A stretch of 64,000 bases of DNA from contig NZ_JUGF01000002.1 of assembly GCF_000799165.1 (NCBI RefSeq), positions 1,302,001-1,366,000 of the forward strand. Direction: 5' to 3'. This document shows positions 1-64,000 of the stretch, one piece after another. The notes under the pieces were generated by a model, which worked only from the letters and a program-made list of their open reading frames with translations, did no database searches and was not told the DNA's origin. The position numbers and the translations under genes were made by a program. Position 1 is the first letter of the stretch, and every line of letters starts with the position of its first letter. This stretch comes from Methylotenera versatilis 7. GTDB lineage: Bacteria > Pseudomonadota > Gammaproteobacteria > Burkholderiales > Methylophilaceae.

Positions 1-181
1 AGATGGCGTCATCACTTTAGAAGAGTTACAGCTTGCACAGGCGAAATTAATCGAACGTCAAAAAGCCGCAGAAGCTAAAATTGAAGCACAGAAAATTATA
101 GAAGCTGAAACCGCAATTAAAGATAAAAGCAAAGCTAAAGATAACAAACAAGCGTCTAATATCCGCAAACGTCCCATTTAG
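1..181 (+). CDS. C-terminal end of an EF-hand-like protein (partial)
   Basis: An open frame enters from the left edge (first full codon at base 2) and stops with TAG at 179-181. The first visible residues, DGVITLEEL, match the second half of an EF-hand calcium loop (D-G-x-I-x-x-x-E). The rest is an Ala/Lys/Glu/Gln-rich helical tail ending in RKRPI. The family is inferred from this single half-motif, so calcium binding is likely but not shown. The N-terminus, signal peptide and any further EF-hands lie outside the window. Confidence 0.6.
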   Translation, partial: DGVITLEELQLAQAKLIERQKAAEAKIEAQKIIEAETAIKDKSKAKDNKQASNIRKRPI

Positions 182-305
182 CTCAGTCCAAGTCAACCCA
201 TCTATTTAACTCATTTTGCTGGTCTTTTTTACAGCAGTCTTTACTCCGATTAGCTTATATTCAATACTGTCATATGTGGATTTTGGTATCGATTGAAAAG
301 TATTG

Positions 306-1499
306 ATGACTTCCTCGCAAGATATTTCAACACAAGTACAAGCCCAACAAGTTAATGCAGAATCTGCGCACGATTTTCGCGTGGAAATCATCACCAGTAT
401 CAGTCAAGTGAAGCCTGCTGATTGGGATGCGTTAACAGATGGCACTCCATTGCTGAGTCATGCATTTCTAAGCGCATTAGAAAACTCAGGTTCGGTCGGG
501 CAGGGTACAGGTTGGATGCCGCATCCTTTGGTGATTAAGTTAGGTGGAAAACTTATAGCAGCAATGCCTTTGTACTTAAAAAACCATTCTTATGGCGAAT
601 ACGTGTTTGATTGGGCCTGGGCTGATGCCTATCAACATAGCGGATTTAATTATTATCCCAAATTATTATCTGCCATTCCTTTTTCGCCGATTACAAGCCG
701 ACGATTATTAACTGAACAGCCTGAGCTGCAAATGATGGTGATTGAGGCATTAGAAAATGTGATGCAGCAACACCAGCTTTCCAGTGTGCATGTGCTTTTC
801 CCGGATGAAAGCTGTGCGCAACAATTGCAAGCTGCCGGTTGGTTAAAGCGTACAGGCGTACAATTTAGATGGCAGAATAAAAAATATCCCGATTTTGAAG
901 CATTTTTAGCTACATTAAGTCACGATAAACGCAAAAAAATTCATCAGGAACGCAAGAAAGTTTCACAGGCAGGTATTGTTTGCAGGCAAATTAAGGGCGC
1001 CGATGCGAGCGAGCGAGATTGGGATTTTTTCTATGATTGTTACACCAATACTTACCGTGAGCACCATTCTACGCCATATCTGACACGTAGTTTTTTTGCG
1101 GAAATCGCGAAAACAATGCCCGATAATCTTTTGTTAATCGTGGCTGAAATAGATGGAAATCCCATCGCAAGCGCCTTGAATATTTATAATCGAACTACAT
1201 TGTATGGCCGCTATTGGGGTGCGACGCAATTCGTATCTGGCTTACATTTCGAACTGTGTTACTACCAGGCACAGCAATTTTGTATTGCAGAAGACATTAC
1301 TTTTTTTGAGGGCGGCGCACAAGGAGAACACAAGTTGGCGCGTGGGTTTGAGCCTCGGTCAACTTGCTCCTATCATAAAATCGCACATCCAGATTTTGAG
1401 CGAGCAATCAAACAGTTTTTGAGCCGTGAGGCCGAAGGGGTGACTGCATACACCAATGAGCTAGAAGAGCGAGCGCCTTTTAAACACACAGTTTTATAA
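306..1499 (+). CDS. FemAB/GNAT-like N-acyltransferase (DUF482 / COG3146 type)
   Basis: A predicted peptidoglycan- or amino-acyl-type N-acyltransferase of about 397 residues, close to the family's usual length. Features typical of this family are the central basic stretch SHDKRKKIHQERKK (about residues 203-216) and the C-terminal GNAT-like segment with FFEGGAQGEHKLARGFEP (about 341-358). No signal peptide or membrane segment is visible, so the protein is probably cytoplasmic. The ATG at 306 is chosen as start. A TTG directly before it is also in frame, and a weak purine stretch (GAAAAG) lies upstream. It stands alone, and the next gene is convergent. The substrate cannot be read from the sequence. 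Confidence 0.75.
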   Translation: MTSSQDISTQVQAQQVNAESAHDFRVEIITSISQVKPADWDALTDGTPLLSHAFLSALENSGSVGQGTGWMPHPLVIKLGGKLIAAMPLYLKNHSYGEYVFDWAWADAYQHSGFNYYPKLLSAIPFSPITSRRLLTEQPELQMMVIEALENVMQQHQLSSVHVLFPDESCAQQLQAAGWLKRTGVQFRWQNKKYPDFEAFLATLSHDKRKKIHQERKKVSQAGIVCRQIKGADASERDWDFFYDCYTNTYREHHSTPYLTRSFFAEIAKTMPDNLLLIVAEIDGNPIASALNIYNRTTLYGRYWGATQFVSGLHFELCYYQAQQFCIAEDITFFEGGAQGEHKLARGFEPRSTCSYHKIAHPDFERAIKQFLSREAEGVTAYTNELEERAPFKHTVL

Positions 1500-1521
1500 G
1501 CGCATCGCTATTTTTATGGAG

Positions 1522-2214
1522 TTACCAATTAATAGATTTACCATCAAATGCAATAAATTGGCCTGTGCTTTGTAAGCTTAGATCTGCAATCACTTGCCGT
1601 AATCCAGTGACGCTAGTCTGCGTGTTAATCAGCCCATTTGCGCCACCCATATCAGTCTGCACCCATCCAGGATGCAAAGTTACAATACTAATACCATACG
1701 GTTTTAAGTCAATCGATAAACTTTTCATCGCCATGTTCACAGCAGTTTTGCTGGTGCGGTAAATGTAGTTTTCACCGCTGGTATTGTCATCAATGCTGCC
1801 CATCTTGCTGCTAAGTGTAGCGATTTTTTTAAGCTGGCTACGAGCGATGTGCTGTACAAATGCTTCTGCCATTTTGAGCGGAGCCATGCTGTTAACCTTA
1901 AATGCTTCGGCCCAATCTTCATAATTGGTATCACCAAAGTTGCTATGTGGATACACGCCAGCATTGTTAATTAACACATCGATTGCTTCGTTTTTTAATT
2001 GCAACGCAAGACTGTCAATTTGACTAAAGTTACCAACATCAAGCGCGATTACTTGTATATTTTTGCTGGCGCTTGCCAGTGTCTGCAATGCGGCCGCAGA
2101 TTCTGGATCGCGGCAGCATGCCAGAACTCTCCAGCCATCCGCCGCATATTGCCTGGTAAATTCCAAACCAATACCGCGGTTTGCGCCTGTGATTAATACT
2201 TGATATTGATTCAT
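1522..2214 (-). CDS. SDR family oxidoreductase (C-factor-like)
   Basis: A short-chain dehydrogenase/reductase of 230 residues. The N-terminal Rossmann motif is TGANRGIG (about residues 9-16), followed by NNAG (about 86-89) and the catalytic Y-x-x-x-K in YRTSK (about 152-156). The Rossmann fold predicts NAD(P)H-dependent reduction of a carbonyl, but the substrate is unknown. Length and layout resemble the CsgA/C-factor branch. AAGGA seven bases before the ATG supports the start. The gene is convergent with the acyltransferase, and two hairpins at 2426-2496 shield it from transcription leaving the integrated elements. Confidence 0.85.
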   Translation of the reverse strand: MNQYQVLITGANRGIGLEFTRQYAADGWRVLACCRDPESAAALQTLASASKNIQVIALDVGNFSQIDSLALQLKNEAIDVLINNAGVYPHSNFGDTNYEDWAEAFKVNSMAPLKMAEAFVQHIARSQLKKIATLSSKMGSIDDNTSGENYIYRTSKTAVNMAMKSLSIDLKPYGISIVTLHPGWVQTDMGGANGLINTQTSVTGLRQVIADLSLQSTGQFIAFDGKSINW

Positions 2215-2425
2215 TGGGTTATCCTTGTTAAGACTATCGTGATAGTTTACTTAGTTTATCGAAAATTCGCGACGCTAATCTTTAGGCTACAATTTCACTC
2301 AAATTTTTAATTAAAGTGGATGCCTTAATTGACAGTATGCGACTCACAACTACTAACTGCTCACACGTAATTTTTTAGCGCACACCAGCATAGTTTCTAT
2401 AAATAAATATTGATAAAAATAAAAA

Positions 2426-2451
2426 AAGGCCATATCCGAAGATATGGCCTT
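2426..2451 (-). terminator. Rho-independent terminator, leftward
   Basis: A perfect 11-bp stem (AAGGCCATATC / GATATGGCCTT) with a CGAA loop. On the minus strand the stem is followed by a run of T. It would stop transcription leaving the integrated elements before the SDR gene. Confidence 0.8.
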
Positions 2452-2476
2452 ATGAGTGGGAAAGAGTCAATAAAAA

Positions 2477-2496
2477 AACCCGCACTTAGGCGGGTT
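2477..2496 (-). terminator. Second leftward terminator at the outer element junction
   Basis: A 7-bp stem AACCCGC / GCGGGTT with a six-base loop, followed on the minus strand by TTTTTTTA. It lies about 36 bp outside the outer att-like core (2532-2542). Because it sits at the chromosomal side of the junction, it may be the original terminator of the tRNA-Met gene, separated from it by insertion of both elements. That origin is an inference. Confidence 0.7.
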
Positions 2497-2531
2497 CTCT
2501 ATACTATCTTGGATACCAAAAGATAGTGAAA

Positions 2532-2542
2532 TGGTGAAAGAG
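2532..2542. repeat. Putative outer attachment core of element B
   Basis: The 11 bases TGGTGAAAGAG equal part of the tRNA-Met 3' end, also present at 12743-12753 and at the gene itself (31315-31325). The preceding bases (AGTGAA) resemble those before the 12739 copy. The match is short, so this is the most probable left boundary of element B rather than a proven one. Confidence 0.5.
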
Positions 2543-2605
2543 TCAACCAAACAAACTTGTTTTAGCCATAGCTGGCTTTAATTAAGCATTGTTAATATGA
2601 TGATA

Positions 2606-2625
2606 TGCCCCCAAATGTGCCCCCA
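2606..2625. promoter_or_regulatory. Arm-type repeat pair at the left end of element B
   Basis: Two direct copies of TGCCCCCA (2606-2613 and 2618-2625), 12 bp apart. The same octamer occurs three times beside the integrase gene at the other end. Presence at both ends and near the att cores suggests binding sites for the integrase arm domain or an excisionase. Confidence 0.55.
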
Positions 2626-2681
2626 TAAATTATTTAATATAGATTATTAAAATTTACGCAAAGCCGATTAGACAATAGTAC

Positions 2682-3410
2682 TTAGGGTTTATGAATATAT
2701 TCATTATGGTAATTAATGAACTCTTCTGAAATTGAATGGTTAGGTTTAAATAATAAGTTAGAAGCAACTAATTTTATTGCGCCATAATCTAGCATTGCAT
2801 GGTGGTTTGGGCATACACAAATCATGTTTTCTATTATGTCTGGCCCGTTATGAGGTTGACCAAGAGGCTTAATATGATGCGCTTCAGAATATTTCTTACC
2901 TGCAGGCATTTCTATTGAAATACCACAAATTTGGCATTGTTGGTTATTTAGAGATTTAACCCGTCTTGACAGAGGTGTATCTCTAATAATTCTTGAAATT
3001 GTAATATCTTTCCTGTCTGGTACAGTTAAATCAGCAGGAACCAAATTAAATTCTTCTTGGATATAGGGTGACCAGTCAAATGCCTTAGACTTTTCAATCT
3101 CCCCTTTCCACCATTCATAGATATTTTCGCTTTTATTGAAGAGGGAAAAGTAACCCTCGCCTGGCTCATAAGTTTCCATACTAATAATTAACCCAGTTAT
3201 AGCAGGAAGCTCATTGCTTTTAGTCCATTCTGCTAACGAAGATAAGCCTTGAACTTTAAGACTCTCACCCCAGCGTTCTCTTAATTGAGGTAACCCTAGA
3301 ATTTCATGAATTTTTTTATAGCCTAGATAAGTTTCAGGCTTGCCAGCTCTAACCTTTGGTAGATGAGCCACTAAAACTTCTAGGATTTTTCTACCTTGTT
3401 CATCTAGCAT
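2682..3410 (-). CDS. HNH endonuclease family protein
   Basis: A 242-residue protein with a C-terminal HNH nuclease domain. CQIC (about residues 157-160) begins a zinc-knuckle, EAHHIKPLG (about 175-183) holds the HH core, and CVCPNHHAMLDYG (about 197-209) supplies the second cysteine pair and terminal His. The N-terminal 140 residues have no fold I recognise and may read DNA sequence or modification. It lies alone at the left end of element B, where accessory defence genes are common, and is separated from the ATPase gene by the GTTAC array. Restriction is likely, but the target is unknown. No strong ribosome-binding site is visible before the ATG. Confidence 0.75.
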   Translation of the reverse strand: MLDEQGRKILEVLVAHLPKVRAGKPETYLGYKKIHEILGLPQLRERWGESLKVQGLSSLAEWTKSNELPAITGLIISMETYEPGEGYFSLFNKSENIYEWWKGEIEKSKAFDWSPYIQEEFNLVPADLTVPDRKDITISRIIRDTPLSRRVKSLNNQQCQICGISIEMPAGKKYSEAHHIKPLGQPHNGPDIIENMICVCPNHHAMLDYGAIKLVASNLLFKPNHSISEEFINYHNEYIHKP

Positions 3411-3507
3411 AATTAAATATATCCAATGTTTGTTTTAGACTTTATTAATTATAGATAATAATTTATTAGCTTTCTTATTAATAAACTGTAAGTTTGAGTT
3501 TATTGTC

Positions 3508-3710
3508 AAACCGTTACCGTTACCGTTACCGTTACAGTACGGTAACGGCTCTGTAATCGTTACCGACCGTATACATTACGTAACACTGTCACATCCAGCA
3601 TTTACGCGCTATGTTACGTTACGTTATTGTTAATGTTACGGTAACAGTTACTGTATACGTAACATTAACAGCCTCGTCAATTTTGGCTTACAACGAAATG
3701 TTACTTTGTA
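3508..3710. repeat. GTTAC-motif array (candidate origin or operator)
   Basis: The gap between the HNH and DUF3631 genes holds four consecutive hexamers of GTTACC/GTTACA from 3512. Further GTTAC or GTAAC copies in both orientations continue to about 3710, some 14 in all, several forming palindromes such as GTTACGGTAAC. The last copies run into the 3' end of the DUF3631 gene. Iterons beside a replication-type ATPase suggest an element origin. A regulatory role is equally possible. Confidence 0.55.
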
Positions 3711-5016
3711 ACTGCAAATTATCGGAGTCAGATAGATAGCGTTCAAAGGCGTCATTAAATTGTATGGCTTCGTAACCCTTAGCAGTTTCATAACTATTAA
3801 ATCTAATTGTCTTAGATGTGATTCCATAATCTTTCAGCTTGTTTGATAGTTGCCTAGGGCTTAACTGTTTTCCTCGGTTATAGGTGCACCATGATTTTTC
3901 TGTGTCTTCACAAAGCGCATTTATTAAATCAATAGTTGATATTTTAATTGTCTGCTTAGAATCAAAAATCTCTTTAATATCTGCGAGTAATTCATTAGCA
4001 CTACTTTGCGGTGATTGTGTTTGATTGGATATACTTAAAGCAGCATTTAAGGCTGTCTCTACCCAGTGACTACCAGCTACATTTGCAATCTGAAATAATG
4101 GTTCCCAATTATCTTGGTCTCGGTCGCCCAAATTATCAGGCAACTTAGGCCGAGCATCTTTAACTTGCTCATGAAAATCATCCAAAAACCTTGCAAGTTT
4201 CGCAGCTAAGATTTGGAAAATGTCAGATTCAGCATGCCTTAATCTTTCTACAATTTCATCGGCCTTTTTCCGCCTTAACTCGATGATAATAGAGCGACTA
4301 GTTACGGTTTCTGCAAGTTTGATTGCATTAATGCCTGCAATCGCTTTCATGCCCCATACGGTAAAGCATTTAGGCTCAAAATCATCGCCTTTAGCAACAC
4401 TACGCCAAACATAGGCGCTATCGCGTGTATGGCCTGCATTGATTAACCCCCGTAAGTCTTCATTGTCATTAAGTACAGTTTCAATTTCATCAATAAATAG
4501 AGTAGGCTTGTAAGTCTCAATCATGCGAAATAAAACACTAGGACTAATACTGCTCGCCTGTGCTGTCCGCGGGGCTAGCTTTGCCAATACCGTAAGTAAC
4601 TGTGTTTTTCCACATGCTCTCTCAGGTGCATTAATCAGCAAAATAGGGGCGCAATGAATTTCGTCAATAAACCAACACGCGCAAACCCACAAAGCAGCTG
4701 CTTGGGCTTGGTGTTTATCTAAAACTATAAATCGCTGTATGGTAGATGTAATTTCATCTAACAATCCAGCAGGATTAATGGGCTCATGCCAAGGTTCTGT
4801 ATCATCGAACTGCGAATTTTCCTTACTACTCTTAGATTGAGCTTCTTTGATTTGCTTATCTAGAGTAGCAGGCCGAATATTGAGTTCTTTTGCGCTCTCT
4901 TTTCTAATTCGGTCATAATCTAAGGGTTTAAGCGCTGCAAGCCGCCTGATTACTTCATCATCATTGTTACGAGGCTGATTAACAGTCATTTCTTTACTAT
5001 CAGTTGATACCATCAT
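3688..5016 (-). CDS. DUF3631-domain ATPase of the integrated element
   Basis: A 442-residue P-loop ATPase of the DUF3631 type common on phages and integrative elements, where it is thought to act like a replication helicase. A variant Walker A is visible in PERACGKTQLL (about residues 128-138), with Walker B in LFIDEIE (about 173-179). The N-terminal 80 residues are charged and helical. An arginine-rich RSIIIELRRKK segment follows the ATPase core. AGG about nine bases upstream supports the start, and a second ATG follows immediately. It lies between the GTTAC array and the alpA-like gene. Together they may be the replication-control unit of element B, an inference from context. Confidence 0.75.
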   Translation of the reverse strand: MMVSTDSKEMTVNQPRNNDDEVIRRLAALKPLDYDRIRKESAKELNIRPATLDKQIKEAQSKSSKENSQFDDTEPWHEPINPAGLLDEITSTIQRFIVLDKHQAQAAALWVCACWFIDEIHCAPILLINAPERACGKTQLLTVLAKLAPRTAQASSISPSVLFRMIETYKPTLFIDEIETVLNDNEDLRGLINAGHTRDSAYVWRSVAKGDDFEPKCFTVWGMKAIAGINAIKLAETVTSRSIIIELRRKKADEIVERLRHAESDIFQILAAKLARFLDDFHEQVKDARPKLPDNLGDRDQDNWEPLFQIANVAGSHWVETALNAALSISNQTQSPQSSANELLADIKEIFDSKQTIKISTIDLINALCEDTEKSWCTYNRGKQLSPRQLSNKLKDYGITSKTIRFNSYETAKGYEAIQFNDAFERYLSDSDNLQLQSNISL

Positions 5017-5063
5017 ATCAACTACCTAAAAATAATCGGTTATAGCGTGTCATTTTTATAACC

Positions 5064-5303
5064 TCAAACATGGCTTTCACCGTTAATTCTTTGACTTGCT
5101 TGAATACGTGACTTTTCCCAAGCTTCAATGTCTGATAAATGCCATGCGGTGGTATTTTCGGCTAATTTAATTGGGGCAGGGAACGTGCCTTTTTTAACCC
5201 AAGCCCAAATGCTTGAACCTGAAACCCCTAAGCGAGCTTTTAATTGAGGCAGTCTGTAAAACTGCGGTGTGAATGATTCGTTTTGTTTTGATGTATTACC
5301 CAT
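5064..5303 (-). CDS. AlpA-family DNA-binding regulator
   Basis: A 79-residue protein with one MerR/AlpA-like helix-turn-helix: FYRLPQLKARLGVSGSS (about residues 16-32), then WVKKGTFPAPIKL and a terminal W-x-x-S-D-I-E-A-W. AlpA proteins on P4-like islands act as excisionases or activate int. The gene lies 47 bp upstream of the DUF3631 gene, probably cotranscribed with it. Two palindromes upstream (5388-5418) are candidate operators. The family call is firm; the role in excision or replication control is inferred. Confidence 0.85.
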   Translation of the reverse strand: MGNTSKQNESFTPQFYRLPQLKARLGVSGSSIWAWVKKGTFPAPIKLAENTTAWHLSDIEAWEKSRIQASQRINGESHV

Positions 5304-5387
5304 TTTTACATTCCTTTAGTTTGGATTGCACAAGGCGGTATTGCCTTGCATGGGTTTGTATTTAATACATCAAAAATCGAAGTGTAA

Positions 5388-5418
5388 GGTAATTACCGTT
5401 TTGTTATCGGTAATTACC
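5388..5418. promoter_or_regulatory. Twin palindromic operator candidate
   Basis: Two perfect copies of the 10-bp palindrome GGTAATTACC (5388-5397 and 5409-5418), 21 bp apart or about two helical turns. They lie between the alpA-like gene and the end of the upstream gene. Spacing and symmetry fit a dimer-pair operator, perhaps for AlpA or another element regulator. Confidence 0.5.
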
Positions 5419-5426
5419 CATAAGTC

Positions 5427-6293
5427 CTAGTCTTTATGCGGGTTTGAAGGCAATAGCTCGGCACCCTCTTTTAGCCAGCTTCTTATAGTTTTTGGGTTTC
5501 CAACTGCCCCGAGCTTTTCCAAAGCATTTGCTATATCTTGTGGGGCTGTAGACTTTTCAGCTTTTGGGTCATAACCATAAGCATCAATAGCGATAGCCGT
5601 AAATGCTTGCAATACATTATTGGTTTTACGAGTAGATTCTGGTTTTTGTGTATTGGTGGGTTGTGCAGCTAATACATCGTAATCAGCTTTAAGTTTTAGA
5701 TATTGCTCATGCCAGTTTGTTGCAGCGCCGCCAATTTTTGTAACTTCCTCAATTAAAGCGTTCGGCAACTCAATATTTATCTCTTTAGCCCAGCTAATAA
5801 AAATAACAGGTGGAATAGTGTCACCAAACTTTTTCCAGCGGGTTGCACGCAAGGCTAAATCCCTACGTTTTGCAAATGACACAGCAAAGGCAGTTTGACC
5901 TTTTAATTTTTCAATTTCTTTCCATGTAACAATTGCAGGCTCTTTACCAAATGATAGGGCTATTGCTTCGTCAAGTGTCCAATGCGCTGCTTTTGCCCAA
6001 TGCACAAAATCAGCATTTGCTGAGGGCAGATTGTAAGGCCTTCTGTTTTCTTCACTAATCACGTTACGTTTACGTTGCTCAGTATCTTTTGCTAATGATT
6101 GTATATGTAACGTTAGAAGCTCGTTGTCTGGCATGTTACGTAACGTTAACTTGTATGCTTCAATCTCTAAATTTTTCTCTATGAACACGTTAGATTCGTT
6201 AGGTTTTAGAGATGCCATTGTTGAAGTAAGTGTTGAAATTATTCCAAATTTTTTTTGTACAAAGTAATGAATCGCAACTTCTTTTGGCGTCAT
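5427..6293 (-). CDS. Uncharacterised protein, last gene of the element B R-M operon
   Basis: I do not recognise this 288-residue protein. It begins with a predicted helical region. The middle (about residues 90-150) has a WAKAAHWTLDEAIALSFGKEP stretch of a kind I have seen in phage and island proteins. The C-terminus (about 250-280) carries a possible small DNA-binding helix pair, IANALEKLGAVGNPKTIRSWL, resembling a resolvase-type HTH. It overlaps the upstream gene by four bases (ATGA), implying coupled translation. Codons at 6060-6150 contain several ACGTTA/GTTACG motifs like those of the array at 3508-3710. A regulator or element-maintenance role is possible. Confidence 0.6.
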   Translation of the reverse strand: MTPKEVAIHYFVQKKFGIISTLTSTMASLKPNESNVFIEKNLEIEAYKLTLRNMPDNELLTLHIQSLAKDTEQRKRNVISEENRRPYNLPSANADFVHWAKAAHWTLDEAIALSFGKEPAIVTWKEIEKLKGQTAFAVSFAKRRDLALRATRWKKFGDTIPPVIFISWAKEINIELPNALIEEVTKIGGAATNWHEQYLKLKADYDVLAAQPTNTQKPESTRKTNNVLQAFTAIAIDAYGYDPKAEKSTAPQDIANALEKLGAVGNPKTIRSWLKEGAELLPSNPHKD

Positions 6294-7762
6294 TTTACTT
6301 CTAATCCTTGCGCTATAAGTACATGCTCAATTTCAGTTTTTAAGTTTGATTCTAATTCTGTATAACCCTCAAAGTGGAACCGTAAATCATTTGCATAATC
6401 AGACTTAACTGCTTGTTCAGCAGATTTTTTTCTTAATAAAATACATGCCTTATTTTGACCACGCGCAAAACCGTATTCATAAAGCACATTAGGATTGTTG
6501 TCTGTAATATCTGCTATAAAGACATCGCAACTTTGTATTTTATTCAGAATGTCTTGGATAACATCATGAGTTGGCGAGTGCGTTCTCATAATCGGATAAT
6601 TTAATATATTTAAGTGTTGGTTATTTAATCTAATTTTAGTAACAGCATTTGTTAAAGCGGTGTTGTAATCATTAACATCACTTTCTGAATATGGCATTGC
6701 CATGAAAATTTTTAACTGCGAAGCATGTACTCTGTCAAAGACGTCTACAATGCTTGCAGCATCTATATCTTTTATTTCGTCAATATGATTTCGCAGTACC
6801 CAGTTTTTAAATGCTGTAGTTAAAACAAAATCACTGCCAGTATCTTTAAAAGCATAATAAAGAAATGCAACCAAAAGACCTATTTCTTGGCAGGCTTGCA
6901 GTCTTGCTTCTTGCTTAAAAACTTGATTAACGACTGCCAGTTTTTGTTTTATGGACTTTATACTGCTCGTCTCTTTTATCAACTTTTGCAAAGCTAAAAA
7001 CTCAAGTCCTTTCAAGACTACTGTACGTAGTCTTGTGCCAAATACATGGTTTAACGAACCCAAATATTCGTTATCGATTTGAGGAATTAATTCTTTAGCT
7101 TTAACATAAGCCCAACCAAAACTATGTTTAAGCTCATCATCTGAAAAACGTGTATCGTCTAAAATCGCTTTCAAGTTTTCTTCAGAGGTTAATGCTAAAC
7201 CTTTACTATTGATATTATGAAAAATTACACTTTGCAGTTTTGCATCCTCATCATTTTCATTTAGTAAAATCAAACAAAATGGAGCTTGTATACCAGCTTT
7301 GTCCGCATCAACTTCTTTTGCAGCACTTAAACGGTGATTGCCGTCTATCCTATTAAACAAACTAGGTGCACCTAACCCAAGATAGGCGTCATTTATTTCT
7401 AAAGTAACTAAACGCACCCATTCTTTTTGCCTACTATCTTTAGCACTGGCATAACTTCTGTTGAACTGTGTAATTGTTATGTTCTTGCCTATACTGGTAG
7501 ACGCAGTAAGCATTTCAGCAGTACCAGAAATTGTAATGTTGTCCATACTAGGGTTTAGTGTATAACTCAGAATTACTTCTGGGAAAAAAACACTTTCACG
7601 TGCATTTAGATATTTTTCCAAATCTTTTTTATGGCTTGGTACTAAATCACGCTGATATTGCTCATTAGGTTTTGAAATTTCAGCTAAATCACCTAGTTTT
7701 GCATACCCACGAATGCAAATAAATCCGCCTAATGAGCGCTCTAAAAGGCCTCTTAGTATCAT
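6290..7762 (-). CDS. DGQHR-type (DndB-like) protein fused to a nucleoside 2-deoxyribosyltransferase-like domain
   Basis: A 490-residue two-domain protein. The N-terminal part resembles DGQHR/DndB-like proteins: QRDL at 37-40, FFPEVILS at 59-66, and the signature DGNHR at 140-144. The C-terminal 140 residues (from about 350) look like a nucleoside 2-deoxyribosyltransferase/TIR-like fold, with FMAMPY at 353-358, DVFIADIT at 364-420 (late in that span) and NPNVLYEYGFARG around 423-435. The Glu of VLYE (about 429) sits where the catalytic acid of that superfamily is expected. It overlaps hsdS by four bases and the next gene by four. The domain order suggests a sensor fused to a nucleotide-cleaving effector, which is inference. 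Confidence 0.7.
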   Translation of the reverse strand: MILRGLLERSLGGFICIRGYAKLGDLAEISKPNEQYQRDLVPSHKKDLEKYLNARESVFFPEVILSYTLNPSMDNITISGTAEMLTASTSIGKNITITQFNRSYASAKDSRQKEWVRLVTLEINDAYLGLGAPSLFNRIDGNHRLSAAKEVDADKAGIQAPFCLILLNENDEDAKLQSVIFHNINSKGLALTSEENLKAILDDTRFSDDELKHSFGWAYVKAKELIPQIDNEYLGSLNHVFGTRLRTVVLKGLEFLALQKLIKETSSIKSIKQKLAVVNQVFKQEARLQACQEIGLLVAFLYYAFKDTGSDFVLTTAFKNWVLRNHIDEIKDIDAASIVDVFDRVHASQLKIFMAMPYSESDVNDYNTALTNAVTKIRLNNQHLNILNYPIMRTHSPTHDVIQDILNKIQSCDVFIADITDNNPNVLYEYGFARGQNKACILLRKKSAEQAVKSDYANDLRFHFEGYTELESNLKTEIEHVLIAQGLEVK

Positions 7763-9111
7763 GCTGGATCACCTAAAATCATAGACTCAATTTCAGTTTT
7801 GGCTGTCTTTATAATATTTTCGGCTTCTGTTTGCAATTGCTTGGCTTGGGCGCGGATTTGCGCGATGTGGGTGGCAATTTCATTTTGTTTTGATATGTGT
7901 GGCAAAGGAATGTTTAATTGCATTAAGTCGCGGGAGTAAACATGAGGCTGCCCCGCACCTTGCTGTAAATTGTAAATTTCTTTTTGTTTTGTTTTTAGTA
8001 ATTCAGCTAAATACAGCGTATTGAGAATTTCTTCATCTTTCGATTGAATCACCGAACAATCCGATGCGAAAATTGGATAATCGTGATACCAAACAAACCC
8101 TGCATAAGCACCTGATGCGCTTACTGTAATGATATTACCTTCATAATTAAAGGCATTGTGCGAGTATGGACTGCTTTGTCCACCAGCGATAACTGGATAT
8201 TTACCAGCGATAATATGGTTAGAAGTAATGCTTTGACCTTTATTAACATGTGCTAGTTTGTGTAAAGGTGAGTTTGCATAACTGCCACCTTCAATTTTGT
8301 AATGCTTAGTAAAGCAAATATCAGGGTCTAAGCGTCCACCTGTTACCTCGCTAAATAGCACAGTAAAAATGCGCTTTTCAAGGTGGTTATCTTGTTCGGT
8401 AAGGGTAATACCTAGCTCGCCCAACAAATAGCCGTCTATGCTATCTAGCAGGGCTTGCGCTTGCTCTTCTTTTTGTTGTTTTGCCTGTTCGGCTTGCTGA
8501 TATTTATCAACAAATTTTTCTTGAGTAGCTAAATCGGGCAAAGGTATTAACAATGATTTATATTCTTCAGCATTGATATTAGGTTGCCCCGCCGTTCTTT
8601 GCACGGCTTTTACCCAGTCTTTATAAGGGGCTAGCTGCGTATAAAGAAACAAAAAATCGGATAGTATTTTTTTTGAATCAACGACAAATCTAATCATGTA
8701 GCCTGCGAAAAAACAGCTGTATGAAACAGCATCGGACTTATGTAAATAGGTTTTCCCTACAGTATTTCCACTGCGGGCAAACAATAAGTCGTTGTTGTTT
8801 AATATGTATTTTTTCTCTACAGTTTCAGCTGTGACACCTAAACCATCAATTAAATTACCATATTCATTTATGTCAGTAATCCTCACATAGCGAGGAGATT
8901 GTGCACTGTTGCGTGTTATGCCGCTTTCATTTGCACCATATTGAGGAGATGTAAGCAACAAAGATTTAAGTGGTTTGGTAGCGTATTTGAATTGCTTAAC
9001 TTTTTTGTTATACGAAACCATTTCTGGGTCAAATCGTTCGGCTAATTCAGAATGATTAGCCAAAAATACTTTATTCGCATTCGCTCCCGCACTTAATTCA
9101 AACCCCGCCAT
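7759..9111 (-). CDS. hsdS: HsdS-like specificity subunit
   Basis: A 450-residue S subunit with two target-recognition domains. The first TRD includes RYVRITDI and NNNDLLFARSGNTVGKTYL. The second half includes KLAHVNKGQSI and GNIITVSASGAYAG. Each ends in a helical spacer: the first PLPDLATQEKFVDKYQQAEQAKQQ, the second HISKQNEIATHIAQIRAQAK. The two half-sites define a bipartite DNA target that cannot be read from sequence. The gene overlaps the upstream methylase by 14 bases and the downstream gene by four, so the three are surely one transcript. No separate HsdR translocase is present. Confidence 0.9.
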   Translation of the reverse strand: MAGFELSAGANANKVFLANHSELAERFDPEMVSYNKKVKQFKYATKPLKSLLLTSPQYGANESGITRNSAQSPRYVRITDINEYGNLIDGLGVTAETVEKKYILNNNDLLFARSGNTVGKTYLHKSDAVSYSCFFAGYMIRFVVDSKKILSDFLFLYTQLAPYKDWVKAVQRTAGQPNINAEEYKSLLIPLPDLATQEKFVDKYQQAEQAKQQKEEQAQALLDSIDGYLLGELGITLTEQDNHLEKRIFTVLFSEVTGGRLDPDICFTKHYKIEGGSYANSPLHKLAHVNKGQSITSNHIIAGKYPVIAGGQSSPYSHNAFNYEGNIITVSASGAYAGFVWYHDYPIFASDCSVIQSKDEEILNTLYLAELLKTKQKEIYNLQQGAGQPHVYSRDLMQLNIPLPHISKQNEIATHIAQIRAQAKQLQTEAENIIKTAKTEIESMILGDPA

Positions 9112-11254
9112 TATTCACCTCTACAATAAAACGGGCGAGTTCTGAGCCTATTACGTCCAGCTCATTCGTGCCTGTTTGCTTACCTGTTGCGTCATAGCCT
9201 ATATCTTCGGCAATCGCCATAAAAATTGGGTAATCAGGCAGCTTGCTTTGTTTGGCTAAAGCATAAGCCTCTTCTAATTGTTCTTTTAGCGCATTGATTT
9301 TTTCGGTGTATTCGTTGCTAATTTCTGCTTTCCAAGTTTTGTAGTCTTCTGTGGTTTTGTATTCTGCCAGCATGCCAGTGTAAACCGCGCCAGTGGCATT
9401 TTTAATGGTAGCTAGTTTTTCGCGTTCTAACTTTTCTACGATTGTTTTGTAGTTGTATTCATTGAGTATGTTATTTTGCAGGCTGAGTTTTTGCTGTTTA
9501 ATCAGCTCAGTTTGTTGTTCGCTGTATTTACGTAAAAACAGCACACTGCTTTTTACGCCTGCGCCTGTGGCGGTAAATGCGGTTTGCGGCAAACTCACTA
9601 CGGCAATAATGCGATACCAGTCTTCAATTTGGTCGCGCACATATTGCAGACTGCTGTTAGTCAGTACGCCATCTGGCAACACGATGGCTAAGTAACCGTT
9701 TTCGGTTAAAAACTGGTGGCATTGCTCAATAAATAGCACTTCAGTGCTTTGACTATCACGGTTTTTAACCCCGCTATTTTTAAGGTCTAACCAAGAAACG
9801 TCTTTATTACCTAAGCCGTATTGTTGCAGATAGGCTTTTTCGGTGAGTTTTACCGCGCTACCAAATGGCGGGTTGGTGATAATAAAATCAAAACGCCCAT
9901 ACTTAAAGCCTTGATTTTTGGTTTGTTCCTGCAATGCATCGGCTTTAAGCAAACCGTCTGCTGTGATGACATTGGTGTGACCATCATCATGAATAATCAT
10001 ATTCATTTTTGCAGTGCGGCTAATTTGCTCATTAATCTCTATACCGTAAAGATTTTTCTCGGCAAAGTCGTGCCAGTGCCGCCAGTGTTCATTACTTTCT
10101 TTATCAAAGTATTCATCGGCTTGGCGGCGCACTTTTTCAAGCGCATGTAGCAAAAAGCCTCCGCTGCCACATGAGGTATCTAATACTAATGAATCGTGCT
10201 TAATCGGCAACACATTCACAATAAATTGCACAATCGGGCGCGGGGTGAAGTATTGCCCAAACTCCCCACGGAAAAACGAACCCATGAAAGTTTCAAATGC
10301 ACGGCCTTTGCTATCTAAATCGGTTTTGCTTAGGTTAATGTCTTGCAAATACTCAACAATGGTGCGCACGCGCTCTGTTGTAAGGCGGATGTTATCGCGG
10401 AATACTTCAGGGTCTTTTTTACGGCCTTCTTCATAAAGCGCATTTACGCGTTGAAATAAGGCTTCATTAGTCTTTTTAAGTGCAATTTCTGGGGTGGTTG
10501 CTTCTACTTGAATGATTTGAAAGTCGTAAGGGTCGCCATTTTTACGAGCTATACGCTCATCCCAAATTTTGCAAAAAATTAGTTTGTCTAACTCATCAAA
10601 AGCTTCTGATGGGTTAAGTTGCCCGCCAGCCCATAGCGCATTATGTGCAAGTTTAAAGCGGCGCGTCAGCTCGTCTTCACTTACCACGCGAATATCAAAA
10701 AACTTTTGGTCATGTTCTTTGTAAGTTAGCTTGTCAGCATTTTTTACAAACTTATAGGGTGCAAGTTTATCTACCCCGTAAGCTGGAATATCTGATTCTG
10801 CAATCCGTAAGTTTTTGGCTTTATCAACCTGAAAGAATACATTTTTTATTTTAGAAGTTACCCAAACGAATTTCACATTATTGGGCAGTGCGTGAGCGTA
10901 TGAATAAGCTTGATTTACGGCTTGGGTAAATTCTTGTTCTGAAACCTCTTGTTTTTTACATTCTACTAATATGTGCGGTTGCAAGCATTCATCATCGTTG
11001 TACACCACGATGTCAGCCTCTTTTTTTTCTACTCCCATTGTTACAGTAATGAAATTTAGTACGCGTTGTACTGGATAGCCATACTCTAAAATTAGGCGGC
11101 AATAGGTTTCGGCTTGGACTTGCTCTTCAGGCGTTGTGAAGTTGCGGCTTTTCTTTTGATGAATGTATTCAATCCGTTTGTTTTCATCGTAAAAGCGAAT
11201 GAGGCCTTTTTTTACGCCATCTTGAATGTAATTTATTATTATTTCTGCGCTCAT
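9098..11254 (-). CDS. Restriction nuclease-N6-adenine methylase fusion
   Basis: A 718-residue fusion. The N-terminal 170 residues resemble the HsdR nuclease domain: EADIVVY (D81) and LVECKKQE (E98, K100) form a PD-(D/E)XK pattern. The remainder is an HsdM-type methylase with FGQYFTPRPIVQF (about 332-344), SAM motif DTSCGSGGF (359-367) and catalytic NPPF (461-464). A coiled, charged tail follows. With a separate S subunit and no motor, the layout recalls type IIB/IIG systems such as BcgI more than classical type I. It is the first gene of the operon, and its start is the only good ATG at the conserved N-terminus. Confidence 0.85.
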   Translation of the reverse strand: MSAEIIINYIQDGVKKGLIRFYDENKRIEYIHQKKSRNFTTPEEQVQAETYCRLILEYGYPVQRVLNFITVTMGVEKKEADIVVYNDDECLQPHILVECKKQEVSEQEFTQAVNQAYSYAHALPNNVKFVWVTSKIKNVFFQVDKAKNLRIAESDIPAYGVDKLAPYKFVKNADKLTYKEHDQKFFDIRVVSEDELTRRFKLAHNALWAGGQLNPSEAFDELDKLIFCKIWDERIARKNGDPYDFQIIQVEATTPEIALKKTNEALFQRVNALYEEGRKKDPEVFRDNIRLTTERVRTIVEYLQDINLSKTDLDSKGRAFETFMGSFFRGEFGQYFTPRPIVQFIVNVLPIKHDSLVLDTSCGSGGFLLHALEKVRRQADEYFDKESNEHWRHWHDFAEKNLYGIEINEQISRTAKMNMIIHDDGHTNVITADGLLKADALQEQTKNQGFKYGRFDFIITNPPFGSAVKLTEKAYLQQYGLGNKDVSWLDLKNSGVKNRDSQSTEVLFIEQCHQFLTENGYLAIVLPDGVLTNSSLQYVRDQIEDWYRIIAVVSLPQTAFTATGAGVKSSVLFLRKYSEQQTELIKQQKLSLQNNILNEYNYKTIVEKLEREKLATIKNATGAVYTGMLAEYKTTEDYKTWKAEISNEYTEKINALKEQLEEAYALAKQSKLPDYPIFMAIAEDIGYDATGKQTGTNELDVIGSELARFIVEVNNGGV

Positions 11255-11336
11255 TTACTTCCCTGACTCATTTTTGTAAAAATAAGTTATCTTAAATTTA
11301 TGACTTTGTTTATTGAGTGAATTTTACAATTATTAT

Positions 11337-12548
11337 TTATGCTTTTTTAAGTTCTATTACAATAGCACCTGCTTTTAATTTATCTAAGTAATCTGCCCAA
11401 ATTTGCATCATCTCTTTACGCTGTGCTATAAATTTAGTGCGATTATATGCAGCTCCCAATGTATCTGGTACTTTATGCGCCAATTGATGTTCAATAATAT
11501 GTGGGTCTATGTTTAGGCGTTCGTGCAAAATGGTACGTGCCATTGCTCTAAAACCATGCCCTGTAATCTGTGTTTTTGTGTCATAACCCATTCGTTTAAG
11601 TGCTGCATTTATCGCGCTTTCACTCATTGGTCTAAGAGGCGAATGACCGCCTGTAAAAACATATTCACGATGCCCTGAAAATCCCTGAATTTCTTTCAGT
11701 ATTTCTATAGCTTGGCGGGGTAGGGGTACTAAGTGGTCTGTTTTTGTTTTACTTACAAGATAACGCCACTCCCCAGTCTCTAAATCTATATCTGCCCATT
11801 TAGCCATTCTTAACTCGCTAGGACGTACAAAAACTAAGGGGGCTAGGCGCAATGCACATTGCACTGTAATTGTCCCCTTAAACCCTTCTATAGCCCTTAA
11901 TAATTCAGCAACATCGTTAGGTTCAGTAAATGATGCCATGTGCTCAGTTCTAGAGGGGGGTAGAGCCCCCTTTAAATCGGCTGTTACATCCCTAAGGGCT
12001 CTACCCGTTTGAACCCCATATCTGAATACTTGACCGCATGTTTGTAGCGCACGATGAGCAGTTTCTAGAATGCCTAATTTTTCAATGCGCTTAATGGCAT
12101 CTAGCACTTGTGGGGTAGTAATATCTGCAATTGGTTTGCTACCAAGCCACGGAAAAATATATAACTCAAAACGTCTAATAACTTTTTCTCTATGACTAGC
12201 TGCTTTATTTGCCATGTGAGAAGCAAGCCATTCACGCGCTACAACTTCAAAGCTATTTTCAGATTTTTCAAATTTAGCAGCTTTAACGGCTTTTTTATTT
12301 TCACTTGGGTCGACACCCTTTGCTAATAAGCTTCTAGCATCTTGCCTACGCTCTCTAGCAAGCGCTAAAGACACATCGGGATACACACCCAAAGCAAGTT
12401 TTTTCTCTTTCCCATCAAAGCGATATTTTAATCGCCAATATTTTGAGCCGTTAGGCATCACTTCAAGATACATGCCCCCACCGTCTGAAAGTTTGTAAGC
12501 CTTTGATTCTGATTTGCTTTTTCTAACTTGAATATCTGAAAGATTCAT
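11337..12548 (-). CDS. int: P4-type tyrosine integrase of element B
   Basis: A 403-residue tyrosine recombinase with an N-terminal DUF4102-type arm-binding domain (YKLSDGGGMYLEVMPNGSKYW, about 18-38). The catalytic domain shows RPSELRMAKW (first Arg), HGFRAMART (His-x-x-Arg), HQLAH and the nucleophile Tyr in AAYNRTKF. The length is normal for the family. It should catalyse insertion and excision at the tRNA-Met 3' end. The start lies 190 bp from the att copy at 12739, and three TGCCCCCA-type octamers lie between. Excision would probably need the AlpA-like protein. Confidence 0.95.
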   Translation of the reverse strand: MNLSDIQVRKSKSESKAYKLSDGGGMYLEVMPNGSKYWRLKYRFDGKEKKLALGVYPDVSLALARERRQDARSLLAKGVDPSENKKAVKAAKFEKSENSFEVVAREWLASHMANKAASHREKVIRRFELYIFPWLGSKPIADITTPQVLDAIKRIEKLGILETAHRALQTCGQVFRYGVQTGRALRDVTADLKGALPPSRTEHMASFTEPNDVAELLRAIEGFKGTITVQCALRLAPLVFVRPSELRMAKWADIDLETGEWRYLVSKTKTDHLVPLPRQAIEILKEIQGFSGHREYVFTGGHSPLRPMSESAINAALKRMGYDTKTQITGHGFRAMARTILHERLNIDPHIIEHQLAHKVPDTLGAAYNRTKFIAQRKEMMQIWADYLDKLKAGAIVIELKKA

Positions 12549-12575
12549 CTAAATTAACCTATTAAAAAGTTGCTT

Positions 12576-12626
12576 TGGGGGCATCAAAAATCAATTGGGG
12601 GCATAACTGTCTATATTATGCCCCCA
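12576..12626. promoter_or_regulatory. Arm-type repeats at the integrase end of element B
   Basis: TGGGGGCA at 12576-12583 and 12596-12603, and the inverted form TGCCCCCA at 12619-12626. The last two also form a hairpin. They match the two octamers at the far end (2606-2625). The position, just upstream of int, also suits autorepression of the integrase promoter. Confidence 0.6.
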
Positions 12627-12672
12627 TTAAGGTTTAAATTGCAATGAATTGGAATGTACGAGAAGAAACAAA

Positions 12673-12705
12673 AAACCCGCATAAACTAAGCATTTATGCG
12701 GGTTT
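12673..12705. terminator. Bidirectional terminator beside the middle att site
   Basis: A perfect 13-bp stem (AAACCCGCATAAA / TTTATGCGGGTTT) with a seven-base loop and flanking A/T runs on both sides. Its place 34 bp from the tRNA-derived repeat parallels the hairpins at 2477 and 31280, so every att junction has its own terminator. Confidence 0.8.
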
Positions 12706-12738
12706 GGTGTACTGTAATGTACTGCGTAATACAGTGAA

Positions 12739-12788
12739 TTGGTGGTGAAAGAGGGACTTGAACCCTCGACCCCAGGATTATGAATCCT
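12739..12788. repeat. Middle attachment site: 50-bp copy of the tRNA-Met 3' half
   Basis: A 50-base perfect repeat of 31311-31360, covering the tRNA-Met 3' end from CCA through the T arm to the anticodon stem. The match stops inside the anticodon arm, so this is not a working tRNA. It is the junction between elements B and A: the far att of element A and the near att of element B. Confidence 0.92.
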
Positions 12789-12902
12789 TGGAATTTATAA
12801 ACACAGAACATTCAGTAATAGACATCAATAATAGAATCAATAACTTACTTAAAAAGTACATTTCTACATTGTTATCAGTTATGCGGGAAATTTTTCTATT
12901 AC

Positions 12903-12920
12903 TGTCCCGCTAGTGTCCCA
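12903..12920. promoter_or_regulatory. Possible arm-type sites at the left end of element A
   Basis: Two TGTCCC motifs (12903-12908, 12914-12919) near the inner side of the att site. Related TGCCCCA/TGTCCC motifs lie at the other end (31144-31261). The repeat is short and variable, so this is tentative. Confidence 0.3.
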
Positions 12921-12937
12921 ACTAAAAATATTAATTA

Positions 12938-13123
12938 TCATTTTTGGGTTTCTTTTTCTTCCATCCATCTATTAATTACACTTAGTCTCCAAACACTCGT
13001 TCTTTCGGATAGTTTAATTTGCTTTGGAAATTTATTTTGCTGTATCAATCTGTAAATTGTACTTTTCCCAATACTCAACATTATGGCGAGTTCTTTAATT
13101 CTTATATATCTATCTTCAAGCAT
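12938..13123 (-). CDS. AlpA-family regulator / putative excisionase of element A
   Basis: A 61-residue AlpA-type protein. The helix-turn-helix is visible in YIRIKELAIMLSIGKSTIYR (about residues 6-25), followed by the wing NKFPKQIKLSERTSVWRLS and a terminal INRWMEE. This is the full length of the family. It sits 150 bp from the att repeat at the end opposite the integrase. Islands often place alpA nearer int, so its role here (excision or control of the divergent defence operon) is open. It is transcribed away from the MORC-like operon starting at 13422, sharing a 298-bp control region. Confidence 0.85.
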   Translation of the reverse strand: MLEDRYIRIKELAIMLSIGKSTIYRLIQQNKFPKQIKLSERTSVWRLSVINRWMEEKETQK

Positions 13124-13421
13124 TATTTAATCTTTGAATTGAAACTTAAAACTCTTCACTGGCTGCATAGATAACTTATTTAACAAGAGTTTATTAAGGT
13201 TTGTAAGTTGATATGATAGTTAGAATATTTACTACCTGTAAACAAAAAAGTAAATCTCAAAAACTCATTCTTACATTAACTATTCATGAATACTTTCAAA
13301 ATAACTTCCAACGAATTTTGGATTTCTTCGATGATATTGGGGTCGTTGTACCTTTTTAAAAAGTGCTGTTAATATGTTATGAACTGCCCAAAGCTTAATA
13401 ATTATAAAAAAGGTACTTCAA
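13124..13421. promoter_or_regulatory. Divergent control region of the MORC/Z1 operon
   Basis: This 298-bp AT-rich gap separates two divergent genes and must hold their promoters. An inverted repeat, GTACCTTTTT at 13348-13357 and AAAAAGGTAC at 13407-13416, flanks about 49 bp. The right arm includes the AAAGG ribosome-binding site before the TTG start at 13422. Pairing of the arms could hide this site. I see no convincing -35/-10 pair. Confidence 0.4.
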
Positions 13422-14879
13422 TTGCGGGAATTTCTAGAAGTAATTCCAGACCCAGTTTCACTTATTGAGTCTATGAGAGCTGTTGGCTATAGTGCACAAA
13501 CTGCTATAGCCGATATTATTGATAATAGCCTTTCCGCTAAAGCCTCTCAAATAAAAATTGAATATGATGCATCTCGTGAACCATTTGTATCAATACTTGA
13601 TAATGGTGAGGGGATGTATGCAAATGAGTTAACTAATGCAATGCGTCATGGCAGCAGCAATCCAAATGATGCAAGAGAGATTAATGATCTTGGACGTTTT
13701 GGACTAGGATTAAAAACCGCATCTTTATCCCAATGCAGAAAGCTAACTGTAGTTAGTAAAAAAGGCGGTCAGATTTATGCTAGATGTTGGGATCTTGACT
13801 ATGTACAAGAGAGAAATGGTTGGTTTGTTACGATACCAACAAAACTTGAGCTAGAAGAGTTACCCTTATTCAAAAGCTTGGTTGATCAAGAAGCAGGCAC
13901 ACTTGTTGTCTGGCAATTGCTTGATAAACTCATGTCAGGAGCGTATCAACCTCAGGATGAAATGAAAAACCGCATGCGTGATCTAGTTGATCATTTATCA
14001 TTTGTATTTCATAGATTTACTGAAAAAGAAGACGGAATAGATCCGGTTGATATTTTCATTAACGGTGTAAAACTTCATCCAGTAGATCCATTTTTAACAA
14101 AAAATTCTTTTACTCAGCCATTAGAAGGTCAGCGGATACCTGTTAATGAAGTAATTATTAATGTCCAACCTTACGTGTTGCCACACATGAGTCATCTCAA
14201 TATTGATGAGATTCAGCTTGCTGGTGGAAAAGATGGTTTAAGGCATAACCAAGGTTTTTATATTTATAGAAATAGAAGACTTGTAATTTGGGGAACCTGG
14301 TTCAGATTAGTACCAAAAGAAGAATTTTACAAACTTACTCGAGTAAAAGTAGATATTCCAAATACATTGGATCACTTATGGTCATTGGATATCAAAAAAT
14401 CTGTTGCGTACCCACCAGATGTTATTAGAAATAGACTTAAAGAGTTAATTCCACACTTTGCTAATACAAGCAGAACAACAATTACATACCCAGGAAGAAA
14501 ACAAAAAAATATATCTTTCGAACCTATTTGGGTAAGAACTGAACCTAGTCACGGTACATTTAGATATGACATAAACATCAATCATCCAGCGTTGTTAGAA
14601 ATAACAAATCGGATTGATAAAGATGGTCAACAAAGTATTCAATTTTTGATGAAGCTTATTGAAACAGCCTTACCCTTAGAATCAATATATTCAGATCTTT
14701 GCTCAGACAGAAGAAATGATTTTGAACTTGAGGGTGAGTTAATAAAGCAGCTAGTCGAAATTGCGAAAAAGTTAATAGAGATAGCAGGTATTAATATCAC
14801 GGAAGTTTTTAACTTAGACCCAATCGCAAGATATCCCCAACATCATAATAAAATTATTGAGGAATTAAGTAATGAGTAA
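13422..14879 (+). CDS. MORC-like GHKL ATPase of a defence operon
   Basis: A 485-residue ATPase with an N-terminal GHKL (Hsp90/MutL/histidine-kinase) fold. The N-box is DIIDNS (31-36), the first glycine motif DNGEGM (60-65) and the second GRFGLGLKTASLS (91-103). This matches prokaryotic MORC-type ATPases found beside Z1 helicases in predicted restriction-like systems. ATP-driven dimerisation is expected. The start is TTG with AAAAGG eight bases upstream; no ATG lies near the conserved N-terminus. It overlaps the Z1 gene by eight bases and is the first gene of a four-gene operon. Confidence 0.85.
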   Translation: MREFLEVIPDPVSLIESMRAVGYSAQTAIADIIDNSLSAKASQIKIEYDASREPFVSILDNGEGMYANELTNAMRHGSSNPNDAREINDLGRFGLGLKTASLSQCRKLTVVSKKGGQIYARCWDLDYVQERNGWFVTIPTKLELEELPLFKSLVDQEAGTLVVWQLLDKLMSGAYQPQDEMKNRMRDLVDHLSFVFHRFTEKEDGIDPVDIFINGVKLHPVDPFLTKNSFTQPLEGQRIPVNEVIINVQPYVLPHMSHLNIDEIQLAGGKDGLRHNQGFYIYRNRRLVIWGTWFRLVPKEEFYKLTRVKVDIPNTLDHLWSLDIKKSVAYPPDVIRNRLKELIPHFANTSRTTITYPGRKQKNISFEPIWVRTEPSHGTFRYDININHPALLEITNRIDKDGQQSIQFLMKLIETALPLESIYSDLCSDRRNDFELEGELIKQLVEIAKKLIEIAGINITEVFNLDPIARYPQHHNKIIEELSNE

Positions 14880-17598
14880 TCTGGAAATTAACCATTTAGG
14901 TGTTGCGATGAATATCGTAAATGGGAGGCCGCTTACAGATGACTTATTAAATGAAGTTTTAGTGATAATTTCAAGTATTGACACCAATATTAGTAAAGAG
15001 CAAATCACTTCTTTAAAAAAGCAACTCGAGCACAACATTGGAATTAAGATGAGCTCTGGTGAAGTTATTCATGCAGATGATCACATTCCTTGGGTAGAGG
15101 ATGCAAAGGCAAAGATATCTTGGGACTATTGGAAAAGCTATACTCAATTATTAATATCAGAAGGATGGACTAAAGAGGTTGTTGATGTTTTAAATGAAGA
15201 TACGGATAAAGTTCTTACCGAATGTGGAAATCCTTTACTGACCGACGGCTGGAAACACCGTGGACTTGTAATGGGGGATGTTCAATCTGGAAAAACTGCA
15301 AATTATAGTGGGCTTATCGCCAAAGCTGCAGATGCTGGCTACAAAGTTATCGTACTGCTTACTGGCTTAATTGAAGAACTCAGGAAACAAACTCAGGAAA
15401 GAATGGACGAAGGTTTTGTAGGTAGAAACAGTCGAGATGTTCTTGGTGTTAATCAAAACATGGACCCTATTGGAGTGGGGAAATATAGAAACAAATTTGC
15501 AAATGTTTTAACTTCATTAGATTCAGATTTCTTAACTTCAAATTCTAGAGCGCTCAGAGGGATTCCTCTATCCAATATTAGTGAGCCAGTTTTGTTTGTA
15601 ATCAAAAAAAATAAATCTCCGCTTGAAAATCTTAATAAATGGCTTTCTCAACAATTGCCTGCTAGTTTAACTGAGCATGACTTGCCATTACTTATAATAG
15701 ATGACGAAGCAGACAATGCTTCAGTCAATACCAAAAAGGATGAAGATGATCCGGCAACTATAAATAGATTAATTAGAGATTTGTTGAGTAAGTTTTCTAG
15801 ATCAACATATGTGGCTTTTACAGCGACACCATTTGCTAACGTGTTTATTAATCCAGAAAACGAAAAAGATCTTTTCCCTTCCAATTTTATATATAGCTTA
15901 AATAGTCCTTCAAATTACATTGGAGCAGAAAGTATTTTTTCTGAAGAAGGGAAGCACTACAGTCAATTAAGAATAATTACAGATATTGAATTACCTATAC
16001 CTGAGTCACATAATAAGGATCATGAATTAGATGACATTCCTCAAAGCATGAAAGATGCAGTTAAAGTTTTCATGTTGACTTGTGCAATTCGTGACATACG
16101 AAAAGAAAAGCTTAAACATCGGACTATGCTAATAAATGTAAGTAGGTTTAATGATGTACAAGCTCAAATTGCTGAATATTTAAGGCAATATTTGACAGAT
16201 TTAAACGAAGAAATCCTTCAATACCTTTTAAGTACTTCTTGGTCGACTCACCCAAAGTTAATTGATCTTAAAAATATTTGGGAAAATGAATTTCATAATT
16301 CTGGTGTAAGCTGGGATGAATTAAGAAGTGAGTTGCATAAATCAACAGCTTCAATAAAGGTTGTTAAAGTTAATCAAAAGTCAGATGAAAAATTAAATTA
16401 TTCGGAATACAAAAATACAGAAAAAGGTCGAAGAGTTATTGCCATTGGAGGACTCGCTCTTTCTAGGGGATTAACACTTTATGGGCTTTGTGTAAGTTAT
16501 TTTTATCGTAACTCCAAAGCATATGACACATTACTTCAAATGGGAAGATGGTTTGGTTACAGACCAGGATACGATGATCTTTTCAGAATTTGGATGGATA
16601 ATGATGCCATTGATAGGTTTGCACATATTTCTACAGCTGTAAGTGAATTAAGAACAGATTTTCGTCGTATGAGTGCAAACCGGTTGTCACCGGACAAGTT
16701 TGGTATTCGAGTTCAGTCACATCCTGACTTACTTATAGTTACTGCTTTAAATAAAATGCGTAATTCTTCCGAAATAGTACATCAAATATCTTTCAGTGGT
16801 TTTGATGCTGAAACTCCCTTTTTAAACAAAAATCTAAATCTAAATACTGAGAATGTATTAATAGCCGATAGTTTTGCCAAAACCCTTGGTTTAGCTAGGG
16901 AAGTTGGTAGAAAGTATTTATGGGAAAAAGTTGATAAACAATTAGTTTATGAGTTTATTTCAAAACTAAATATTTCTGAAATGAATTTTAAATTCATTGT
17001 AGATTCAAAAAGTAAGACTAAACCTCTAGTTGATTTTATTGGCCAAAACAATATTGAAAAATTAAGCAAATGGGATATTTGTATTCCACAGGGCATAGGA
17101 GCAGAAGTTGGCAATTTTGTTCAAAATCTTTCAGATATTACTTCAAACATAAAATGTCAAAATAGAAAGTTTGAGGTGGTTGCAAAAAATGTTAATTATC
17201 TAAAAGTTAATAAGCAAAAGGTGGGTGATACTGGAGATGAAAAAGTCGGAATGTCAGTTGGAGAAATTGAAAGTGCTGAAAATGCTTGGCTAAAAGAATT
17301 AGAAAAAGATCCAACAAAAGGTAAAACTACACCTGCATATATGTATCGGTTATTCCGTTCCAGACCTCTATTAACGATTCACTTTGTGGGTTTAAGTAAC
17401 GTTGAGCCTGACGATAAAAATATGATGCTGCCTGCTGATATTGAATCTAAGGTAGTAGTAGCAATAAGTCTGAGCTTTCCTGATTTTGAAGAATTAGGAA
17501 AAGATAATCCAAATTCTAAAGTTGTATATCGGCTAAATAAAATAGCTATGGCAGAATTATTTGGATCCAATGACGAGGATGAAGAAGATGAAGATTGA
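14872..17598 (+). CDS. Z1-domain helicase-like protein
   Basis: A 908-residue superfamily II helicase-like protein with a Z1 domain. Walker A is GDVQSGKT (135-142), Walker B/DEAD is LIIDDEAD (274-281), motif III is AFTATPFANVF (about 318-328) and the arginine-finger motif is QMGRWFGYR (556-564). The long C-terminal part (about 650-908) ends in an acidic DEDEEDED tail. The protein probably moves along or remodels DNA for the linked nuclease. GAGGAA precedes its ATG, which lies inside the end of the MORC-like gene, so translation is coupled. Confidence 0.88.
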   Translation: MSNLEINHLGVAMNIVNGRPLTDDLLNEVLVIISSIDTNISKEQITSLKKQLEHNIGIKMSSGEVIHADDHIPWVEDAKAKISWDYWKSYTQLLISEGWTKEVVDVLNEDTDKVLTECGNPLLTDGWKHRGLVMGDVQSGKTANYSGLIAKAADAGYKVIVLLTGLIEELRKQTQERMDEGFVGRNSRDVLGVNQNMDPIGVGKYRNKFANVLTSLDSDFLTSNSRALRGIPLSNISEPVLFVIKKNKSPLENLNKWLSQQLPASLTEHDLPLLIIDDEADNASVNTKKDEDDPATINRLIRDLLSKFSRSTYVAFTATPFANVFINPENEKDLFPSNFIYSLNSPSNYIGAESIFSEEGKHYSQLRIITDIELPIPESHNKDHELDDIPQSMKDAVKVFMLTCAIRDIRKEKLKHRTMLINVSRFNDVQAQIAEYLRQYLTDLNEEILQYLLSTSWSTHPKLIDLKNIWENEFHNSGVSWDELRSELHKSTASIKVVKVNQKSDEKLNYSEYKNTEKGRRVIAIGGLALSRGLTLYGLCVSYFYRNSKAYDTLLQMGRWFGYRPGYDDLFRIWMDNDAIDRFAHISTAVSELRTDFRRMSANRLSPDKFGIRVQSHPDLLIVTALNKMRNSSEIVHQISFSGFDAETPFLNKNLNLNTENVLIADSFAKTLGLAREVGRKYLWEKVDKQLVYEFISKLNISEMNFKFIVDSKSKTKPLVDFIGQNNIEKLSKWDICIPQGIGAEVGNFVQNLSDITSNIKCQNRKFEVVAKNVNYLKVNKQKVGDTGDEKVGMSVGEIESAENAWLKELEKDPTKGKTTPAYMYRLFRSRPLLTIHFVGLSNVEPDDKNMMLPADIESKVVVAISLSFPDFEELGKDNPNSKVVYRLNKIAMAELFGSNDEDEEDED

Positions 17599-18538
17599 GC
17601 AAGTGTGGAGAGACATACTTTTAAATCATGAGTCTTTGCAATTTGTAGAGGGAGATTACCAGTTAAAATTATTGGACCCAGAAGCGAAGTTTAGTTTCTT
17701 TGCAGGAGTAGACAGCGACAAGAGTGTTTTAATTGCTATCGAAATCAATTGCAGACCACCCGATATTAACCTTGAAACTCAAGCAATTGATTATTTTAGA
17801 AGTCAAAGAAAAAATGGCACTTGGCTGATGGCCTTACGTTTATATGATTTAGATCTAGTAACTGTATTTGGCAGATTATGCCAAGATTTAATTGATGCTT
17901 CTGCTGGTATGCCAAGCCAAACAGCTTTAATAAAGTTGTTTAAAGATAGATTAAATTTATGGAAAAAATTATTTCAAAATAGTAACAAAGGGCTACTTCA
18001 AAAACATGAAATTAAAGGTTTATTGGCGGAGTTGGTTGCTTTAGAAAACTTATTGACTTCAACAACCTCCGCTACAACTATAGTAATGGGATGGATTGGC
18101 CCACAAGGTGCAGATCAGGACTTTATTTTCAATGATTTTGCTCTCGAAATCAAAGCAATTGCACCTTCAGTTACTCAAGTTGGCATTTCATCTATTGAAC
18201 AGCTTGATTCAATTTTACCTATAGAGCTTTGGATTTATGTCTTAAGGGAAAGCAATTCCGATGAAAAAAATAATATCAACCTACTCAGCCAAGTATTAAA
18301 AATTGAGGCAATATTAAATTCAGAACCAAATGCATTAAACATTTTTAAAGCTAAAGTGCTTGAATCAGGATATGTAGAAAATGAGTTTTATAAGGACATC
18401 TGCTTTAAAGTTACAGATGAAATGAAATTCACAATTACTGATGATTTTCCAAAATTAAAGCGTGAGCTCATGCCATCAGGGATTTTAGAGGCCGCATATA
18501 ATATTTCACTGTCTGCAATAAGCAATTTCAGGATATAG
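17588..18538 (+). CDS. PD-(D/E)XK motif protein (DUF4420 type)
   Basis: About 316 residues, the candidate nuclease of the operon. Asp178 (in GADQDF) followed by E187-I-K189 (in LEIKA) gives the PD-(D/E)XK pattern. An earlier helix, KGLLAELVALENLL, would provide the preceding acidic residue. I chose the ATG at 17588, which has GAAGAAG just upstream and overlaps the Z1 gene by 11 bases; an upstream ATG at 17561 is also open but would encode only extra charged residues. It stands between Z1 and AIPR, the order seen in known gene sets of this type. Confidence 0.8.
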   Translation: MKIEQVWRDILLNHESLQFVEGDYQLKLLDPEAKFSFFAGVDSDKSVLIAIEINCRPPDINLETQAIDYFRSQRKNGTWLMALRLYDLDLVTVFGRLCQDLIDASAGMPSQTALIKLFKDRLNLWKKLFQNSNKGLLQKHEIKGLLAELVALENLLTSTTSATTIVMGWIGPQGADQDFIFNDFALEIKAIAPSVTQVGISSIEQLDSILPIELWIYVLRESNSDEKNNINLLSQVLKIEAILNSEPNALNIFKAKVLESGYVENEFYKDICFKVTDEMKFTITDDFPKLKRELMPSGILEAAYNISLSAISNFRI

Positions 18539-18539
18539 C

Positions 18540-20648
18540 ATGGATATAAGTGAGTTTCTAATCGAATTGCGTCAGCTAGTTGCGAGAAGAAGTGCGGCAA
18601 GCCATTTAGTAGACACACTCGCATTTGTAAATGAAGTCGCAAATAGGTTAGAGGAAGACCCTGTCTTTGGCGAGTTTGAACAAATTGAGTTCCAAGGAAC
18701 TGGATCCAGAAATCGGATGCTTAGAGTTCATGGGTTCACTAGATTTGAAGATTCAGACGGTAGTATTGGGCTTGTAATTGGTAGATGGGAAGATATTGTT
18801 ACACCAGAAACACTCTCAACCTCAACTGTGAATCAACTTTCTGGGTATCTTGAAAACTTTGTTAGAGAGTCAATTGAGAATAATCTTTGTGAACGCATTG
18901 CAGAGGCGAATCCCGCCTATGAACTTTCCTTACAGTTATTTAATGAAAAAAAGAAAATCAACAGGATTCGACTGCACATTCTCACCAATTTGACTCTAAG
19001 CAGCAAATTTAAAGAAGAGCTTCAAGGAGAGGTCGCTGGTATTCCACTGGAAAAACACATTTGGGATTTGGAGAGGCTTTCTGCCATCTATCAATCCAGT
19101 ATGGAGCGAGAAGCTGTAGAAATTAGTTTTTCTGAGTACTCCAGCACAGGAGTTCCTTGTATTGAAGCCGCTAACTCAGATACCTTGAAGTCCTTCCTTT
19201 GTGTAATTAAGGGTGATTTATTGGCTAATCTATTCGACAGATATGGAAGTAGATTGCTAGAGGGAAATGTGCGCTCATTCCTAGGCATGAAGGGTGGGGT
19301 GAATAAAGGAATAAGGTCAACTATTCAAGATAATCCAGATTTATTCTTTGCCTATAATAATGGGATTGCAGCAACTGCATCCGCGATAGAGGTCGACCAT
19401 AGTTTTGGCATACCAGTCATTACGAAACTAACGGATTTGCAAATCGTTAATGGGGGGCAAACAACAGCTAGTATTCTCAGCGCACGAAAGAAAGATAGGC
19501 TTTCATTGGATGGTGTTTCAGTACAAATGAAACTAACAGTTGTAGAAAGATCTAATGCACAAAATCTGATTCCAAAAATTGCCGAATATGCGAATACTCA
19601 AAACAAGGTGGCAGTCGCTGACTTTTTTGCAAATCATCCTTTTCATCAAAAAATGCAAACTATATCCCGTAGACTACTCACTCCAGCGCGTGCAGGTCAG
19701 AGGATACAAAGCAAATGGTTTTATGAACGTTCACGTGGTCAATATCAAAATGAGAGATTGTATTTAAGTACATCACAAAAAAATGCTTTTGATAAAGAGT
19801 ATCCAAGTGAGCAAATGATTAATAAAACAGAGCTCGGAAAATTTGATAATACTTGGAATGAAAAACCATACTGGGTAAGTCTTGGCGCTCAGAAAAACTT
19901 TACTAAGTTTGCAAACCAATTTGATAGTAAAAATCCTGAACTTAGTGAAAGTGAATATTGGGACTTAATAAGTCCAAAATATGGGGATTCATATTTTAAA
20001 AATATCGTTTCAGTTGCCATTTTATGGGCATCAATGGAAAGGATTGTAGATTCAGCAAAAAGTACATGGTATCAAGGTGGCTATAGGGCAAATATTGTGA
20101 CTTATACTATTTCAAAGCTTTTTCATGAAGCTAGATCAATTGATAAAGAGATTGACCTTGACTTGATTTGGCTTAAACAGGAACTTCCTTTTGATTTAAT
20201 AAGGTATCTTGAAAAGATAGCCATCGTAATACAGTCAATAATTTTGGAGCCACCTCCTGGTGAAAAGAATGTTGGGGAATGGTGTAAAAAAGAATTATGT
20301 TGGAAGAATGTGTCCAACCTAGAAGTTGCCTCGATAGAGGAAATAAATATATTTCTAGTTGGTGTTGATGAGTTTAAAGCTAGAGCGAGGGACGGCGTAG
20401 TAGAAGGCGCCATTGATGATAGCATTTCAATACAAGGTAAAGTTCTTAACCTCACCAGTTCTGGATATTTTATGAAGCTATATTACTGGTCTGATTTTAC
20501 GTCGCATTTCTCACCTTTAGACAAAGCGCTAGTACTCAAAGCTAGTACGCTACAAGGTTTTATGAAAATTCCGTTGGAAAAAGACTGGAAAAGATTGCTT
20601 GAAATTAGATCCGGAGCTGAAGATGAAGGGTTCAGGATGTCAGCCTAA
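18540..20648 (+). CDS. AIPR family protein (abortive-infection phage resistance)
   Basis: A 702-residue AIPR protein. The family signatures FFAYNNGIAATAS (about residues 269-281) and LQIVNGGQTTASIL (about 301-314) are both clear. AIPR proteins include abortive-infection factors, but their biochemical activity is poorly known. AGGAT seven bases before the ATG supports the start, one base after the preceding stop codon. It is the last gene of the rightward operon and ends seven bases before the convergent HNH gene. Confidence 0.88.
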   Translation: MDISEFLIELRQLVARRSAASHLVDTLAFVNEVANRLEEDPVFGEFEQIEFQGTGSRNRMLRVHGFTRFEDSDGSIGLVIGRWEDIVTPETLSTSTVNQLSGYLENFVRESIENNLCERIAEANPAYELSLQLFNEKKKINRIRLHILTNLTLSSKFKEELQGEVAGIPLEKHIWDLERLSAIYQSSMEREAVEISFSEYSSTGVPCIEAANSDTLKSFLCVIKGDLLANLFDRYGSRLLEGNVRSFLGMKGGVNKGIRSTIQDNPDLFFAYNNGIAATASAIEVDHSFGIPVITKLTDLQIVNGGQTTASILSARKKDRLSLDGVSVQMKLTVVERSNAQNLIPKIAEYANTQNKVAVADFFANHPFHQKMQTISRRLLTPARAGQRIQSKWFYERSRGQYQNERLYLSTSQKNAFDKEYPSEQMINKTELGKFDNTWNEKPYWVSLGAQKNFTKFANQFDSKNPELSESEYWDLISPKYGDSYFKNIVSVAILWASMERIVDSAKSTWYQGGYRANIVTYTISKLFHEARSIDKEIDLDLIWLKQELPFDLIRYLEKIAIVIQSIILEPPPGEKNVGEWCKKELCWKNVSNLEVASIEEINIFLVGVDEFKARARDGVVEGAIDDSISIQGKVLNLTSSGYFMKLYYWSDFTSHFSPLDKALVLKASTLQGFMKIPLEKDWKRLLEIRSGAEDEGFRMSA

Positions 20649-20655
20649 ATATCAC

Positions 20656-21480
20656 TTATAAGCATTTTTTAGTTTGAATTGATTTTAACTTTACTTTTAT
20701 TTCTGCATACTCCATTGCATAGAGTTTCATGTACACATGTACAGCTTTGTGACAATTTGGACAAAGTAATGCAAAATCATCTAGGGTCACAAAGGTATCA
20801 GCGGAGTAGTTTGAAATCGGAATTTTATGATGTGCTTCGATATAATCAACTCCATATTTAGCATTAAAAATTTCCTCACAAATATTGCATTCCCATTTTT
20901 GAGTTTTTTTTAACTCTTTTATAATTTTAATATTTCTTTCTGCTATTAGGTGGGTCACAAACTTACGACCGCCTTCTTTGTAGAGTTGATTCTCTTGCGA
21001 TATCTCTAAGGCATGACTTTCATCAAAGTTAATTTGACGGTGCAAAGTAACATAGTTATCTTTAAGCTCACTAATTAAAAACTTGCCTTCATAGTTCCAG
21101 TTGTTTTTTATCTCTGTAAATAACAATATTGGATATAGATACTGTGGCTGATTAATTAAAACTTGATTTGCCTTTTCTGAGTAAGACACTTTTCCCTTAT
21201 TGGCCTTAAACGAATAAAAATATATATCCTTATTATCGGTAGACCAACCATCATGATCATACAAGCCTAGGCGTGTCTTAATAATTACTGCTTTTAACTC
21301 TGGAAGCGTCCCAATCCAGTTAATTCCTTGCTGTGGTGTATTTCCAATTATTGAATCTTCATCACTCCAATACTGCGAATCTTTGACTTTAGAGTACTGA
21401 ATTAAATCAAACAAGTTTCTCTTAGTAACTGTGTCTCCTATTTCAAGCATAAGAAGATCATTTGATTTTTTCAATTGCAT
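20656..21480 (-). CDS. HNH endonuclease paired with a C5-methyltransferase
   Basis: A 274-residue protein with a C-terminal HNH domain: CNICEEIF (about residues 202-209), EAHHKIPIS (about 218-226) and LLCPNCHKAVH (about 241-251), i.e. two cysteine pairs and the HH core. The N-terminal 190 residues have no fold I know and may recognise a DNA site. It lies 24 bp downstream of the C5-methyltransferase on the same strand, so the pair resembles a type II restriction-modification unit with the nuclease translated second. Confidence 0.8.
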   Translation of the reverse strand: MQLKKSNDLLMLEIGDTVTKRNLFDLIQYSKVKDSQYWSDEDSIIGNTPQQGINWIGTLPELKAVIIKTRLGLYDHDGWSTDNKDIYFYSFKANKGKVSYSEKANQVLINQPQYLYPILLFTEIKNNWNYEGKFLISELKDNYVTLHRQINFDESHALEISQENQLYKEGGRKFVTHLIAERNIKIIKELKKTQKWECNICEEIFNAKYGVDYIEAHHKIPISNYSADTFVTLDDFALLCPNCHKAVHVYMKLYAMEYAEIKVKLKSIQTKKCL

Positions 21481-21504
21481 GACATCTCCCCCAAGTAAAT
21501 TACT

Positions 21505-23073
21505 CTAGGACAACAAATTTTTAACGATACCTGCAATTTTTAAAGCTAGTAGGGGGGGGACTGCGTTTCCTACCTGATGTAGTTGCTGTGTTCTGTTTCC
21601 TTGAAAAAAGTAATTATCAGGGAATGTTTGTAATCTTGCCGCTTCCCTTACTGTTAGACTTCTGCACTGATTTGGATCTGGATGTATAAAGTAATGCCCA
21701 TCTTTTGAAATATGGCTTGTTACTGTAGTGGCATATTTATCCCAAAGTTGCACACGAAACCTATCACTAAATTTACCACTTTCCCAATTTGCGTGAGCTG
21801 GCCGCAAACCGCTAAGGGTATATTCTTCATGACCTTTGGGCGAGCGTTGATAAGCTGTTGCAAATGCCGAAGCATAAAGGTACCTTCTTAAGTCACTTTG
21901 CATGTGTCCACGAGTTTCGTGATTCATCCAGACATTTAGCCGGTCATCTTCATACCAATGATTCATAGGTAGATCATTAGATTTTTTCCTACTGTAAATT
22001 CTTTTATTAAAATCGACTCTTAATCCACCGAATCCAAAATTACTACGATCTTCTAATTCAAGTGCTCTTAATATTTTAGTCAATTCTTCAAGACCAGCAA
22101 CTGACGAAGCTTCTTCACTCAACTCTTCAATATGTTGGTTTACTATTGTTGCCCAATTAAGTGCTGTATCAACCCCACCCTTGCTTAGGCGGCTTCTAAG
22201 GGTAGGAAGTGCTTTAATCACATCACTGACTTTAACAGTAGGTGCCTTTTCTAACTGAGCTGGCAATTTTCTCAGGTCATCCCTGACTCCCAGTAAAATG
22301 ACCCTATGTCTAGCTTGCGGAATGCCGAATTCTTCCGCTTTTATTACAAAATCATTCGCCTTAAATGTTGCTGCGTCCATGCCTGTTTCATAATAAGCTG
22401 GGACAACGAGAGAGTAAATTTTATATTTAAAGCCCGAAGGATTTTGCTGAAGTGCTTCATCTGGGTTTGACAGGTCTGAAAGAATTTCATGAAACACCTT
22501 CTTGCCGTTCACCTTAGATGAAAGGATCCCTTTTACATTTTCCATTACAAAAACTGTTGGTTTATATTTCTGAATAATTTCTAAGTATTCTTTATAAAGA
22601 AAATGCCTAGGATCATTCTCAGCCTTATACTGAGCATTACCTAAATTCCTAGACCTACCGACTATTGAATATGCCTGACAAGGAGGACCGCCAATTAGCA
22701 CCCAAGGTTTTTCTGAACCTAACTGACCAGCTTGAATGGAGTCATTTAATACTTTGTCACCCTCAGCAGTTCCTAATTCTATCTGTCTAGCTTCAAGCTG
22801 TGCATCTTCCCACTCTGTTAATGTAGATTCGTCATATGGAAAAGCCGATTCTCCATTGCAAAAGCGATAGTAACAATCTAGAGCATTTCCACCTTTGAGT
22901 TTTAATTTTCTAAAAAAAGCTCTTAGAGTGAGTGTTTGATGGGCTGATGTTTCCTTCTCAGCTGAAATAAGTATTTTAAAAGCAGAGCCATTATCAAGTG
23001 AGGAAAAGCCTTCACCAAGTCCTCCTGGCCCTGCAAATAAATCTACGATTGGAATATGATTATTTTTTTGCAT
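21505..23073 (-). CDS. dcm: DNA (cytosine-5) methyltransferase
   Basis: A 522-residue C5-methylase with the canonical motifs in order: I VDLFAGPGGLGEGF (about 10-23), IV GGPPCQAYS with catalytic Cys (about 127-135), VI MENVKGI (about 177-183), VIII QARHRVILLG (about 253-262), IX REAARLQTFPD (about 475-485) and X QVGNAVPP (about 499-506). It is longer than simple C5-methylases because of a large variable region between VIII and IX that probably reads the target. It could protect host DNA from the HNH enzyme, and perhaps from the nuclease of the opposite operon. The symbol is generic. Confidence 0.95.
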   Translation of the reverse strand: MQKNNHIPIVDLFAGPGGLGEGFSSLDNGSAFKILISAEKETSAHQTLTLRAFFRKLKLKGGNALDCYYRFCNGESAFPYDESTLTEWEDAQLEARQIELGTAEGDKVLNDSIQAGQLGSEKPWVLIGGPPCQAYSIVGRSRNLGNAQYKAENDPRHFLYKEYLEIIQKYKPTVFVMENVKGILSSKVNGKKVFHEILSDLSNPDEALQQNPSGFKYKIYSLVVPAYYETGMDAATFKANDFVIKAEEFGIPQARHRVILLGVRDDLRKLPAQLEKAPTVKVSDVIKALPTLRSRLSKGGVDTALNWATIVNQHIEELSEEASSVAGLEELTKILRALELEDRSNFGFGGLRVDFNKRIYSRKKSNDLPMNHWYEDDRLNVWMNHETRGHMQSDLRRYLYASAFATAYQRSPKGHEEYTLSGLRPAHANWESGKFSDRFRVQLWDKYATTVTSHISKDGHYFIHPDPNQCRSLTVREAARLQTFPDNYFFQGNRTQQLHQVGNAVPPLLALKIAGIVKNLLS

Positions 23074-23242
23074 TTAAAAATTGTCTTCTTAGAAAAATGC
23101 AAACTCACTAGGATGAATGAAGTTAGGATAGAGTCCAAGTGGATATTGATTTATCGTTTTTATTTTTAGCTTGTGTGCCAAAGTCTAAATAGACTGTATA
23201 GAAATTACAATTTAATTATACATAGCTTAGTTAGGATCCACA

Positions 23243-24187
23243 TTAAAGAATAGCACTCACTGCGTTATCAATAAACAGTTTAGCATCTCTGATATAGCGG
23301 TTGAGCATGGCATCTGACTTATGGCCTGTTTGCTGACGTATCTTCCAACTAGAAACCCCTGCTTGCGCTGCGCTGGTGACTAGGCCAGCACGTAAACTAT
23401 GACCTGAAAATTTACTAGCATCTAAGCCAATCGCTTTAGCACGTTCTTTAACGATGATGGCGACTGCTTGTGTGGATAAAGCACTAGTTTCGATTCTTCC
23501 GTGTCGAGTGACTGGCCTAAATACTGCACCCTCACTTATTTCAATGAGTTTTAGCCAGTCTTTAAGTGCAAGCACCGGGCATACACTACCTCTGGCATAC
23601 GGAATCGCTATCTTGCGACCCTCGCCTTGCTGGTCAGTCTTAGATTTGCCTAAATGTACAACCAAACCATGTTCTACAAATTCAATATCAGAATATTGCA
23701 GCCCAACCAGCTCACTTCTACGAAATGCACCAGCAAACCCAATTAATAACAATGCACGGTCACGGTAACCTTTAACACCTTCTAATCCAGCCACCATATC
23801 AAGCAGATTATTTTTAAGGACAGGTTCAACTTGACGTTGTTTAGTGCTGACGATTCGCTTAATACCGCGTAACGTAGCCTTAACCAAGTCTGATTTAGTT
23901 GGAGAGAGTAAATTCTGCGAAGTGTGTGCTCTATTGATACTCACTACACGCCGACTAAGGGTCGCAGGTGCAAGTAAATCAGCATGGACTGCTAAATATT
24001 GGCTGATAATTTCAGGGGTTGAGGGTATGTGTCCGCCCCAACTAATAAAGTGCGCTAAATCAGATTGATATGAGCTCCTTGTACTGGAAGCCAGTGCTGC
24101 ATGGATGTATTTTTCAAAATCACTTTTCAGTGCAATTAATTGCACTTTAGATACATTATTGCAGTATATAGAGTGTGATGATGACAT
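23243..24187 (-). CDS. Tyrosine recombinase, internal to element A
   Basis: A 314-residue XerC/D-like recombinase, distinct from the P4-type integrases. A SAM-like core-binding domain (about 20-110) precedes the catalytic domain: FRRSELVGL (Arg), GKSKTD (Lys), HSLRAGL (His-x-x-Arg), TGHKSD and nucleophile Tyr in NRYIRDAK. All catalytic residues are present, so it should be active. No short direct repeats were found beside it. It may be left from an earlier insertion that brought the defence block, or may resolve element dimers. Confidence 0.9.
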   Translation of the reverse strand: MSSSHSIYCNNVSKVQLIALKSDFEKYIHAALASSTRSSYQSDLAHFISWGGHIPSTPEIISQYLAVHADLLAPATLSRRVVSINRAHTSQNLLSPTKSDLVKATLRGIKRIVSTKQRQVEPVLKNNLLDMVAGLEGVKGYRDRALLLIGFAGAFRRSELVGLQYSDIEFVEHGLVVHLGKSKTDQQGEGRKIAIPYARGSVCPVLALKDWLKLIEISEGAVFRPVTRHGRIETSALSTQAVAIIVKERAKAIGLDASKFSGHSLRAGLVTSAAQAGVSSWKIRQQTGHKSDAMLNRYIRDAKLFIDNAVSAIL

Positions 24188-24258
24188 TTTAGTATTTTAA
24201 ATTTTGGTCATTTTTGGACTTCGAGAATGTAATATTATGGCTAGTTAGAAATAAAGTT

Positions 24259-25431
24259 TTAGCCTCTAATCACGTCTATATGCGCTGCTCTAATTTGCTG
24301 TAATAAAGACATCTCTTTATTTATCAAATCAATAAGCTTAATTGTTTCTTCTTTTGTTTTTAAGCCAGCACCTTGCATTTCCATCAATTCAATCTGTTCC
24401 TTTATTGATTGTGAGCCTGTGAAGATAAACTCGCGGTTTAACAAGCTCCCCTCAATAATGAATAACACTGTACCAACCAACTTAGTCGAATTCTTATTTG
24501 GGTATTCAATAAAAAACTGCTGCAACAGTTTGCTAGCAGCTACAAAATCTGAAATTACTTGCCTCCCGCTGCGACAGTAAATATCTAACGAGGCCAGATT
24601 GATTCCTTGGTATTCGTTGCTATGTAAGATCTCATCCTTAACTTGTGTATTAGTTGCTTCCATCAACATTTCAAATGCTAACAACATTGCTGCGTTCAAA
24701 CCTGCTGTCTTAGCATTTCCTAGCAATACCGCTTGATTAAGCACATCTGGCAATGACATAGCATCACAGATCTGACCCAACAAGTCTAATCGTGCTTTAG
24801 AGATGGTTCGGTGATAGCCATTTGAATGCCGCTCAGAAAAACCTGAAATAACTTTTAAAGCGGTCATGCGATGAGTTATATATAAGCTTGTATCAAGTGC
24901 GACAGTGACTAATCTTTCCACGGGTGTATTTAAACAACAGTGTAAATAATTGGCGGCATCCGGATCGGAAAGGGTGAAGCAGTAAATATCAGTTGCGTTT
25001 CGGGACTTTGCTGATTTAACCATTTGCTCAACCAGATAATGGATAACTTTATCTCGACCATAGGCATTATGTAACCGCTTGCTTGATGCAAGGAGTGTTA
25101 GCAAGCAAAGGCTGGGATTTGCAATACCTATATCCTCAAAAACAATTATTTGAAGTCTTTTGATTAGATAAGCTGGGTCAAGACTTAAAAGAGTCGAGGT
25201 GGCATGGAATGCTGTTTTAACTTCGCCTCTACGAATGCTTTTGTGCAAACTACTAACCGCTACCCATTTGTCATATACAGCTGGTTCAGTATTTGCAAAT
25301 GAATAATGACTTAACTCAGTATTAAGTAGCGATTCAATGTGCTTTTCTAGAATGTGTTCGCCGAATAAATCTTGAGATGCTGCTATTAGGTTGGTTTCAA
25401 GAAAAGCTTGCTTGCAAAATTCTTTTGACAT
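24259..25431 (-). CDS. Stand-alone RarA/MgsA C-terminal-like protein (no AAA+ domain)
   Basis: A 390-residue protein whose N-terminal third resembles the helical region after the AAA+ domain of RarA/MgsA. SSLHKSIRRGEVKTAFHAT (about 60-78) and YLIKRLQIIVFEDIGIANPS (about 88-107) follow the RarA pattern of KSIRGS-D-AALY and RRL-ASEDIG-ADP. No Walker A or B motif is present. The rest is helical with no recognised fold. In RarA and clamp loaders this region forms the oligomerisation collar, so it might bind host RarA, SSB or replication proteins. Similarity was seen by eye only. Confidence 0.6.
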   Translation of the reverse strand: MSKEFCKQAFLETNLIAASQDLFGEHILEKHIESLLNTELSHYSFANTEPAVYDKWVAVSSLHKSIRRGEVKTAFHATSTLLSLDPAYLIKRLQIIVFEDIGIANPSLCLLTLLASSKRLHNAYGRDKVIHYLVEQMVKSAKSRNATDIYCFTLSDPDAANYLHCCLNTPVERLVTVALDTSLYITHRMTALKVISGFSERHSNGYHRTISKARLDLLGQICDAMSLPDVLNQAVLLGNAKTAGLNAAMLLAFEMLMEATNTQVKDEILHSNEYQGINLASLDIYCRSGRQVISDFVAASKLLQQFFIEYPNKNSTKLVGTVLFIIEGSLLNREFIFTGSQSIKEQIELMEMQGAGLKTKEETIKLIDLINKEMSLLQQIRAAHIDVIRG

Positions 25432-25529
25432 TTGATTCTCATAAGTAATTGGTGATAAAACTTATCTTCACCTTATACGAGAGATTGTCAAATGTTTATA
25501 AATATCAATGACTTATATAATTTAATTGG

Positions 25530-26000
25530 CTATATTTCAATTTCTTCTGCCTTTGACAGTAATATATTCTTTGAAATTTCAATTTTATTGCCATTGCTAT
25601 CAAAGGAAATAGATTGATTTTTAAATTGGTTCTTTAAATCAAAATCAGCCATTCTGTGTATTAAGCTTTTTTCAAGCATACTGTTTACGGATGCTGTGGT
25701 AGACAAAACACCTAAAGCAGCTTTCAAGCGAGTGTTTGAAGGTAGCCGCATATCACAAAGTATTTCTTGAAGTGTTTGAACCGCTGTTAACGTAGTAGCG
25801 TTCATCTGCTTTGCAATTTCTTCTAATCCAGATGTTGTAATTGAATTAAGTTTTGCTTCAAACTCAGGCAACTTTTGCCAACGATAAACTGTCATGGTTG
25901 AAACTTCCAGCTGCGCTGCTACTAAGTAAGCTGGAGTTCCTAAAGATAACAACTTAACTGCATTAAGCTGTCTGGCCTTTAGAGACTTAACATTGTTCAT
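25530..26000 (-). CDS. HTH protein resembling a phage terminase small subunit
   Basis: A 156-residue protein with an N-terminal helix-turn-helix: LSLGTPAYLVAAQLEVST (about 18-35) and MTVYRWQKLPEF (about 36-47). The following region, EEIAKQMNATTLTAVQTLQEI, and a helix of SNTRLKAALGVL are typical of phBC6A51-like small terminase or transposase-type HTH proteins. No large terminase or other packaging gene is visible in the element. It may let a satellite redirect helper-phage packaging or may simply be a regulator. Its neighbours are the RarA-like protein and the primase. Confidence 0.65.
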   Translation of the reverse strand: MNNVKSLKARQLNAVKLLSLGTPAYLVAAQLEVSTMTVYRWQKLPEFEAKLNSITTSGLEEIAKQMNATTLTAVQTLQEILCDMRLPSNTRLKAALGVLSTTASVNSMLEKSLIHRMADFDLKNQFKNQSISFDSNGNKIEISKNILLSKAEEIEI

Positions 26001-26373
26001 TTAAATACCCCACAAAATATAACAATTCATAACATTTTTACATGTGCACCGAGTCATAAACGAAGTCCTCCAATATGAATCTTTTTAAGTCTATGAAAGT
26101 CAATGTAATTTAAGCAGTTGTCCCAGCAATAAAAGTAGATGTAGGATGTAACTCCTTAATTATTAATTGATGTTCTAGAAGTCAATGGTGTCATGGCAAT
26201 ATATTGACTTACGCAGAGTCTTAGAAATTAACAGACCAATATCACACATGATTACCTTTACGAATAACATATAAACTCCTATGACTCAGTTGACATGGTT
26301 GACAAACCCATTTCCATAACGCACTCATGTGTCCTAGCAATTTTATACTCCTAGGACACTAACAACGGTTCCT
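26001..26373. other. Gap with paired hairpin after the primase
   Basis: No gene is visible in these 373 bases. A perfect 9-bp inverted repeat, GTGTCCTAG (26329-26337) and CTAGGACAC (26351-26359), lies just after the primase stop codon. It lacks a T-run, so it may be a replication-associated palindrome rather than a terminator. A TTGACA direct repeat lies nearby (about 26290-26303). Confidence 0.4.
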
Positions 26374-28596
26374 CTACAAATTCCAAATTGTTGAGTCTGA
26401 TTTGCACGCATTCTCAAACTCATTCCGACAAGTTTTTAATGTGCTAAAAATATAGTGGTTTTGCCGTATCGTTGGGATGGGGCCATACGATTCCGGTTTC
26501 TTCTTACATTCCGTGAGACTTGGCAAAGTGCGTTTCAATTGTTTACCAAACACTGAAGCAATCGATTTATGTTTTTTACCATTATCGTTGCACCAATCAA
26601 GATATATTTTGTGCAACGATGCCTTACTTACTGAACAATCCCAATTATCTTCTGATGCCTCACGCAAGTATTCGTAAATAAAACTATCAGTAGAGTCCAT
26701 TGATAATAATTTCAAGTCAAAGTTAAACGGTGTATGCGGCACTTTGCGAACATTAAATTTCGATAAATCACGTTTTTTCAGAAAATACATCAACGCTTCA
26801 GAACCTCCTTGACGCATTTGATTAATAATTGCACCAAAATAATTGTGGTCTTCCTTATGCTTATTACTTACATTAAGAATGAAAAAGCGTCTGTCGTCTT
26901 TACCAACTGGAACAGCCCAATCTTCATTAGATGAGACCATTATTCGCTTGTAATTACCAAGGCGTATCACATCCTTAAATTTCTGTTCAATTGATGAGTC
27001 TGGGTCTGTAATCATCGCTTTTAGAGCGCCCTCAGCTGACTTGTTGCCGCCCCAAGTTGCCTCGTTGGCATAAACTAATAATACATCTTTAAGATGCCCT
27101 GTGAATCTACCCACAAGCTGCTCAATGCCTGATAGAGTAATGTAGTGTGGCTCAATCAGCCTTCCTAACTCATCGGTTGCCACGCCTTTACCAGTACCTT
27201 GGGCTCCACGAAACACAATTGCAACGCCGGGTAACTCCCAAGGTCGCTGAATCATGTGCGCCATCCAGCTCAATAGATATTCATAATAATCAGTATTGCC
27301 ACGGCATATGTTGTCGCTTAAATGTTGGAGGTAGAGGCTACAATCACCTTTGATGGCTTGTATTGCGAACCCCCTGAATAGATTGTAAAACGCTGAAGAA
27401 GCCCCTTGTGGTGAAAACACTATTCCGTCATATGACCTACGTTTTTCATCTTTCATCCAAGCGTCAATAATACTTACATCGTGCTGTTTTCCGAGTAAAT
27501 CAGTGGTTACAACGCGCATGTTGGCACACTTTAACTTCAGTTCACCTAAGCGGCAAAGACTAATGTCCTGCCTTCCTTTCTCATTGATAAACTCTGTGAT
27601 TACGAATGTCTGACCAGTCATAAAAACTACCGCATATGTTTTGTTCAACTCCTCTACGGTAATTTCGCTTTGTGTAGGTTTGGAGTCACTAAGCTTGTTT
27701 GATTCGTTGCAAGTTGTATTTTCACTACCCCAGAGTTGAGAGATGCTAGCAATGTCTAACTCAGGATTCTCATTGAGCGCATCTGCTACATCCCAACCAA
27801 CTGGCTTTCCTTCGGGTATTAATAGTAAGGTGCAAGATTTTGCACCTGCAGCAATAATGGCTTTGGCGCAGTTCTGCGCATATACGATGCCAGGGTTATC
27901 GTTGTCTCTCCAAATCATTACCTCTTTACCTTTAAGTGGTGCCCAGTCAGTTTTAGCGGCAGGGGCGTTAGCACCCATCATTGCAGTGGTGGCGCAATAT
28001 CCCGCATCTATGAGTGCTTGTGCGCATTTCTCACCCTCTACCAAAGCTACCAGCTCTGATTTCGCAATTCCAACAAGATTGTATAAAGGGCGTGGCTCGG
28101 GAGGGACTTTATACTCTTTGGTTTCTTTGTTGTATGGACGGATCGTTTTTTTGCCACTGGAATCTTCCATGCGGATAGTTGTGCAAATATATGTACCGTC
28201 AGCATTCAGATAGTCCCACTCAGCGACTTTTACAAAAGTTGTATCATTGTTAAGCTGAGTTTTGTCGTTGTCTGGTGCCCCAGATTTGCCTATTTCAGCT
28301 AAAGTGGTTTCTACTTTTCCAAACACAGCTTCTACATCGGTTTTAATATTTAAATCGAAATGCGCAGCGACAAAATCAATAATATTGCCAGACTCTTGTG
28401 TAGCATGGTCAAACCAGCACCCTCTTTTTCCCCCAACCAAACTAATGCTTAAGCTGTTACCTGCGTTTCCGTGAATATCTCCTATTCTGGATTCTGTGCC
28501 AGTAAATTTAGCGGCAGGAATTATTTTTTTCAAAACCTGTTCTAAGTGCTCAATAAGGGAATTTTTAACTATATTTTGTTTTTTAGTTAGCGCCAT
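26374..28596 (-). CDS. P4-type primase-helicase of element A
   Basis: About 740 residues. The N-terminal part resembles a phage primase CHC2-like region (KRGCWFDHATQESGNIIDFV). A TOPRIM domain follows (about residues 180-270), with VALVEGEKCAQAL and the DxD motif WRDNDNPG. The C-terminal superfamily III-type helicase (DUF5906-like) has Walker A GAQGTGKG (about 460-468) and RFTGHLKDVLLVYANE. Such proteins start replication of P4-like satellites. The ATG at 28596 has GGGG eight bases upstream and is preferred over an in-frame GTG three codons earlier. Confidence 0.88.
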   Translation of the reverse strand: MALTKKQNIVKNSLIEHLEQVLKKIIPAAKFTGTESRIGDIHGNAGNSLSISLVGGKRGCWFDHATQESGNIIDFVAAHFDLNIKTDVEAVFGKVETTLAEIGKSGAPDNDKTQLNNDTTFVKVAEWDYLNADGTYICTTIRMEDSSGKKTIRPYNKETKEYKVPPEPRPLYNLVGIAKSELVALVEGEKCAQALIDAGYCATTAMMGANAPAAKTDWAPLKGKEVMIWRDNDNPGIVYAQNCAKAIIAAGAKSCTLLLIPEGKPVGWDVADALNENPELDIASISQLWGSENTTCNESNKLSDSKPTQSEITVEELNKTYAVVFMTGQTFVITEFINEKGRQDISLCRLGELKLKCANMRVVTTDLLGKQHDVSIIDAWMKDEKRRSYDGIVFSPQGASSAFYNLFRGFAIQAIKGDCSLYLQHLSDNICRGNTDYYEYLLSWMAHMIQRPWELPGVAIVFRGAQGTGKGVATDELGRLIEPHYITLSGIEQLVGRFTGHLKDVLLVYANEATWGGNKSAEGALKAMITDPDSSIEQKFKDVIRLGNYKRIMVSSNEDWAVPVGKDDRRFFILNVSNKHKEDHNYFGAIINQMRQGGSEALMYFLKKRDLSKFNVRKVPHTPFNFDLKLLSMDSTDSFIYEYLREASEDNWDCSVSKASLHKIYLDWCNDNGKKHKSIASVFGKQLKRTLPSLTECKKKPESYGPIPTIRQNHYIFSTLKTCRNEFENACKSDSTIWNL

Positions 28597-28636
28597 AAAT
28601 TGCACCCCAGCTGAATTATTATTGACTTATTAGTTT

Positions 28637-28942
28637 TCATGTTGACTCCCCTGTGCCAGATAGCCAATTCCCATATAGGGTGACGTCAATCAGTACTGAA
28701 CGAGTTCCATTGCGCCTGATAATTGCCCCAGAATTAGCAAGTCCGTTTCCTGCAATTAGCCTACCTCGTGAATCAAACCTATCGTAAGCTTTGAAAATTT
28801 GAGCTCTAATTTTTGCTGCTGTAAGATTTGCAGAGGGGAAAAATGTTGGCAAATTGCCGACAGTAGAGATTACAGGTAGCGCTTTGATTACTAAATGTTG
28901 GTTTAATATGAATTGATCTTGATGTTCGTTAGTCATTCTCAT
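28637..28942 (-). CDS. Small hypothetical protein upstream of the primase
   Basis: About 101 residues, function unknown. It lies between the primase and the gene at 29062, in the same direction. The middle (NGLANSGAIIRRNGTRSVLI) and end (VTLYGNWLSG) resemble the wing and tail of small excisionase or PrtN-type DNA-binding proteins. AGGAC four bases before the ATG at 28942 favours this start over the ATG at 28951. It could control primase expression or excision, a guess from size and position. Confidence 0.5.
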   Translation of the reverse strand: MRMTNEHQDQFILNQHLVIKALPVISTVGNLPTFFPSANLTAAKIRAQIFKAYDRFDSRGRLIAGNGLANSGAIIRRNGTRSVLIDVTLYGNWLSGTGEST

Positions 28943-29061
28943 TGTCCTCATTAAATGCTGCTTATTCAGCAGTTATGAGTACAATAAGTCTGGAACTAAC
29001 CCTCCCCGCAACCCTCCCTAATTCCCTGTTTTTATAGGAGGGTCATGAAGGAGGGGCGTTA

Positions 29062-29895
29062 TCACTTTGCGTCTTGTATTTGCAAGTTAGCTCGAAGCCT
29101 ATCCCACGTTGTGTAAAATACGCTATTTGATGAGAATAGTTTTAAATTTTTACATAGCTCAACACGGCACTCTTTTTTGACGCCAGCCTTACCGCTAGCG
29201 GGGACCGGTAACATTTTAGGGTCATAATTGTGTGCTTTAAGCCAAGCAAGGACTGCGTTGTTTTGCTGCTCACTAACAGATATTTTTTTAAGGTTCTTAG
29301 TGTTTGCGACGTTGCCTTGCCCGTCATCAATGACCACATATACTGTCAAATTAAACTTTTTAGAATATGACGTGAAGTCACTTATAGTCATGTATGTTTT
29401 GTTAAATGCTGTAAGCTTTGTTGGGTTTTGTAGTGGGATATGGGTGTGATAGTCGTAAACGGTCACATCATTATTTAATATAGCCTTTGTGAGATATTCC
29501 AAATGTTTATTTGCAACTATATTTAATTTTGAGTTGCTAAACGAAATGTATTTCCAATTACTAATATTTTCATTAAAAGCTTTTTCATAGAACTCCCATG
29601 CGGTTAAACTAATATCTTCTCTTAGAGTCTTTCCTATTCTGATGGGTGCTAAATCATCTAGTGCTGAAGCTAAATTTAGCGATTCCCAATCGCTATCATT
29701 AAGTTTTTCTAATTGAAATAATTCGCTATCTATATCTTCATCATAGGGCACATCTATGGGGTTGGCTCTCTTCATGATTGCAGTAATTGTGAAATGGCTA
29801 GCTTGATCAGGAGGGGTTATAGCTTTTGCTATTAGTAATGGTATTTCACTAGATGAAATTTTTTCTGTAGCTGCGGGTAAAGTAATTTTAAGCAA
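29062..29895 (-). CDS. Uncharacterised element A protein
   Basis: I do not recognise this 277-residue protein. It lies one base after the integrase stop codon, so it is cotranscribed with int. There is no signal peptide or membrane segment. The C-terminal third is basic (SGKAGVKKECRVELCKNLKLF) and ends with a WDRLRANLQ helix, suggesting nucleic-acid binding. The N-terminus begins with a conserved-looking strand, LKITLPAATEKISSSEIPLLIAKA. It could be an accessory integration or replication factor. Confidence 0.6.
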   Translation of the reverse strand: MLKITLPAATEKISSSEIPLLIAKAITPPDQASHFTITAIMKRANPIDVPYDEDIDSELFQLEKLNDSDWESLNLASALDDLAPIRIGKTLREDISLTAWEFYEKAFNENISNWKYISFSNSKLNIVANKHLEYLTKAILNNDVTVYDYHTHIPLQNPTKLTAFNKTYMTISDFTSYSKKFNLTVYVVIDDGQGNVANTKNLKKISVSEQQNNAVLAWLKAHNYDPKMLPVPASGKAGVKKECRVELCKNLKLFSSNSVFYTTWDRLRANLQIQDAK

Positions 29896-29896
29896 G

Positions 29897-31003
29897 TTAG
29901 CCCACTCCTAATGTCTTTGCAAGCGTGTTGCTAATCTCTGATGCTCGGGTGGGGGCAAGGTGGGCGTACCGACTTACCATCGCCATGGTACGGTGACCAA
30001 GTATCTTTGATATTTCTAGTGGGGAAACACCATTCATCATGAGGTACGACGCACAAGTATGTCGCAAATCATGCCAGTGAAAATCAGAAATAGCCGCCTC
30101 ACTTAATGCGGTTGTAAATGGCTTTCGCAAATGAAGAAAAGCAGATTTCCTAGAAGCAGGTGTAGGCGGGAATATTCGGTCGTCTGATAGGTTGCGTACC
30201 TTGGCTCGCTCTTGTAGTAAGGTTAATGCTTCACCTACTAGCGGCATCACTTTTGTGTCATTATTTTTAGTAGTGCCAGCCTGAAGCATTGCCCTGCCAG
30301 CATTAAGATCAATTTGCCCCCAACGAAGACTCATCACCTCAGATTGCCGTCCTCCAGTAGTGAGCGATAATAGCACTGCAAGATATAGATCGGGATGCTT
30401 GCGGCAAGCCAAAAGGAAGCGGGGCAGTTCGTCTGAATCAAGAAAGCGTACCCGACCCTTACTCTCTGCAAGCTTTGTAACGCGTTCTATCGGATTTCTT
30501 TCAAGCCACCCCAACTCTTTCACTCCATATGAACATGCGCTAGAAAGTGCAGCTAGAAATCGATTGGTAGTTGCCCCGCTCCTTCTCTTTTCGAGCGCAA
30601 CCTTCGTTACTAATCCGTCTACACCACGTTTGCGTACAGTAAGAAATTCATTTAGAAGTTGGTCGCGGCTTTTGGCTATCAAGGCTGGAGTAATATCTTT
30701 TAATAATTTACTGCCATGAGTTTTATGCCACCAATCAAGGCGTGCCTTCATATAACTTGCTGATTTAAGTTTTATATGTGCTGGGCTACTTTTATACTCA
30801 ATTAGTAGTTCACTTAGTGTGTGCAGTTTGCTCATACCAAAGTGGCGACCTGCTTTAATGTCTGCTTCGGTTTTTTGTACCCAGTCGCGAGCATCAGTCA
30901 TTCGAGTAAAAGTAGCACTTTCTGTGGGGTGCCCTTTCAGACGAATTTTCACGCGGTAACTAGTTGATCCGTCGCTGTTTTTACGTTTTTCAATTGTAGC
31001 CAT
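29897..31003 (-). CDS. int: Tyrosine integrase of element A
   Basis: A 368-residue integrase. An N-terminal AP2-like/arm domain begins MATIEKRKNSDGSTSYRV, followed by a core-binding domain. The catalytic domain shows GGRQSEVMSLRW (Arg), HDLRHTCAS (His-x-x-Arg), LGHRTMAM (His) and nucleophile Tyr in RYAHLAP. It differs from the P4-type enzyme of element B, yet both use the same tRNA-Met. Its start is 308 bp from the tRNA 3' end, with possible arm motifs in the gap. Confidence 0.95.
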   Translation of the reverse strand: MATIEKRKNSDGSTSYRVKIRLKGHPTESATFTRMTDARDWVQKTEADIKAGRHFGMSKLHTLSELLIEYKSSPAHIKLKSASYMKARLDWWHKTHGSKLLKDITPALIAKSRDQLLNEFLTVRKRGVDGLVTKVALEKRRSGATTNRFLAALSSACSYGVKELGWLERNPIERVTKLAESKGRVRFLDSDELPRFLLACRKHPDLYLAVLLSLTTGGRQSEVMSLRWGQIDLNAGRAMLQAGTTKNNDTKVMPLVGEALTLLQERAKVRNLSDDRIFPPTPASRKSAFLHLRKPFTTALSEAAISDFHWHDLRHTCASYLMMNGVSPLEISKILGHRTMAMVSRYAHLAPTRASEISNTLAKTLGVG

Positions 31004-31311
31004 GATTAGCTCGGAGAATAAATTTAATACTTATCCACACTCTAGTGTAAGTAGCAATAAATTACAACAGAGGATACAAAGTCCTCAAATACCGATGCAA
31101 TAAAACCATAAAATCAAGAAGATATGATTTATTCTTTGTGTAAGGGGCAGTGGTGGGGCATCTTAGGCTGAGTTAGAAGTTGACTCATTCAGGTGGGCGA
31201 CAGTTCTGATAAGCGCTTTAGTGAGTTGATTTGTTTTTCACGCTTGCCCCACGAGTGTCCCTTTAGGGCGCAAAAGAAAACGCCCCAATCTCTCGAAAGG
31301 GGCGTCTGTGT
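31004..31311. promoter_or_regulatory. Integrase A upstream region with possible arm sites
   Basis: The 308-bp gap holds no gene. It carries TGCCCC/TGTCCC-type motifs in both orientations: GGGGCA 31144-31149, TGGGGCA 31154-31160, TGCCCCA 31245-31251 and TGTCCC 31256-31261. Their place between int and the att core fits integrase arm sites. Confidence 0.35.
31280..31305 (-). terminator. Terminator of tRNA-Met
   Basis: A 7-bp stem (ACGCCCC / GGGGCGT), followed on the minus strand by TTTTCTTTT. It begins just after the tRNA 3' end and lies inside element A, which would therefore have restored a terminator on integration. Confidence 0.75.
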
Positions 31312-31388
31312 TGGTGGTGAAAGAGGGACTTGAACCCTCGACCCCAGGATTATGAATCCTGTGCTCTAACCAGCTGAGCTACATCACC
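31312..31388 (-). tRNA. tRNA-Met (anticodon CAT)
   Basis: A 77-base tRNA with encoded CCA (31312-31314). The minus strand begins GGTGATG, the D arm contains AGCTCAGCTGGTTAGAG, the anticodon loop TTCATAA gives CAT, and the T arm GAGGG-TTCAAGT-CCCTC is perfect. The acceptor stem has one T-T mismatch and one G-T pair at its base. CAT could also be Ile2 if modified, but the body resembles elongator Met. It is the attachment gene for elements A and B and remains intact. Confidence 0.93.
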
Positions 31389-31543
31389 TTTAAAACTTTT
31401 AACGTAAAACTGGTTGTGAAAATTTAATCACTTAAACTTTAGACAAGGGCGCAATTCTAGTGTTTTAGCGGCATATTGTCAAAAATAACTTAACTTTTCT
31501 ACGTAAAATTTGTCGTTATTTTTAAGTCTTAATTTTTGTATGG

Positions 31544-32629
31544 TTACACATTAAATCTAAAGTGCATTACATCGCCGTCTTGCACGATATATTCTTTACC
31601 TTCCAAGCGCATTTTTCCGGCTTCTTTGCTACCTTGTTCGCCTTTGTTTTTGACATATTCATCGTACTGAATGACTTCTGCGCGAATAAAGCCACGTTCA
31701 AAGTCGGTGTGGATGACGCCAGCGGCTTGCGGGGCAGTTGCGCCTTTTTTCACGGTCCAAGCGCGCACTTCTTGTACGCCAGCGGTGAAGTAGGTTTGTA
31801 GGCCTAGTAAATCGTAAGCGGCGCGAATGACGCGGTTTAAGCCTGGTTCATCTTGGCCTAATTCGCTTAAAAATAATAGTTTATCTTCTTCATCCAGTTC
31901 TGAGATTTCGCCTTCAATTTTTGCACAAATACATACTACAGGGGCGTTTTCTACTTTGCCTAGCGCAATTACTTTGTCTAGTAGTGGGTTGTTTTCAAAG
32001 CCTGTTTCGTCTACATTGGCTAAATACATCACTGGTTTAACAGTAATGAGGCAGAGTGGTTTTAATAGCTGTAATTCATCCGCGTCTAAGTTTAAAGTGC
32101 GCACAGCTTTGGCTTCATTCAAGCATGGCAACACTTTGTTTAATACCGATACTAAAGCAATGGCATCTTTATCCCCACTTTTGGCTTTTTTGCTTTCGCG
32201 CTGCATGGTTTTTTCAACGGTTTCCATATCGGCAAGCGCAAGTTCGGTATTAATGACTTCAATATCTGATAGTGGGTCAATTTTGTTGGATACGTGAATC
32301 ACGTTTGCATCTTCAAAACAACGAACTACGTGCGCGATAGCATCAGTTTCTCGGATGTTAGCTAGAAACTTATTACCCAAGCCTTCACCTTTTGATGCGC
32401 CTGCTACTAAGCCTGCAATGTCGACAAACTCAACAATCGCTGGCTGCACTTTTTGTGGTTTAACAATATCAATCAGTGGCTGCATGCGCGGGTCAGGCAC
32501 TTCTACGATGCCAACGTTTGGCTCGATCGTGCAAAAAGGGTAGTTTTCTGCAGCGATTCCCGCTTTGGTAATCGCGTTAAATAAGGTAGATTTCCCTACG
32601 TTGGGTAGGCCAACAATTCCGCACTTCAT
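31544..32629 (-). CDS. ychF: YchF/OLA1 family P-loop ATPase
   Basis: A 361-residue Obg-like ATPase with G1 GLPNVGKST (7-15), YPFCTIEPN (about 31-39), DIAGLV G3 motif (about 69-74) and the altered G4 typical of YchF. A coiled segment follows, then the C-terminal TGS domain ([20 protein letters not shown]). YchF prefers ATP, binds ribosomes and affects the stress response. The length is normal. GGAAAAAAC before the ATG supports the start. It lies downstream of rplY and pth, the usual order. Confidence 0.96.
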
Positions 32630-32641
32630 GTTTTTTCCAGT

Positions 32642-32750
32642 CTGTCTTTTCGTTGATTACCGCGTTGGCTGCGTCTTCGCAACTTCGCCGTACTTAATGT
32701 ACTGTCTTAGCTACTCAATTCTTGCCGCCTTGTACTAAACGAAAATACAG
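32642..32750. repeat. Possible MITE-like palindromic element
   Basis: The 109-bp gap element has near-perfect ends, CTGTCTTTTCGTT (32642-32654) and AACGAAAATACAG (32738-32750), 12 of 13 paired. An inner palindrome GTACTTAATGTAC is present. It encodes no protein. It looks like a dispersed intergenic repeat, but I see no second copy here. Confidence 0.45.
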
Positions 32751-32803
32751 GTGGAAAAATTGATAATTTCACTATTTATTGCAAAGCATAAGTTTGCATG
32801 TGT

Positions 32804-33394
32804 TTAGGCTTTAGTATGCAATTTTAACATCGCATTCTCAAAGTCTCCGCTTAACAACTGCGGCACAATTTCTATGCTTTTATCAATGCATTGATAAATA
32901 GCCGTTTGTTCATCTTTTGTTGGGGCTTTAAGCACAAAATTGACGACTTCATTTCTATCGCCAGGATGGCCTATGCCAAGACGTAAACGCCAAAAGTCAG
33001 CTGTACCCAACGCGGCTGTAATATCTTTTAAGCCATTATGTCCGCCATGACCGCCGCCTTTTTTGAGTTTCACCGTTTCTGGCGGCAAATCCAATTCGTC
33101 ATGAATCACTAATATTTGCGCGGGTGAAATTTTGTAGTAATTGGCAATCGAAGCAACAGCTTTGCCGCTGCCATTCATAAAAGTAGTGGGTTTAATCAGC
33201 CAAGTGTCCATTGTTAAATTCAATTTAACAGTATTTAATTTACCAACAATACCAAAAAATTTAGACTCTAAAGCTAGCTTGCTATTAGAGCTAGCGGCGA
33301 GTTGATCCACCCACCAAAAGCCTGCATTGTGGCGAGTTGCTGCATATTTGTCGCCAGGGTTGCCTAGTCCTACTAATAATTTAATGCTGTCCAT
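32804..33394 (-). CDS. pth: Peptidyl-tRNA hydrolase
   Basis: A 196-residue Pth that releases peptides from peptidyl-tRNA. The signature GLGNPGDKYAATRHNAGFW spans residues 10-28 and includes Asn12 and the catalytic His. Others are FMNGSGKAV (about 72-80), VIHDELDLPP with catalytic Asp (about 95-104) and GGGHGGHNGLKDI (about 110-122). It lies 71 bp after rplY with a hairpin between, and upstream of ychF. The length is normal. Confidence 0.97.
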   Translation of the reverse strand: MDSIKLLVGLGNPGDKYAATRHNAGFWWVDQLAASSNSKLALESKFFGIVGKLNTVKLNLTMDTWLIKPTTFMNGSGKAVASIANYYKISPAQILVIHDELDLPPETVKLKKGGGHGGHNGLKDITAALGTADFWRLRLGIGHPGDRNEVVNFVLKAPTKDEQTAIYQCIDKSIEIVPQLLSGDFENAMLKLHTKA

Positions 33395-33415
33395 TGTGTT
33401 TCATCATTAATAAAA

Positions 33416-33444
33416 AACGCGCACTTAATAGTTAAGCGCGCGTT
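33416..33444 (-). terminator. Terminator between rplY and pth
   Basis: The stem AACGCGC / GCGCGTT, followed on the minus strand by TTTTTTA. It probably attenuates read-through from rplY into pth. Confidence 0.6.
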
Positions 33445-33464
33445 TAGTAATTTCACAACTTTGA

Positions 33465-34100
33465 CTACTCTGCAGCAGCTGGTGCTTCTGGCGCTGCGGC
33501 AGCTTCTTCTTCTGCTGCGTCAGATACACTGCCACGTGTTTTAGCAATTGCAGCAACGGCAGCGTCTGTGCCATGTGCTAACTGAACAAACTCAACACCT
33601 TTAGGTAGTTTAACTTGTGACAAGTGCACAGAGTCACCCATTTTCAAATCAGCCAAATCAACTTCGACAAATTCTGGCAAATCTTTTGGTAAGCAGCTTA
33701 CATCCGCTTCCGTTAAGATATGCGCCACAATACCGCCACCTAGCTTAACGCCCGGTGCAATTTCTGCATTGATAAAGTGGAAAGGCACTTTAACGTGGAT
33801 TTTTTCAGAAGCTGAAACACGTTGAAAATCAATGTGTTGAATCGTGTTACGTACTGGATGCATTTGAAAGTCACGTAATAAAACACTTTCTTTTTTGCCA
33901 TCTACAATCAAACTTAAAATAGATGCATGAAAAGCTTCATGACGGAATTGTAAAAACAATTCTTTGTGATTTAACTCAAGATTGACGGCCTCTTTACCAG
34001 CGCCATAAACCACACCGGGTACATTGCCAGCGCGACGTGCACGGCGGCTCGCACCCGTACCTTTAACGTCACGTTTGACTGCATTAATTTCGATACTCAT
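33465..34100 (-). CDS. rplY: 50S ribosomal protein L25/general stress protein Ctc
   Basis: A 211-residue L25 of the longer Ctc (TL5) type. The N-terminal L25 domain binds 5S rRNA (VKRDVKGTGASRRARRAGNVPGVVYG, residues 8-33). The C-terminal beta domain follows (about 95-185). The tail is Ala/Glu-rich. The start ATG follows a purine-rich stretch (AGGAGT on the minus strand). Coupling with prs upstream and pth downstream is the standard proteobacterial order. Confidence 0.95.
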   Translation of the reverse strand: MSIEINAVKRDVKGTGASRRARRAGNVPGVVYGAGKEAVNLELNHKELFLQFRHEAFHASILSLIVDGKKESVLLRDFQMHPVRNTIQHIDFQRVSASEKIHVKVPFHFINAEIAPGVKLGGGIVAHILTEADVSCLPKDLPEFVEVDLADLKMGDSVHLSQVKLPKGVEFVQLAHGTDAAVAAIAKTRGSVSDAAEEEAAAAPEAPAAAE

Positions 34101-34171
34101 TTTAATACTCCTAATTTTGCTGTTTTTATTCAGTCAAGTATTGAATAAATAACAGCGGTACTACACAAAAA

Positions 34172-34195
34172 CTGTTTTCCGCGACCAGAAAACAG
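34172..34195 (-). terminator. Terminator after prs
   Basis: An 8-bp stem CTGTTTTC / GAAAACAG, followed on the minus strand by TTTTTG, between prs and rplY. Confidence 0.55.
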
Positions 34196-34308
34196 GGTTA
34201 AAACTAAATAGTCGTTTTGGAAATTTTGCAATGACAAGAAGGCAAGTCTCACATATCAAATACAGCAAGACGAAGCCGGCACAGTCAGTGCTGGATTTTC
34301 CAAAGCGA

Positions 34309-35259
34309 TTAATCCATAAATAAAGAAGAAACAGACTCTTCTTGGCTGATACGTTTAATGGTTTCAGCTAATAGACCGGCTGCACATAATTGACGAATCT
34401 TTGTGCAGTTGGCAGAAGCCGGACTTAATTTAATGGTATTGGTGACAACTAGTTCATCCAATTCTGAGTGCATAATACGATCGGCTGCTGTACCTGATAA
34501 TACCGGGTGTGTGGCGTAAGCCAGTACACGTTTTGCGCCTTGGTTTTTTAAGGCGGCTGCAGCTTCACATAGCGTATTCGCAGTGTCTACCATGTCGTCC
34601 ATAATGACGCAGGTGCGGCCAGCCACTTCACCGATAATATTCATCACTTTGGCAACGTTTGCTTTTGGGCGACGTTTGTCAATAATCGCTAAATCAGAGT
34701 TTAATTGTTTGGCACATGCGCGTGCGCGAACAACACCGCCAACGTCTGGCGAAACAATGACTAAATCTTCATAATTCTGCTTAAGTAAATCATCCAGCAA
34801 AATAGGTGTTGCGTAGATATTGTCTACAGGAATATCAAAAAAACCTTGAATCTGATCAGAGTGCAAATCCATGGTTAATAGGCGATTAACACCAACGCTA
34901 GTCAGCATATTCGCGACCACTTTGGCAGTAATTGCTACGCGTGCAGAACGTGGACGACGATCTTGACGTGAATAACCTAAATAAGGAATCGCAGCAGTAA
35001 TTCGGCCAGCTGAAGCGCGGCGTAGTGCATCGACCATTACCATGACTTCCATGAGCGTATCGTTAGTTGGGTGGCTAGTCGATTGCAGCACAAATACATC
35101 TTTGCCGCGCACATTTTCGAGTAGTTCAAGCATCACCTCGCCATCACTAAAACGGCCAACATCGGCACGACCAAGTTGAATGCCTAAGTGTGCAGCGACT
35201 TGTTGCGCAAGTTCTGGGTTAGCATTGCCTGTAAATACCATCATGTTGCCGTTACTCAA
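34309..35259 (-). CDS. prs: Ribose-phosphate pyrophosphokinase
   Basis: A 316-residue PRPP synthase making 5-phosphoribosyl diphosphate for nucleotides, His and Trp. The ATP loop [16 protein letters not shown] (about 98-113) and the PRPP-binding signature [14 protein letters not shown] (about 217-230) are present. The start is TTG with AAAGGGT seven bases upstream; the later ATGs at 35244 and 35241 lack such a site. It follows ispE and tRNA-Gln and precedes rplY. The hairpin at 35373-35405 lies in its leader. Confidence 0.96.
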
Positions 35260-35372
35260 AATGCTACCCTTTATATATTAAAAAATATATTAATATTCTA
35301 ATATTAAATTCTAGTTACTTAAGCGTTACTTGCTCTTTAAGCGTGCTAATACCTTAGCTACTTTAAAAAGTA

Positions 35373-35405
35373 AAAGCGTGTAAATCAATATAATCTACAC
35401 GCTTT
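35373..35405. terminator. Terminator after tRNA-Gln
   Basis: A perfect 10-bp stem (AAAGCGTGTA / TACACGCTTT) with a 13-base loop. T-rich tracts follow on both strands. It lies between tRNA-Gln and prs and would end the tRNA transcript. Confidence 0.7.
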
Positions 35406-35443
35406 CTTTTTGTGTATACAGACAACGTCTACATACTAAATAT

Positions 35444-35520
35444 TGGCTGAGGAGGAAGGATTCGAACCTTCGGATGCTGGGATCAAAACCCAGTGCCTTA
35501 ACCAACTTGGCGACTCCCCA
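35444..35520 (-). tRNA. tRNA-Gln (anticodon TTG)
   Basis: A 77-base tRNA with encoded CCA (35444-35446). The minus strand starts TGGGGAG, pairing with CTCCTCA. The anticodon stem-loop CTGGG-TTTTGAT-CCCAG gives TTG (Gln). The T arm GAAGG-TTCGAAT-CCTTC is perfect. The tRNA between ispE and prs is usual in betaproteobacteria. Confidence 0.95.
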
Positions 35521-35577
35521 ATAAAACTTCATAACTGCTTTAATACATTTTTTAAAAAATGTATTAAATTTAGCGCA

Positions 35578-36438
35578 CTAAATCAAATTATAGTGCGGAT
35601 GTTTAGCTAAACCCTTTGCAACAAAACCCCTGATATTGGCAGGCTTATTGGCTAAAACTTCATCCGCAACTTGTTTTGAGTTAACCGCTACAAACACAGA
35701 TGCCCCCGATCCACTCATTCGGGCTTCACCATAAGGTTTTAGCCAATTAAGCGTAGTTGCAACTGCAGGAAAATCTTCACATACAATCGTTTCAAGGTCG
35801 TTTCTAAACTTGCTAGAATTACCACTGCTTGAAAAGTCCGCTATTCTCAATGGTTTCGTGTCTCTTGTCAATCTCAGATTAGCAAAAATTTGTGCAGTTG
35901 ATACATGTTCATCCGGAGTTAGGACAACATAGTATGAGTTTTTCTGTGATTCAGGTAAATTGACAGGTGATAGAACTTCCCCGATCCCTTCAGCCCATGC
36001 GGTTTGGCCAAAAATAAATACTGGTACGTCGGCACCTAAAGTCAAGCCTATCTGCATCAGTTGTGTGCGGCTTAAATTGAGTTGCCATAAGTGATTAAGT
36101 GCTAATAGAATTGTCGCGGCATCTGAACTGCCACCACCCAAGCCGCCGCCCATTGGAATGTGCTTTTCGATGCGGATTTCTACGCCTTGCTTGCATCCTG
36201 TGGCAAGTTGCAACGCCTGCGCTGCGCGAACACATAAATCCTGTGACTCTGGCACGTTTTTCAGTGTGTTTAAACGTTTAATTTGTCCGGTATTGGTTGC
36301 TTTAAGATGAATTGTGTCGTAAAAATCCAGCAGTTGGAACACACTTTGCAGTGTATGGTAACCATCCGCACGGCGTCCGGTGATGTGCAAGAATAAATTA
36401 ATTTTTGCAGGTGCTAGAAAAGTTTGAAAGTCTTGCAT
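35578..36438 (-). CDS. ispE: 4-diphosphocytidyl-2-C-methyl-D-erythritol kinase
   Basis: A GHMP kinase of the MEP isoprenoid pathway, about 286 residues. Visible are APAKINLFLHITGRRADGYH (near residues 8-27) and the phosphate loop PMGGGLGGGSSDAA (near 95-108). The C-terminal GHMP signature is MSGSGASVFVAV. The ATG at 36438 fits the length of E. coli IspE; an in-frame GTG at 36471 would add 11 residues. It lies 69 bp downstream of lolB, the common arrangement. Confidence 0.95.
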   Translation of the reverse strand: MQDFQTFLAPAKINLFLHITGRRADGYHTLQSVFQLLDFYDTIHLKATNTGQIKRLNTLKNVPESQDLCVRAAQALQLATGCKQGVEIRIEKHIPMGGGLGGGSSDAATILLALNHLWQLNLSRTQLMQIGLTLGADVPVFIFGQTAWAEGIGEVLSPVNLPESQKNSYYVVLTPDEHVSTAQIFANLRLTRDTKPLRIADFSSSGNSSKFRNDLETIVCEDFPAVATTLNWLKPYGEARMSGSGASVFVAVNSKQVADEVLANKPANIRGFVAKGLAKHPHYNLI

Positions 36439-36507
36439 TGTTGTATTTTTGGATAGGTGATTGAAAACCACAAGCGATTAATTTAAGGCCGGTTAATTAA
36501 ACTTTAA

Positions 36508-37122
36508 TTACTGGGAAATTTCAATCCATTTTTCTACTAATAATTTCAGGTTAACTTTTTCACTTTTTAGCACAATTTTGTTGGGTAAAAATATACCTTC
36601 ATTGTTGGCATAGTTTTCGTAACTAATATCCCATCCATCTTGCTTTAACGTGAGCAATCGGCCGTTCTCGTCCCAAGTACTGCTGTTAATGTTGCTGGTT
36701 GTTGGTTTGCCAAGCGCCCAGTCACTTAACCCTGATAATGGTAGTTTAAAACCTAGTGTGGTTTCGGTTAGGCTTTCTGCATCTTGGGCTGTGAGGCTGC
36801 GTCCATCCTGTTTGGTGAGTGTTACTCCCGTTACTATCTTGCTGATATTCGCCACTTTTCCGCCTACTGGTGAATACACATCAACATTGTCGGTATCCAC
36901 TGCGTGCTGCCAATCAATACCACCTGAAAAGCCTTGCTTTTGCGTAACTACACCTAAACGCCCCTTTAGCGCAAAACTTTTGATTTGGGCTAGTTTGGCA
37001 AGGTGTTGCTGATGAGATGCCAAAGACATTGACGACTGTGCGACAGGCGGTTTGGATATTGTCGCGCAGGCGCTCAATAACAATAAGCCAGTGGCAACGA
37101 TTAAATGGCGATTAAAAAGCAA
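36508..37122 (-). CDS. lolB: Outer-membrane lipoprotein LolB
   Basis: A 204-residue lipoprotein receptor that accepts lipoproteins from LolA at the outer membrane. A signal peptide with lipobox LLSAC places Cys19 as the lipidated residue. Then come FALKGRLGVVTQKQGFSGGIDW and LSDWALG, typical of LolB. The length is normal. It lies 37 bp after the TPR gene and before ispE, a conserved betaproteobacterial order. Confidence 0.92.
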   Translation of the reverse strand: MLFNRHLIVATGLLLLSACATISKPPVAQSSMSLASHQQHLAKLAQIKSFALKGRLGVVTQKQGFSGGIDWQHAVDTDNVDVYSPVGGKVANISKIVTGVTLTKQDGRSLTAQDAESLTETTLGFKLPLSGLSDWALGKPTTSNINSSTWDENGRLLTLKQDGWDISYENYANNEGIFLPNKIVLKSEKVNLKLLVEKWIEISQ

Positions 37123-37159
37123 ACTTAATTCTTTAACTTAACTAATTTAAGGCTAAAAA

Positions 37160-38857
37160 CTAAGAATTAAATTTTTTGGCAGTAGCCACTAGTAAATCAT
37201 TGGCTGGATGATCTTTTAGCGCTAATCCCCAAACTTTCTTCGCTTCCTCTTGCTGGCCTTGTTTCCATAACACTTCGCCCAAGTGTGCAGCAATTTCTGG
37301 GTCAGCTTGAATGCTGTAAGCCCTGCGCAAGTTTTCCACCGCAAGTGTCAAATTGCCCATACGGTAATGTACCCAGCCCAAGCTATCCAGCATATAGTGG
37401 TCATTCGGTTGTAATTTAAGCGCGGTTTCTACTAGTGATTTTGCTTCATCCAGTTTGATATTTCGGTCTGCATAAGAGTAACCAAGCGCATTATAGGCAG
37501 CAGCATAATCTGGTTTGATGCGAATCACTCTGCGTAACTCTGCTTCCATTACGTCTAATTTGCCAAGGCGTTCCGCTGCCATGGCGTAATCGTAAATAAG
37601 CTCTGGTGAGTTTGGCATGCTTTTAACGGCTTTATCCATTAAATCAAACGATTCTTGGTTGCGCTTAACTTGGCCCAACATGTTGGCTTGGGTTTGAATG
37701 ACGATGATTTGCTGTTCTGGTGTTAGCTCATTCACTTCATCTAACATGGCAATCGCGGCATCTACATTTTTTGTACGTGCAATCACATTGGCAGCAGAAA
37801 GTCTGCTTTCCAGATAGCGCTCGCTGGCTGCAGGTATTTTGTCGTACCAAATCAATGCTTGAGCGTCATTTTTTTGACGCTCGCTACTGCGACCTAAATA
37901 TATATATAGTTGTTCTGGCTCTTTAAAGCCATTGTCGATCGATTGTTGAAAATACTTGTCTGCCCCTGTGAAATCATTAGACTCAAGAGAGAGCAGGCCA
38001 ACCACAGCGCTGATTTCTGGGCTGCCTTGTGCCGCATCAATTAATTTAACAAACTCCGGCTTGGCTTCTGTAAAGCGTTTTTGATTCACTAATAATTTGG
38101 CATAAGACATGCGCACATCATTAGCTGTAGGGTATTTCTCTAAAAAATCCTGATAAAAAGTGACGGCTTTTTCAGGTGAGTCTCTAAATATTAATTGACC
38201 TTGCAGCAATGCAGCCGCTTCCCAGCCTGGCCGCAGTTTTTCTGCAGTTGTAAGTGCTGTGTTAGCAATTGCTGGCTTGTCTGCAATTAATGCGGCTTGT
38301 GCAATGGCAAACTGCGCTTCTGGCAATGTCGGGTAAGGCGCTGCCAGTTCTTGAACAGCTTTTAAGACTTCATTTTTGTCTTTTTGGTTGACAAGCAAAG
38401 TATTCAAATACAAAAAACCATTCGCGCGCGTTTCTGGCTTGGTTAACAGTTTTTCAATATGTGGTTTGGCTTGTTTGAAATTACCGCTAGCGACTAATAA
38501 CTGACTAGAAGCCTGTTGTGCTTCCAGTGAGTCAGGATCCAGTTCCACCCATAAAGTAGATGCTTGCAATGCAATTGCTGGCTGATTCGCATAAGCCGCT
38601 GCGCGCGCAGCACGTTCTGCTAAGCGCACATCACGGGTTTTTTTTGCTAAATCTAAAAACAATTGGCTAGCCAATGTCACGTCACCGCGTTGACCTGCAA
38701 TCTCGCCTAATAGATAGGTATACACAAACTCGGGTGTTGCGCTGGTAATGCTAGGCTGAACGGCCGTTGGGCTAACAGACGCAGCATAGGCGGTTGATGC
38801 ACTAAATGATGCAGTTGATATTAGAATTGCAGCAGCTATTTTTTTAATTTCGGGCAT
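37160..38857 (-). CDS. Exported tetratricopeptide-repeat protein
   Basis: A 565-residue periplasmic TPR protein. The signal peptide ends near AYA (residue 25). At least eight TPR-like helices follow, the clearest near the C-terminus: YAAAYNALGYSYADRNIKL and DHYMLDSLGWVHYRMGNL. TPR domains bind protein partners. The conserved position before lolB suggests an envelope role, but no specific partner is known. It probably heads the lolB-ispE operon. Confidence 0.85.
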   Translation of the reverse strand: MPEIKKIAAAILISTASFSASTAYAASVSPTAVQPSITSATPEFVYTYLLGEIAGQRGDVTLASQLFLDLAKKTRDVRLAERAARAAAYANQPAIALQASTLWVELDPDSLEAQQASSQLLVASGNFKQAKPHIEKLLTKPETRANGFLYLNTLLVNQKDKNEVLKAVQELAAPYPTLPEAQFAIAQAALIADKPAIANTALTTAEKLRPGWEAAALLQGQLIFRDSPEKAVTFYQDFLEKYPTANDVRMSYAKLLVNQKRFTEAKPEFVKLIDAAQGSPEISAVVGLLSLESNDFTGADKYFQQSIDNGFKEPEQLYIYLGRSSERQKNDAQALIWYDKIPAASERYLESRLSAANVIARTKNVDAAIAMLDEVNELTPEQQIIVIQTQANMLGQVKRNQESFDLMDKAVKSMPNSPELIYDYAMAAERLGKLDVMEAELRRVIRIKPDYAAAYNALGYSYADRNIKLDEAKSLVETALKLQPNDHYMLDSLGWVHYRMGNLTLAVENLRRAYSIQADPEIAAHLGEVLWKQGQQEEAKKVWGLALKDHPANDLLVATAKKFNS

Positions 38858-39085
38858 TATTTTTTAAGTTTCCAGATACTTTCAATTTCACTTTGGTTAA
38901 CTATCATCGGTTAATCATGTTAAATGACGTTCATTTTCTTATTTATGTTTAGTCCGTGACAGTTAATGCAAGTTCATCCATAATTAAAGGTTAAGCAATA
39001 TTTCGTTTGTATTTAATTAAGACTATAACTTTTTGCCTGAAACTAATCTAGCGATTTTGTTTCATAAGACAATTCGTTTTAAGCA

Positions 39086-40054
39086 ATGACAAGACAAATC
39101 ATCATGACTAATTTAACAGTAGAAGCGATAGAGCTTACCCGATTGTACGGTGGTCGTGAGGCCGTCAGTAATGTGAGTTTTAATCTTACTCAAGGCCAGG
39201 TGCTCGGTTTTTTAGGTCCCAATGGCGCGGGTAAATCGACCACTATGAAAATGTTGACAGGCAATCTGGCGCCAAGTGCCGGCTCTGTCAAAATCTGTGG
39301 TATTGATATGATCGAGAATCCCAAAGAAGCCAAAGCATTAATTGGTTATCTGCCTGAAATGCGCCCGCTATATAAAGAATTTACCGTAGACGAGTACTTA
39401 ACCATTGCCGCCAGATTGCATAGAGTGGCGAGTCGCAACATTAAAAAAGCCGTTGAAACGGCTAAAGAGCGTTGCGGCCTGACGCATATGAGTAAGCGCC
39501 TAATCGAAAATCTATCTAATGGCTATCAGCAGCGTGTAGGCATTGCGCAAGCGATTATTCATAATCCGATGGTGGTGATTTTGGATGAGCCTACAGTTGG
39601 CTTGGATCCGATTCAGATCCGTGATATTCGAACATTAATCCGTGAAATCGGTACTGACCACAGCGTTATCCTTTCTACGCATATCTTGCCAGAAGTTGAA
39701 ATGGTGTGCGATCACGTACAGATTATCGACAAAGGTAAGCTGGTATTTAACGGCGGCATTGATGTATTAAAACGCCAACGTGTCGGCAATAAGCTACTGA
39801 TTGGTTTTAACAATGCGCCGGCACCGGCAGATTTATTACAAATTGCAGGCGTTTCTGAAGCAGAAACGCTGGAAAATAATATGATGCGTGTGCGTTTTGC
39901 AGAGAATACAACGCCACACGAATCGATTGTGCAGGCGGCAGTTAAAAACGGCTGGGGCTTGTACCAAATCGCGCCAGATCAAACCAGTTTAGAAGACGTG
40001 TTTGTACAGTTGACGTATCAAGACGCAGCAGCAGTAGAAACTCCGGTCGCTTAG
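39086..40054 (+). CDS. ABC transporter ATP-binding protein (GldA-like)
   Basis: A 322-residue ABC ATPase: Walker A GPNGAGKST (about 44-52), signature LSNGYQQRVG (about 144-153), Walker B VVILDEPTVGLDP (about 164-176) and H-loop STHI (about 198-201). The C-terminal extension is typical of exporters such as GldA, NodI and NatA. A second ATG at 39104 is in frame; neither has a clear ribosome-binding site. The next three genes (permease, GldG-like, DUF4340) form one unit with it. The substrate is unknown; in Bacteroidetes the relatives serve gliding, which is not implied here. Confidence 0.85.
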   Translation: MTRQIIMTNLTVEAIELTRLYGGREAVSNVSFNLTQGQVLGFLGPNGAGKSTTMKMLTGNLAPSAGSVKICGIDMIENPKEAKALIGYLPEMRPLYKEFTVDEYLTIAARLHRVASRNIKKAVETAKERCGLTHMSKRLIENLSNGYQQRVGIAQAIIHNPMVVILDEPTVGLDPIQIRDIRTLIREIGTDHSVILSTHILPEVEMVCDHVQIIDKGKLVFNGGIDVLKRQRVGNKLLIGFNNAPAPADLLQIAGVSEAETLENNMMRVRFAENTTPHESIVQAAVKNGWGLYQIAPDQTSLEDVFVQLTYQDAAAVETPVA

Positions 40055-40064
40055 AGGAAATTCC

Positions 40065-40811
40065 ATGATTTTAAATGTGGCAAGAAAAGAACTTAAAAGT
40101 GTGTTTGCTTCACCCATGGGCTGGATTATTCTGGCCCTATTGATGTTTGCATTCGGTACTTATTTTTTAAATGGTGTTAACGATTATTTTGAGGTGATGT
40201 CAGGCGCGATTCGCCCGGCGGAACGCTATGGCGTAACCCAGTTTGTAGGTCAAACGGTATACGGATTGGCTTCATTTATTATGTTGTTTGCCGTACCACT
40301 GCTTTCAATGCGTTTAATCAGTGAAGAGCGTCGTAGCCAAACCCTTCCGTTTCTGTTCAGTGCGCCTTTATCGTTAACGGAAATCGTATTAGGTAAATTT
40401 TTAGGATTAGTGGCTTTTTTAAGTATCCTGATTGTTTATATCGCGCTGATGTTGTCCACGCTTAATATATGGTCAGAGATTGATTTTGGTTATATTTTAG
40501 CCAACTCATTAGGCTTGTTTTTATTGGTGGCTGGTTTTTCTGCCTTGGGTTTGTATTTCTCCAGCTTAACTTCGCAGCCAGTTGTGGCTGCAATTCTGAG
40601 CTTTATCGCGCTGTTTGCATTAATGATTTTAGACCGCTTTTTCGCTGGTGACCCAAGCAACACTTTAGCGCATTTATCTTTAATGAATCACTTTCAATCA
40701 TTTGCCGGTGGATTGATTGATACCGCAGATGTCGCATACTTTGTTTTATTTACGGCGACTTTTTTAATATTAACGATTCGCCGTTTGGATGCAGACCGGT
40801 TAAGAGGCTAA
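40065..40811 (+). CDS. ABC transporter permease (GldF-like)
   Basis: A 248-residue ABC-2-type permease with six predicted membrane segments, including GWIILALLMFAFGTYFL (about 18-34) and FLSILIVYIALMLSTL (about 125-140). EERRSQTLPFLFSAPLS (about 92-108) is typical of this permease class. GAGGAA precedes its ATG, ten bases after the ATPase stop codon. It forms the membrane channel for the GldA-like ATPase. Confidence 0.85.
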   Translation: MILNVARKELKSVFASPMGWIILALLMFAFGTYFLNGVNDYFEVMSGAIRPAERYGVTQFVGQTVYGLASFIMLFAVPLLSMRLISEERRSQTLPFLFSAPLSLTEIVLGKFLGLVAFLSILIVYIALMLSTLNIWSEIDFGYILANSLGLFLLVAGFSALGLYFSSLTSQPVVAAILSFIALFALMILDRFFAGDPSNTLAHLSLMNHFQSFAGGLIDTADVAYFVLFTATFLILTIRRLDADRLRG

Positions 40812-40824
40812 TTGGACTTTTTGT

Positions 40825-42219
40825 ATGAAAATTAATCGCAATTTACGTTTTCAAATGCTGGCGCAAAGCTGGTTGTTTGTGGTGTTATTTATCTTATTAG
40901 TTGTATTGATTGGCTATTTAACCAGCCAATATCGCTATGCAAAAGATGTGACGCAGGCCAATCGCAATATCCTCACCCAGGGTAGTGCGAACATATTGAA
41001 GCAGATGAAAGAGCCTGTGAATATCACGGTTTACGCGACACTTGATGATGCGAATCGCGGCGATACGTTTAGAAAAGGTGTTAAAGATTTTGTGACGCGT
41101 TATCAGCGTGAAAAAAAGAACATTACCCTGACCTTTATTAACCCTTCAGAAGAGCCAAAATTGGCGCAAGAAGCGGGGATTAAGCAAGATGGTGAAATGG
41201 TGGTGGAATACAACAAGCGTACGGAACATATCACACCGCCGATTGCGGAACAGGAAATGACTAATTTGCTGGTACGTTTATCGCGTACGAATACGCAACC
41301 AATTATGTTTTTGGATGGACACGGCGAACGTCATTTGCAGGGTATTAAAAATCACGATCTTGGTGAGTTTGGTAAACAACTGGAATCTAAAGGTTTTAAA
41401 TTTGCCAATCCAGATTTAACCATTGCGCAAGCCGTGCCAGCTAATGGTGCGATGCTGGTGATTGCTAGCCCGCAAGTAGATGTGAGTGAAATTGAAGCAA
41501 AAAAAATCAAAGCGTATTTAGAATCGGGCGGTAATTTGCTGTGGCTGCTAGACGACAATAATTTGCGTGGTATGAAAGAAGTAGCCGATTATTTAGGCTT
41601 TACCGTTTCGCCTGGTATTGCGGTGGATATGACGGCTGCGCAATATGGCGCTGATGCGAAAGTGGCATTTGCCTCTTCATATGGCGATCATGCCATTACG
41701 CGTAATTTTCAGTTAAGAACACTTTTCCCAGAAGCGCATCAAATTGACGCACGCGCTTCGGATGAATTCGGTTGGAAAGTGGGGCGTTTGGTAGAAGTGG
41801 CGCCGAATGGCTGGTTAGAGTCGGATATATCAAAAGCCGGCGTTAAAAACCAAAAAGTGGTGTTTGATGAAAAAGTAGACAAGCGCGGCCCGATTAATAT
41901 CGGCGTGGCGTTGGAGCGCGAGTATGGCAAAAAAGGCCAGCGTGTAGTGGTGATGGGCAATGCAAACTTCTTATCGAATACGTTTATTACCAATGGCGGC
42001 AATTTGGATTTTGGCGTAAACATTGTGAACTGGCTGGCTGGCGATGACAAACTCATTACTATTCAGCCGATGCCGTTGAAAGATATCAATGTGACTATTC
42101 CTAGCGATGACAAAGGCCGCGCGGTCGCATGGACGGTGTTCCATAGCTTCCAGTATTTTATTCCGCTCGGTTTTTTTGTAGCAGGCTTCTGGTTGTGGTG
42201 GAAACGTAGAAAAGCTTAA
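40825..42219 (+). CDS. GldG-like ABC-system protein
   Basis: A 464-residue protein with an N-terminal membrane segment (about 14-31), a large periplasmic part with a conserved NITLTFINPSEEPKLAQEAG stretch and DGHGERHL, and a C-terminal membrane anchor FIPLGFFVAGFWLWWKRRK. This is the GldG/ABC_transp_aux layout. It follows the permease by 13 bases and likely acts as the extracytoplasmic partner of the exporter. Confidence 0.8.
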   Translation: MKINRNLRFQMLAQSWLFVVLFILLVVLIGYLTSQYRYAKDVTQANRNILTQGSANILKQMKEPVNITVYATLDDANRGDTFRKGVKDFVTRYQREKKNITLTFINPSEEPKLAQEAGIKQDGEMVVEYNKRTEHITPPIAEQEMTNLLVRLSRTNTQPIMFLDGHGERHLQGIKNHDLGEFGKQLESKGFKFANPDLTIAQAVPANGAMLVIASPQVDVSEIEAKKIKAYLESGGNLLWLLDDNNLRGMKEVADYLGFTVSPGIAVDMTAAQYGADAKVAFASSYGDHAITRNFQLRTLFPEAHQIDARASDEFGWKVGRLVEVAPNGWLESDISKAGVKNQKVVFDEKVDKRGPINIGVALEREYGKKGQRVVVMGNANFLSNTFITNGGNLDFGVNIVNWLAGDDKLITIQPMPLKDINVTIPSDDKGRAVAWTVFHSFQYFIPLGFFVAGFWLWWKRRKA

Positions 42220-42299
42220 AGTGATACTTAACACATTAAAAGTATTCAAAATTTGAAAAGTCTGTCATTAGCGATACAGACAATGAGTATAGGTAAGTT

Positions 42300-43193
42300 A
42301 TGAAAAATAGATGGTTGCTTAATTTAGTCATGCTGGCAGTAGTTGGCGGCTTGGTTGCTTTTTTATATCTTCGCCCGCAAGTTAAGATTGATGCGCCTAC
42401 AGAACATGCGGTTTCTCAGTTAAAGTTAGCGGATTTTAATGCCATTAAAGTCGAATTTCCTGCGCTTAAAGCGACGGCTTTTGAAAAAGTTGATGGATTC
42501 TGGCGTATGACCGCACCGTACAAAGCACGTGCGGATCAACTGTCGGTGCAGCGTATCTTGTCGATTATCGCCGCAACCAGTGTAGAGAAGTTTTCTGCCA
42601 ATGATTTGGCTAAATACGGCTTGAATAATCCGGAACTGAAAGTACAACTAACCAGCAGTAATGGCGTAGAAGAGTTCATCTTCGGCACGCATAACCCAGT
42701 AACAGACGAGCAATATTTGGCTTATAAAGATGCGGTTTATCTGATTCAGGCAGGATACTCTGAAGCAGCGAGCGTACAACCCATTGAGTTGGTTGATAAG
42801 TTGCCGCTTGGCCCCGAGGAGCTAAAACAAATCAGCGGCTTTAATTTTTCACATTTAGAGCAATGGGAAGAAATCGGGTTAAACGTAGATTTAGAGGCTG
42901 GTAATTGGACGGTGAATACACCTAAAGCTAAACCTACGCAAAACGAATTGAATGAGTGGCTGGACTTTAGTTGGAAACAAAGCCCAGCTAAATCCGTAGA
43001 GCTTTATGTACCAGATCGTAAAACGGTGTACCCATCTTTTGAATTAAAGCTTAAAGATGGCAAAAAAATACGATTTGATAAGATTCAAGAATCACCTGAA
43101 TTGTTATTGGCGCGCCCTGATGAAGGTATTTTGTATCACTTTAATAATGACGTCGGATTTACCATGTTGAATCCACCCATTAATCTAAAATAA
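42300..43193 (+). CDS. DUF4340 protein linked to the ABC cluster
   Basis: A 297-residue protein with one N-terminal membrane anchor (LLNLVMLAVVGGLVAFLYL, about 4-22) and repeated DUF4340 beta modules. FEKVDGFWRMTAPYKARAD is the first clear one. The rest faces the periplasm. DUF4340 proteins commonly follow GldG-type genes, as here, but their function is unknown. AGGT precedes the ATG. The C-terminal half repeats the module with LELKLKDGKKIRFDK-like spacing. Confidence 0.8.
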   Translation: MKNRWLLNLVMLAVVGGLVAFLYLRPQVKIDAPTEHAVSQLKLADFNAIKVEFPALKATAFEKVDGFWRMTAPYKARADQLSVQRILSIIAATSVEKFSANDLAKYGLNNPELKVQLTSSNGVEEFIFGTHNPVTDEQYLAYKDAVYLIQAGYSEAASVQPIELVDKLPLGPEELKQISGFNFSHLEQWEEIGLNVDLEAGNWTVNTPKAKPTQNELNEWLDFSWKQSPAKSVELYVPDRKTVYPSFELKLKDGKKIRFDKIQESPELLLARPDEGILYHFNNDVGFTMLNPPINLK

Positions 43194-43209
43194 CATCCGT
43201 ATTTAAACT

Positions 43210-44028
43210 ATGCCTGAATTACCAGAAGTAGAAATAACGCGGCGTGGTTTAACTCCACTGATTAATCAAACGGTTAGGCATGTTGTCATTCGCAATGGCA
43301 GTATGCGCTGGCCAATTCCGGCGCATTTGCCGCAAACCTTACATCAACAGAAATTACTTAACCTAACACGTCGTGCTAAATACATTTTAGCCGAGTTTGA
43401 GTGTGGCACTTTGCTGTTGCACTTAGGCATGTCTGGCCGTATTCGCCTATTAGAGCGTGATTATCCGCCTGAAAAGCATGACCATTTTGATATCGCTTTT
43501 AATGATGGAAGCGTGTTGCGATTGTGTGATCCGCGTCGGTTTGGTGCTGTGTTATGGGCTGGTGAAAATCCGCAAACGCATGTCTTGATTAGTACGCTTG
43601 GCCCGGAACCACTGGAGCCGAGTTTCAATGCACAATATTTATTTGCTCAAACACGCTCACGAAATACTGCAATTAAAGTCACCATTATGGATAGCCATTT
43701 GGTTGTGGGTGTTGGCAATATATATGCGTCAGAATCGTTATTCCGTGCCCGCATTCACCCAGAAACGCCAGCGAAAAAACTCACACTGCAACAATGTGAA
43801 ACACTGGTTTTAGAGGTTAAAGCCACACTAAACGATGCGCTAAATGCCGGCGGAAGTAGCTTGCGTGATTTCTTTGGCGCAGATGGTAATCCAGGCTATT
43901 TTCAGCAAGAATACTTTGTATATGGACGCACAAGCGAGCCATGCAAAGTGTGTACAAAACCGATTAAGAATATTCGACTAGGTCAACGCTCCACATTTTA
44001 TTGTGAGCAATGCCAAGCTGGAGGCTAG
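43210..44028 (+). CDS. mutM: Formamidopyrimidine-DNA glycosylase
   Basis: A 272-residue base-excision repair enzyme removing 8-oxoguanine. The mature N-terminus PELPEVE supplies the catalytic Pro2 and Glu3. LLHLGMSGRIR (about 71-81), the helix-two-turn-helix with GVGNIYASE (about 166-174) and the zinc finger CKVC...CEQC (about 246-269) are complete. It starts 17 bp after the DUF4340 stop codon and is followed at three bases by a glycosyltransferase gene. Confidence 0.96.
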   Translation: MPELPEVEITRRGLTPLINQTVRHVVIRNGSMRWPIPAHLPQTLHQQKLLNLTRRAKYILAEFECGTLLLHLGMSGRIRLLERDYPPEKHDHFDIAFNDGSVLRLCDPRRFGAVLWAGENPQTHVLISTLGPEPLEPSFNAQYLFAQTRSRNTAIKVTIMDSHLVVGVGNIYASESLFRARIHPETPAKKLTLQQCETLVLEVKATLNDALNAGGSSLRDFFGADGNPGYFQQEYFVYGRTSEPCKVCTKPIKNIRLGQRSTFYCEQCQAGG

Positions 44029-44031
44029 CTA

Positions 44032-45279
44032 ATGAGCCAGCCTAAGCTAACAATCCCTTACTTGCTGGTACTATTTTCTGTGCCGTATATGCGAAATGCT
44101 GAAAACCAGCTTTGCGTTTCACTGGCATGGGCGAAAGACCTGATTGAGCATGCTAATTACATTGAAAGACTCACTTTAGTTTCGTATTTGTCGGATGAAA
44201 TTCCACCACCAGATGCGGTGGTAATAGAAAATAATCCAGCACTCAAAAATGTACGTTTTGAATTGCTACCAAAGCCTAAAAACACATTGCATGCGCTACT
44301 GTTGTTACCCAAAACCATAAAAACTTTACTTAAAGAAATCGACCATACAGTTATCGTACACAGTGCAGTTGCTGGCTGGCCGATTCCAGAGGCATGGATT
44401 ATCTGCTCAATTTTAGTATTTAAAAAGCGCTTTCATTTTATTAATGTTGAATCAGCTTTTTGGCGTGTGCCAAAGGGCCAAGTGCTTGGTTTAAAGAAAA
44501 AGATAAAGTCTATTGTTTGGGAGTATCTGAATCGACTATGTATACAAAGCGCAGATTTAAGTACTTTCACACAAGAAGAATATAAAAAAACGCTGCTAAC
44601 ACATCATCAAAATAAAGGTTTCGTTATTCCTGCCACTTGGATAGATGCAGAAAACATTCTGCATGAGGCTGATTTAATTAAGCTCAATCAACACAAAAAA
44701 AACCAAATTACGGATCCAATAAAATTGGTATTTGCCGGACGTTTAGTGATTGAAAAAGGCATCTTGCTGCTGATTAACGCTGTTAGCGAATTGATAGATG
44801 CGGGGCATCGATTAGCCTTGGATATTTATGGTGATGGTAGCTTATTGCAAGAATGTCTAGATTTGATTGAGCAGAAACAGAAACAAGAATTCATACATAT
44901 GTGTGGCACAGTAAAATATGGGCCAGACTTTTTTAAGTTGCTACATGGGTATGATTTGATGGTGATTCCCAGTTTATCGGATGAGCAGCCTAGAAATGTA
45001 TTTGATGCATTTTCTCAGGCTTTGCCTGTACTTTGTGCGGACACTGCGGGTTTAATGCAGTGTGTAGAGAATCAGAAAACTGGTTATTTTTTCAAGATTG
45101 GTGATATAACCCATTTAAAAAGTCAGTTGATTGCAATTATGAGTGATAGGCAGACATTACTGAATATGGGGGTGCAATGCGTAGATTACGTTAACAATAT
45201 GACGCATACGCAAATGCATATGAAGCGTCTTAAATTGATTCAGCAAGCGTTAGATACATACACAAATAAAGCTAAGTAG
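44032..45279 (+). CDS. Glycosyltransferase family 4-like protein
   Basis: A 415-residue GT-B glycosyltransferase. The C-terminal Rossmann domain holds LVFAGRLVIEKGI (about 237-249), DIYGDGSLLQ (about 262-271) and a donor-site SLSDEQPRNVFDAFSQALPVL pattern. The N-terminal domain is divergent. Donor and acceptor are unknown; a cell-envelope or exopolysaccharide sugar is likely. It lies three bases after mutM and ends seven bases before the convergent symporter. Confidence 0.8.
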   Translation: MSQPKLTIPYLLVLFSVPYMRNAENQLCVSLAWAKDLIEHANYIERLTLVSYLSDEIPPPDAVVIENNPALKNVRFELLPKPKNTLHALLLLPKTIKTLLKEIDHTVIVHSAVAGWPIPEAWIICSILVFKKRFHFINVESAFWRVPKGQVLGLKKKIKSIVWEYLNRLCIQSADLSTFTQEEYKKTLLTHHQNKGFVIPATWIDAENILHEADLIKLNQHKKNQITDPIKLVFAGRLVIEKGILLLINAVSELIDAGHRLALDIYGDGSLLQECLDLIEQKQKQEFIHMCGTVKYGPDFFKLLHGYDLMVIPSLSDEQPRNVFDAFSQALPVLCADTAGLMQCVENQKTGYFFKIGDITHLKSQLIAIMSDRQTLLNMGVQCVDYVNNMTHTQMHMKRLKLIQQALDTYTNKAK

Positions 45280-45285
45280 TTTTGG

Positions 45286-46755
45286 CTAGTGCTGGTGCGG
45301 TCTTGCCGCATGCTCATGTAGATAACCAGATGGCTTGCTTGGCGTTTTCCCAAATTTTTGCGGTATTAATGAGCCAATCACCATGGCTGCCGCGCTGATT
45401 GCAAGGCCAATCAATTGCGGTGGAACTAGACTTTCTTCATCCACCAATACTTCAATCAGTATCCAGCTGCCAATGCCGCCGATGATGGCAGCCAATGCGC
45501 CTTGGCTGGTAGCACGCTTCCAAAATGCGCCACAAACAAGTGGAATAAATGCGCCTGCAAGTGTGATTTTGTAAGCGGATTCCACCATGCCAAAAATAGA
45601 GTTCTCCGAGTTAAGCGCATAAAGTAGTACACAAGCGGCAAAGCAGACCAAGCAAATGCGCATCACGCGCAAAAAGCCTTTATCGGTAAGGTGTGGCATA
45701 TAACCGCGTACGACATTCTCAGCAAAAGTGACTGAAGGGGCAAGCAGGGTGGCTGATGAGCAACTCATGATGGCAGATAGAACAGCGCCAAAAAAGATGG
45801 CTTGCGCAATGATTGGTGTATGTTGTAGCACTAAAGTAGGCAGTACGCGCTGTGAATCTTCTACGACTAGTTTACCAAACACGGCAGGGTCGATCAGCGT
45901 GGCAGAGTAGGCGATAAACATAGGTACAAAGGTAAAGCAAAAATAGACAGAAGCCCCTAAAATGGAACCCCATAATGCGATTTTGGCACTTTTGGCAGAA
46001 GTAATGCGTTGAAATACATCTTGCTGCGGAATACTGCCCAGCATCATGGTCATCCAGCCGCCCAGAAAGGTAATCCAGATCCAAATGTCTGCGCCTTTAG
46101 GAAAGAAATCCAGCTTGCCAGCAGCTCTTGCGTGTTCAATCACTGGTGCTACGCCACCAGTCATGCCAGACACAATATTGCCGATATACAGCAAGCCGCC
46201 AATGACAACAATCATTTGCACAAAATCTAATATGGCAACTGATAGCATACCGCCCAGCGTGGTGTAAGTTAACACAATGGCGGTACCTAAAATCATGCCA
46301 GCCTCTTCACTCACTGCGCCGTTGGTAATCATATTGAAAATCAAGCCGAGTGCCTTGATTTGTGCGGATACCCAGCCTAAATAGGAAATAACAATGGCAA
46401 TAGTAGTGAGTATTTCCACTGAGCGGTTGTAGCGCATCCTATAAAAATCACCGAGCGTGAGGATGTTCAATTTATAGAGTTGGGTAGAGAAGAAAATGCC
46501 GGCAATAACCAAACACATGCTGGCGCCGAATGGGTCTGCTGCTACGCCGTTTAAGCCCTCTTTTACAAATGTAGCGGAAACACCAAATACCGCTTCTGCG
46601 CCAAACCAGGTCGCAAAAACCGTTGCCATCACCACTGGCAGAGGCAAGTGGCGGCCTGCAATCGCATAATCTTTTGTGTTTTTAACGCGGGTGGCGGCGG
46701 TTAAGCCAATGCCAATAGAGACAAATAAATAGGCAGCAACAAACCAAGTCAGCAC
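45286..46755 (-). CDS. Sodium:solute symporter (SSS family)
   Basis: A 489-residue integral membrane transporter with about 13 membrane segments. WFGAEAVFGVSATFVKEG (about 51-68) and the SSS signature region around GGMLSVAILDFVQM (about 168-181) are visible. It should couple sodium entry to uptake of a small solute, which I cannot name. The tail is basic and His-rich (HEHAARPHQH). The preceding 187-bp gap is AT-rich with no clear regulatory site. Confidence 0.85.
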   Translation of the reverse strand: MLTWFVAAYLFVSIGIGLTAATRVKNTKDYAIAGRHLPLPVVMATVFATWFGAEAVFGVSATFVKEGLNGVAADPFGASMCLVIAGIFFSTQLYKLNILTLGDFYRMRYNRSVEILTTIAIVISYLGWVSAQIKALGLIFNMITNGAVSEEAGMILGTAIVLTYTTLGGMLSVAILDFVQMIVVIGGLLYIGNIVSGMTGGVAPVIEHARAAGKLDFFPKGADIWIWITFLGGWMTMMLGSIPQQDVFQRITSAKSAKIALWGSILGASVYFCFTFVPMFIAYSATLIDPAVFGKLVVEDSQRVLPTLVLQHTPIIAQAIFFGAVLSAIMSCSSATLLAPSVTFAENVVRGYMPHLTDKGFLRVMRICLVCFAACVLLYALNSENSIFGMVESAYKITLAGAFIPLVCGAFWKRATSQGALAAIIGGIGSWILIEVLVDEESLVPPQLIGLAISAAAMVIGSLIPQKFGKTPSKPSGYLHEHAARPHQH

Positions 46756-46942
46756 GGATATTCCTTTTAATAACTCTTCTACGTGATGTTAATTCTGAGA
46801 GCAAAAAATCGCGAAACGCCAACAAAACTGTACCTTTTCAGCTTGCTGATAATTCGATTTAACCGCATTTTACACTGATATTTTTTGATATTTTCGGATT
46901 TATTATTGCATTATTTAAGTTTTTTATTTTATTGAGATAAAG

Positions 46943-48514
46943 CTACTTAAATAAAATAATGGTCAAACTGACGGATTGTAGCAAGACCAGCACTACGATT
47001 GCGATAACCATCCACTTTTGCCAGCGCGCTTGGTTTTTTTGTATTTTAATCAAGATATTAATTGTTTTATGTGCTGGAATATTTTGTTCAGCAAGCGTTT
47101 GTTGCGTTAAAAATTGATGTACCAATCGCGGCATTTGCGGTGTGTTTTTCAAGATAAAAGGCAGCTCTTTTTTGAATGTATTGGCAATGCTGCGCCAGCC
47201 GACCTGTTCGCTCATCCAACGATTTAGGAATGGTTTTGCGGTTTGCCATAAATCAATATTAGGATCTAGATCACGACCAAGCCCTTCAATATTCAATAGC
47301 GTTTTTTGTAGCATGACCAGTTGCGGCTGAATCACCACGCCAAAACGGCGAGACATCTGGAAGAGGCTTAATAGTGTGCGACCAAAGGAAATGTCTTTAA
47401 GCGGTTTGTCAAAAATCGGCTCGCAAATCGCGCGCACTGCGGTTTCCAGCTCCTCAATATTGGTGTCTTGTGGCACCCAGCCAGATTCAATATGCGCGAC
47501 TGCGACATCGCGGTAATCACGATTAAAAAAAGCCAGGAAGTTACGTGCCAGATAATATTTATCGATATCACTTAGGCTGCCCATGATGCCAAAATCGAGC
47601 GCAATATATTTACCTTTATCAAGCCCATCATTGGCGACTTGTATATTGCCTGGATGCATGTCTGCATGAAAAAAACCATCACGGAACACTTGTGTGAAAA
47701 ATATCTCAACGCCGTCATGCGCGAGTTTTGTAATATCAATGCCGTTGGCGCGCAACACATCGATTTGACTGATTGGTATGCCGTGCATACGCTGCATTGT
47801 CATCACTTCTTTGCGGCAATAATCCCAATACACATCGGGGATTAGCAAGCGCGCGCGTACTTCGTCTTTTTTGGCAAAATTACGCGCCAATTGGCTGCAG
47901 TTGGCTGCTTCTAAAGTTAAATCCAGTTCGTGCTTGGTGTGGCGCGCAAATTCATCCACTACTTCTAAAGGTTTTAAACGTTTACCTTCGCTAGAAACAG
48001 TTTGCAGTAGCCGTGCCAATGATTTTAATAGCAACAAATCCTGACTAATGACTTTGGCAATACCAGGACGTAATACTTTCACCGCTACTTCTTGCCCATC
48101 GATTAAATGCGCAAAATGCACTTGCGCCACCGACGCGCTGGCAATGGCAACTGGCTCAAATTGGCTATAGATTTGGTTTAATGGCAGGCAAAATGCAGTT
48201 TCGATACTTTTTTGTACTTCTGCAAACTCAAAAGGCGGCACTTGATCTTGTAATTTGGCTAGCTCGTCTGCCACATCTGATGGCAGTAAATCGCGGCGGG
48301 TTGAAAGCATTTGTCCAAATTTAACAAAAAGTGGGCCTAACTTTTCCAGTGCCAAACGTAATCTTACGCCTCTTGGTAGCGTGGTGCTGCGCCAAAAGAA
48401 CACACATTTAATCAGCGTATGTAACGGTTTAAATGTGACATGCTCACTGATAAATTCATCCAGCCCAAACTTTAATAGGGTGAAAATGATGACAAATAAC
48501 CGAAAGTAATGCAT
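46943..48514 (-). CDS. ubiB: UbiB, ABC1/ADCK-type ubiquinone biosynthesis protein
   Basis: A 523-residue atypical kinase-like ATPase needed for ubiquinone. KFGQ in PLFVKFGQMLSTRRDLLP (near 67-84), the Ala-rich loop ASASVAQVHFA (about 127-137), HADMHPGNI catalytic segment (about 284-292) and DFGIMG (about 308-313) are all present. The C-terminus has two membrane helices, ending LVLLQSVSLTIILFK. It is last in the DUF971-ubiE-ubiJ-ubiB run. Confidence 0.95.
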   Translation of the reverse strand: MHYFRLFVIIFTLLKFGLDEFISEHVTFKPLHTLIKCVFFWRSTTLPRGVRLRLALEKLGPLFVKFGQMLSTRRDLLPSDVADELAKLQDQVPPFEFAEVQKSIETAFCLPLNQIYSQFEPVAIASASVAQVHFAHLIDGQEVAVKVLRPGIAKVISQDLLLLKSLARLLQTVSSEGKRLKPLEVVDEFARHTKHELDLTLEAANCSQLARNFAKKDEVRARLLIPDVYWDYCRKEVMTMQRMHGIPISQIDVLRANGIDITKLAHDGVEIFFTQVFRDGFFHADMHPGNIQVANDGLDKGKYIALDFGIMGSLSDIDKYYLARNFLAFFNRDYRDVAVAHIESGWVPQDTNIEELETAVRAICEPIFDKPLKDISFGRTLLSLFQMSRRFGVVIQPQLVMLQKTLLNIEGLGRDLDPNIDLWQTAKPFLNRWMSEQVGWRSIANTFKKELPFILKNTPQMPRLVHQFLTQQTLAEQNIPAHKTINILIKIQKNQARWQKWMVIAIVVLVLLQSVSLTIILFK

Positions 48515-48523
48515 TTAATCGGG

Positions 48524-49117
48524 TTAACTTTCTATTGAGTTGGATGTTTGCTGAGTTAGTTTTTGTAGTCTTTTTTCAAAGCGTGCGATATCACTTTTTA
48601 GGCTATCCACATCATGGTTAAACTGTTCAATATGACGTTTTTTTGCCAGCATAGGTTTTTCTTCTTGCCAGTATTCTGTCAACATTTCTGCTATATTCAC
48701 GGTTTGTTTTTTAGTTTCATGTAACATTTTTTGCGTTGTTTCGCCTAGCTTGCTGGCGGTAATGTCGCCCACCAAATGACTTAAATCTTCTTCAATATCC
48801 CAGCGCATTTGTCGTAAAGTTTTACTGAGTTCTGTCGCCAAATGTGCATCGCCATCAATTTGAATCTGCATTTTGGCAGCCTCATCTTTAGTTAGTAAAC
48901 GCAATGCCAAACTGGGTGGAATATGAATAAACGCGTCTGGCTCCGCTGCTTCGCCTGCAAGACTCAAACTGCCATCTTCCAAAATAGCGAGATTTGCTTT
49001 GATTAAGGTAAAGTCAAACTGCACGACTTTGCCCGCAAAGGCGACCAAATAAGCACGTGACCAATTGTTTTGATTGGTGATATGTTGCAGAAAACGTGTG
49101 ACTAAAGGTTTTAGCAT
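48524..49117 (-). CDS. ubiJ: UbiJ, SCP2-domain ubiquinone biosynthesis accessory factor
   Basis: A 197-residue protein with an N-terminal SCP2 lipid-binding domain (about residues 8-115, including PDAFIHIPPSLALRLL) and a C-terminal coiled coil (DVDSLKSDIARFEKRLQKL). Together with UbiK it organises the Ubi complex that handles hydrophobic intermediates. The position between ubiE and ubiB is diagnostic; sequence identity alone would be weak. It is nine bases from ubiB. Confidence 0.88.
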   Translation of the reverse strand: MLKPLVTRFLQHITNQNNWSRAYLVAFAGKVVQFDFTLIKANLAILEDGSLSLAGEAAEPDAFIHIPPSLALRLLTKDEAAKMQIQIDGDAHLATELSKTLRQMRWDIEEDLSHLVGDITASKLGETTQKMLHETKKQTVNIAEMLTEYWQEEKPMLAKKRHIEQFNHDVDSLKSDIARFEKRLQKLTQQTSNSIES

Positions 49118-49175
49118 TGAGTTTGATTATTGAATTTAGATTTAAGCGACTTTAGAAGTGAATGAGTATCTGAAA

Positions 49176-49913
49176 TTAAGTTTTATAGCCTTTATGTAGA
49201 GCCACAACGCCTGCGTTCAGGTTGTGATAATCCACTTTGTCGAACCCTGCATCCTGCATCATTTGCTTCAAGGTTTCCTGGTCTGGATGCATGCGAATAC
49301 TTTCTGCCAAGTATTGATAACTTTCTGCATCTTTGGCGATTAGTTTGCCCATAAACGGCAATAATTTGAATGAATACACATCGTATAATTTTTGTAGTGG
49401 CTGCCAGATGGTCGAAAATTCCAGCACTAAAAGCCTGCCGCCGATTTTTAACACGCGTTGCATTTCTTTCAGTGCGATATCCTTATGCGTCATGTTGCGC
49501 AGGCCGAATGCCACAATCACGCAATCAAAAGTATTGTCCGGAAATGGTAATTGTTCCGCATTGCATTGCATGGCTGGCACATTCAGCCCTGCGTCAATCA
49601 TGCGATCGCGTCCAACGGCAAGCATGGATGCGTTAATGTCGGTTAAAGTGACTGAACCTTCTTGCCCGACTTTTTTTGCGAATAGCTTAGATAGATCGCC
49701 ACTGCCACCAGCAATATCCAATACTTTATCACCCGCTTTTACACCGCTTACATCAACCGCAAAGCGTTTCCAAACGCGATGTAATCCAGCAGACATCACG
49801 TCATTCATGACATCATATTTGCTGGCGACAGAATGAAATACTTCGCCAACTTTTTGCTGTTTTTCTGGCTCGTTAATCGTTTTAAAGCCAAAATGTGTGG
49901 TTTTTTCCGTCAT
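49176..49913 (-). CDS. ubiE: Ubiquinone/menaquinone methyltransferase UbiE
   Basis: A 245-residue SAM methyltransferase for the C-methylation step of ubiquinone. [19 protein letters not shown] (about 33-51) and the SAM motif [15 protein letters not shown] (about 64-78) are classic UbiE. The C-terminal signature [16 protein letters not shown] is present. The length is normal. The DUF971 gene lies upstream by 23 bp and ubiJ downstream. Confidence 0.97.
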
Positions 49914-49936
49914 GTTTATCCTTACATTTTCTTGCG

Positions 49937-50326
49937 TTATTTTTGCGTTTCAACTGATTTTCTTTGATGCCCAGCCATTTCAAGCTTTGTGACATAGTCT
50001 TGCCACATTGCCTGATAGTTGTTTGCTAACTCGTACAAATAATCCCAAGAAAATAGGCCTGTATCATGGCCATCACTAAATACCAACTTGACTGCATAAT
50101 TACCGACAGGTTCGATAGCTGTTATATTCACATCTTCTTTGCCAATTTGCAGTGTTTCTTGCCCTGCGCCGTGGCCGCGTACTTCGGCTGACGGTGAATA
50201 TACCCGCAAAAACTCACATGACAGCATGCACTCCATATTGTTATCGAATTTAATCTCCAATAAACGCGACGCCTGATGCAGGCGAATATCGATAGGGCGT
50301 GGAGAATCTGGGTTTAAACTGCTCAT
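49937..50326 (-). CDS. DUF971 protein
   Basis: A 129-residue DUF971 (gamma-butyrobetaine hydroxylase N-terminal-like) domain. The start [19 protein letters not shown], then [19 protein letters not shown] and [18 protein letters not shown], cover the whole domain. An in-frame ATG at 50377 would add 17 hydrophobic residues not typical of the family, so 50326 is preferred. It neighbours ubiE in many proteobacteria; a link to ubiquinone or Fe-S metabolism is unproven. Confidence 0.85.
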
Positions 50327-50598
50327 TGGTGAAAGTGTAAAAGTATCAAACCAGAATGATAACAGAACATGCATCACCCCAATAGATTAGCGGTTTTAAC
50401 CACAAGTAATCCGGCTAATTAACCGCTTGTCGTTAAATATTAACCTTCCATCAGAAACTAAATCAATTAAACCTGATAATAGCGTTGATTAATTTAAATA
50501 TTATTCATCATGTGATACAGTACTTTGGAGCAGTAAAGTAGTTAAATTTAGGTGTACACAGAAGTGTAAATCCTAGAAACGTTTTGTTAGGAACAACA

Positions 50599-52557
50599 AT
50601 GGCAGAAAATAAATTAGCGCATCAATTTGCAGCATATTCCGAATGGCGAAAAGCACTAGTCGATAGCATTTGTGATTATCGTAGTTGGTTGAATGAGCAA
50701 GAGCTAAACGATGCGCAAATTGATCAGCGCATTAGCAATTTACTGGAACGTTTACGCGAAGATAAATTGAATGTTGCTTTTGTGGCTGAGTTTTCCCGCG
50801 GGAAATCAGAGTTAATTAACGCGATTTTCTTTGCTGATTATGGTCAACGTTTATTGCCGTCTAGCGCTGGTCGCACCACGATGTGTCCCACTGAGTTGTT
50901 GTATGACGCCGCGAAGCCCACATCTATTGCCATGCTGCCGATTGAAACGCGCTCGTCAGATGCGACTACCACCGAATACAAACGCTATCCAGATGAGTGG
51001 AAAGTAGTCGAATTTAATGTTGATAATAACGACAGTATGGTTGCTGCATTTAAAGAAGTCAGCAGCACTAAGCGCGTAACAGCTGAAGAGGCCGAAAAGT
51101 TTGGCTTGTATGATCCGAACAGCGCTGACGATGCCATGAGTTTAAACAAAGATGGCAGCATTGATATCCCTTGCTGGCGTTATGCCATGATTAATTTCCC
51201 GCATCCTTTGCTTGAGCAAGGACTGGTGATTTTAGATACCCCAGGTTTGAACGCGATAGGTACTGAGCCTGAGTTAACGCTTAATATGTTGCCAAATGCA
51301 CATGCGGTATTATTTATTTTAGCTGCTGATACGGGCGTTACTAAGTCAGAAATTGACGTATGGCGCCAATATATCAGCGGCACACGCTGGAAACAAAAAG
51401 GTCGCCTAGCTGTATTGAATAAAATCGACGGTTTGTGGGATGAGCTGAAGAACGAAAAAGAAATTGAAAAAGAGATTAACAAACAAATTAAAACCAGTGC
51501 TGAGTTATTGGGTTTAGAAAATAATCAAATTTTCCCGACATCGGCACAAAAAGGTTTGCTGGCTAAAATTAATGGTGATGAAACGCTATTAGTACAAAGT
51601 CGTTTGCCAGCGCTTGAAAAAGCATTGTCAGATGAATTAATCCCATCTAAAAAAGAAATCGTTCGCGATAACACCAAAAATGAGATTGAAGATTTAATCA
51701 CCAACTCAAACATGATTTTAGAATCACGTGTTGCTGGCGTGGTTGAGCAGTTGGATGAGTTACGCGGTTTGCGTGGCAAAAATGAAGACGTTGTTGAGCA
51801 CATGATGAATAAGGTCAAAGTAGATAAAGAAAACTTTGAAAAAGGTTTACAGCGCTTTCAGGCATTGCGTAGCGTGTTTTCTCAACAAACCAATAAATTA
51901 TTCACTTTGTTGGGTATGGAGGCACTGAAGGTGCAAGTGCACACGACGCGTGAAACTATGATTAAAGCCAGTTTCACCAAAACAATCCGTGAGGCGATGG
52001 ATAATTTCTTCTTGGATCTTAAAGGCCGTCTGGTTTCATCGGATGCACAGATTGATGAGATCAAGAAAATGATGGATGTGATGTACGACAAGTTCTCTAA
52101 AGAGCATGGATTACGTAAATCTGAGCCGCCAGCATTCTCAACTTTGCGCTATCAAAAAGAGTTGGCCAAGCTGGAGCGTGCATATAAAGAGCAATTTAAC
52201 ACCGCCTTTAATATGATTGCTAACGAGAAGATGACATTAACCACTAAATTCTTTGAAACTTTAGCGAGCCGCGTGATTCATGTGTATGAAGTGGCGAATC
52301 GTGATGTGGAAAACTGGTTAAAAGCGGTAATTGCGCCAATGGAATCTCAGGTGCGTGAGCATCAATTGCAATTGCGTCGGCGTTTGGAAAGCATCAAGCG
52401 CATCTATAAGGCGACGGATACACTTGAAGATCGCATTCTGGAATTGGAAAATATCGAGAAAAGTATTCGCGCACAAATGACAGATTTAAAAGTTTTACGT
52501 CAGCATATGGGTAATGCGCTGGCTTTTGAAAATGAGCCAGAAGCAAAAGTAGCTTAA
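50599..52557 (+). CDS. Dynamin-like large GTPase
   Basis: A 652-residue bacterial dynamin-family GTPase. G1 EFSRGKSE (about 63-70), G2 Thr in GRTTMCP (about 93-99), G3 LDTPGLN (about 213-219) and G4 LNKIDG (about 274-279) are intact. Long helical stalk-like regions follow (VRDNTKNEIEDLI onward). No transmembrane segment is visible; membrane contact may be through the helical tip. The ATG at 50599 has TTAGGA upstream. It stands alone and is convergent with rpoH, sharing a terminator. Confidence 0.85.
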   Translation: MAENKLAHQFAAYSEWRKALVDSICDYRSWLNEQELNDAQIDQRISNLLERLREDKLNVAFVAEFSRGKSELINAIFFADYGQRLLPSSAGRTTMCPTELLYDAAKPTSIAMLPIETRSSDATTTEYKRYPDEWKVVEFNVDNNDSMVAAFKEVSSTKRVTAEEAEKFGLYDPNSADDAMSLNKDGSIDIPCWRYAMINFPHPLLEQGLVILDTPGLNAIGTEPELTLNMLPNAHAVLFILAADTGVTKSEIDVWRQYISGTRWKQKGRLAVLNKIDGLWDELKNEKEIEKEINKQIKTSAELLGLENNQIFPTSAQKGLLAKINGDETLLVQSRLPALEKALSDELIPSKKEIVRDNTKNEIEDLITNSNMILESRVAGVVEQLDELRGLRGKNEDVVEHMMNKVKVDKENFEKGLQRFQALRSVFSQQTNKLFTLLGMEALKVQVHTTRETMIKASFTKTIREAMDNFFLDLKGRLVSSDAQIDEIKKMMDVMYDKFSKEHGLRKSEPPAFSTLRYQKELAKLERAYKEQFNTAFNMIANEKMTLTTKFFETLASRVIHVYEVANRDVENWLKAVIAPMESQVREHQLQLRRRLESIKRIYKATDTLEDRILELENIEKSIRAQMTDLKVLRQHMGNALAFENEPEAKVA

Positions 52558-52585
52558 TCATTTGTCTCAAGCAGAAAAGTAAATA

Positions 52586-52613
52586 AAAAAGCCGACATTT
52601 AGTCGGCTTTTTT
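52586..52613. terminator. Shared terminator of the dynamin-like gene and rpoH
   Basis: A stem AAAAAAGCCGAC / GTCGGCTTTTTT with an ATTTA loop, placed between convergent genes. The A and T runs make it effective in both directions. Confidence 0.88.
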
Positions 52614-52643
52614 ATTGCATGAGTTAAATCGAGTTAACTCAAT

Positions 52644-53495
52644 TTAAGCGGCTAACATCGCGCCTTTAATCTTCTGCATCGCTTTCTGCTCGATCTGGCG
52701 AATACGCTCCGCAGAAACGCCAAACTCAGCAGCTAAATCATGCAAAGTAAGTGTTGCACTTTCCGTTAACCAGCGTGCTTCTAATACGCGGCGGCTACGG
52801 TCATCCAGGCTCATTAATGCTTTACTTAAGCTAGCGGATTGCAACTGCTCGGCTTGTTTGTTCGCCAAAAACTCTGATGGCTCTGGGCCTTCATCTTCTA
52901 AATAAGCAATCGGGCTAAAGCTTTCGTCGCCATCATCATCCGTGTGTGCATCTAATGAAATCTCTTGCCCATTCAGGCGATATTCCATCTCCATCACTTC
53001 TTCTGGTTTTACGTTGAGTTCAAGCGCGATACGATTCACTTCATCTGTATGCAGGCTATCAAAACCTTTTTTCATACTACGTAAATTAAAAAACAATTTA
53101 CGTTGCGCTTTAGTGGTCGCAGTTTTAACCAAACGCCAGTTGCGCACAATATACTCATTCATTTCGGCTTTAATCCAATGCATCGCAAAGGAAACCAAGC
53201 GCACACCACGATCCGGATCAAAGCGTTTAACCGCTTTCATCAGGCCGATATTGCCCTCTTGAATAAGGTCTGATTGTGGCAAACCATAACCTAAATAGCC
53301 ACGCGCAATACTAGCAACCAAACGCAAATGCGAAACAACTAATGTTTGCGCGGCGTCTAAATCGTTATTGTTTTTGAGCTTCGTGGCCAAATCATATTCT
53401 TCTTCTGCGCTCAATAGCGGAAAGGCCTTAATCGCACGCATGTACTGATCAAAGCTATCAAGAGATGAAATTGACGGTATTGTTAAAGCGTTTAT
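52644..53495 (-). CDS. rpoH: RNA polymerase heat-shock sigma factor (sigma-32)
   Basis: Sigma-32 of about 283 residues when read from 53495, close to 284 in E. coli. YGLPQSDLIQEGNIGLMKAV, WIKAEMNEYIVRNWR and AQRKLFFNLR are sigma-32 signatures; region 4 ends ERIRQIEQKAMQKI. The first ATG (53441) would remove 18 residues that align with the conserved N-terminus (SFDQYMRAIKAF vs E. coli LDSYIRAANAW). No ATG, GTG or TTG lies in frame upstream before the stop at 53508-53510, yet AAAGGAG lies seven bases before ATA at 53495. A non-AUG (AUA, or AUC at 53498) start is therefore likely. Confidence 0.9.
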   Translation of the reverse strand: MNALTIPSISSLDSFDQYMRAIKAFPLLSAEEEYDLATKLKNNNDLDAAQTLVVSHLRLVASIARGYLGYGLPQSDLIQEGNIGLMKAVKRFDPDRGVRLVSFAMHWIKAEMNEYIVRNWRLVKTATTKAQRKLFFNLRSMKKGFDSLHTDEVNRIALELNVKPEEVMEMEYRLNGQEISLDAHTDDDGDESFSPIAYLEDEGPEPSEFLANKQAEQLQSASLSKALMSLDDRSRRVLEARWLTESATLTLHDLAAEFGVSAERIRQIEQKAMQKIKGAMLAA

Positions 53496-53501
53496 GATAA
53501 A

Positions 53502-53509
53502 ACTCCTTT
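53502..53509 (-). promoter_or_regulatory. Ribosome-binding site that fixes an unusual rpoH start
   Basis: AAAGGAG on the minus strand, seven bases before the in-frame ATA at 53495-53493. It is about 60 bases before the first ATG, too far to serve that ATG. Confidence 0.65.
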
Positions 53510-53538
53510 AATCATTAAGTAATTACTGAAATAATATT

Positions 53539-53565
53539 TTAGCACTCTGGTTATGAGAGTGCTAG
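53539..53565. promoter_or_regulatory. CIRCE operator (HrcA site) upstream of rpoH
   Basis: TTAGCACTC, nine bases, then GAGTGCTAG: the CIRCE consensus with one change in the last base. It lies 44 bp before the rpoH start. HrcA repression of rpoH is established in betaproteobacteria by comparative genomics. hrcA itself is not in the window. Confidence 0.88.
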
Positions 53566-53781
53566 TGACGAAAAGTTTCAAAGTGTTAAGATTTTATTTT
53601 TTGACATTGAAAGTCGTGAACAATTAAGTATGTCGGCTAAATAACTGTAGCTGAATTGTAAATATATGTTTGATTAAATGTTTATCCCACGTTGCCCATT
53701 TAAGTTGTTTTTGTCCAACTTATCTTGCAGGAATACGTTCAAAACAAAGATTTATATCATTTCATCTACTATTGTATAAGT

Positions 53782-54390
53782 TTAGAGGAATGGCATTGCT
53801 AACTGCAGGTTTTGCATGCTACCCAGTATCACCAGCGTTGATATTACAAGAAATACCCAAGCGACCATTCCTGCCGTCAGCACCGCGCCGAACATGAGTA
53901 TGGCGCGGCCTTTCTCTTTCAGTCGAAATACTACTGGGATACCATAGTAAATCAGGCCAATTGCGGCCATCATGGCTATTGCCGTTACAATCAAGTTAAC
54001 CATCACGTTGGGGATGATTAGGAATATCGGAGCCATCCACAGTGGTGTCGGGGCCACTGCTGCGAGCATGAAGGCCTCATGGTAACTAGGCTGAAAATTT
54101 GCCACCTCCGCAAGTTGACGAATAATGATAGCCATCACTGGTACAACTATTAGTTCAATGACAAACAAAATGAAGGCAACCAATAACAACTTTTCATGTG
54201 ATAACGATAAAATTTGAACTAGTTGTCCGCCATGTATATTACCGGCAAGATACACCATCAGTGCTGGCAGCAGCGAAAACGGAACAACATGTGCCAAGTA
54301 AAGCTGGGGAATGGACGGTTTGCTATGTACCAGGCGACTCCAGCCTTTAACTGGTGTCGTGAATAACCAAAATAAAGTTAACGGGTTCAT
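53782..54390 (-). CDS. Yip1/DUF1282 family membrane protein
   Basis: A 202-residue membrane protein with five predicted helices: HVVPFSLLPALMVYLAGNI (about 34-52) near the start and GAVLTAGMVAWVFLVISTLV (about 173-192) at the end. An N-terminal FTTPVKGWSRL amphipathic segment is typical. Yip1-family proteins in bacteria have no clear function. The gene stands alone between rpoH and the oxidase cluster. Confidence 0.75.
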   Translation of the reverse strand: MNPLTLFWLFTTPVKGWSRLVHSKPSIPQLYLAHVVPFSLLPALMVYLAGNIHGGQLVQILSLSHEKLLLVAFILFVIELIVVPVMAIIIRQLAEVANFQPSYHEAFMLAAVAPTPLWMAPIFLIIPNVMVNLIVTAIAMMAAIGLIYYGIPVVFRLKEKGRAILMFGAVLTAGMVAWVFLVISTLVILGSMQNLQLAMPFL

Positions 54391-54639
54391 GATAATCCAC
54401 CCTTTCCGTAAAACTTAACACGGTAAACAGCCATGTAATATGTAAGCACTATCTAATTGATATTAGTTTACACTTTAAGTAAGATTAATATGCAGTTTTT
54501 GAACCTATCTACTAATATACTGTCGATAGAAAAAGGTTGTGTTAGTTGGAACAATAAAAAAAACTGAACACTAGGCCGTAATTGCTAAACGGCACCAAAT
54601 AGATAACACAGCACTTACCCTTGTAAAGCGAGGTGCATC

Positions 54640-55122
54640 ATGGTCGATATAAGCGGAACGACGTCACCTGTGCATTATTCAGTGACCGTCAGACCCAACT
54701 GTTCGCTGTCACCTGCGGGCACACTGCGTGTCTTTTCCGTTATTGCCTTAATTTCCCTGAGTTTTTCCTTAGTATTCGTGTTCATTGGTGCTTGGCCAGT
54801 ATTGTTTTTTGCTGGAGCTGAACTATTGACACTAGGTTATTGCTTTTATCATGTTTTGCTGCATGCTGGGGATTATGAGCAACTGATCATAGATGATGAC
54901 AAGGTTGTTGTCCAAATACATGAGCTGGGGCGGGACAGGTGTGTAAAGCTCAGTGGCTACTGGACCCGATTGGTGCTGGATTGTATGCCAGGCGGCTATT
55001 GCCGGTGGTTAGTATTACGATCAAGCGGGTGTGAAGTCGAGTTTGGTCGCCACATGACAAGTGATGAGCGTCTAAAACTGGCGCGTCAGTTACGACCTAT
55101 ACTGGGTGGGTTTATGACATGA
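54640..55122 (+). CDS. DUF2244 membrane protein of the oxidase cluster
   Basis: A 160-residue protein. Two close membrane helices (VFSVIALISLSFSLVFVFI about 32-50, WPVLFFAGAELLTLGYCFYH about 52-71) are followed by a cytosolic domain with SGCEVEFGRHMTSDERLKLA near the C-terminus, the DUF2244 pattern. AGGTG lies upstream of the ATG. It overlaps coxB by four bases. DUF2244 genes often travel with coxB, suggesting an assembly or regulatory role that is not established. Confidence 0.8.
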   Translation: MVDISGTTSPVHYSVTVRPNCSLSPAGTLRVFSVIALISLSFSLVFVFIGAWPVLFFAGAELLTLGYCFYHVLLHAGDYEQLIIDDDKVVVQIHELGRDRCVKLSGYWTRLVLDCMPGGYCRWLVLRSSGCEVEFGRHMTSDERLKLARQLRPILGGFMT

Positions 55123-56306
55123 AAAAACTTCCTCCCCAAGCCGTAATCTTAAGTTTGCTAACTGGTCAGGCGCAAGCGGCACTTAACTTTAATCTCCAAA
55201 GCCCCGTTACTCCAATCGCCCATCAGATTTATAACCTGCATACGCTTATCCTGCTAGTGTGTCTGCTAATTTTTTTTGTAGTGTTTGGCTTCATGTTTTA
55301 TGCACTTTTTAAGCATCGCAAGTCGACAGGCCATCAAGCATCGCATTTTCACCAGAATTTTCGTCTAGAAGTGATATGGACACTGATACCTTTTTTAATT
55401 TTGATCGGTATAGCCATTCCAACGACCAAAACAGTATTGGCGATGAAAAATGTCGAGCATTCAGACATGAATATCAAAGTCACTGGTCATCAATGGATGT
55501 GGGAATACGAGTACCTTGGTGAGGGTGTGCGTTACGTGAGCAATCTAGGTACACCGCGCGACCAAATCGACAACAAAGTGGTGAAAGGTGCGCATTACCT
55601 GCTGGAGGTTGATAGGCCACTGGTGGTGCCCACTGGAAAGAAAGTGCGTATTTTACTGACCTCTGCGGATGTCATTCACTCGTGGTGGTTACCGCAGTTC
55701 GGTGTTAAGCAGGACGCCATTCCTGGTTTTATTCATGAGGCATGGTTTCAGGTAGAAAAACCTGGTACCTATCGTGGCCAGTGTGCAGAATTGTGTGGTG
55801 TCGGTCACGGCTTCATGCCTATTGTCGTGGAAGCACTACCACCGGAACAATATGATGACTGGCTTAAAACCCAGAAAATCAGCCTAGCCGAAACTTCCAG
55901 TACAAGCAGCAAGACTTATACACTAGCGGAACTAACAATGCATGGCGAGAAAGTATATTTAAGCCGTTGCGCAGCCTGCCATCAAGCCAATGGGCAAGGT
56001 ATTGCAGGCATGTTCCCGCCACTGATTGATGGTGCGCCATTCAGTGCGGGTGCAGGGGTTACCACTCCTTTAGCTGAGCGTGGATTCTGGAAAGATGGCA
56101 AGGTGGTGCTAGGTAGCAAAGAGCGGCATTTGGATATTTTAATGAATGGTATCACAGGTACAGCCATGCAGCCGATGGCAGCGCAACTGTCTGACTTTGA
56201 CATTGCTGCCGTTGTTAGTTACGAACGCAATAGTTGGGGTAACAAGACTGGCGATACGATTCAGCCAGCTGAGGTCGCCGCGTTACGAAAAGGAGTAGCT
56301 AAATGA
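55119..56306 (+). CDS. coxB: Cytochrome c oxidase subunit II fused to cytochrome c (caa3 type)
   Basis: A 395-residue subunit II. A signal peptide and two membrane helices (about 40-63, 85-101) precede the CuA domain: His187, Cys222 and Cys226 in CAELC, His230 and Met233. A C-terminal cytochrome c domain carries the heme site CAACH (284-288), with distal Met in the AMQPMAA segment. It accepts electrons from cytochrome c and passes them to subunit I. It overlaps DUF2244 and coxA by four bases each. Confidence 0.96.
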   Translation: MKKLPPQAVILSLLTGQAQAALNFNLQSPVTPIAHQIYNLHTLILLVCLLIFFVVFGFMFYALFKHRKSTGHQASHFHQNFRLEVIWTLIPFLILIGIAIPTTKTVLAMKNVEHSDMNIKVTGHQWMWEYEYLGEGVRYVSNLGTPRDQIDNKVVKGAHYLLEVDRPLVVPTGKKVRILLTSADVIHSWWLPQFGVKQDAIPGFIHEAWFQVEKPGTYRGQCAELCGVGHGFMPIVVEALPPEQYDDWLKTQKISLAETSSTSSKTYTLAELTMHGEKVYLSRCAACHQANGQGIAGMFPPLIDGAPFSAGAGVTTPLAERGFWKDGKVVLGSKERHLDILMNGITGTAMQPMAAQLSDFDIAAVVSYERNSWGNKTGDTIQPAEVAALRKGVAK

Positions 56307-57874
56307 CAGCCATTGCATTAGATTCCCATGAACATGATCATCCTAGCGGTATTAGGCGCTGGTTAACGACTACTAACCACAAGGACATCGGCACGCTGTA
56401 TCTGTGCTTTAGTTTTGCCATGTTTCTGTTCGCAGGGGCGTTAGCGATGTTAGTCCGCACTGAGTTGTTTGAACCAGGACTGCAATTCTTTCAGCCTAAT
56501 TTGTTTAACCAGCTCACGACCATGCATGGTCTGATTATGATTTTTGGCGCCATCATGCCTGCTTTTGTCGGTTTTGCTAACTGGCAGATTCCGCTGATGA
56601 TTGGCGCACCAGACATGGCTTTCCCACGCCTTAATAATTGGAGTTTCTGGCTGTTGCCAATGGCAGCATTATTACTGCTTGGTTCGTTCTTAGTGCCGGG
56701 AGGTGCCGTAGCAGGTGGTTGGACCATGTACCCACCACTATATATTCAGGGTGGTATTGGCTACGATATGACCATCTTCGCCATACATATCATGGGGCTG
56801 TCGTCTATCATCGGCTCTATCAATATTATCACCACCATCCTCAATTTGCGGGCGCCTGGTATGATCATGATGAAAATCCCGATGTTCGTTTGGACTTGGT
56901 TAATCACTGCCTATCTGCTGGTCGCGGTAATGCCGGTACTGGCTTCGGCAGTGACGATGTTATTAACAGATCGTCACTTTGGTACCCATTTTTTCAATGC
57001 TGCAGGGGGCGGCGACCCTGTGATGTTTCAGCATATATTCTGGTTCTTCGGTCATCCTGAGGTTTATATTATGATCCTGCCGGCGTTCGGCATTCTATCC
57101 ACCATTATTCCGACCTTCTCGCGCAAGCCCTTGTTTGGCTACCACTCTATGGTGTATGCCACCGCTTCCATTGCTATCCTGTCGTTCGTGGTGTGGGCGC
57201 ATCATATGTTTACCGTGGGTATGCCTGCGGCTGGGCAGCTGTTCTTTATGTACACCACAATGCTGATTGCGGTGCCGACCGGTGTAAAAGTATTCAACTG
57301 GATTGCCACCATGTGGCAAGGCGCTATTTCTTTTGAAACACCTATGTTGTTTTCCGTAGCAGTTATCTGTCTGTTTACGATAGGAGGCTTCAGCGGGTTG
57401 GTGCTGGCGGTGGTGCCGGTGGATATTCAATTGCAAGATACCTATTACGTCGTGGCGCATTTCCACTATGTATTATTTTCTGGTGCGGCGATGTCTATCA
57501 TGGCTGGCGTGTACTATTGGTTACCAAAATGGACTGGACATATGTACAACGAAACGCTAGGGCAGTGGCATTTCTGGCTGACTGCTATAGCCTTTAACAT
57601 CACGTTCTTCCCCATGCATTTTACCGGACTGGCGGGAATGCCGCGCCGAGTGCCAGACTATGCTTTGCAGTTCGCAGAATTCAACATGATTTCCTCCATC
57701 GGCGCATTCGTGTTGGGGGCTAGTCAACTACTGTTTCTCTACATCGTAGTCAAATGTATTCGTGGAGGTATGCCAGCTGGTGAAAAACCTTGGGATGGAG
57801 CGGACACGTTGGAGTGGACGTTGCCTTCGCCAGTACCTTATCACACGTTTGAAACTGCACCGGTAATTAGATAA
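56303..57874 (+). CDS. coxA: Cytochrome c oxidase subunit I
   Basis: A 523-residue heme-copper oxidase subunit with 12 membrane helices. It has the D-channel TTNHKDIGTLYL, HPEVYIMILPAFG with His-Tyr and Glu, WAHHMFTVGMP (CuB histidines) and HFHYVLFSG (heme histidines). It is therefore a proton-pumping aa3-type A1-class enzyme. The overlap with coxB couples their translation. coxC follows 11 bp later with no ctaG between. Confidence 0.97.
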   Translation: MTAIALDSHEHDHPSGIRRWLTTTNHKDIGTLYLCFSFAMFLFAGALAMLVRTELFEPGLQFFQPNLFNQLTTMHGLIMIFGAIMPAFVGFANWQIPLMIGAPDMAFPRLNNWSFWLLPMAALLLLGSFLVPGGAVAGGWTMYPPLYIQGGIGYDMTIFAIHIMGLSSIIGSINIITTILNLRAPGMIMMKIPMFVWTWLITAYLLVAVMPVLASAVTMLLTDRHFGTHFFNAAGGGDPVMFQHIFWFFGHPEVYIMILPAFGILSTIIPTFSRKPLFGYHSMVYATASIAILSFVVWAHHMFTVGMPAAGQLFFMYTTMLIAVPTGVKVFNWIATMWQGAISFETPMLFSVAVICLFTIGGFSGLVLAVVPVDIQLQDTYYVVAHFHYVLFSGAAMSIMAGVYYWLPKWTGHMYNETLGQWHFWLTAIAFNITFFPMHFTGLAGMPRRVPDYALQFAEFNMISSIGAFVLGASQLLFLYIVVKCIRGGMPAGEKPWDGADTLEWTLPSPVPYHTFETAPVIR

Positions 57875-57885
57875 AGGGATATGTC

Positions 57886-58710
57886 ATGGATACCAGCCGA
57901 TATTATTTACCCGCTCCGTCCTGGTGGCCTATCGTAGGTTCAGTTGCCTTGTTGACTTTGGCTAGTGGTTTTTTGCTTCTGCTACAACGTATGCCTGCAG
58001 GTTCTTACCTGATGCTGGCCGGAGCGGTCATACTCGCAGTTATGCTGTTCGGATGGTTCGGTGCGGTGATTAGAGAGGGCATTGCAGGTAGATACAACGG
58101 CCAAGTGGACGTTTCTTATCGCTGGGGCATGAGCTGGTTTATCTTTTCCGAAGTCATGTTTTTTGCCGCCCTGTTCGGCGCACTGTTCTACGCACGTTAT
58201 TTCGCCGTACCCTGGCTGGGGCAGGCGTCACTGCTGTGGCCTGGCTACAACTCTACTTGGCCGACTGCCGGGCCGGGCTCACTTGCATCGTTTACTCCTA
58301 TGGCAGCATGGGGTATTCCCGCCATTAATACACTGATATTGCTTAGTTCTGGTGCGATTGTGACTTGGGCGCACTGGGGTCTTAAAAAAGATAACCGTCT
58401 GCAACTGAAAATCGGGCTGGCGCTCACCATTCTGTTGGGAGTGATATTTATTGCGCTACAGGCGTACGAATATTTCTTGGCCGACTTCAGTCTAAAGACT
58501 GGGATTTATGGCGCAACATTTTACATGCTGACTGGTTTTCATGGCGCTCATGTCACGCTAGGCGTCATTATGTTGGTCGTGATTTTAGGTCGTGTGATTG
58601 CCGGGCATTTTTCAGAAAAACGCCATTTTGCTTTTGAAGCAGTTTCCTGGTATTGGCACTTTGTAGACGTGGTCTGGTTGTTATTGTTTGTGTTTGTTTA
58701 TTGGCTTTAA
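57886..58710 (+). CDS. coxC: Cytochrome c oxidase subunit III
   Basis: A 274-residue subunit III with seven membrane helices. WGMSWFIFSEVMFFAALFGA (about 85-104), TGFHGAHVTLGV (about 219-230) and FEAVSWYWHFVDVVWLLLF (about 249-267) are signatures. GGGATATGTC precedes its ATG. The next gene lies 21 bp downstream. Confidence 0.96.
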   Translation: MDTSRYYLPAPSWWPIVGSVALLTLASGFLLLLQRMPAGSYLMLAGAVILAVMLFGWFGAVIREGIAGRYNGQVDVSYRWGMSWFIFSEVMFFAALFGALFYARYFAVPWLGQASLLWPGYNSTWPTAGPGSLASFTPMAAWGIPAINTLILLSSGAIVTWAHWGLKKDNRLQLKIGLALTILLGVIFIALQAYEYFLADFSLKTGIYGATFYMLTGFHGAHVTLGVIMLVVILGRVIAGHFSEKRHFAFEAVSWYWHFVDVVWLLLFVFVYWL

Positions 58711-58731
58711 GTCTGAATAAGGAGTATCAAA

Positions 58732-59256
58732 ATGAACCGTCGACTATATTTTATATTGCCTGATGTTGCTAGTGCACATTCAACGCTAGATGACCTATTA
58801 CTAGCGCGCATCAACGCCAAGCGTATTCATTTTCTTGCTAGGCCTGGCACAAGGATGGGCGATTTGCCCGGGGTGATTGCATCAGCGCGCTCCGCCCTGA
58901 TTAAAGACTGGGAGATTGGCGTTGGAGTAGGGGCATTGCTAGGACTGGTGTTGGGGTTGGTTGTAGTGAGTGTATCAGTATGGGGTCATACGCAACCATT
59001 GCCAATTTTTCTTACATTAGGAATATGTACATTGCTAGGTTTTATCGGTGGGGCGGTGTGGACTGCAGTGGTGGCCACCACGGTTCCCATCACGCACCTC
59101 AAGCCATTTGAAAAGAAAATTTCTGAAGGAAAAGTGTTGATGACGGTATTAGTGCCTTTTCATCGAGCTAATGAGATTCGAGCACTGGTGGAAAGAAAAC
59201 ATCCCGAAGCTGCTTATAGCGGCACTTGGCCTACTGACCACGTCATATTTCCATAA
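58732..59256 (+). CDS. Membrane protein after coxC (DUF1269-like)
   Basis: A 174-residue protein with an N-terminal domain (MNRRLYFILPDVASAHSTLD) of DUF1269 style, a glycine-rich membrane hairpin (GVGVGALLGLVLGLVVVSVS about 64-83, PLPIFLTLGICTLLGFIGGA about 90-109) and a short cytosolic tail. AAGGAG before its ATG gives a good start. It is the last gene of the oxidase operon and ends before a strong hairpin. The role is unknown. Confidence 0.7.
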   Translation: MNRRLYFILPDVASAHSTLDDLLLARINAKRIHFLARPGTRMGDLPGVIASARSALIKDWEIGVGVGALLGLVLGLVVVSVSVWGHTQPLPIFLTLGICTLLGFIGGAVWTAVVATTVPITHLKPFEKKISEGKVLMTVLVPFHRANEIRALVERKHPEAAYSGTWPTDHVIFP

Positions 59257-59272
59257 TCCTCAGTTTAGATAC

Positions 59273-59302
59273 AGCTATCAATCAGCTAACTGATTGATAG
59301 CT
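59273..59302. terminator. Terminator between the oxidase operon and tag
   Basis: A perfect 13-bp stem, AGCTATCAATCAG / CTGATTGATAGCT, with a CTAA loop between convergent genes. A long T-run is absent, so termination strength is uncertain. Confidence 0.7.
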
Positions 59303-59310
59303 TAATACAT

Positions 59311-59868
59311 TTATTGGCGACAGAAGCAATCTGCAGAATGATCATTCACAATACCAACTGCTTGCATCCAGGCATAGACAATTGTGGGGCCGACGAATTT
59401 GAATCCTCGGCGTTTCAATTCTTTTGATATTATTTCAGATAACGGTGTCATTGCTGGCATATTTGAACCGTCACCAACTATCACTTTTCCATTTGTGAAA
59501 GACCAACAGAAGTCGCTAAAGCTTTCTCCTTGTTTAATCATTTCACAATAAATCTTTGCGCCAGCTATAGTTGCTTCGATTTTGGCTCGCGCACGTATAA
59601 TTCCTGCATCATCCATTAAGCGTTTAATGTCATCTTCATTAAAACTAGCAACAGCCACTGGATTAAAGTCAGCAAAAGCCTTGCGGAATGCCTCTCGCTT
59701 ACGAAGTACCGTAATCCAAGAGAGTCCAGCCTGAAATCCCTCTAGCATTAGCATTTCCCACAGCATACGCGGGTCATGCTGTGGTCGTCCCCATTCTTCA
59801 TCGTGATATTTCTGCATGAGTTCGTTATTGGTTGCCCATACACAGCGATGGTTTTTAGTCAGGTTCAT
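59311..59868 (-). CDS. tag: DNA-3-methyladenine glycosylase I
   Basis: A repair glycosylase of about 185 residues. RCVWA near the start and DCFC at the end supply the zinc-binding Cys/His set. MLEGFQAGLSWITVLRKRE and GFKFVGPTIVYAWMQA match E. coli Tag closely. The ATG at 59868 is preferred; a TTG at 59889 would add seven residues. It removes 3-methyladenine from alkylated DNA. Confidence 0.95.
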   Translation of the reverse strand: MNLTKNHRCVWATNNELMQKYHDEEWGRPQHDPRMLWEMLMLEGFQAGLSWITVLRKREAFRKAFADFNPVAVASFNEDDIKRLMDDAGIIRARAKIEATIAGAKIYCEMIKQGESFSDFCWSFTNGKVIVGDGSNMPAMTPLSEIISKELKRRGFKFVGPTIVYAWMQAVGIVNDHSADCFCRQ

Positions 59869-60004
59869 TTCAATGTAAGCTTCTATCAAAATATCTACTT
59901 AAATTATACAGCGCATATTCTGTTTCAGAATTGCACCATGCTTTGAATAGTTTGTTGTGTTGCATAATGTCCAGTCTAAAACACATCCGCCAGTGCTATT
60001 TAAT

Positions 60005-60027
60005 AAGTTGCATTTTAAATGCAACTT
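60005..60027. promoter_or_regulatory. NsrR operator before nsrR
   Basis: A perfect palindrome of 11-bp arms, AAGTTGCATTT and AAATGCAACTT, around a T. It matches the NsrR consensus (ATGCATTT-N-AAATGCAT) and lies 17 bp before the nsrR start, suggesting autorepression. Confidence 0.88.
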
Positions 60028-60044
60028 ATATACACTCTTAAACG

Positions 60045-60515
60045 ATGCAACTCACTCAGTTTTCAGATATTGGCTTACGTCTCTTGATGTATCTTGCTCA
60101 CGAGCGCAGAGAAACGCCGGCAATTACCTTGGCAGAAGTGTCTAGTCAGTTTGCTATTCCAAGAAATCACCTGGCCAAAGTTGCGGGTAAACTGGTTAAA
60201 AACGGGTGGGTTGCCGCTATCAGAGGACGTTCAGGCGGATTGTGTCTGGCCGTAGAGCCAGCCGATATTAGTATTGGGCAAGTATTAAGAGTGCTTGAAG
60301 GTCATCAAGAAGTCATTGATTGTGAAAAGCTGAATTGCAGACTTAAAAATGGATGCGAATTAAGGTTGATACTTGCTGAAGCTTACGAGGCTTTTTTTAA
60401 TGTGCTTGATCGGCACACACTGGCAGATGTAACGCATGGATTAGCAACAAAACAGATTGTTAACATGCAGAAGAGTTTCATGGAAATATATTTGGATAAA
60501 TCCACAATCCATTAA
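60045..60515 (+). CDS. nsrR: NsrR, nitric-oxide-sensing Rrf2 repressor
   Basis: A 156-residue Rrf2-family regulator. The winged helix is at the N-terminus, and the [2Fe-2S] cysteines C93, C98 and C104 (spacing C-x4-C-x5-C) match NsrR. NO damages the cluster and relieves repression. The operator lies in its own promoter, and a second lies before hmp. The start is the ATG of QLTQFSDIGLRLL, conserved in the family. Confidence 0.95.
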   Translation: MQLTQFSDIGLRLLMYLAHERRETPAITLAEVSSQFAIPRNHLAKVAGKLVKNGWVAAIRGRSGGLCLAVEPADISIGQVLRVLEGHQEVIDCEKLNCRLKNGCELRLILAEAYEAFFNVLDRHTLADVTHGLATKQIVNMQKSFMEIYLDKSTIH

Positions 60516-60569
60516 TTAGAGCGGTCGAAAAATAGAGTGGTCGGAGTGCTGCTCTTTATTTTGATTTAA

Positions 60570-60592
60570 AAGTGGTATTTTAAATACATATT
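60570..60592. promoter_or_regulatory. NsrR operator before hmp
   Basis: The half-sites AAGTGGTATTT and AAATACATATT around a T resemble the operator at 60005, with several changes. It lies 18 bp before the hmp start. Confidence 0.72.
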
Positions 60593-60609
60593 AAAAAAAG
60601 GAGTGCTAA

Positions 60610-61815
60610 ATGTTATCAGAAGCGTCAAAACCCTATATTGATGCCAGTGTGCCTGTATTGCGGCAACATGGTGTTGCCATCACAACGGCATTTTATCGAA
60701 ATCTTTTTATTGAATACCCTGATTTAAAAAATCTATTCAATATGGGAAATCAAGCCCAAGGTGTACAGCAGCAATCTCTGGCGGCGGCCGTTTTTGCTTA
60801 CGCGGCGAATATCAGCAATCCAGAAATATTAGCGCCCGTTATCAGCAGGATTGTGCACAAACATGTTTCTTTGGGTATTTTGCCAGAGCATTATCCCATC
60901 GTAGGCTGGCATTTGCTTGGCGCTATTAAAGAGGTATTGGGTGAAGCTGCAACGCAGCCATTATTGGATGCATGGGCTGAGGCTTATGGCTTATTGGCAG
61001 ATGCACTTATCGCGCACGAAAAAGCATTGTATGAACGATCGTCTATCGCACCAGGTTACTTAACTAAACTCAAAGTAAAAAATATCAAGCAAGAAAGTAA
61101 ATTAGTAAAGTCATTTGAATTAGTCTCCATTGATGGCATGCCGCTCGCTCCATTTAAGCCAGGGCAATATGTCAGTGTGGCTGTAGACTTTTCTGATGGC
61201 TCGCGCCAACTAAGGCAATATAGCCTGTCAGATGCACCTTCTAACCAGCATTATCGAATTTCAGTTAAGCGTGAGTCCTATCAAACAGAAAGTCCGGCAG
61301 GGCGCGTATCTAATTGGTTGCATGATCATTTAAGAGTAGGAGATGCATTATTTGTAGGGCAACCCGCAGGTGATTTCACGCCTGAAGTACAGGCAGATGA
61401 AACACTGGTTCTAATTTCTGGTGGCGTAGGCATTACCCCAATGATTGCTACCTTAAAGCATTTTTCTGAAGTGAATCCGACACAAAAGATTATTTTTGCC
61501 CATGCAGCACAAAGCAAAGATTATCACTCACATCAAGATGATATTAAGCAAGTATTGCAAGTGATGCCAAATTTAGAAGTTCAGACTTTCTTTGATGGTG
61601 TGGTTAATGATGGAGAAAATATACCTAACGAGTTTTACAGCCGTATGCACGTTGAGCATTTTCCTGAGTGGGAAAGTGATAGTACAAAGTTCTATCTCTG
61701 CGGACCTACGGAATTCATGAAGTGCGTGAAGGAGCAGTTAACAGAAGCTGGCGTAGCAAAACACAATATCCATAAAGAAGTATTCGGGCCAGATTTGCTT
61801 AGTGAGTTATTTTAA
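60610..61815 (+). CDS. hmp: Flavohemoglobin (nitric oxide dioxygenase)
   Basis: A 401-residue enzyme turning NO and oxygen into nitrate. The globin domain (1-140) has proximal His85 (KHVSLG). The reductase part has FAD site RQYSLSD (about 201-207), NAD motif GGVGITPM (about 274-281) and a C-terminal KEVFGPD. The length is normal. AAAAAAGGAG precedes the ATG. NsrR probably controls it through the site at 60570. Confidence 0.96.
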   Translation: MLSEASKPYIDASVPVLRQHGVAITTAFYRNLFIEYPDLKNLFNMGNQAQGVQQQSLAAAVFAYAANISNPEILAPVISRIVHKHVSLGILPEHYPIVGWHLLGAIKEVLGEAATQPLLDAWAEAYGLLADALIAHEKALYERSSIAPGYLTKLKVKNIKQESKLVKSFELVSIDGMPLAPFKPGQYVSVAVDFSDGSRQLRQYSLSDAPSNQHYRISVKRESYQTESPAGRVSNWLHDHLRVGDALFVGQPAGDFTPEVQADETLVLISGGVGITPMIATLKHFSEVNPTQKIIFAHAAQSKDYHSHQDDIKQVLQVMPNLEVQTFFDGVVNDGENIPNEFYSRMHVEHFPEWESDSTKFYLCGPTEFMKCVKEQLTEAGVAKHNIHKEVFGPDLLSELF

Positions 61816-61989
61816 CTAATCTTAAAGTTTAGAATTAAAGCCCCAGTTTCTATTTAAATAATTTACATATAATCTACTAATTGTTGAGTTGGAACTGGCT
61901 GAGCCTAGTGCTTTACTGATACATTTAATGCCTAAAATGGCGAGGTAAATGTATAAGGCGGCGTATAAAAAATCATCAAGGGGAGAGGT

Positions 61990-64000
61990 ATGAAAAGCTA
62001 CACCACCACATTTACGATTCAACGTTTATGGCTGATATTGGCAAGTAGCATGATTGTCATGTTCGCAGTGCTGCTTTATTACGGCCGCGAAATTTACCAT
62101 CTGGCACCGCCTATTCCTGCTAGCGTGCAAACCAACGCAGGCGAAGTTCTTTATACGCGTGGCGACATCCAGAGCGGCCAGAATGTCTGGCAATCATTAG
62201 GTGGCATGCAGCAAGGCTCAGTTTGGGGGCATGGCGGCTATTTAGCACCAGACTGGAGCGCTGATTGGTTGCATCGCGAAGCCGAGGCTTTGTTAACACT
62301 AATTTCCGTGCGGGAAAATACACAAAGCAACGCTACCTTTGATTCACAAAAAGCGATTAATGAAGTGCTATTGCGGCAGGAGTTGCGCAAAAATACCTAT
62401 AGTCCTGATAGCGAAATAATCACAGTAAGCCCCGAGCGTGCAAAGGCTGTTAGCCAAGTTGCTGAACATTATCGCGGCCTTTTTCAAGGTGATGATACGT
62501 ATTTAGATTTACGGCGCGACTATGCATTTCCGCTTTATTCCACTATTAATGATGAAGATGCTCATGCGCTGAATGCGTTTTTCTTTTGGACCTCCTGGAG
62601 CGCTGTCACCAATCGGCCTGATGATGATATAAGTTACACCAGCAATTGGCCGTATGACCCGCTGGTTGGTAATACACCAAGCGCAAGTGTGCTGATGTGG
62701 AGTCTGGTTTCAATTTTACTTTTGCTGGCCGGTATTGGCGGCTTGGTTTGGTATTACGCGCGCCAATACGATGATTGGCGTAATGATTTAGAGCCAGAAA
62801 CGGGTTTTGCAAAAACAGATAGTTTGGCGAATGTGATTGTTACACCGTCCATGCGTGCTACTGCCAAATATTTCTGGATTGTTACCTTATTATTTGCCGC
62901 GCAAGTCGGACTGGGCATCATTACTGCGCATTACGCAGTCGAAGGCCAGGGACTTTATGGCCTGCCATTAGTCGATTATTTGCCTTATGTAGTTACTCGA
63001 ACTTGGCATACGCAATTGGCCGTACTTTGGATTGCAACCGCGTGGCTTGCGACAGGTTTGTATGTTGCGCCGTTATTATCAGGCCATGAACCTAAATTCC
63101 AGCGCTTTGGGGTGAATTTTCTCTTTATTAGTTTGCTGTTGATTGTGGTTGGTTCGTTTGCTGGGCAATGGCTTGCAGTGCATGGTTTTATTGATAGTCT
63201 CAAGGTTAACTTCTGGTTCGGGCATCAAGGTTATGAATATATTGATCTTGGACGTTTCTGGCAGATATATCTGTTTATTGGCCTTATGTTGTGGGTGCTA
63301 TTGGTCTTACGCGCGCTATGGCCAGCTTTACGCCAGCAATCTAGTAGCTCCTTGGTGTTTTTAGTCATCGTGTCAACGATATCCATTGGCCTGCTCTACG
63401 GAGCTGGCCTGATGTGGGGGCAGCATACACATATTAGTATCATGGAATATTGGCGCTGGTGGGTCGTGCATTTATGGGTAGAAGGGATATTTGAAGTTTT
63501 TGCGACAGCAATCATCTCTACACTGTTTGTGCGCATGGGAATACTACGTGAGAGTGTGGCGGCCATTATGGTGCTATTTGCCACCATTATCTTTCTTGGT
63601 GGCGGTGTATTGGGCACGTTCCATCACCTATATTGGAGCGGTACGCCGATTGGGGTGATGGCTTTAGGTGCAACCTTTTCTGCGCTGGAAGTCGTGCCCC
63701 TGATGGTAGTTGGGTTTGAAGCTTACAATCACGCGAAAATGGAGAAGCAGGCGCTCTGGCAAGAAGCTTATCATTGGCCATTCATGTTCTTCAGCGCAGT
63801 TTTAATATGGAATTTAATTGGGGCAGGACTCTTCGGTTTCTTGATTAATCCGCCAATTGCGCTGTACTACATGCAAGGCTTAACTACTACAGCCAATCAC
63901 GGTCACGCTGCACTGTTTGGTGTTTATGGAATGCTGGGCATCGGTTTAATGCTCTTTTGCATGCGCGGATTGACGGATGTAAAACAATGGAATCAGAAAT
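61990..64000 (+). CDS. norB: Quinol-dependent nitric oxide reductase (partial)
   Basis: A single-subunit qNOR, 670 residues visible with no stop codon before the window edge. An N-terminal membrane helix and periplasmic domain (about 30-230) are followed by the heme-copper core. TRTWHTQLAVLWIATAW, WVVHLWVEGIFEVFATA (His and Glu) and GTFHHLYWSGTP (His pair) mark the heme b3 and non-heme iron sites. GGGAGAGG precedes the ATG. It reduces NO to N2O with quinol. Its neighbours nsrR and hmp indicate NO detoxification rather than full denitrification. Confidence 0.95.
   Translation, partial: MKSYTTTFTIQRLWLILASSMIVMFAVLLYYGREIYHLAPPIPASVQTNAGEVLYTRGDIQSGQNVWQSLGGMQQGSVWGHGGYLAPDWSADWLHREAEALLTLISVRENTQSNATFDSQKAINEVLLRQELRKNTYSPDSEIITVSPERAKAVSQVAEHYRGLFQGDDTYLDLRRDYAFPLYSTINDEDAHALNAFFFWTSWSAVTNRPDDDISYTSNWPYDPLVGNTPSASVLMWSLVSILLLLAGIGGLVWYYARQYDDWRNDLEPETGFAKTDSLANVIVTPSMRATAKYFWIVTLLFAAQVGLGIITAHYAVEGQGLYGLPLVDYLPYVVTRTWHTQLAVLWIATAWLATGLYVAPLLSGHEPKFQRFGVNFLFISLLLIVVGSFAGQWLAVHGFIDSLKVNFWFGHQGYEYIDLGRFWQIYLFIGLMLWVLLVLRALWPALRQQSSSSLVFLVIVSTISIGLLYGAGLMWGQHTHISIMEYWRWWVVHLWVEGIFEVFATAIISTLFVRMGILRESVAAIMVLFATIIFLGGGVLGTFHHLYWSGTPIGVMALGATFSALEVVPLMVVGFEAYNHAKMEKQALWQEAYHWPFMFFSAVLIWNLIGAGLFGFLINPPIALYYMQGLTTTANHGHAALFGVYGMLGIGLMLFCMRGLTDVKQWNQK

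Follow-up and report, generated by a model that had tools for sequence, protein, structure and literature searches.

Described RarA-type proteins and DNA glycosyltransferases

RarA and WRNIP1 are among the most conserved genome-maintenance proteins. RarA is a working tetramer that is brought to forks via SSB, and the molecular function of RarA/WRNIP1 is still termed obscure (PMC8735627). No description of RarA collars lacking the ATPase was found in the open-access literature searched, and a family of this kind is apparently undescribed. The second described system of relevance here is the TET-associated glycosyltransferase (TAGT) family of DNA glycosyltransferases, which in T6-like phages likely adds a second sugar to modified cytosine (PMC13390438).

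Element carrying the collar gene

The window (the whole stretch of 64,000 nucleotides from Methylotenera versatilis 7) contains an 18.6-kb tRNA-Met element (12739-31360), bounded by repeats and a tRNA-adjacent integrase. Its features are as follows.

12739..12788, no strand: attachment repeat at the far element end, 50-bp exact direct repeat
13422..20648, + strand: defence cargo, with MzaB-like HATPase, MzaC-like Z1, MzaD-like DUF4420 and MzaE-like AIPR proteins
20656..23073, - strand: cargo HNH endonuclease (20656-21480) and cargo 5-cytosine methyltransferase (21505-23073)
23243..24187, - strand: tyrosine recombinase, 71 bp downstream of the collar gene on the same strand (Pfam Phage_integrase 3.8e-16)
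24259..25431, - strand: stand-alone RarA-type collar protein, long form, 390 aa, ATG start, without a P-loop
24397..24621, - strand: second part of the collar, about residues 271-345, placed by alignments; the structural alignment reaches residue 343
24622..24951, - strand: helical insert of the long family, about residues 161-270, without a clear structural match
24952..25278, - strand: first part of the collar, residues 52-160, placed via alignment to 8g28/2r9g and by conservation
25530..26000, - strand: terminase-small-subunit (TerS)-like HTH protein, directly upstream of the collar gene (phrog_7344 1.8e-6, phrog_2538 9e-6)
26374..28605, - strand: primase-helicase, Toprim-like and DUF5906 (DUF5906 7e-20; phrog_1156 DNA primase 4.6e-42)
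29897..31003, - strand: element integrase adjoining tRNA-Met (Phage_integrase 3.9e-28)
31311..31360, no strand: attachment repeat inside tRNA-Met (31312-31388), 50-bp exact direct repeat

The 50-bp repeat is a copy of the 3′ part of tRNA-Met. An integrase at a tRNA gene with flanking direct repeats marks the locus as an integrative element or satellite, and the primase gives it a replication gene of its own. The earlier note had placed the collar gene on a mobile element, which the integrase, the tRNA-Met gene and the 50-bp direct repeats confirm. No capsid or large-terminase genes were found among the ORFs scanned between 12.7 and 31.4 kb. For the TerS-like HTH protein, Pfam HTH_Tnp_1_2 gave 5.5e-5, under the cut-off. 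The HATPase/Z1/DUF4420/AIPR set matches the MzaB-E profiles and resembles a putative 'type II' defence system (PMC9523054). Scans for promoters and terminators gave fewer matches than shuffled sequences did and are not used as evidence for an operon.

Two further genes adjoin the element (window positions 9098-12548): 9098-11254 encodes a type I-like N6 methylase protein, and 11337-12548 a further tyrosine integrase. This arrangement suggests that insertions occurred in tandem or that an older element occupies the same site.

Sequence and predicted fold of the collar protein

The first collar part of the 24259-25431 product holds HKSIRRGE (residues 63-70), EDIG (99-102, within EDIGIANP at 99-106) and KSR (142-144). 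The second part contains 'LDIYCRSG', a version of the family motif [LFA]DxHTxxG, followed by 'GTVLFIIEGS'. When the 390-aa ORF was compared with the PDB using phmmer, the significant matches were RarA collar chains only, namely 8g28 (E 4.3e-6, residues 56-146), 2qw6 (4e-5) and 2r9g (1.1e-4), all of them within residues 56-146. Pfam MgsA_C (PF12002) gave E 0.0011 and 19.3 bits, under the cut-off of 27. Neither a Walker A motif nor an AAA+ Pfam match was found in the collar ORF.

Based on an alignment of 30 window and viral relatives, AlphaFold2 produced a mostly helical collar model (pLDDT 89.0, pTM 0.88). Against the PDB, six RarA entries stood out for this predicted structure (Z 11.1-13.0), with the next unrelated chain at Z 3.9. 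The chain 8g28_A was aligned to the model with Z 13.0 and 2.2 Å over 105 of 108 residues at 30% identity. The structural alignments of the model to 2r9g and 3pvs span residues 52 to 343, so the protein appears to have both collar halves, with a helical stretch of about 110 residues inserted between them. For the central insert (about 161-270), the structure search gave no clear fold match, only weak HEAT-like rows.

The earlier note had read KSIRRGE and EDIGIANP as patterns of the RarA/MgsA region that follows the AAA+ core and had seen no P-loop. Both observations hold. The patterns lie at residues 63-70 and 99-106, where phmmer found its PDB matches, and the Walker A motif is absent here while being present in all 25 RarAs listed. 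Given these PDB sequence matches and the RarA fold, the two patterns are more than a motif coincidence. The structural comparison with RarA proposed in that note returned the RarA collar fold at Z 11-13 and not an unrelated fold. The RarA likeness, which it had located in the N-terminal part, is indeed present there but is not limited to it, since the structural alignment reaches residue 343. Of the two parts of a RarA/MgsA ATPase, the AAA+ core with Walker A is missing from the 24259-25431 product and the C-terminal collar fold is found. Lacking the AAA+ core that defines RarA ATPases, the product is outside that family and is almost certainly an ATPase-free RarA collar of the long, phage type.

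A family of motorless collars

Family members were collected by tblastn and profile scans and fell into two size classes. The long form (~340-430 aa) occurs in phages KarBoss, RcZahn, DLP_3/DLP_5 and RHph_Y1_11, in metagenomic viruses and in a few bacterial genomes, while the short form (~180-250 aa) was found in phages of Microbacterium and Arthrobacter, in numerous metagenomic phages, on an E. faecium plasmid and in some chromosomes. Long collars numbered a handful among the several hundred genomes searched. Plasmids yielded weak collar matches only, none covering 80% of the long-form query. The collar had no PADLOC match to a known defence protein.

The Walker A motif, seen in all of the listed RarAs, is missing from every collar-only ORF of the fetched loci. 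When 62 collar-only sequences were compared with 27 RarAs, both groups proved invariant or nearly so at S60, K64, R67, E99, D100 and K142. The collar-only proteins add R68 (98%; G in RarA), W90 (94%; mostly A/G in RarA) and R144 (94%; N in RarA), which are absent from all 27 RarAs compared. D283 (95%), H285 (89%) and G289 (97%) are further residues of the 62 collar-only sequences; the RarA comparison set represents one bacterial order, so RarAs from elsewhere may have some of these 'new' C-terminal residues too. The many polar invariants, together with new ones belonging to the family, suggest that the collar-only proteins have retained a binding site and are not decaying fragments. The window collar has the residues shared with RarA as well as R68, R144, D283 and G289, and no P-loop. 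It departs from the family at two nearly fixed positions (W90I and H285Y).

In the maximum-likelihood tree, RarAs and long collars are separate clades, with support of 100/100 and 100/99, respectively. The window collar belongs to the long-collar clade, where its closest partner is a collar from a different family of the same order (support 81/75), and long collars of chromosomes and phages are intermixed. The host has an intact RarA of 445 aa on another contig (G000:C2). By score to the collar protein, it stands 24th of 27 RarAs (18.9 bits, the best being 27.4). A truncated host rarA was thus rejected as an explanation on the basis of this rank and the separate, fully supported RarA clade. 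The same low rank gives no sign of mimicry, and a mimic of host RarA finds no support.

Several collar genes were observed in other settings. On an Enterococcus faecium plasmid, a short collar gene (L033:4929-5546) lies between SIS-domain and PTS transporter genes, with no glycosyltransferase or ParB gene annotated near it. Microbacterium and Arthrobacter phage genes annotated as 'AAA-ATPase' lie at collar matches (L127:3983-4603 and L128:3920-4639). Their products (~206-239 aa) are too short for a RarA-type ATPase, which makes misannotation likely. In another phage (L071:7878-8846), the collar protein carries a fused SWIM zinc finger at its C-terminal end (MgsA_C 1.9e-11; SWIM 0.002, under the cut-off). 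Finally, a 1100-aa phage protein (L011:7536-10838, IMGVR_UViG_3300047655_000011) includes a long collar at about residues 155-505, followed by a 2′-5′ RNA ligase/2H phosphoesterase-like domain (PF13563 2.5e-7). Its gene is situated between portal-like and prohead-protease genes, so the collar may ride in a head-region protein.

Gene partners in phages

Phage neighbours were counted within 8 kb on the same strand. A ParB_N-like gene was found in 54 and a TAGT-type glycosyltransferase gene in 42 of the 63 viral collar-only loci. The same loci contained genes for large terminase (35), PIG-L (19), epimerase (14), WbqC (12) and GT4-type glycosyltransferase (9). Long-collar phages mostly have the version with PIG-L, epimerase, aminotransferase, GT4 and RapZ_C genes. 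In the reverse test, of 80 loci fetched by the TAGT gene, 70 contained a collar and 79 contained ParB. Within one TerL family, 10 loci had both collar and TAGT, one had the collar alone, none had TAGT alone and 48 had neither (Fisher p 1.8e-10). In the sole exception, L291, the TAGT gene lies just outside the 8-kb limit. Thinning to 50% identity left corresponding counts of 5, 1, 0 and 13 (p 5e-4), and a collar accompanied 12 of the 16 TAGT representatives. Control loci with a P22-like terminase gave 0/80 for collar, TAGT and ParB; these phages are closely related to one another, so the weight rests on the test within the TerL family.

Neither TAGT nor ParB was matched among the window ORFs, and a TAGT/ParB cassette is thus absent from the window. 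In several phages, a gene for a small RapZ C-terminal-domain protein is located directly upstream of the long collar (L005:5590-5934, L007:5540-5875). RapZ in E. coli senses an amino-sugar phosphate, and the position of this RapZ_C protein is in line with the nearby sugar genes.

The long collar of phage DLP3 is gp78, whose gene lies ~12 kb from the ParB and terminase genes. The DLP3 genomic DNA was resistant to all 15 restriction enzymes tried (PMC7326821). A virion protein was rejected as an identity for the collar, as the 21 proteins named from DLP3 virion mass spectrometry do not include gp78, although in one metagenomic phage a long collar is part of a head-region protein (L011).

Gene partner in bacteria

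In all four chromosomal cases with an intact known neighbour, the long collar gene is immediately followed, on its own strand, by a gene of one tyrosine-recombinase family; one of the four known pairs is a close relative of the window pair. The pairs are those of the window, a Methylotenera MAG (L003), G456 (L065) and G1008 (L124, from a different class), with identities to the window recombinase of 90% (L003), 55% (L065) and 47% (L124). In L124, the collar and recombinase genes overlap by 4 bp. Outside these pairs, the collar copy of G1221 is broken and that of G265 stops at the contig end. The L003 collar has no N-terminal part, owing to a contig edge or truncation. Of 320 genomes of the order, 16 carry homologues of the recombinase, in 18 copies altogether; with a gene this uncommon, repeated adjacency to the collar is unlikely by chance. 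The dN/dS values of 0.18 for the C-terminal third of the collar and 0.05 for the recombinase indicate purifying selection. Close relatives of the recombinase in G395 and G201 have no adjoining collar, so the recombinase does not need one.

After the collar and recombinase genes, the Methylotenera MAG has Thoeris ThsA/ThsB genes (L003:2183-4138), while the window has methyltransferase, HNH and Z1/AIPR genes there. The defence cargo therefore differs between these loci. In G250 (L129), a window-type recombinase (57% identity) is located behind a SWIM-zinc-finger gene, and the integrase is 47% identical to that of the window. The SWIM protein directly upstream (L129:7197-8219) has a collar-like stretch, SAFIKSIR ... 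AAAED. In profile comparison, its similarity to the collar was not significant (probability 1.8%, E 0.028), and it was left out of the collar count.

Possible function of the collar protein

Starting from a family with the RarA collar fold, a lost motor and conserved gene partners that differ by context, we tentatively suggest the following, at somewhat less than even confidence: the collar is a DNA-structure or oligomer platform that brings a partner enzyme to DNA, here the downstream recombinase. The protein would form an oligomer through its collar fold and may bind DNA, replication-associated structures or fork partners without ATP hydrolysis. It would then act as a docking platform tethering a DNA-acting enzyme. 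The partner in phages would be the ParB/TAGT DNA-glycosylation machinery. On the element, it would be the recombinase at 23243-24187, which the collar may recruit and then direct or gate as a recombination accessory factor. Points that weigh against this reading are the collar-free recombinases of G395 and G201, the lack of TAGT and ParB in the window, the incomplete L003 collar, the small number of chromosomal pairs and the ~12 kb between the DLP3 collar gene and its ParB and terminase genes. A broader proposal, which we consider doubtful, is that the RarA collar targets DNA as a module in its own right, independently of ATP, and that viruses took this module from RarA or share it with RarA. 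It would deliver glycosyltransferases in phages, perhaps also in giant viruses, and a site-specific recombinase in bacterial elements. By implication, RarA's own collar would have a conserved ligand- or DNA-binding site beyond its part in holding the tetramer.

Other explanations were weighed against these data. The collar could be an accessory of DNA modification or anti-restriction that keeps its phage role here, working on the element's DNA together with the cytosine methyltransferase of the cargo or with other enzymes. The near-obligate link of the family to TAGT/ParB cassettes in phages, the methyltransferase on the same element and the restriction resistance of DLP3 DNA, from which its modification may be deduced (PMC7326821), would agree with this. 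However, the window has no glycosyltransferase or ParB gene, the methyltransferase is better matched to the Z1/AIPR set, and the collar-recombinase stretch of the Methylotenera MAG is followed by Thoeris genes without a methyltransferase, which leaves this role unlikely. The earlier note had instead proposed a dominant partner of host RarA or of a clamp loader. Such a protein would enter RarA tetramers or compete for SSB, altering fork repair to favour the element or to sense phage replication. The collar fold predicted for the protein is common to both, RarA is tetrameric and SSB-recruited (PMC8735627), and an intact RarA is present in the host. Nevertheless, this host RarA ranks near the bottom of the RarAs by score, R68, W90 and R144 are missing from every RarA compared, and the ~110-residue insert splits the collar. 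The neighbour genes also indicate other partners; those conserved encode glycosyltransferases, ParB and tyrosine recombinases, not replication-clamp proteins. The sequence evidence thus leans away from a partnership with host RarA, which we regard as quite unlikely, and neither this nor the clamp-loader proposal is supported.

An association with the TerS-like HTH protein, by which the collar would tag the element's DNA so that a helper phage packages it, as with phage satellites, is less probable still. The TerS-like gene is directly upstream, a large terminase gene is situated no more than 8 kb from the collar in 35 of 63 viral loci, and the element combines an integrase and a primase with no capsid genes, as satellites do. 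On the other hand, no TerS-like homologue adjoins the collars of the fetched loci, the L065 and L124 pairs have no recognisable packaging gene nearby, and the terminase link in phages may be mere gene order. The least probable explanation is that the gene is a passenger in decay, left over from a phage and now without a role. This could account for I and Y at the nearly fixed positions 90 and 285, the truncated L003 relative and the rarity of the gene, a handful in several hundred genomes searched. Against it stand the full-length frame, the high-confidence fold, the dN/dS of 0.18 and the repeated pairing with one recombinase family.

Comparison with known systems

The closest described proteins are RarA/MgsA/WRNIP1 (PF12002; PDB 3pvs, 2r9g, 8g28, 3bge and 3ctd), with which the window collar shares the predicted fold (Z 11-13) and S60, K64, R67, E99, D100 and K142. 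Unlike them, the collar family has no AAA+ core or P-loop, has RRG in place of RGS and KSR in place of KSN, and has W90 in most members; the long window collar additionally contains the helical insert of ~110 residues and has other gene partners. A viral family that keeps the collar and its polar invariants suggests that the collar acts alone, and it offers small, ATP-free proteins to study.

The long phage collars (352-375 aa) of Vibrio phage KarBoss, Rhodobacter phage RcZahn (gp141), Stenotrophomonas phages DLP_3/DLP_5 and Rhizobium phage RHph_Y1_11 have their architecture, full-length alignment and clade in common with the window collar. Their genes lie amid those for PIG-L, epimerase, aminotransferase, glycosyltransferase, RapZ_C and ParB, whereas the window copy is beside a tyrosine recombinase gene. 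The short phage collars (about 190-250 aa), such as gp89 of Microbacterium phage ClearAsMud, annotated as 'AAA-ATPase', are likewise ATPase-free and carry the same diagnostic residues. They differ from the window collar in having no insert, in a significant MgsA_C match in Pfam (for those tested) and in their tight TAGT/ParB link. This near one-to-one link predicts an unrecognised component of phage DNA glycosylation, and 'AAA-ATPase' labels in dozens of phage genomes would be corrected.

Giant-virus proteins in BFVD match most of the model (E 2e-5 to 3e-3), a likeness by predicted structure only. They include the Orpheovirus 'RarA' of 346 aa, Pithovirus LCPAC and Cedratvirus proteins, and a 657-aa 'putative glycosyltransferase' of Heterosigma akashiwo virus. 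The last of these predicted matches points the same way as the TAGT link of the phage collars.
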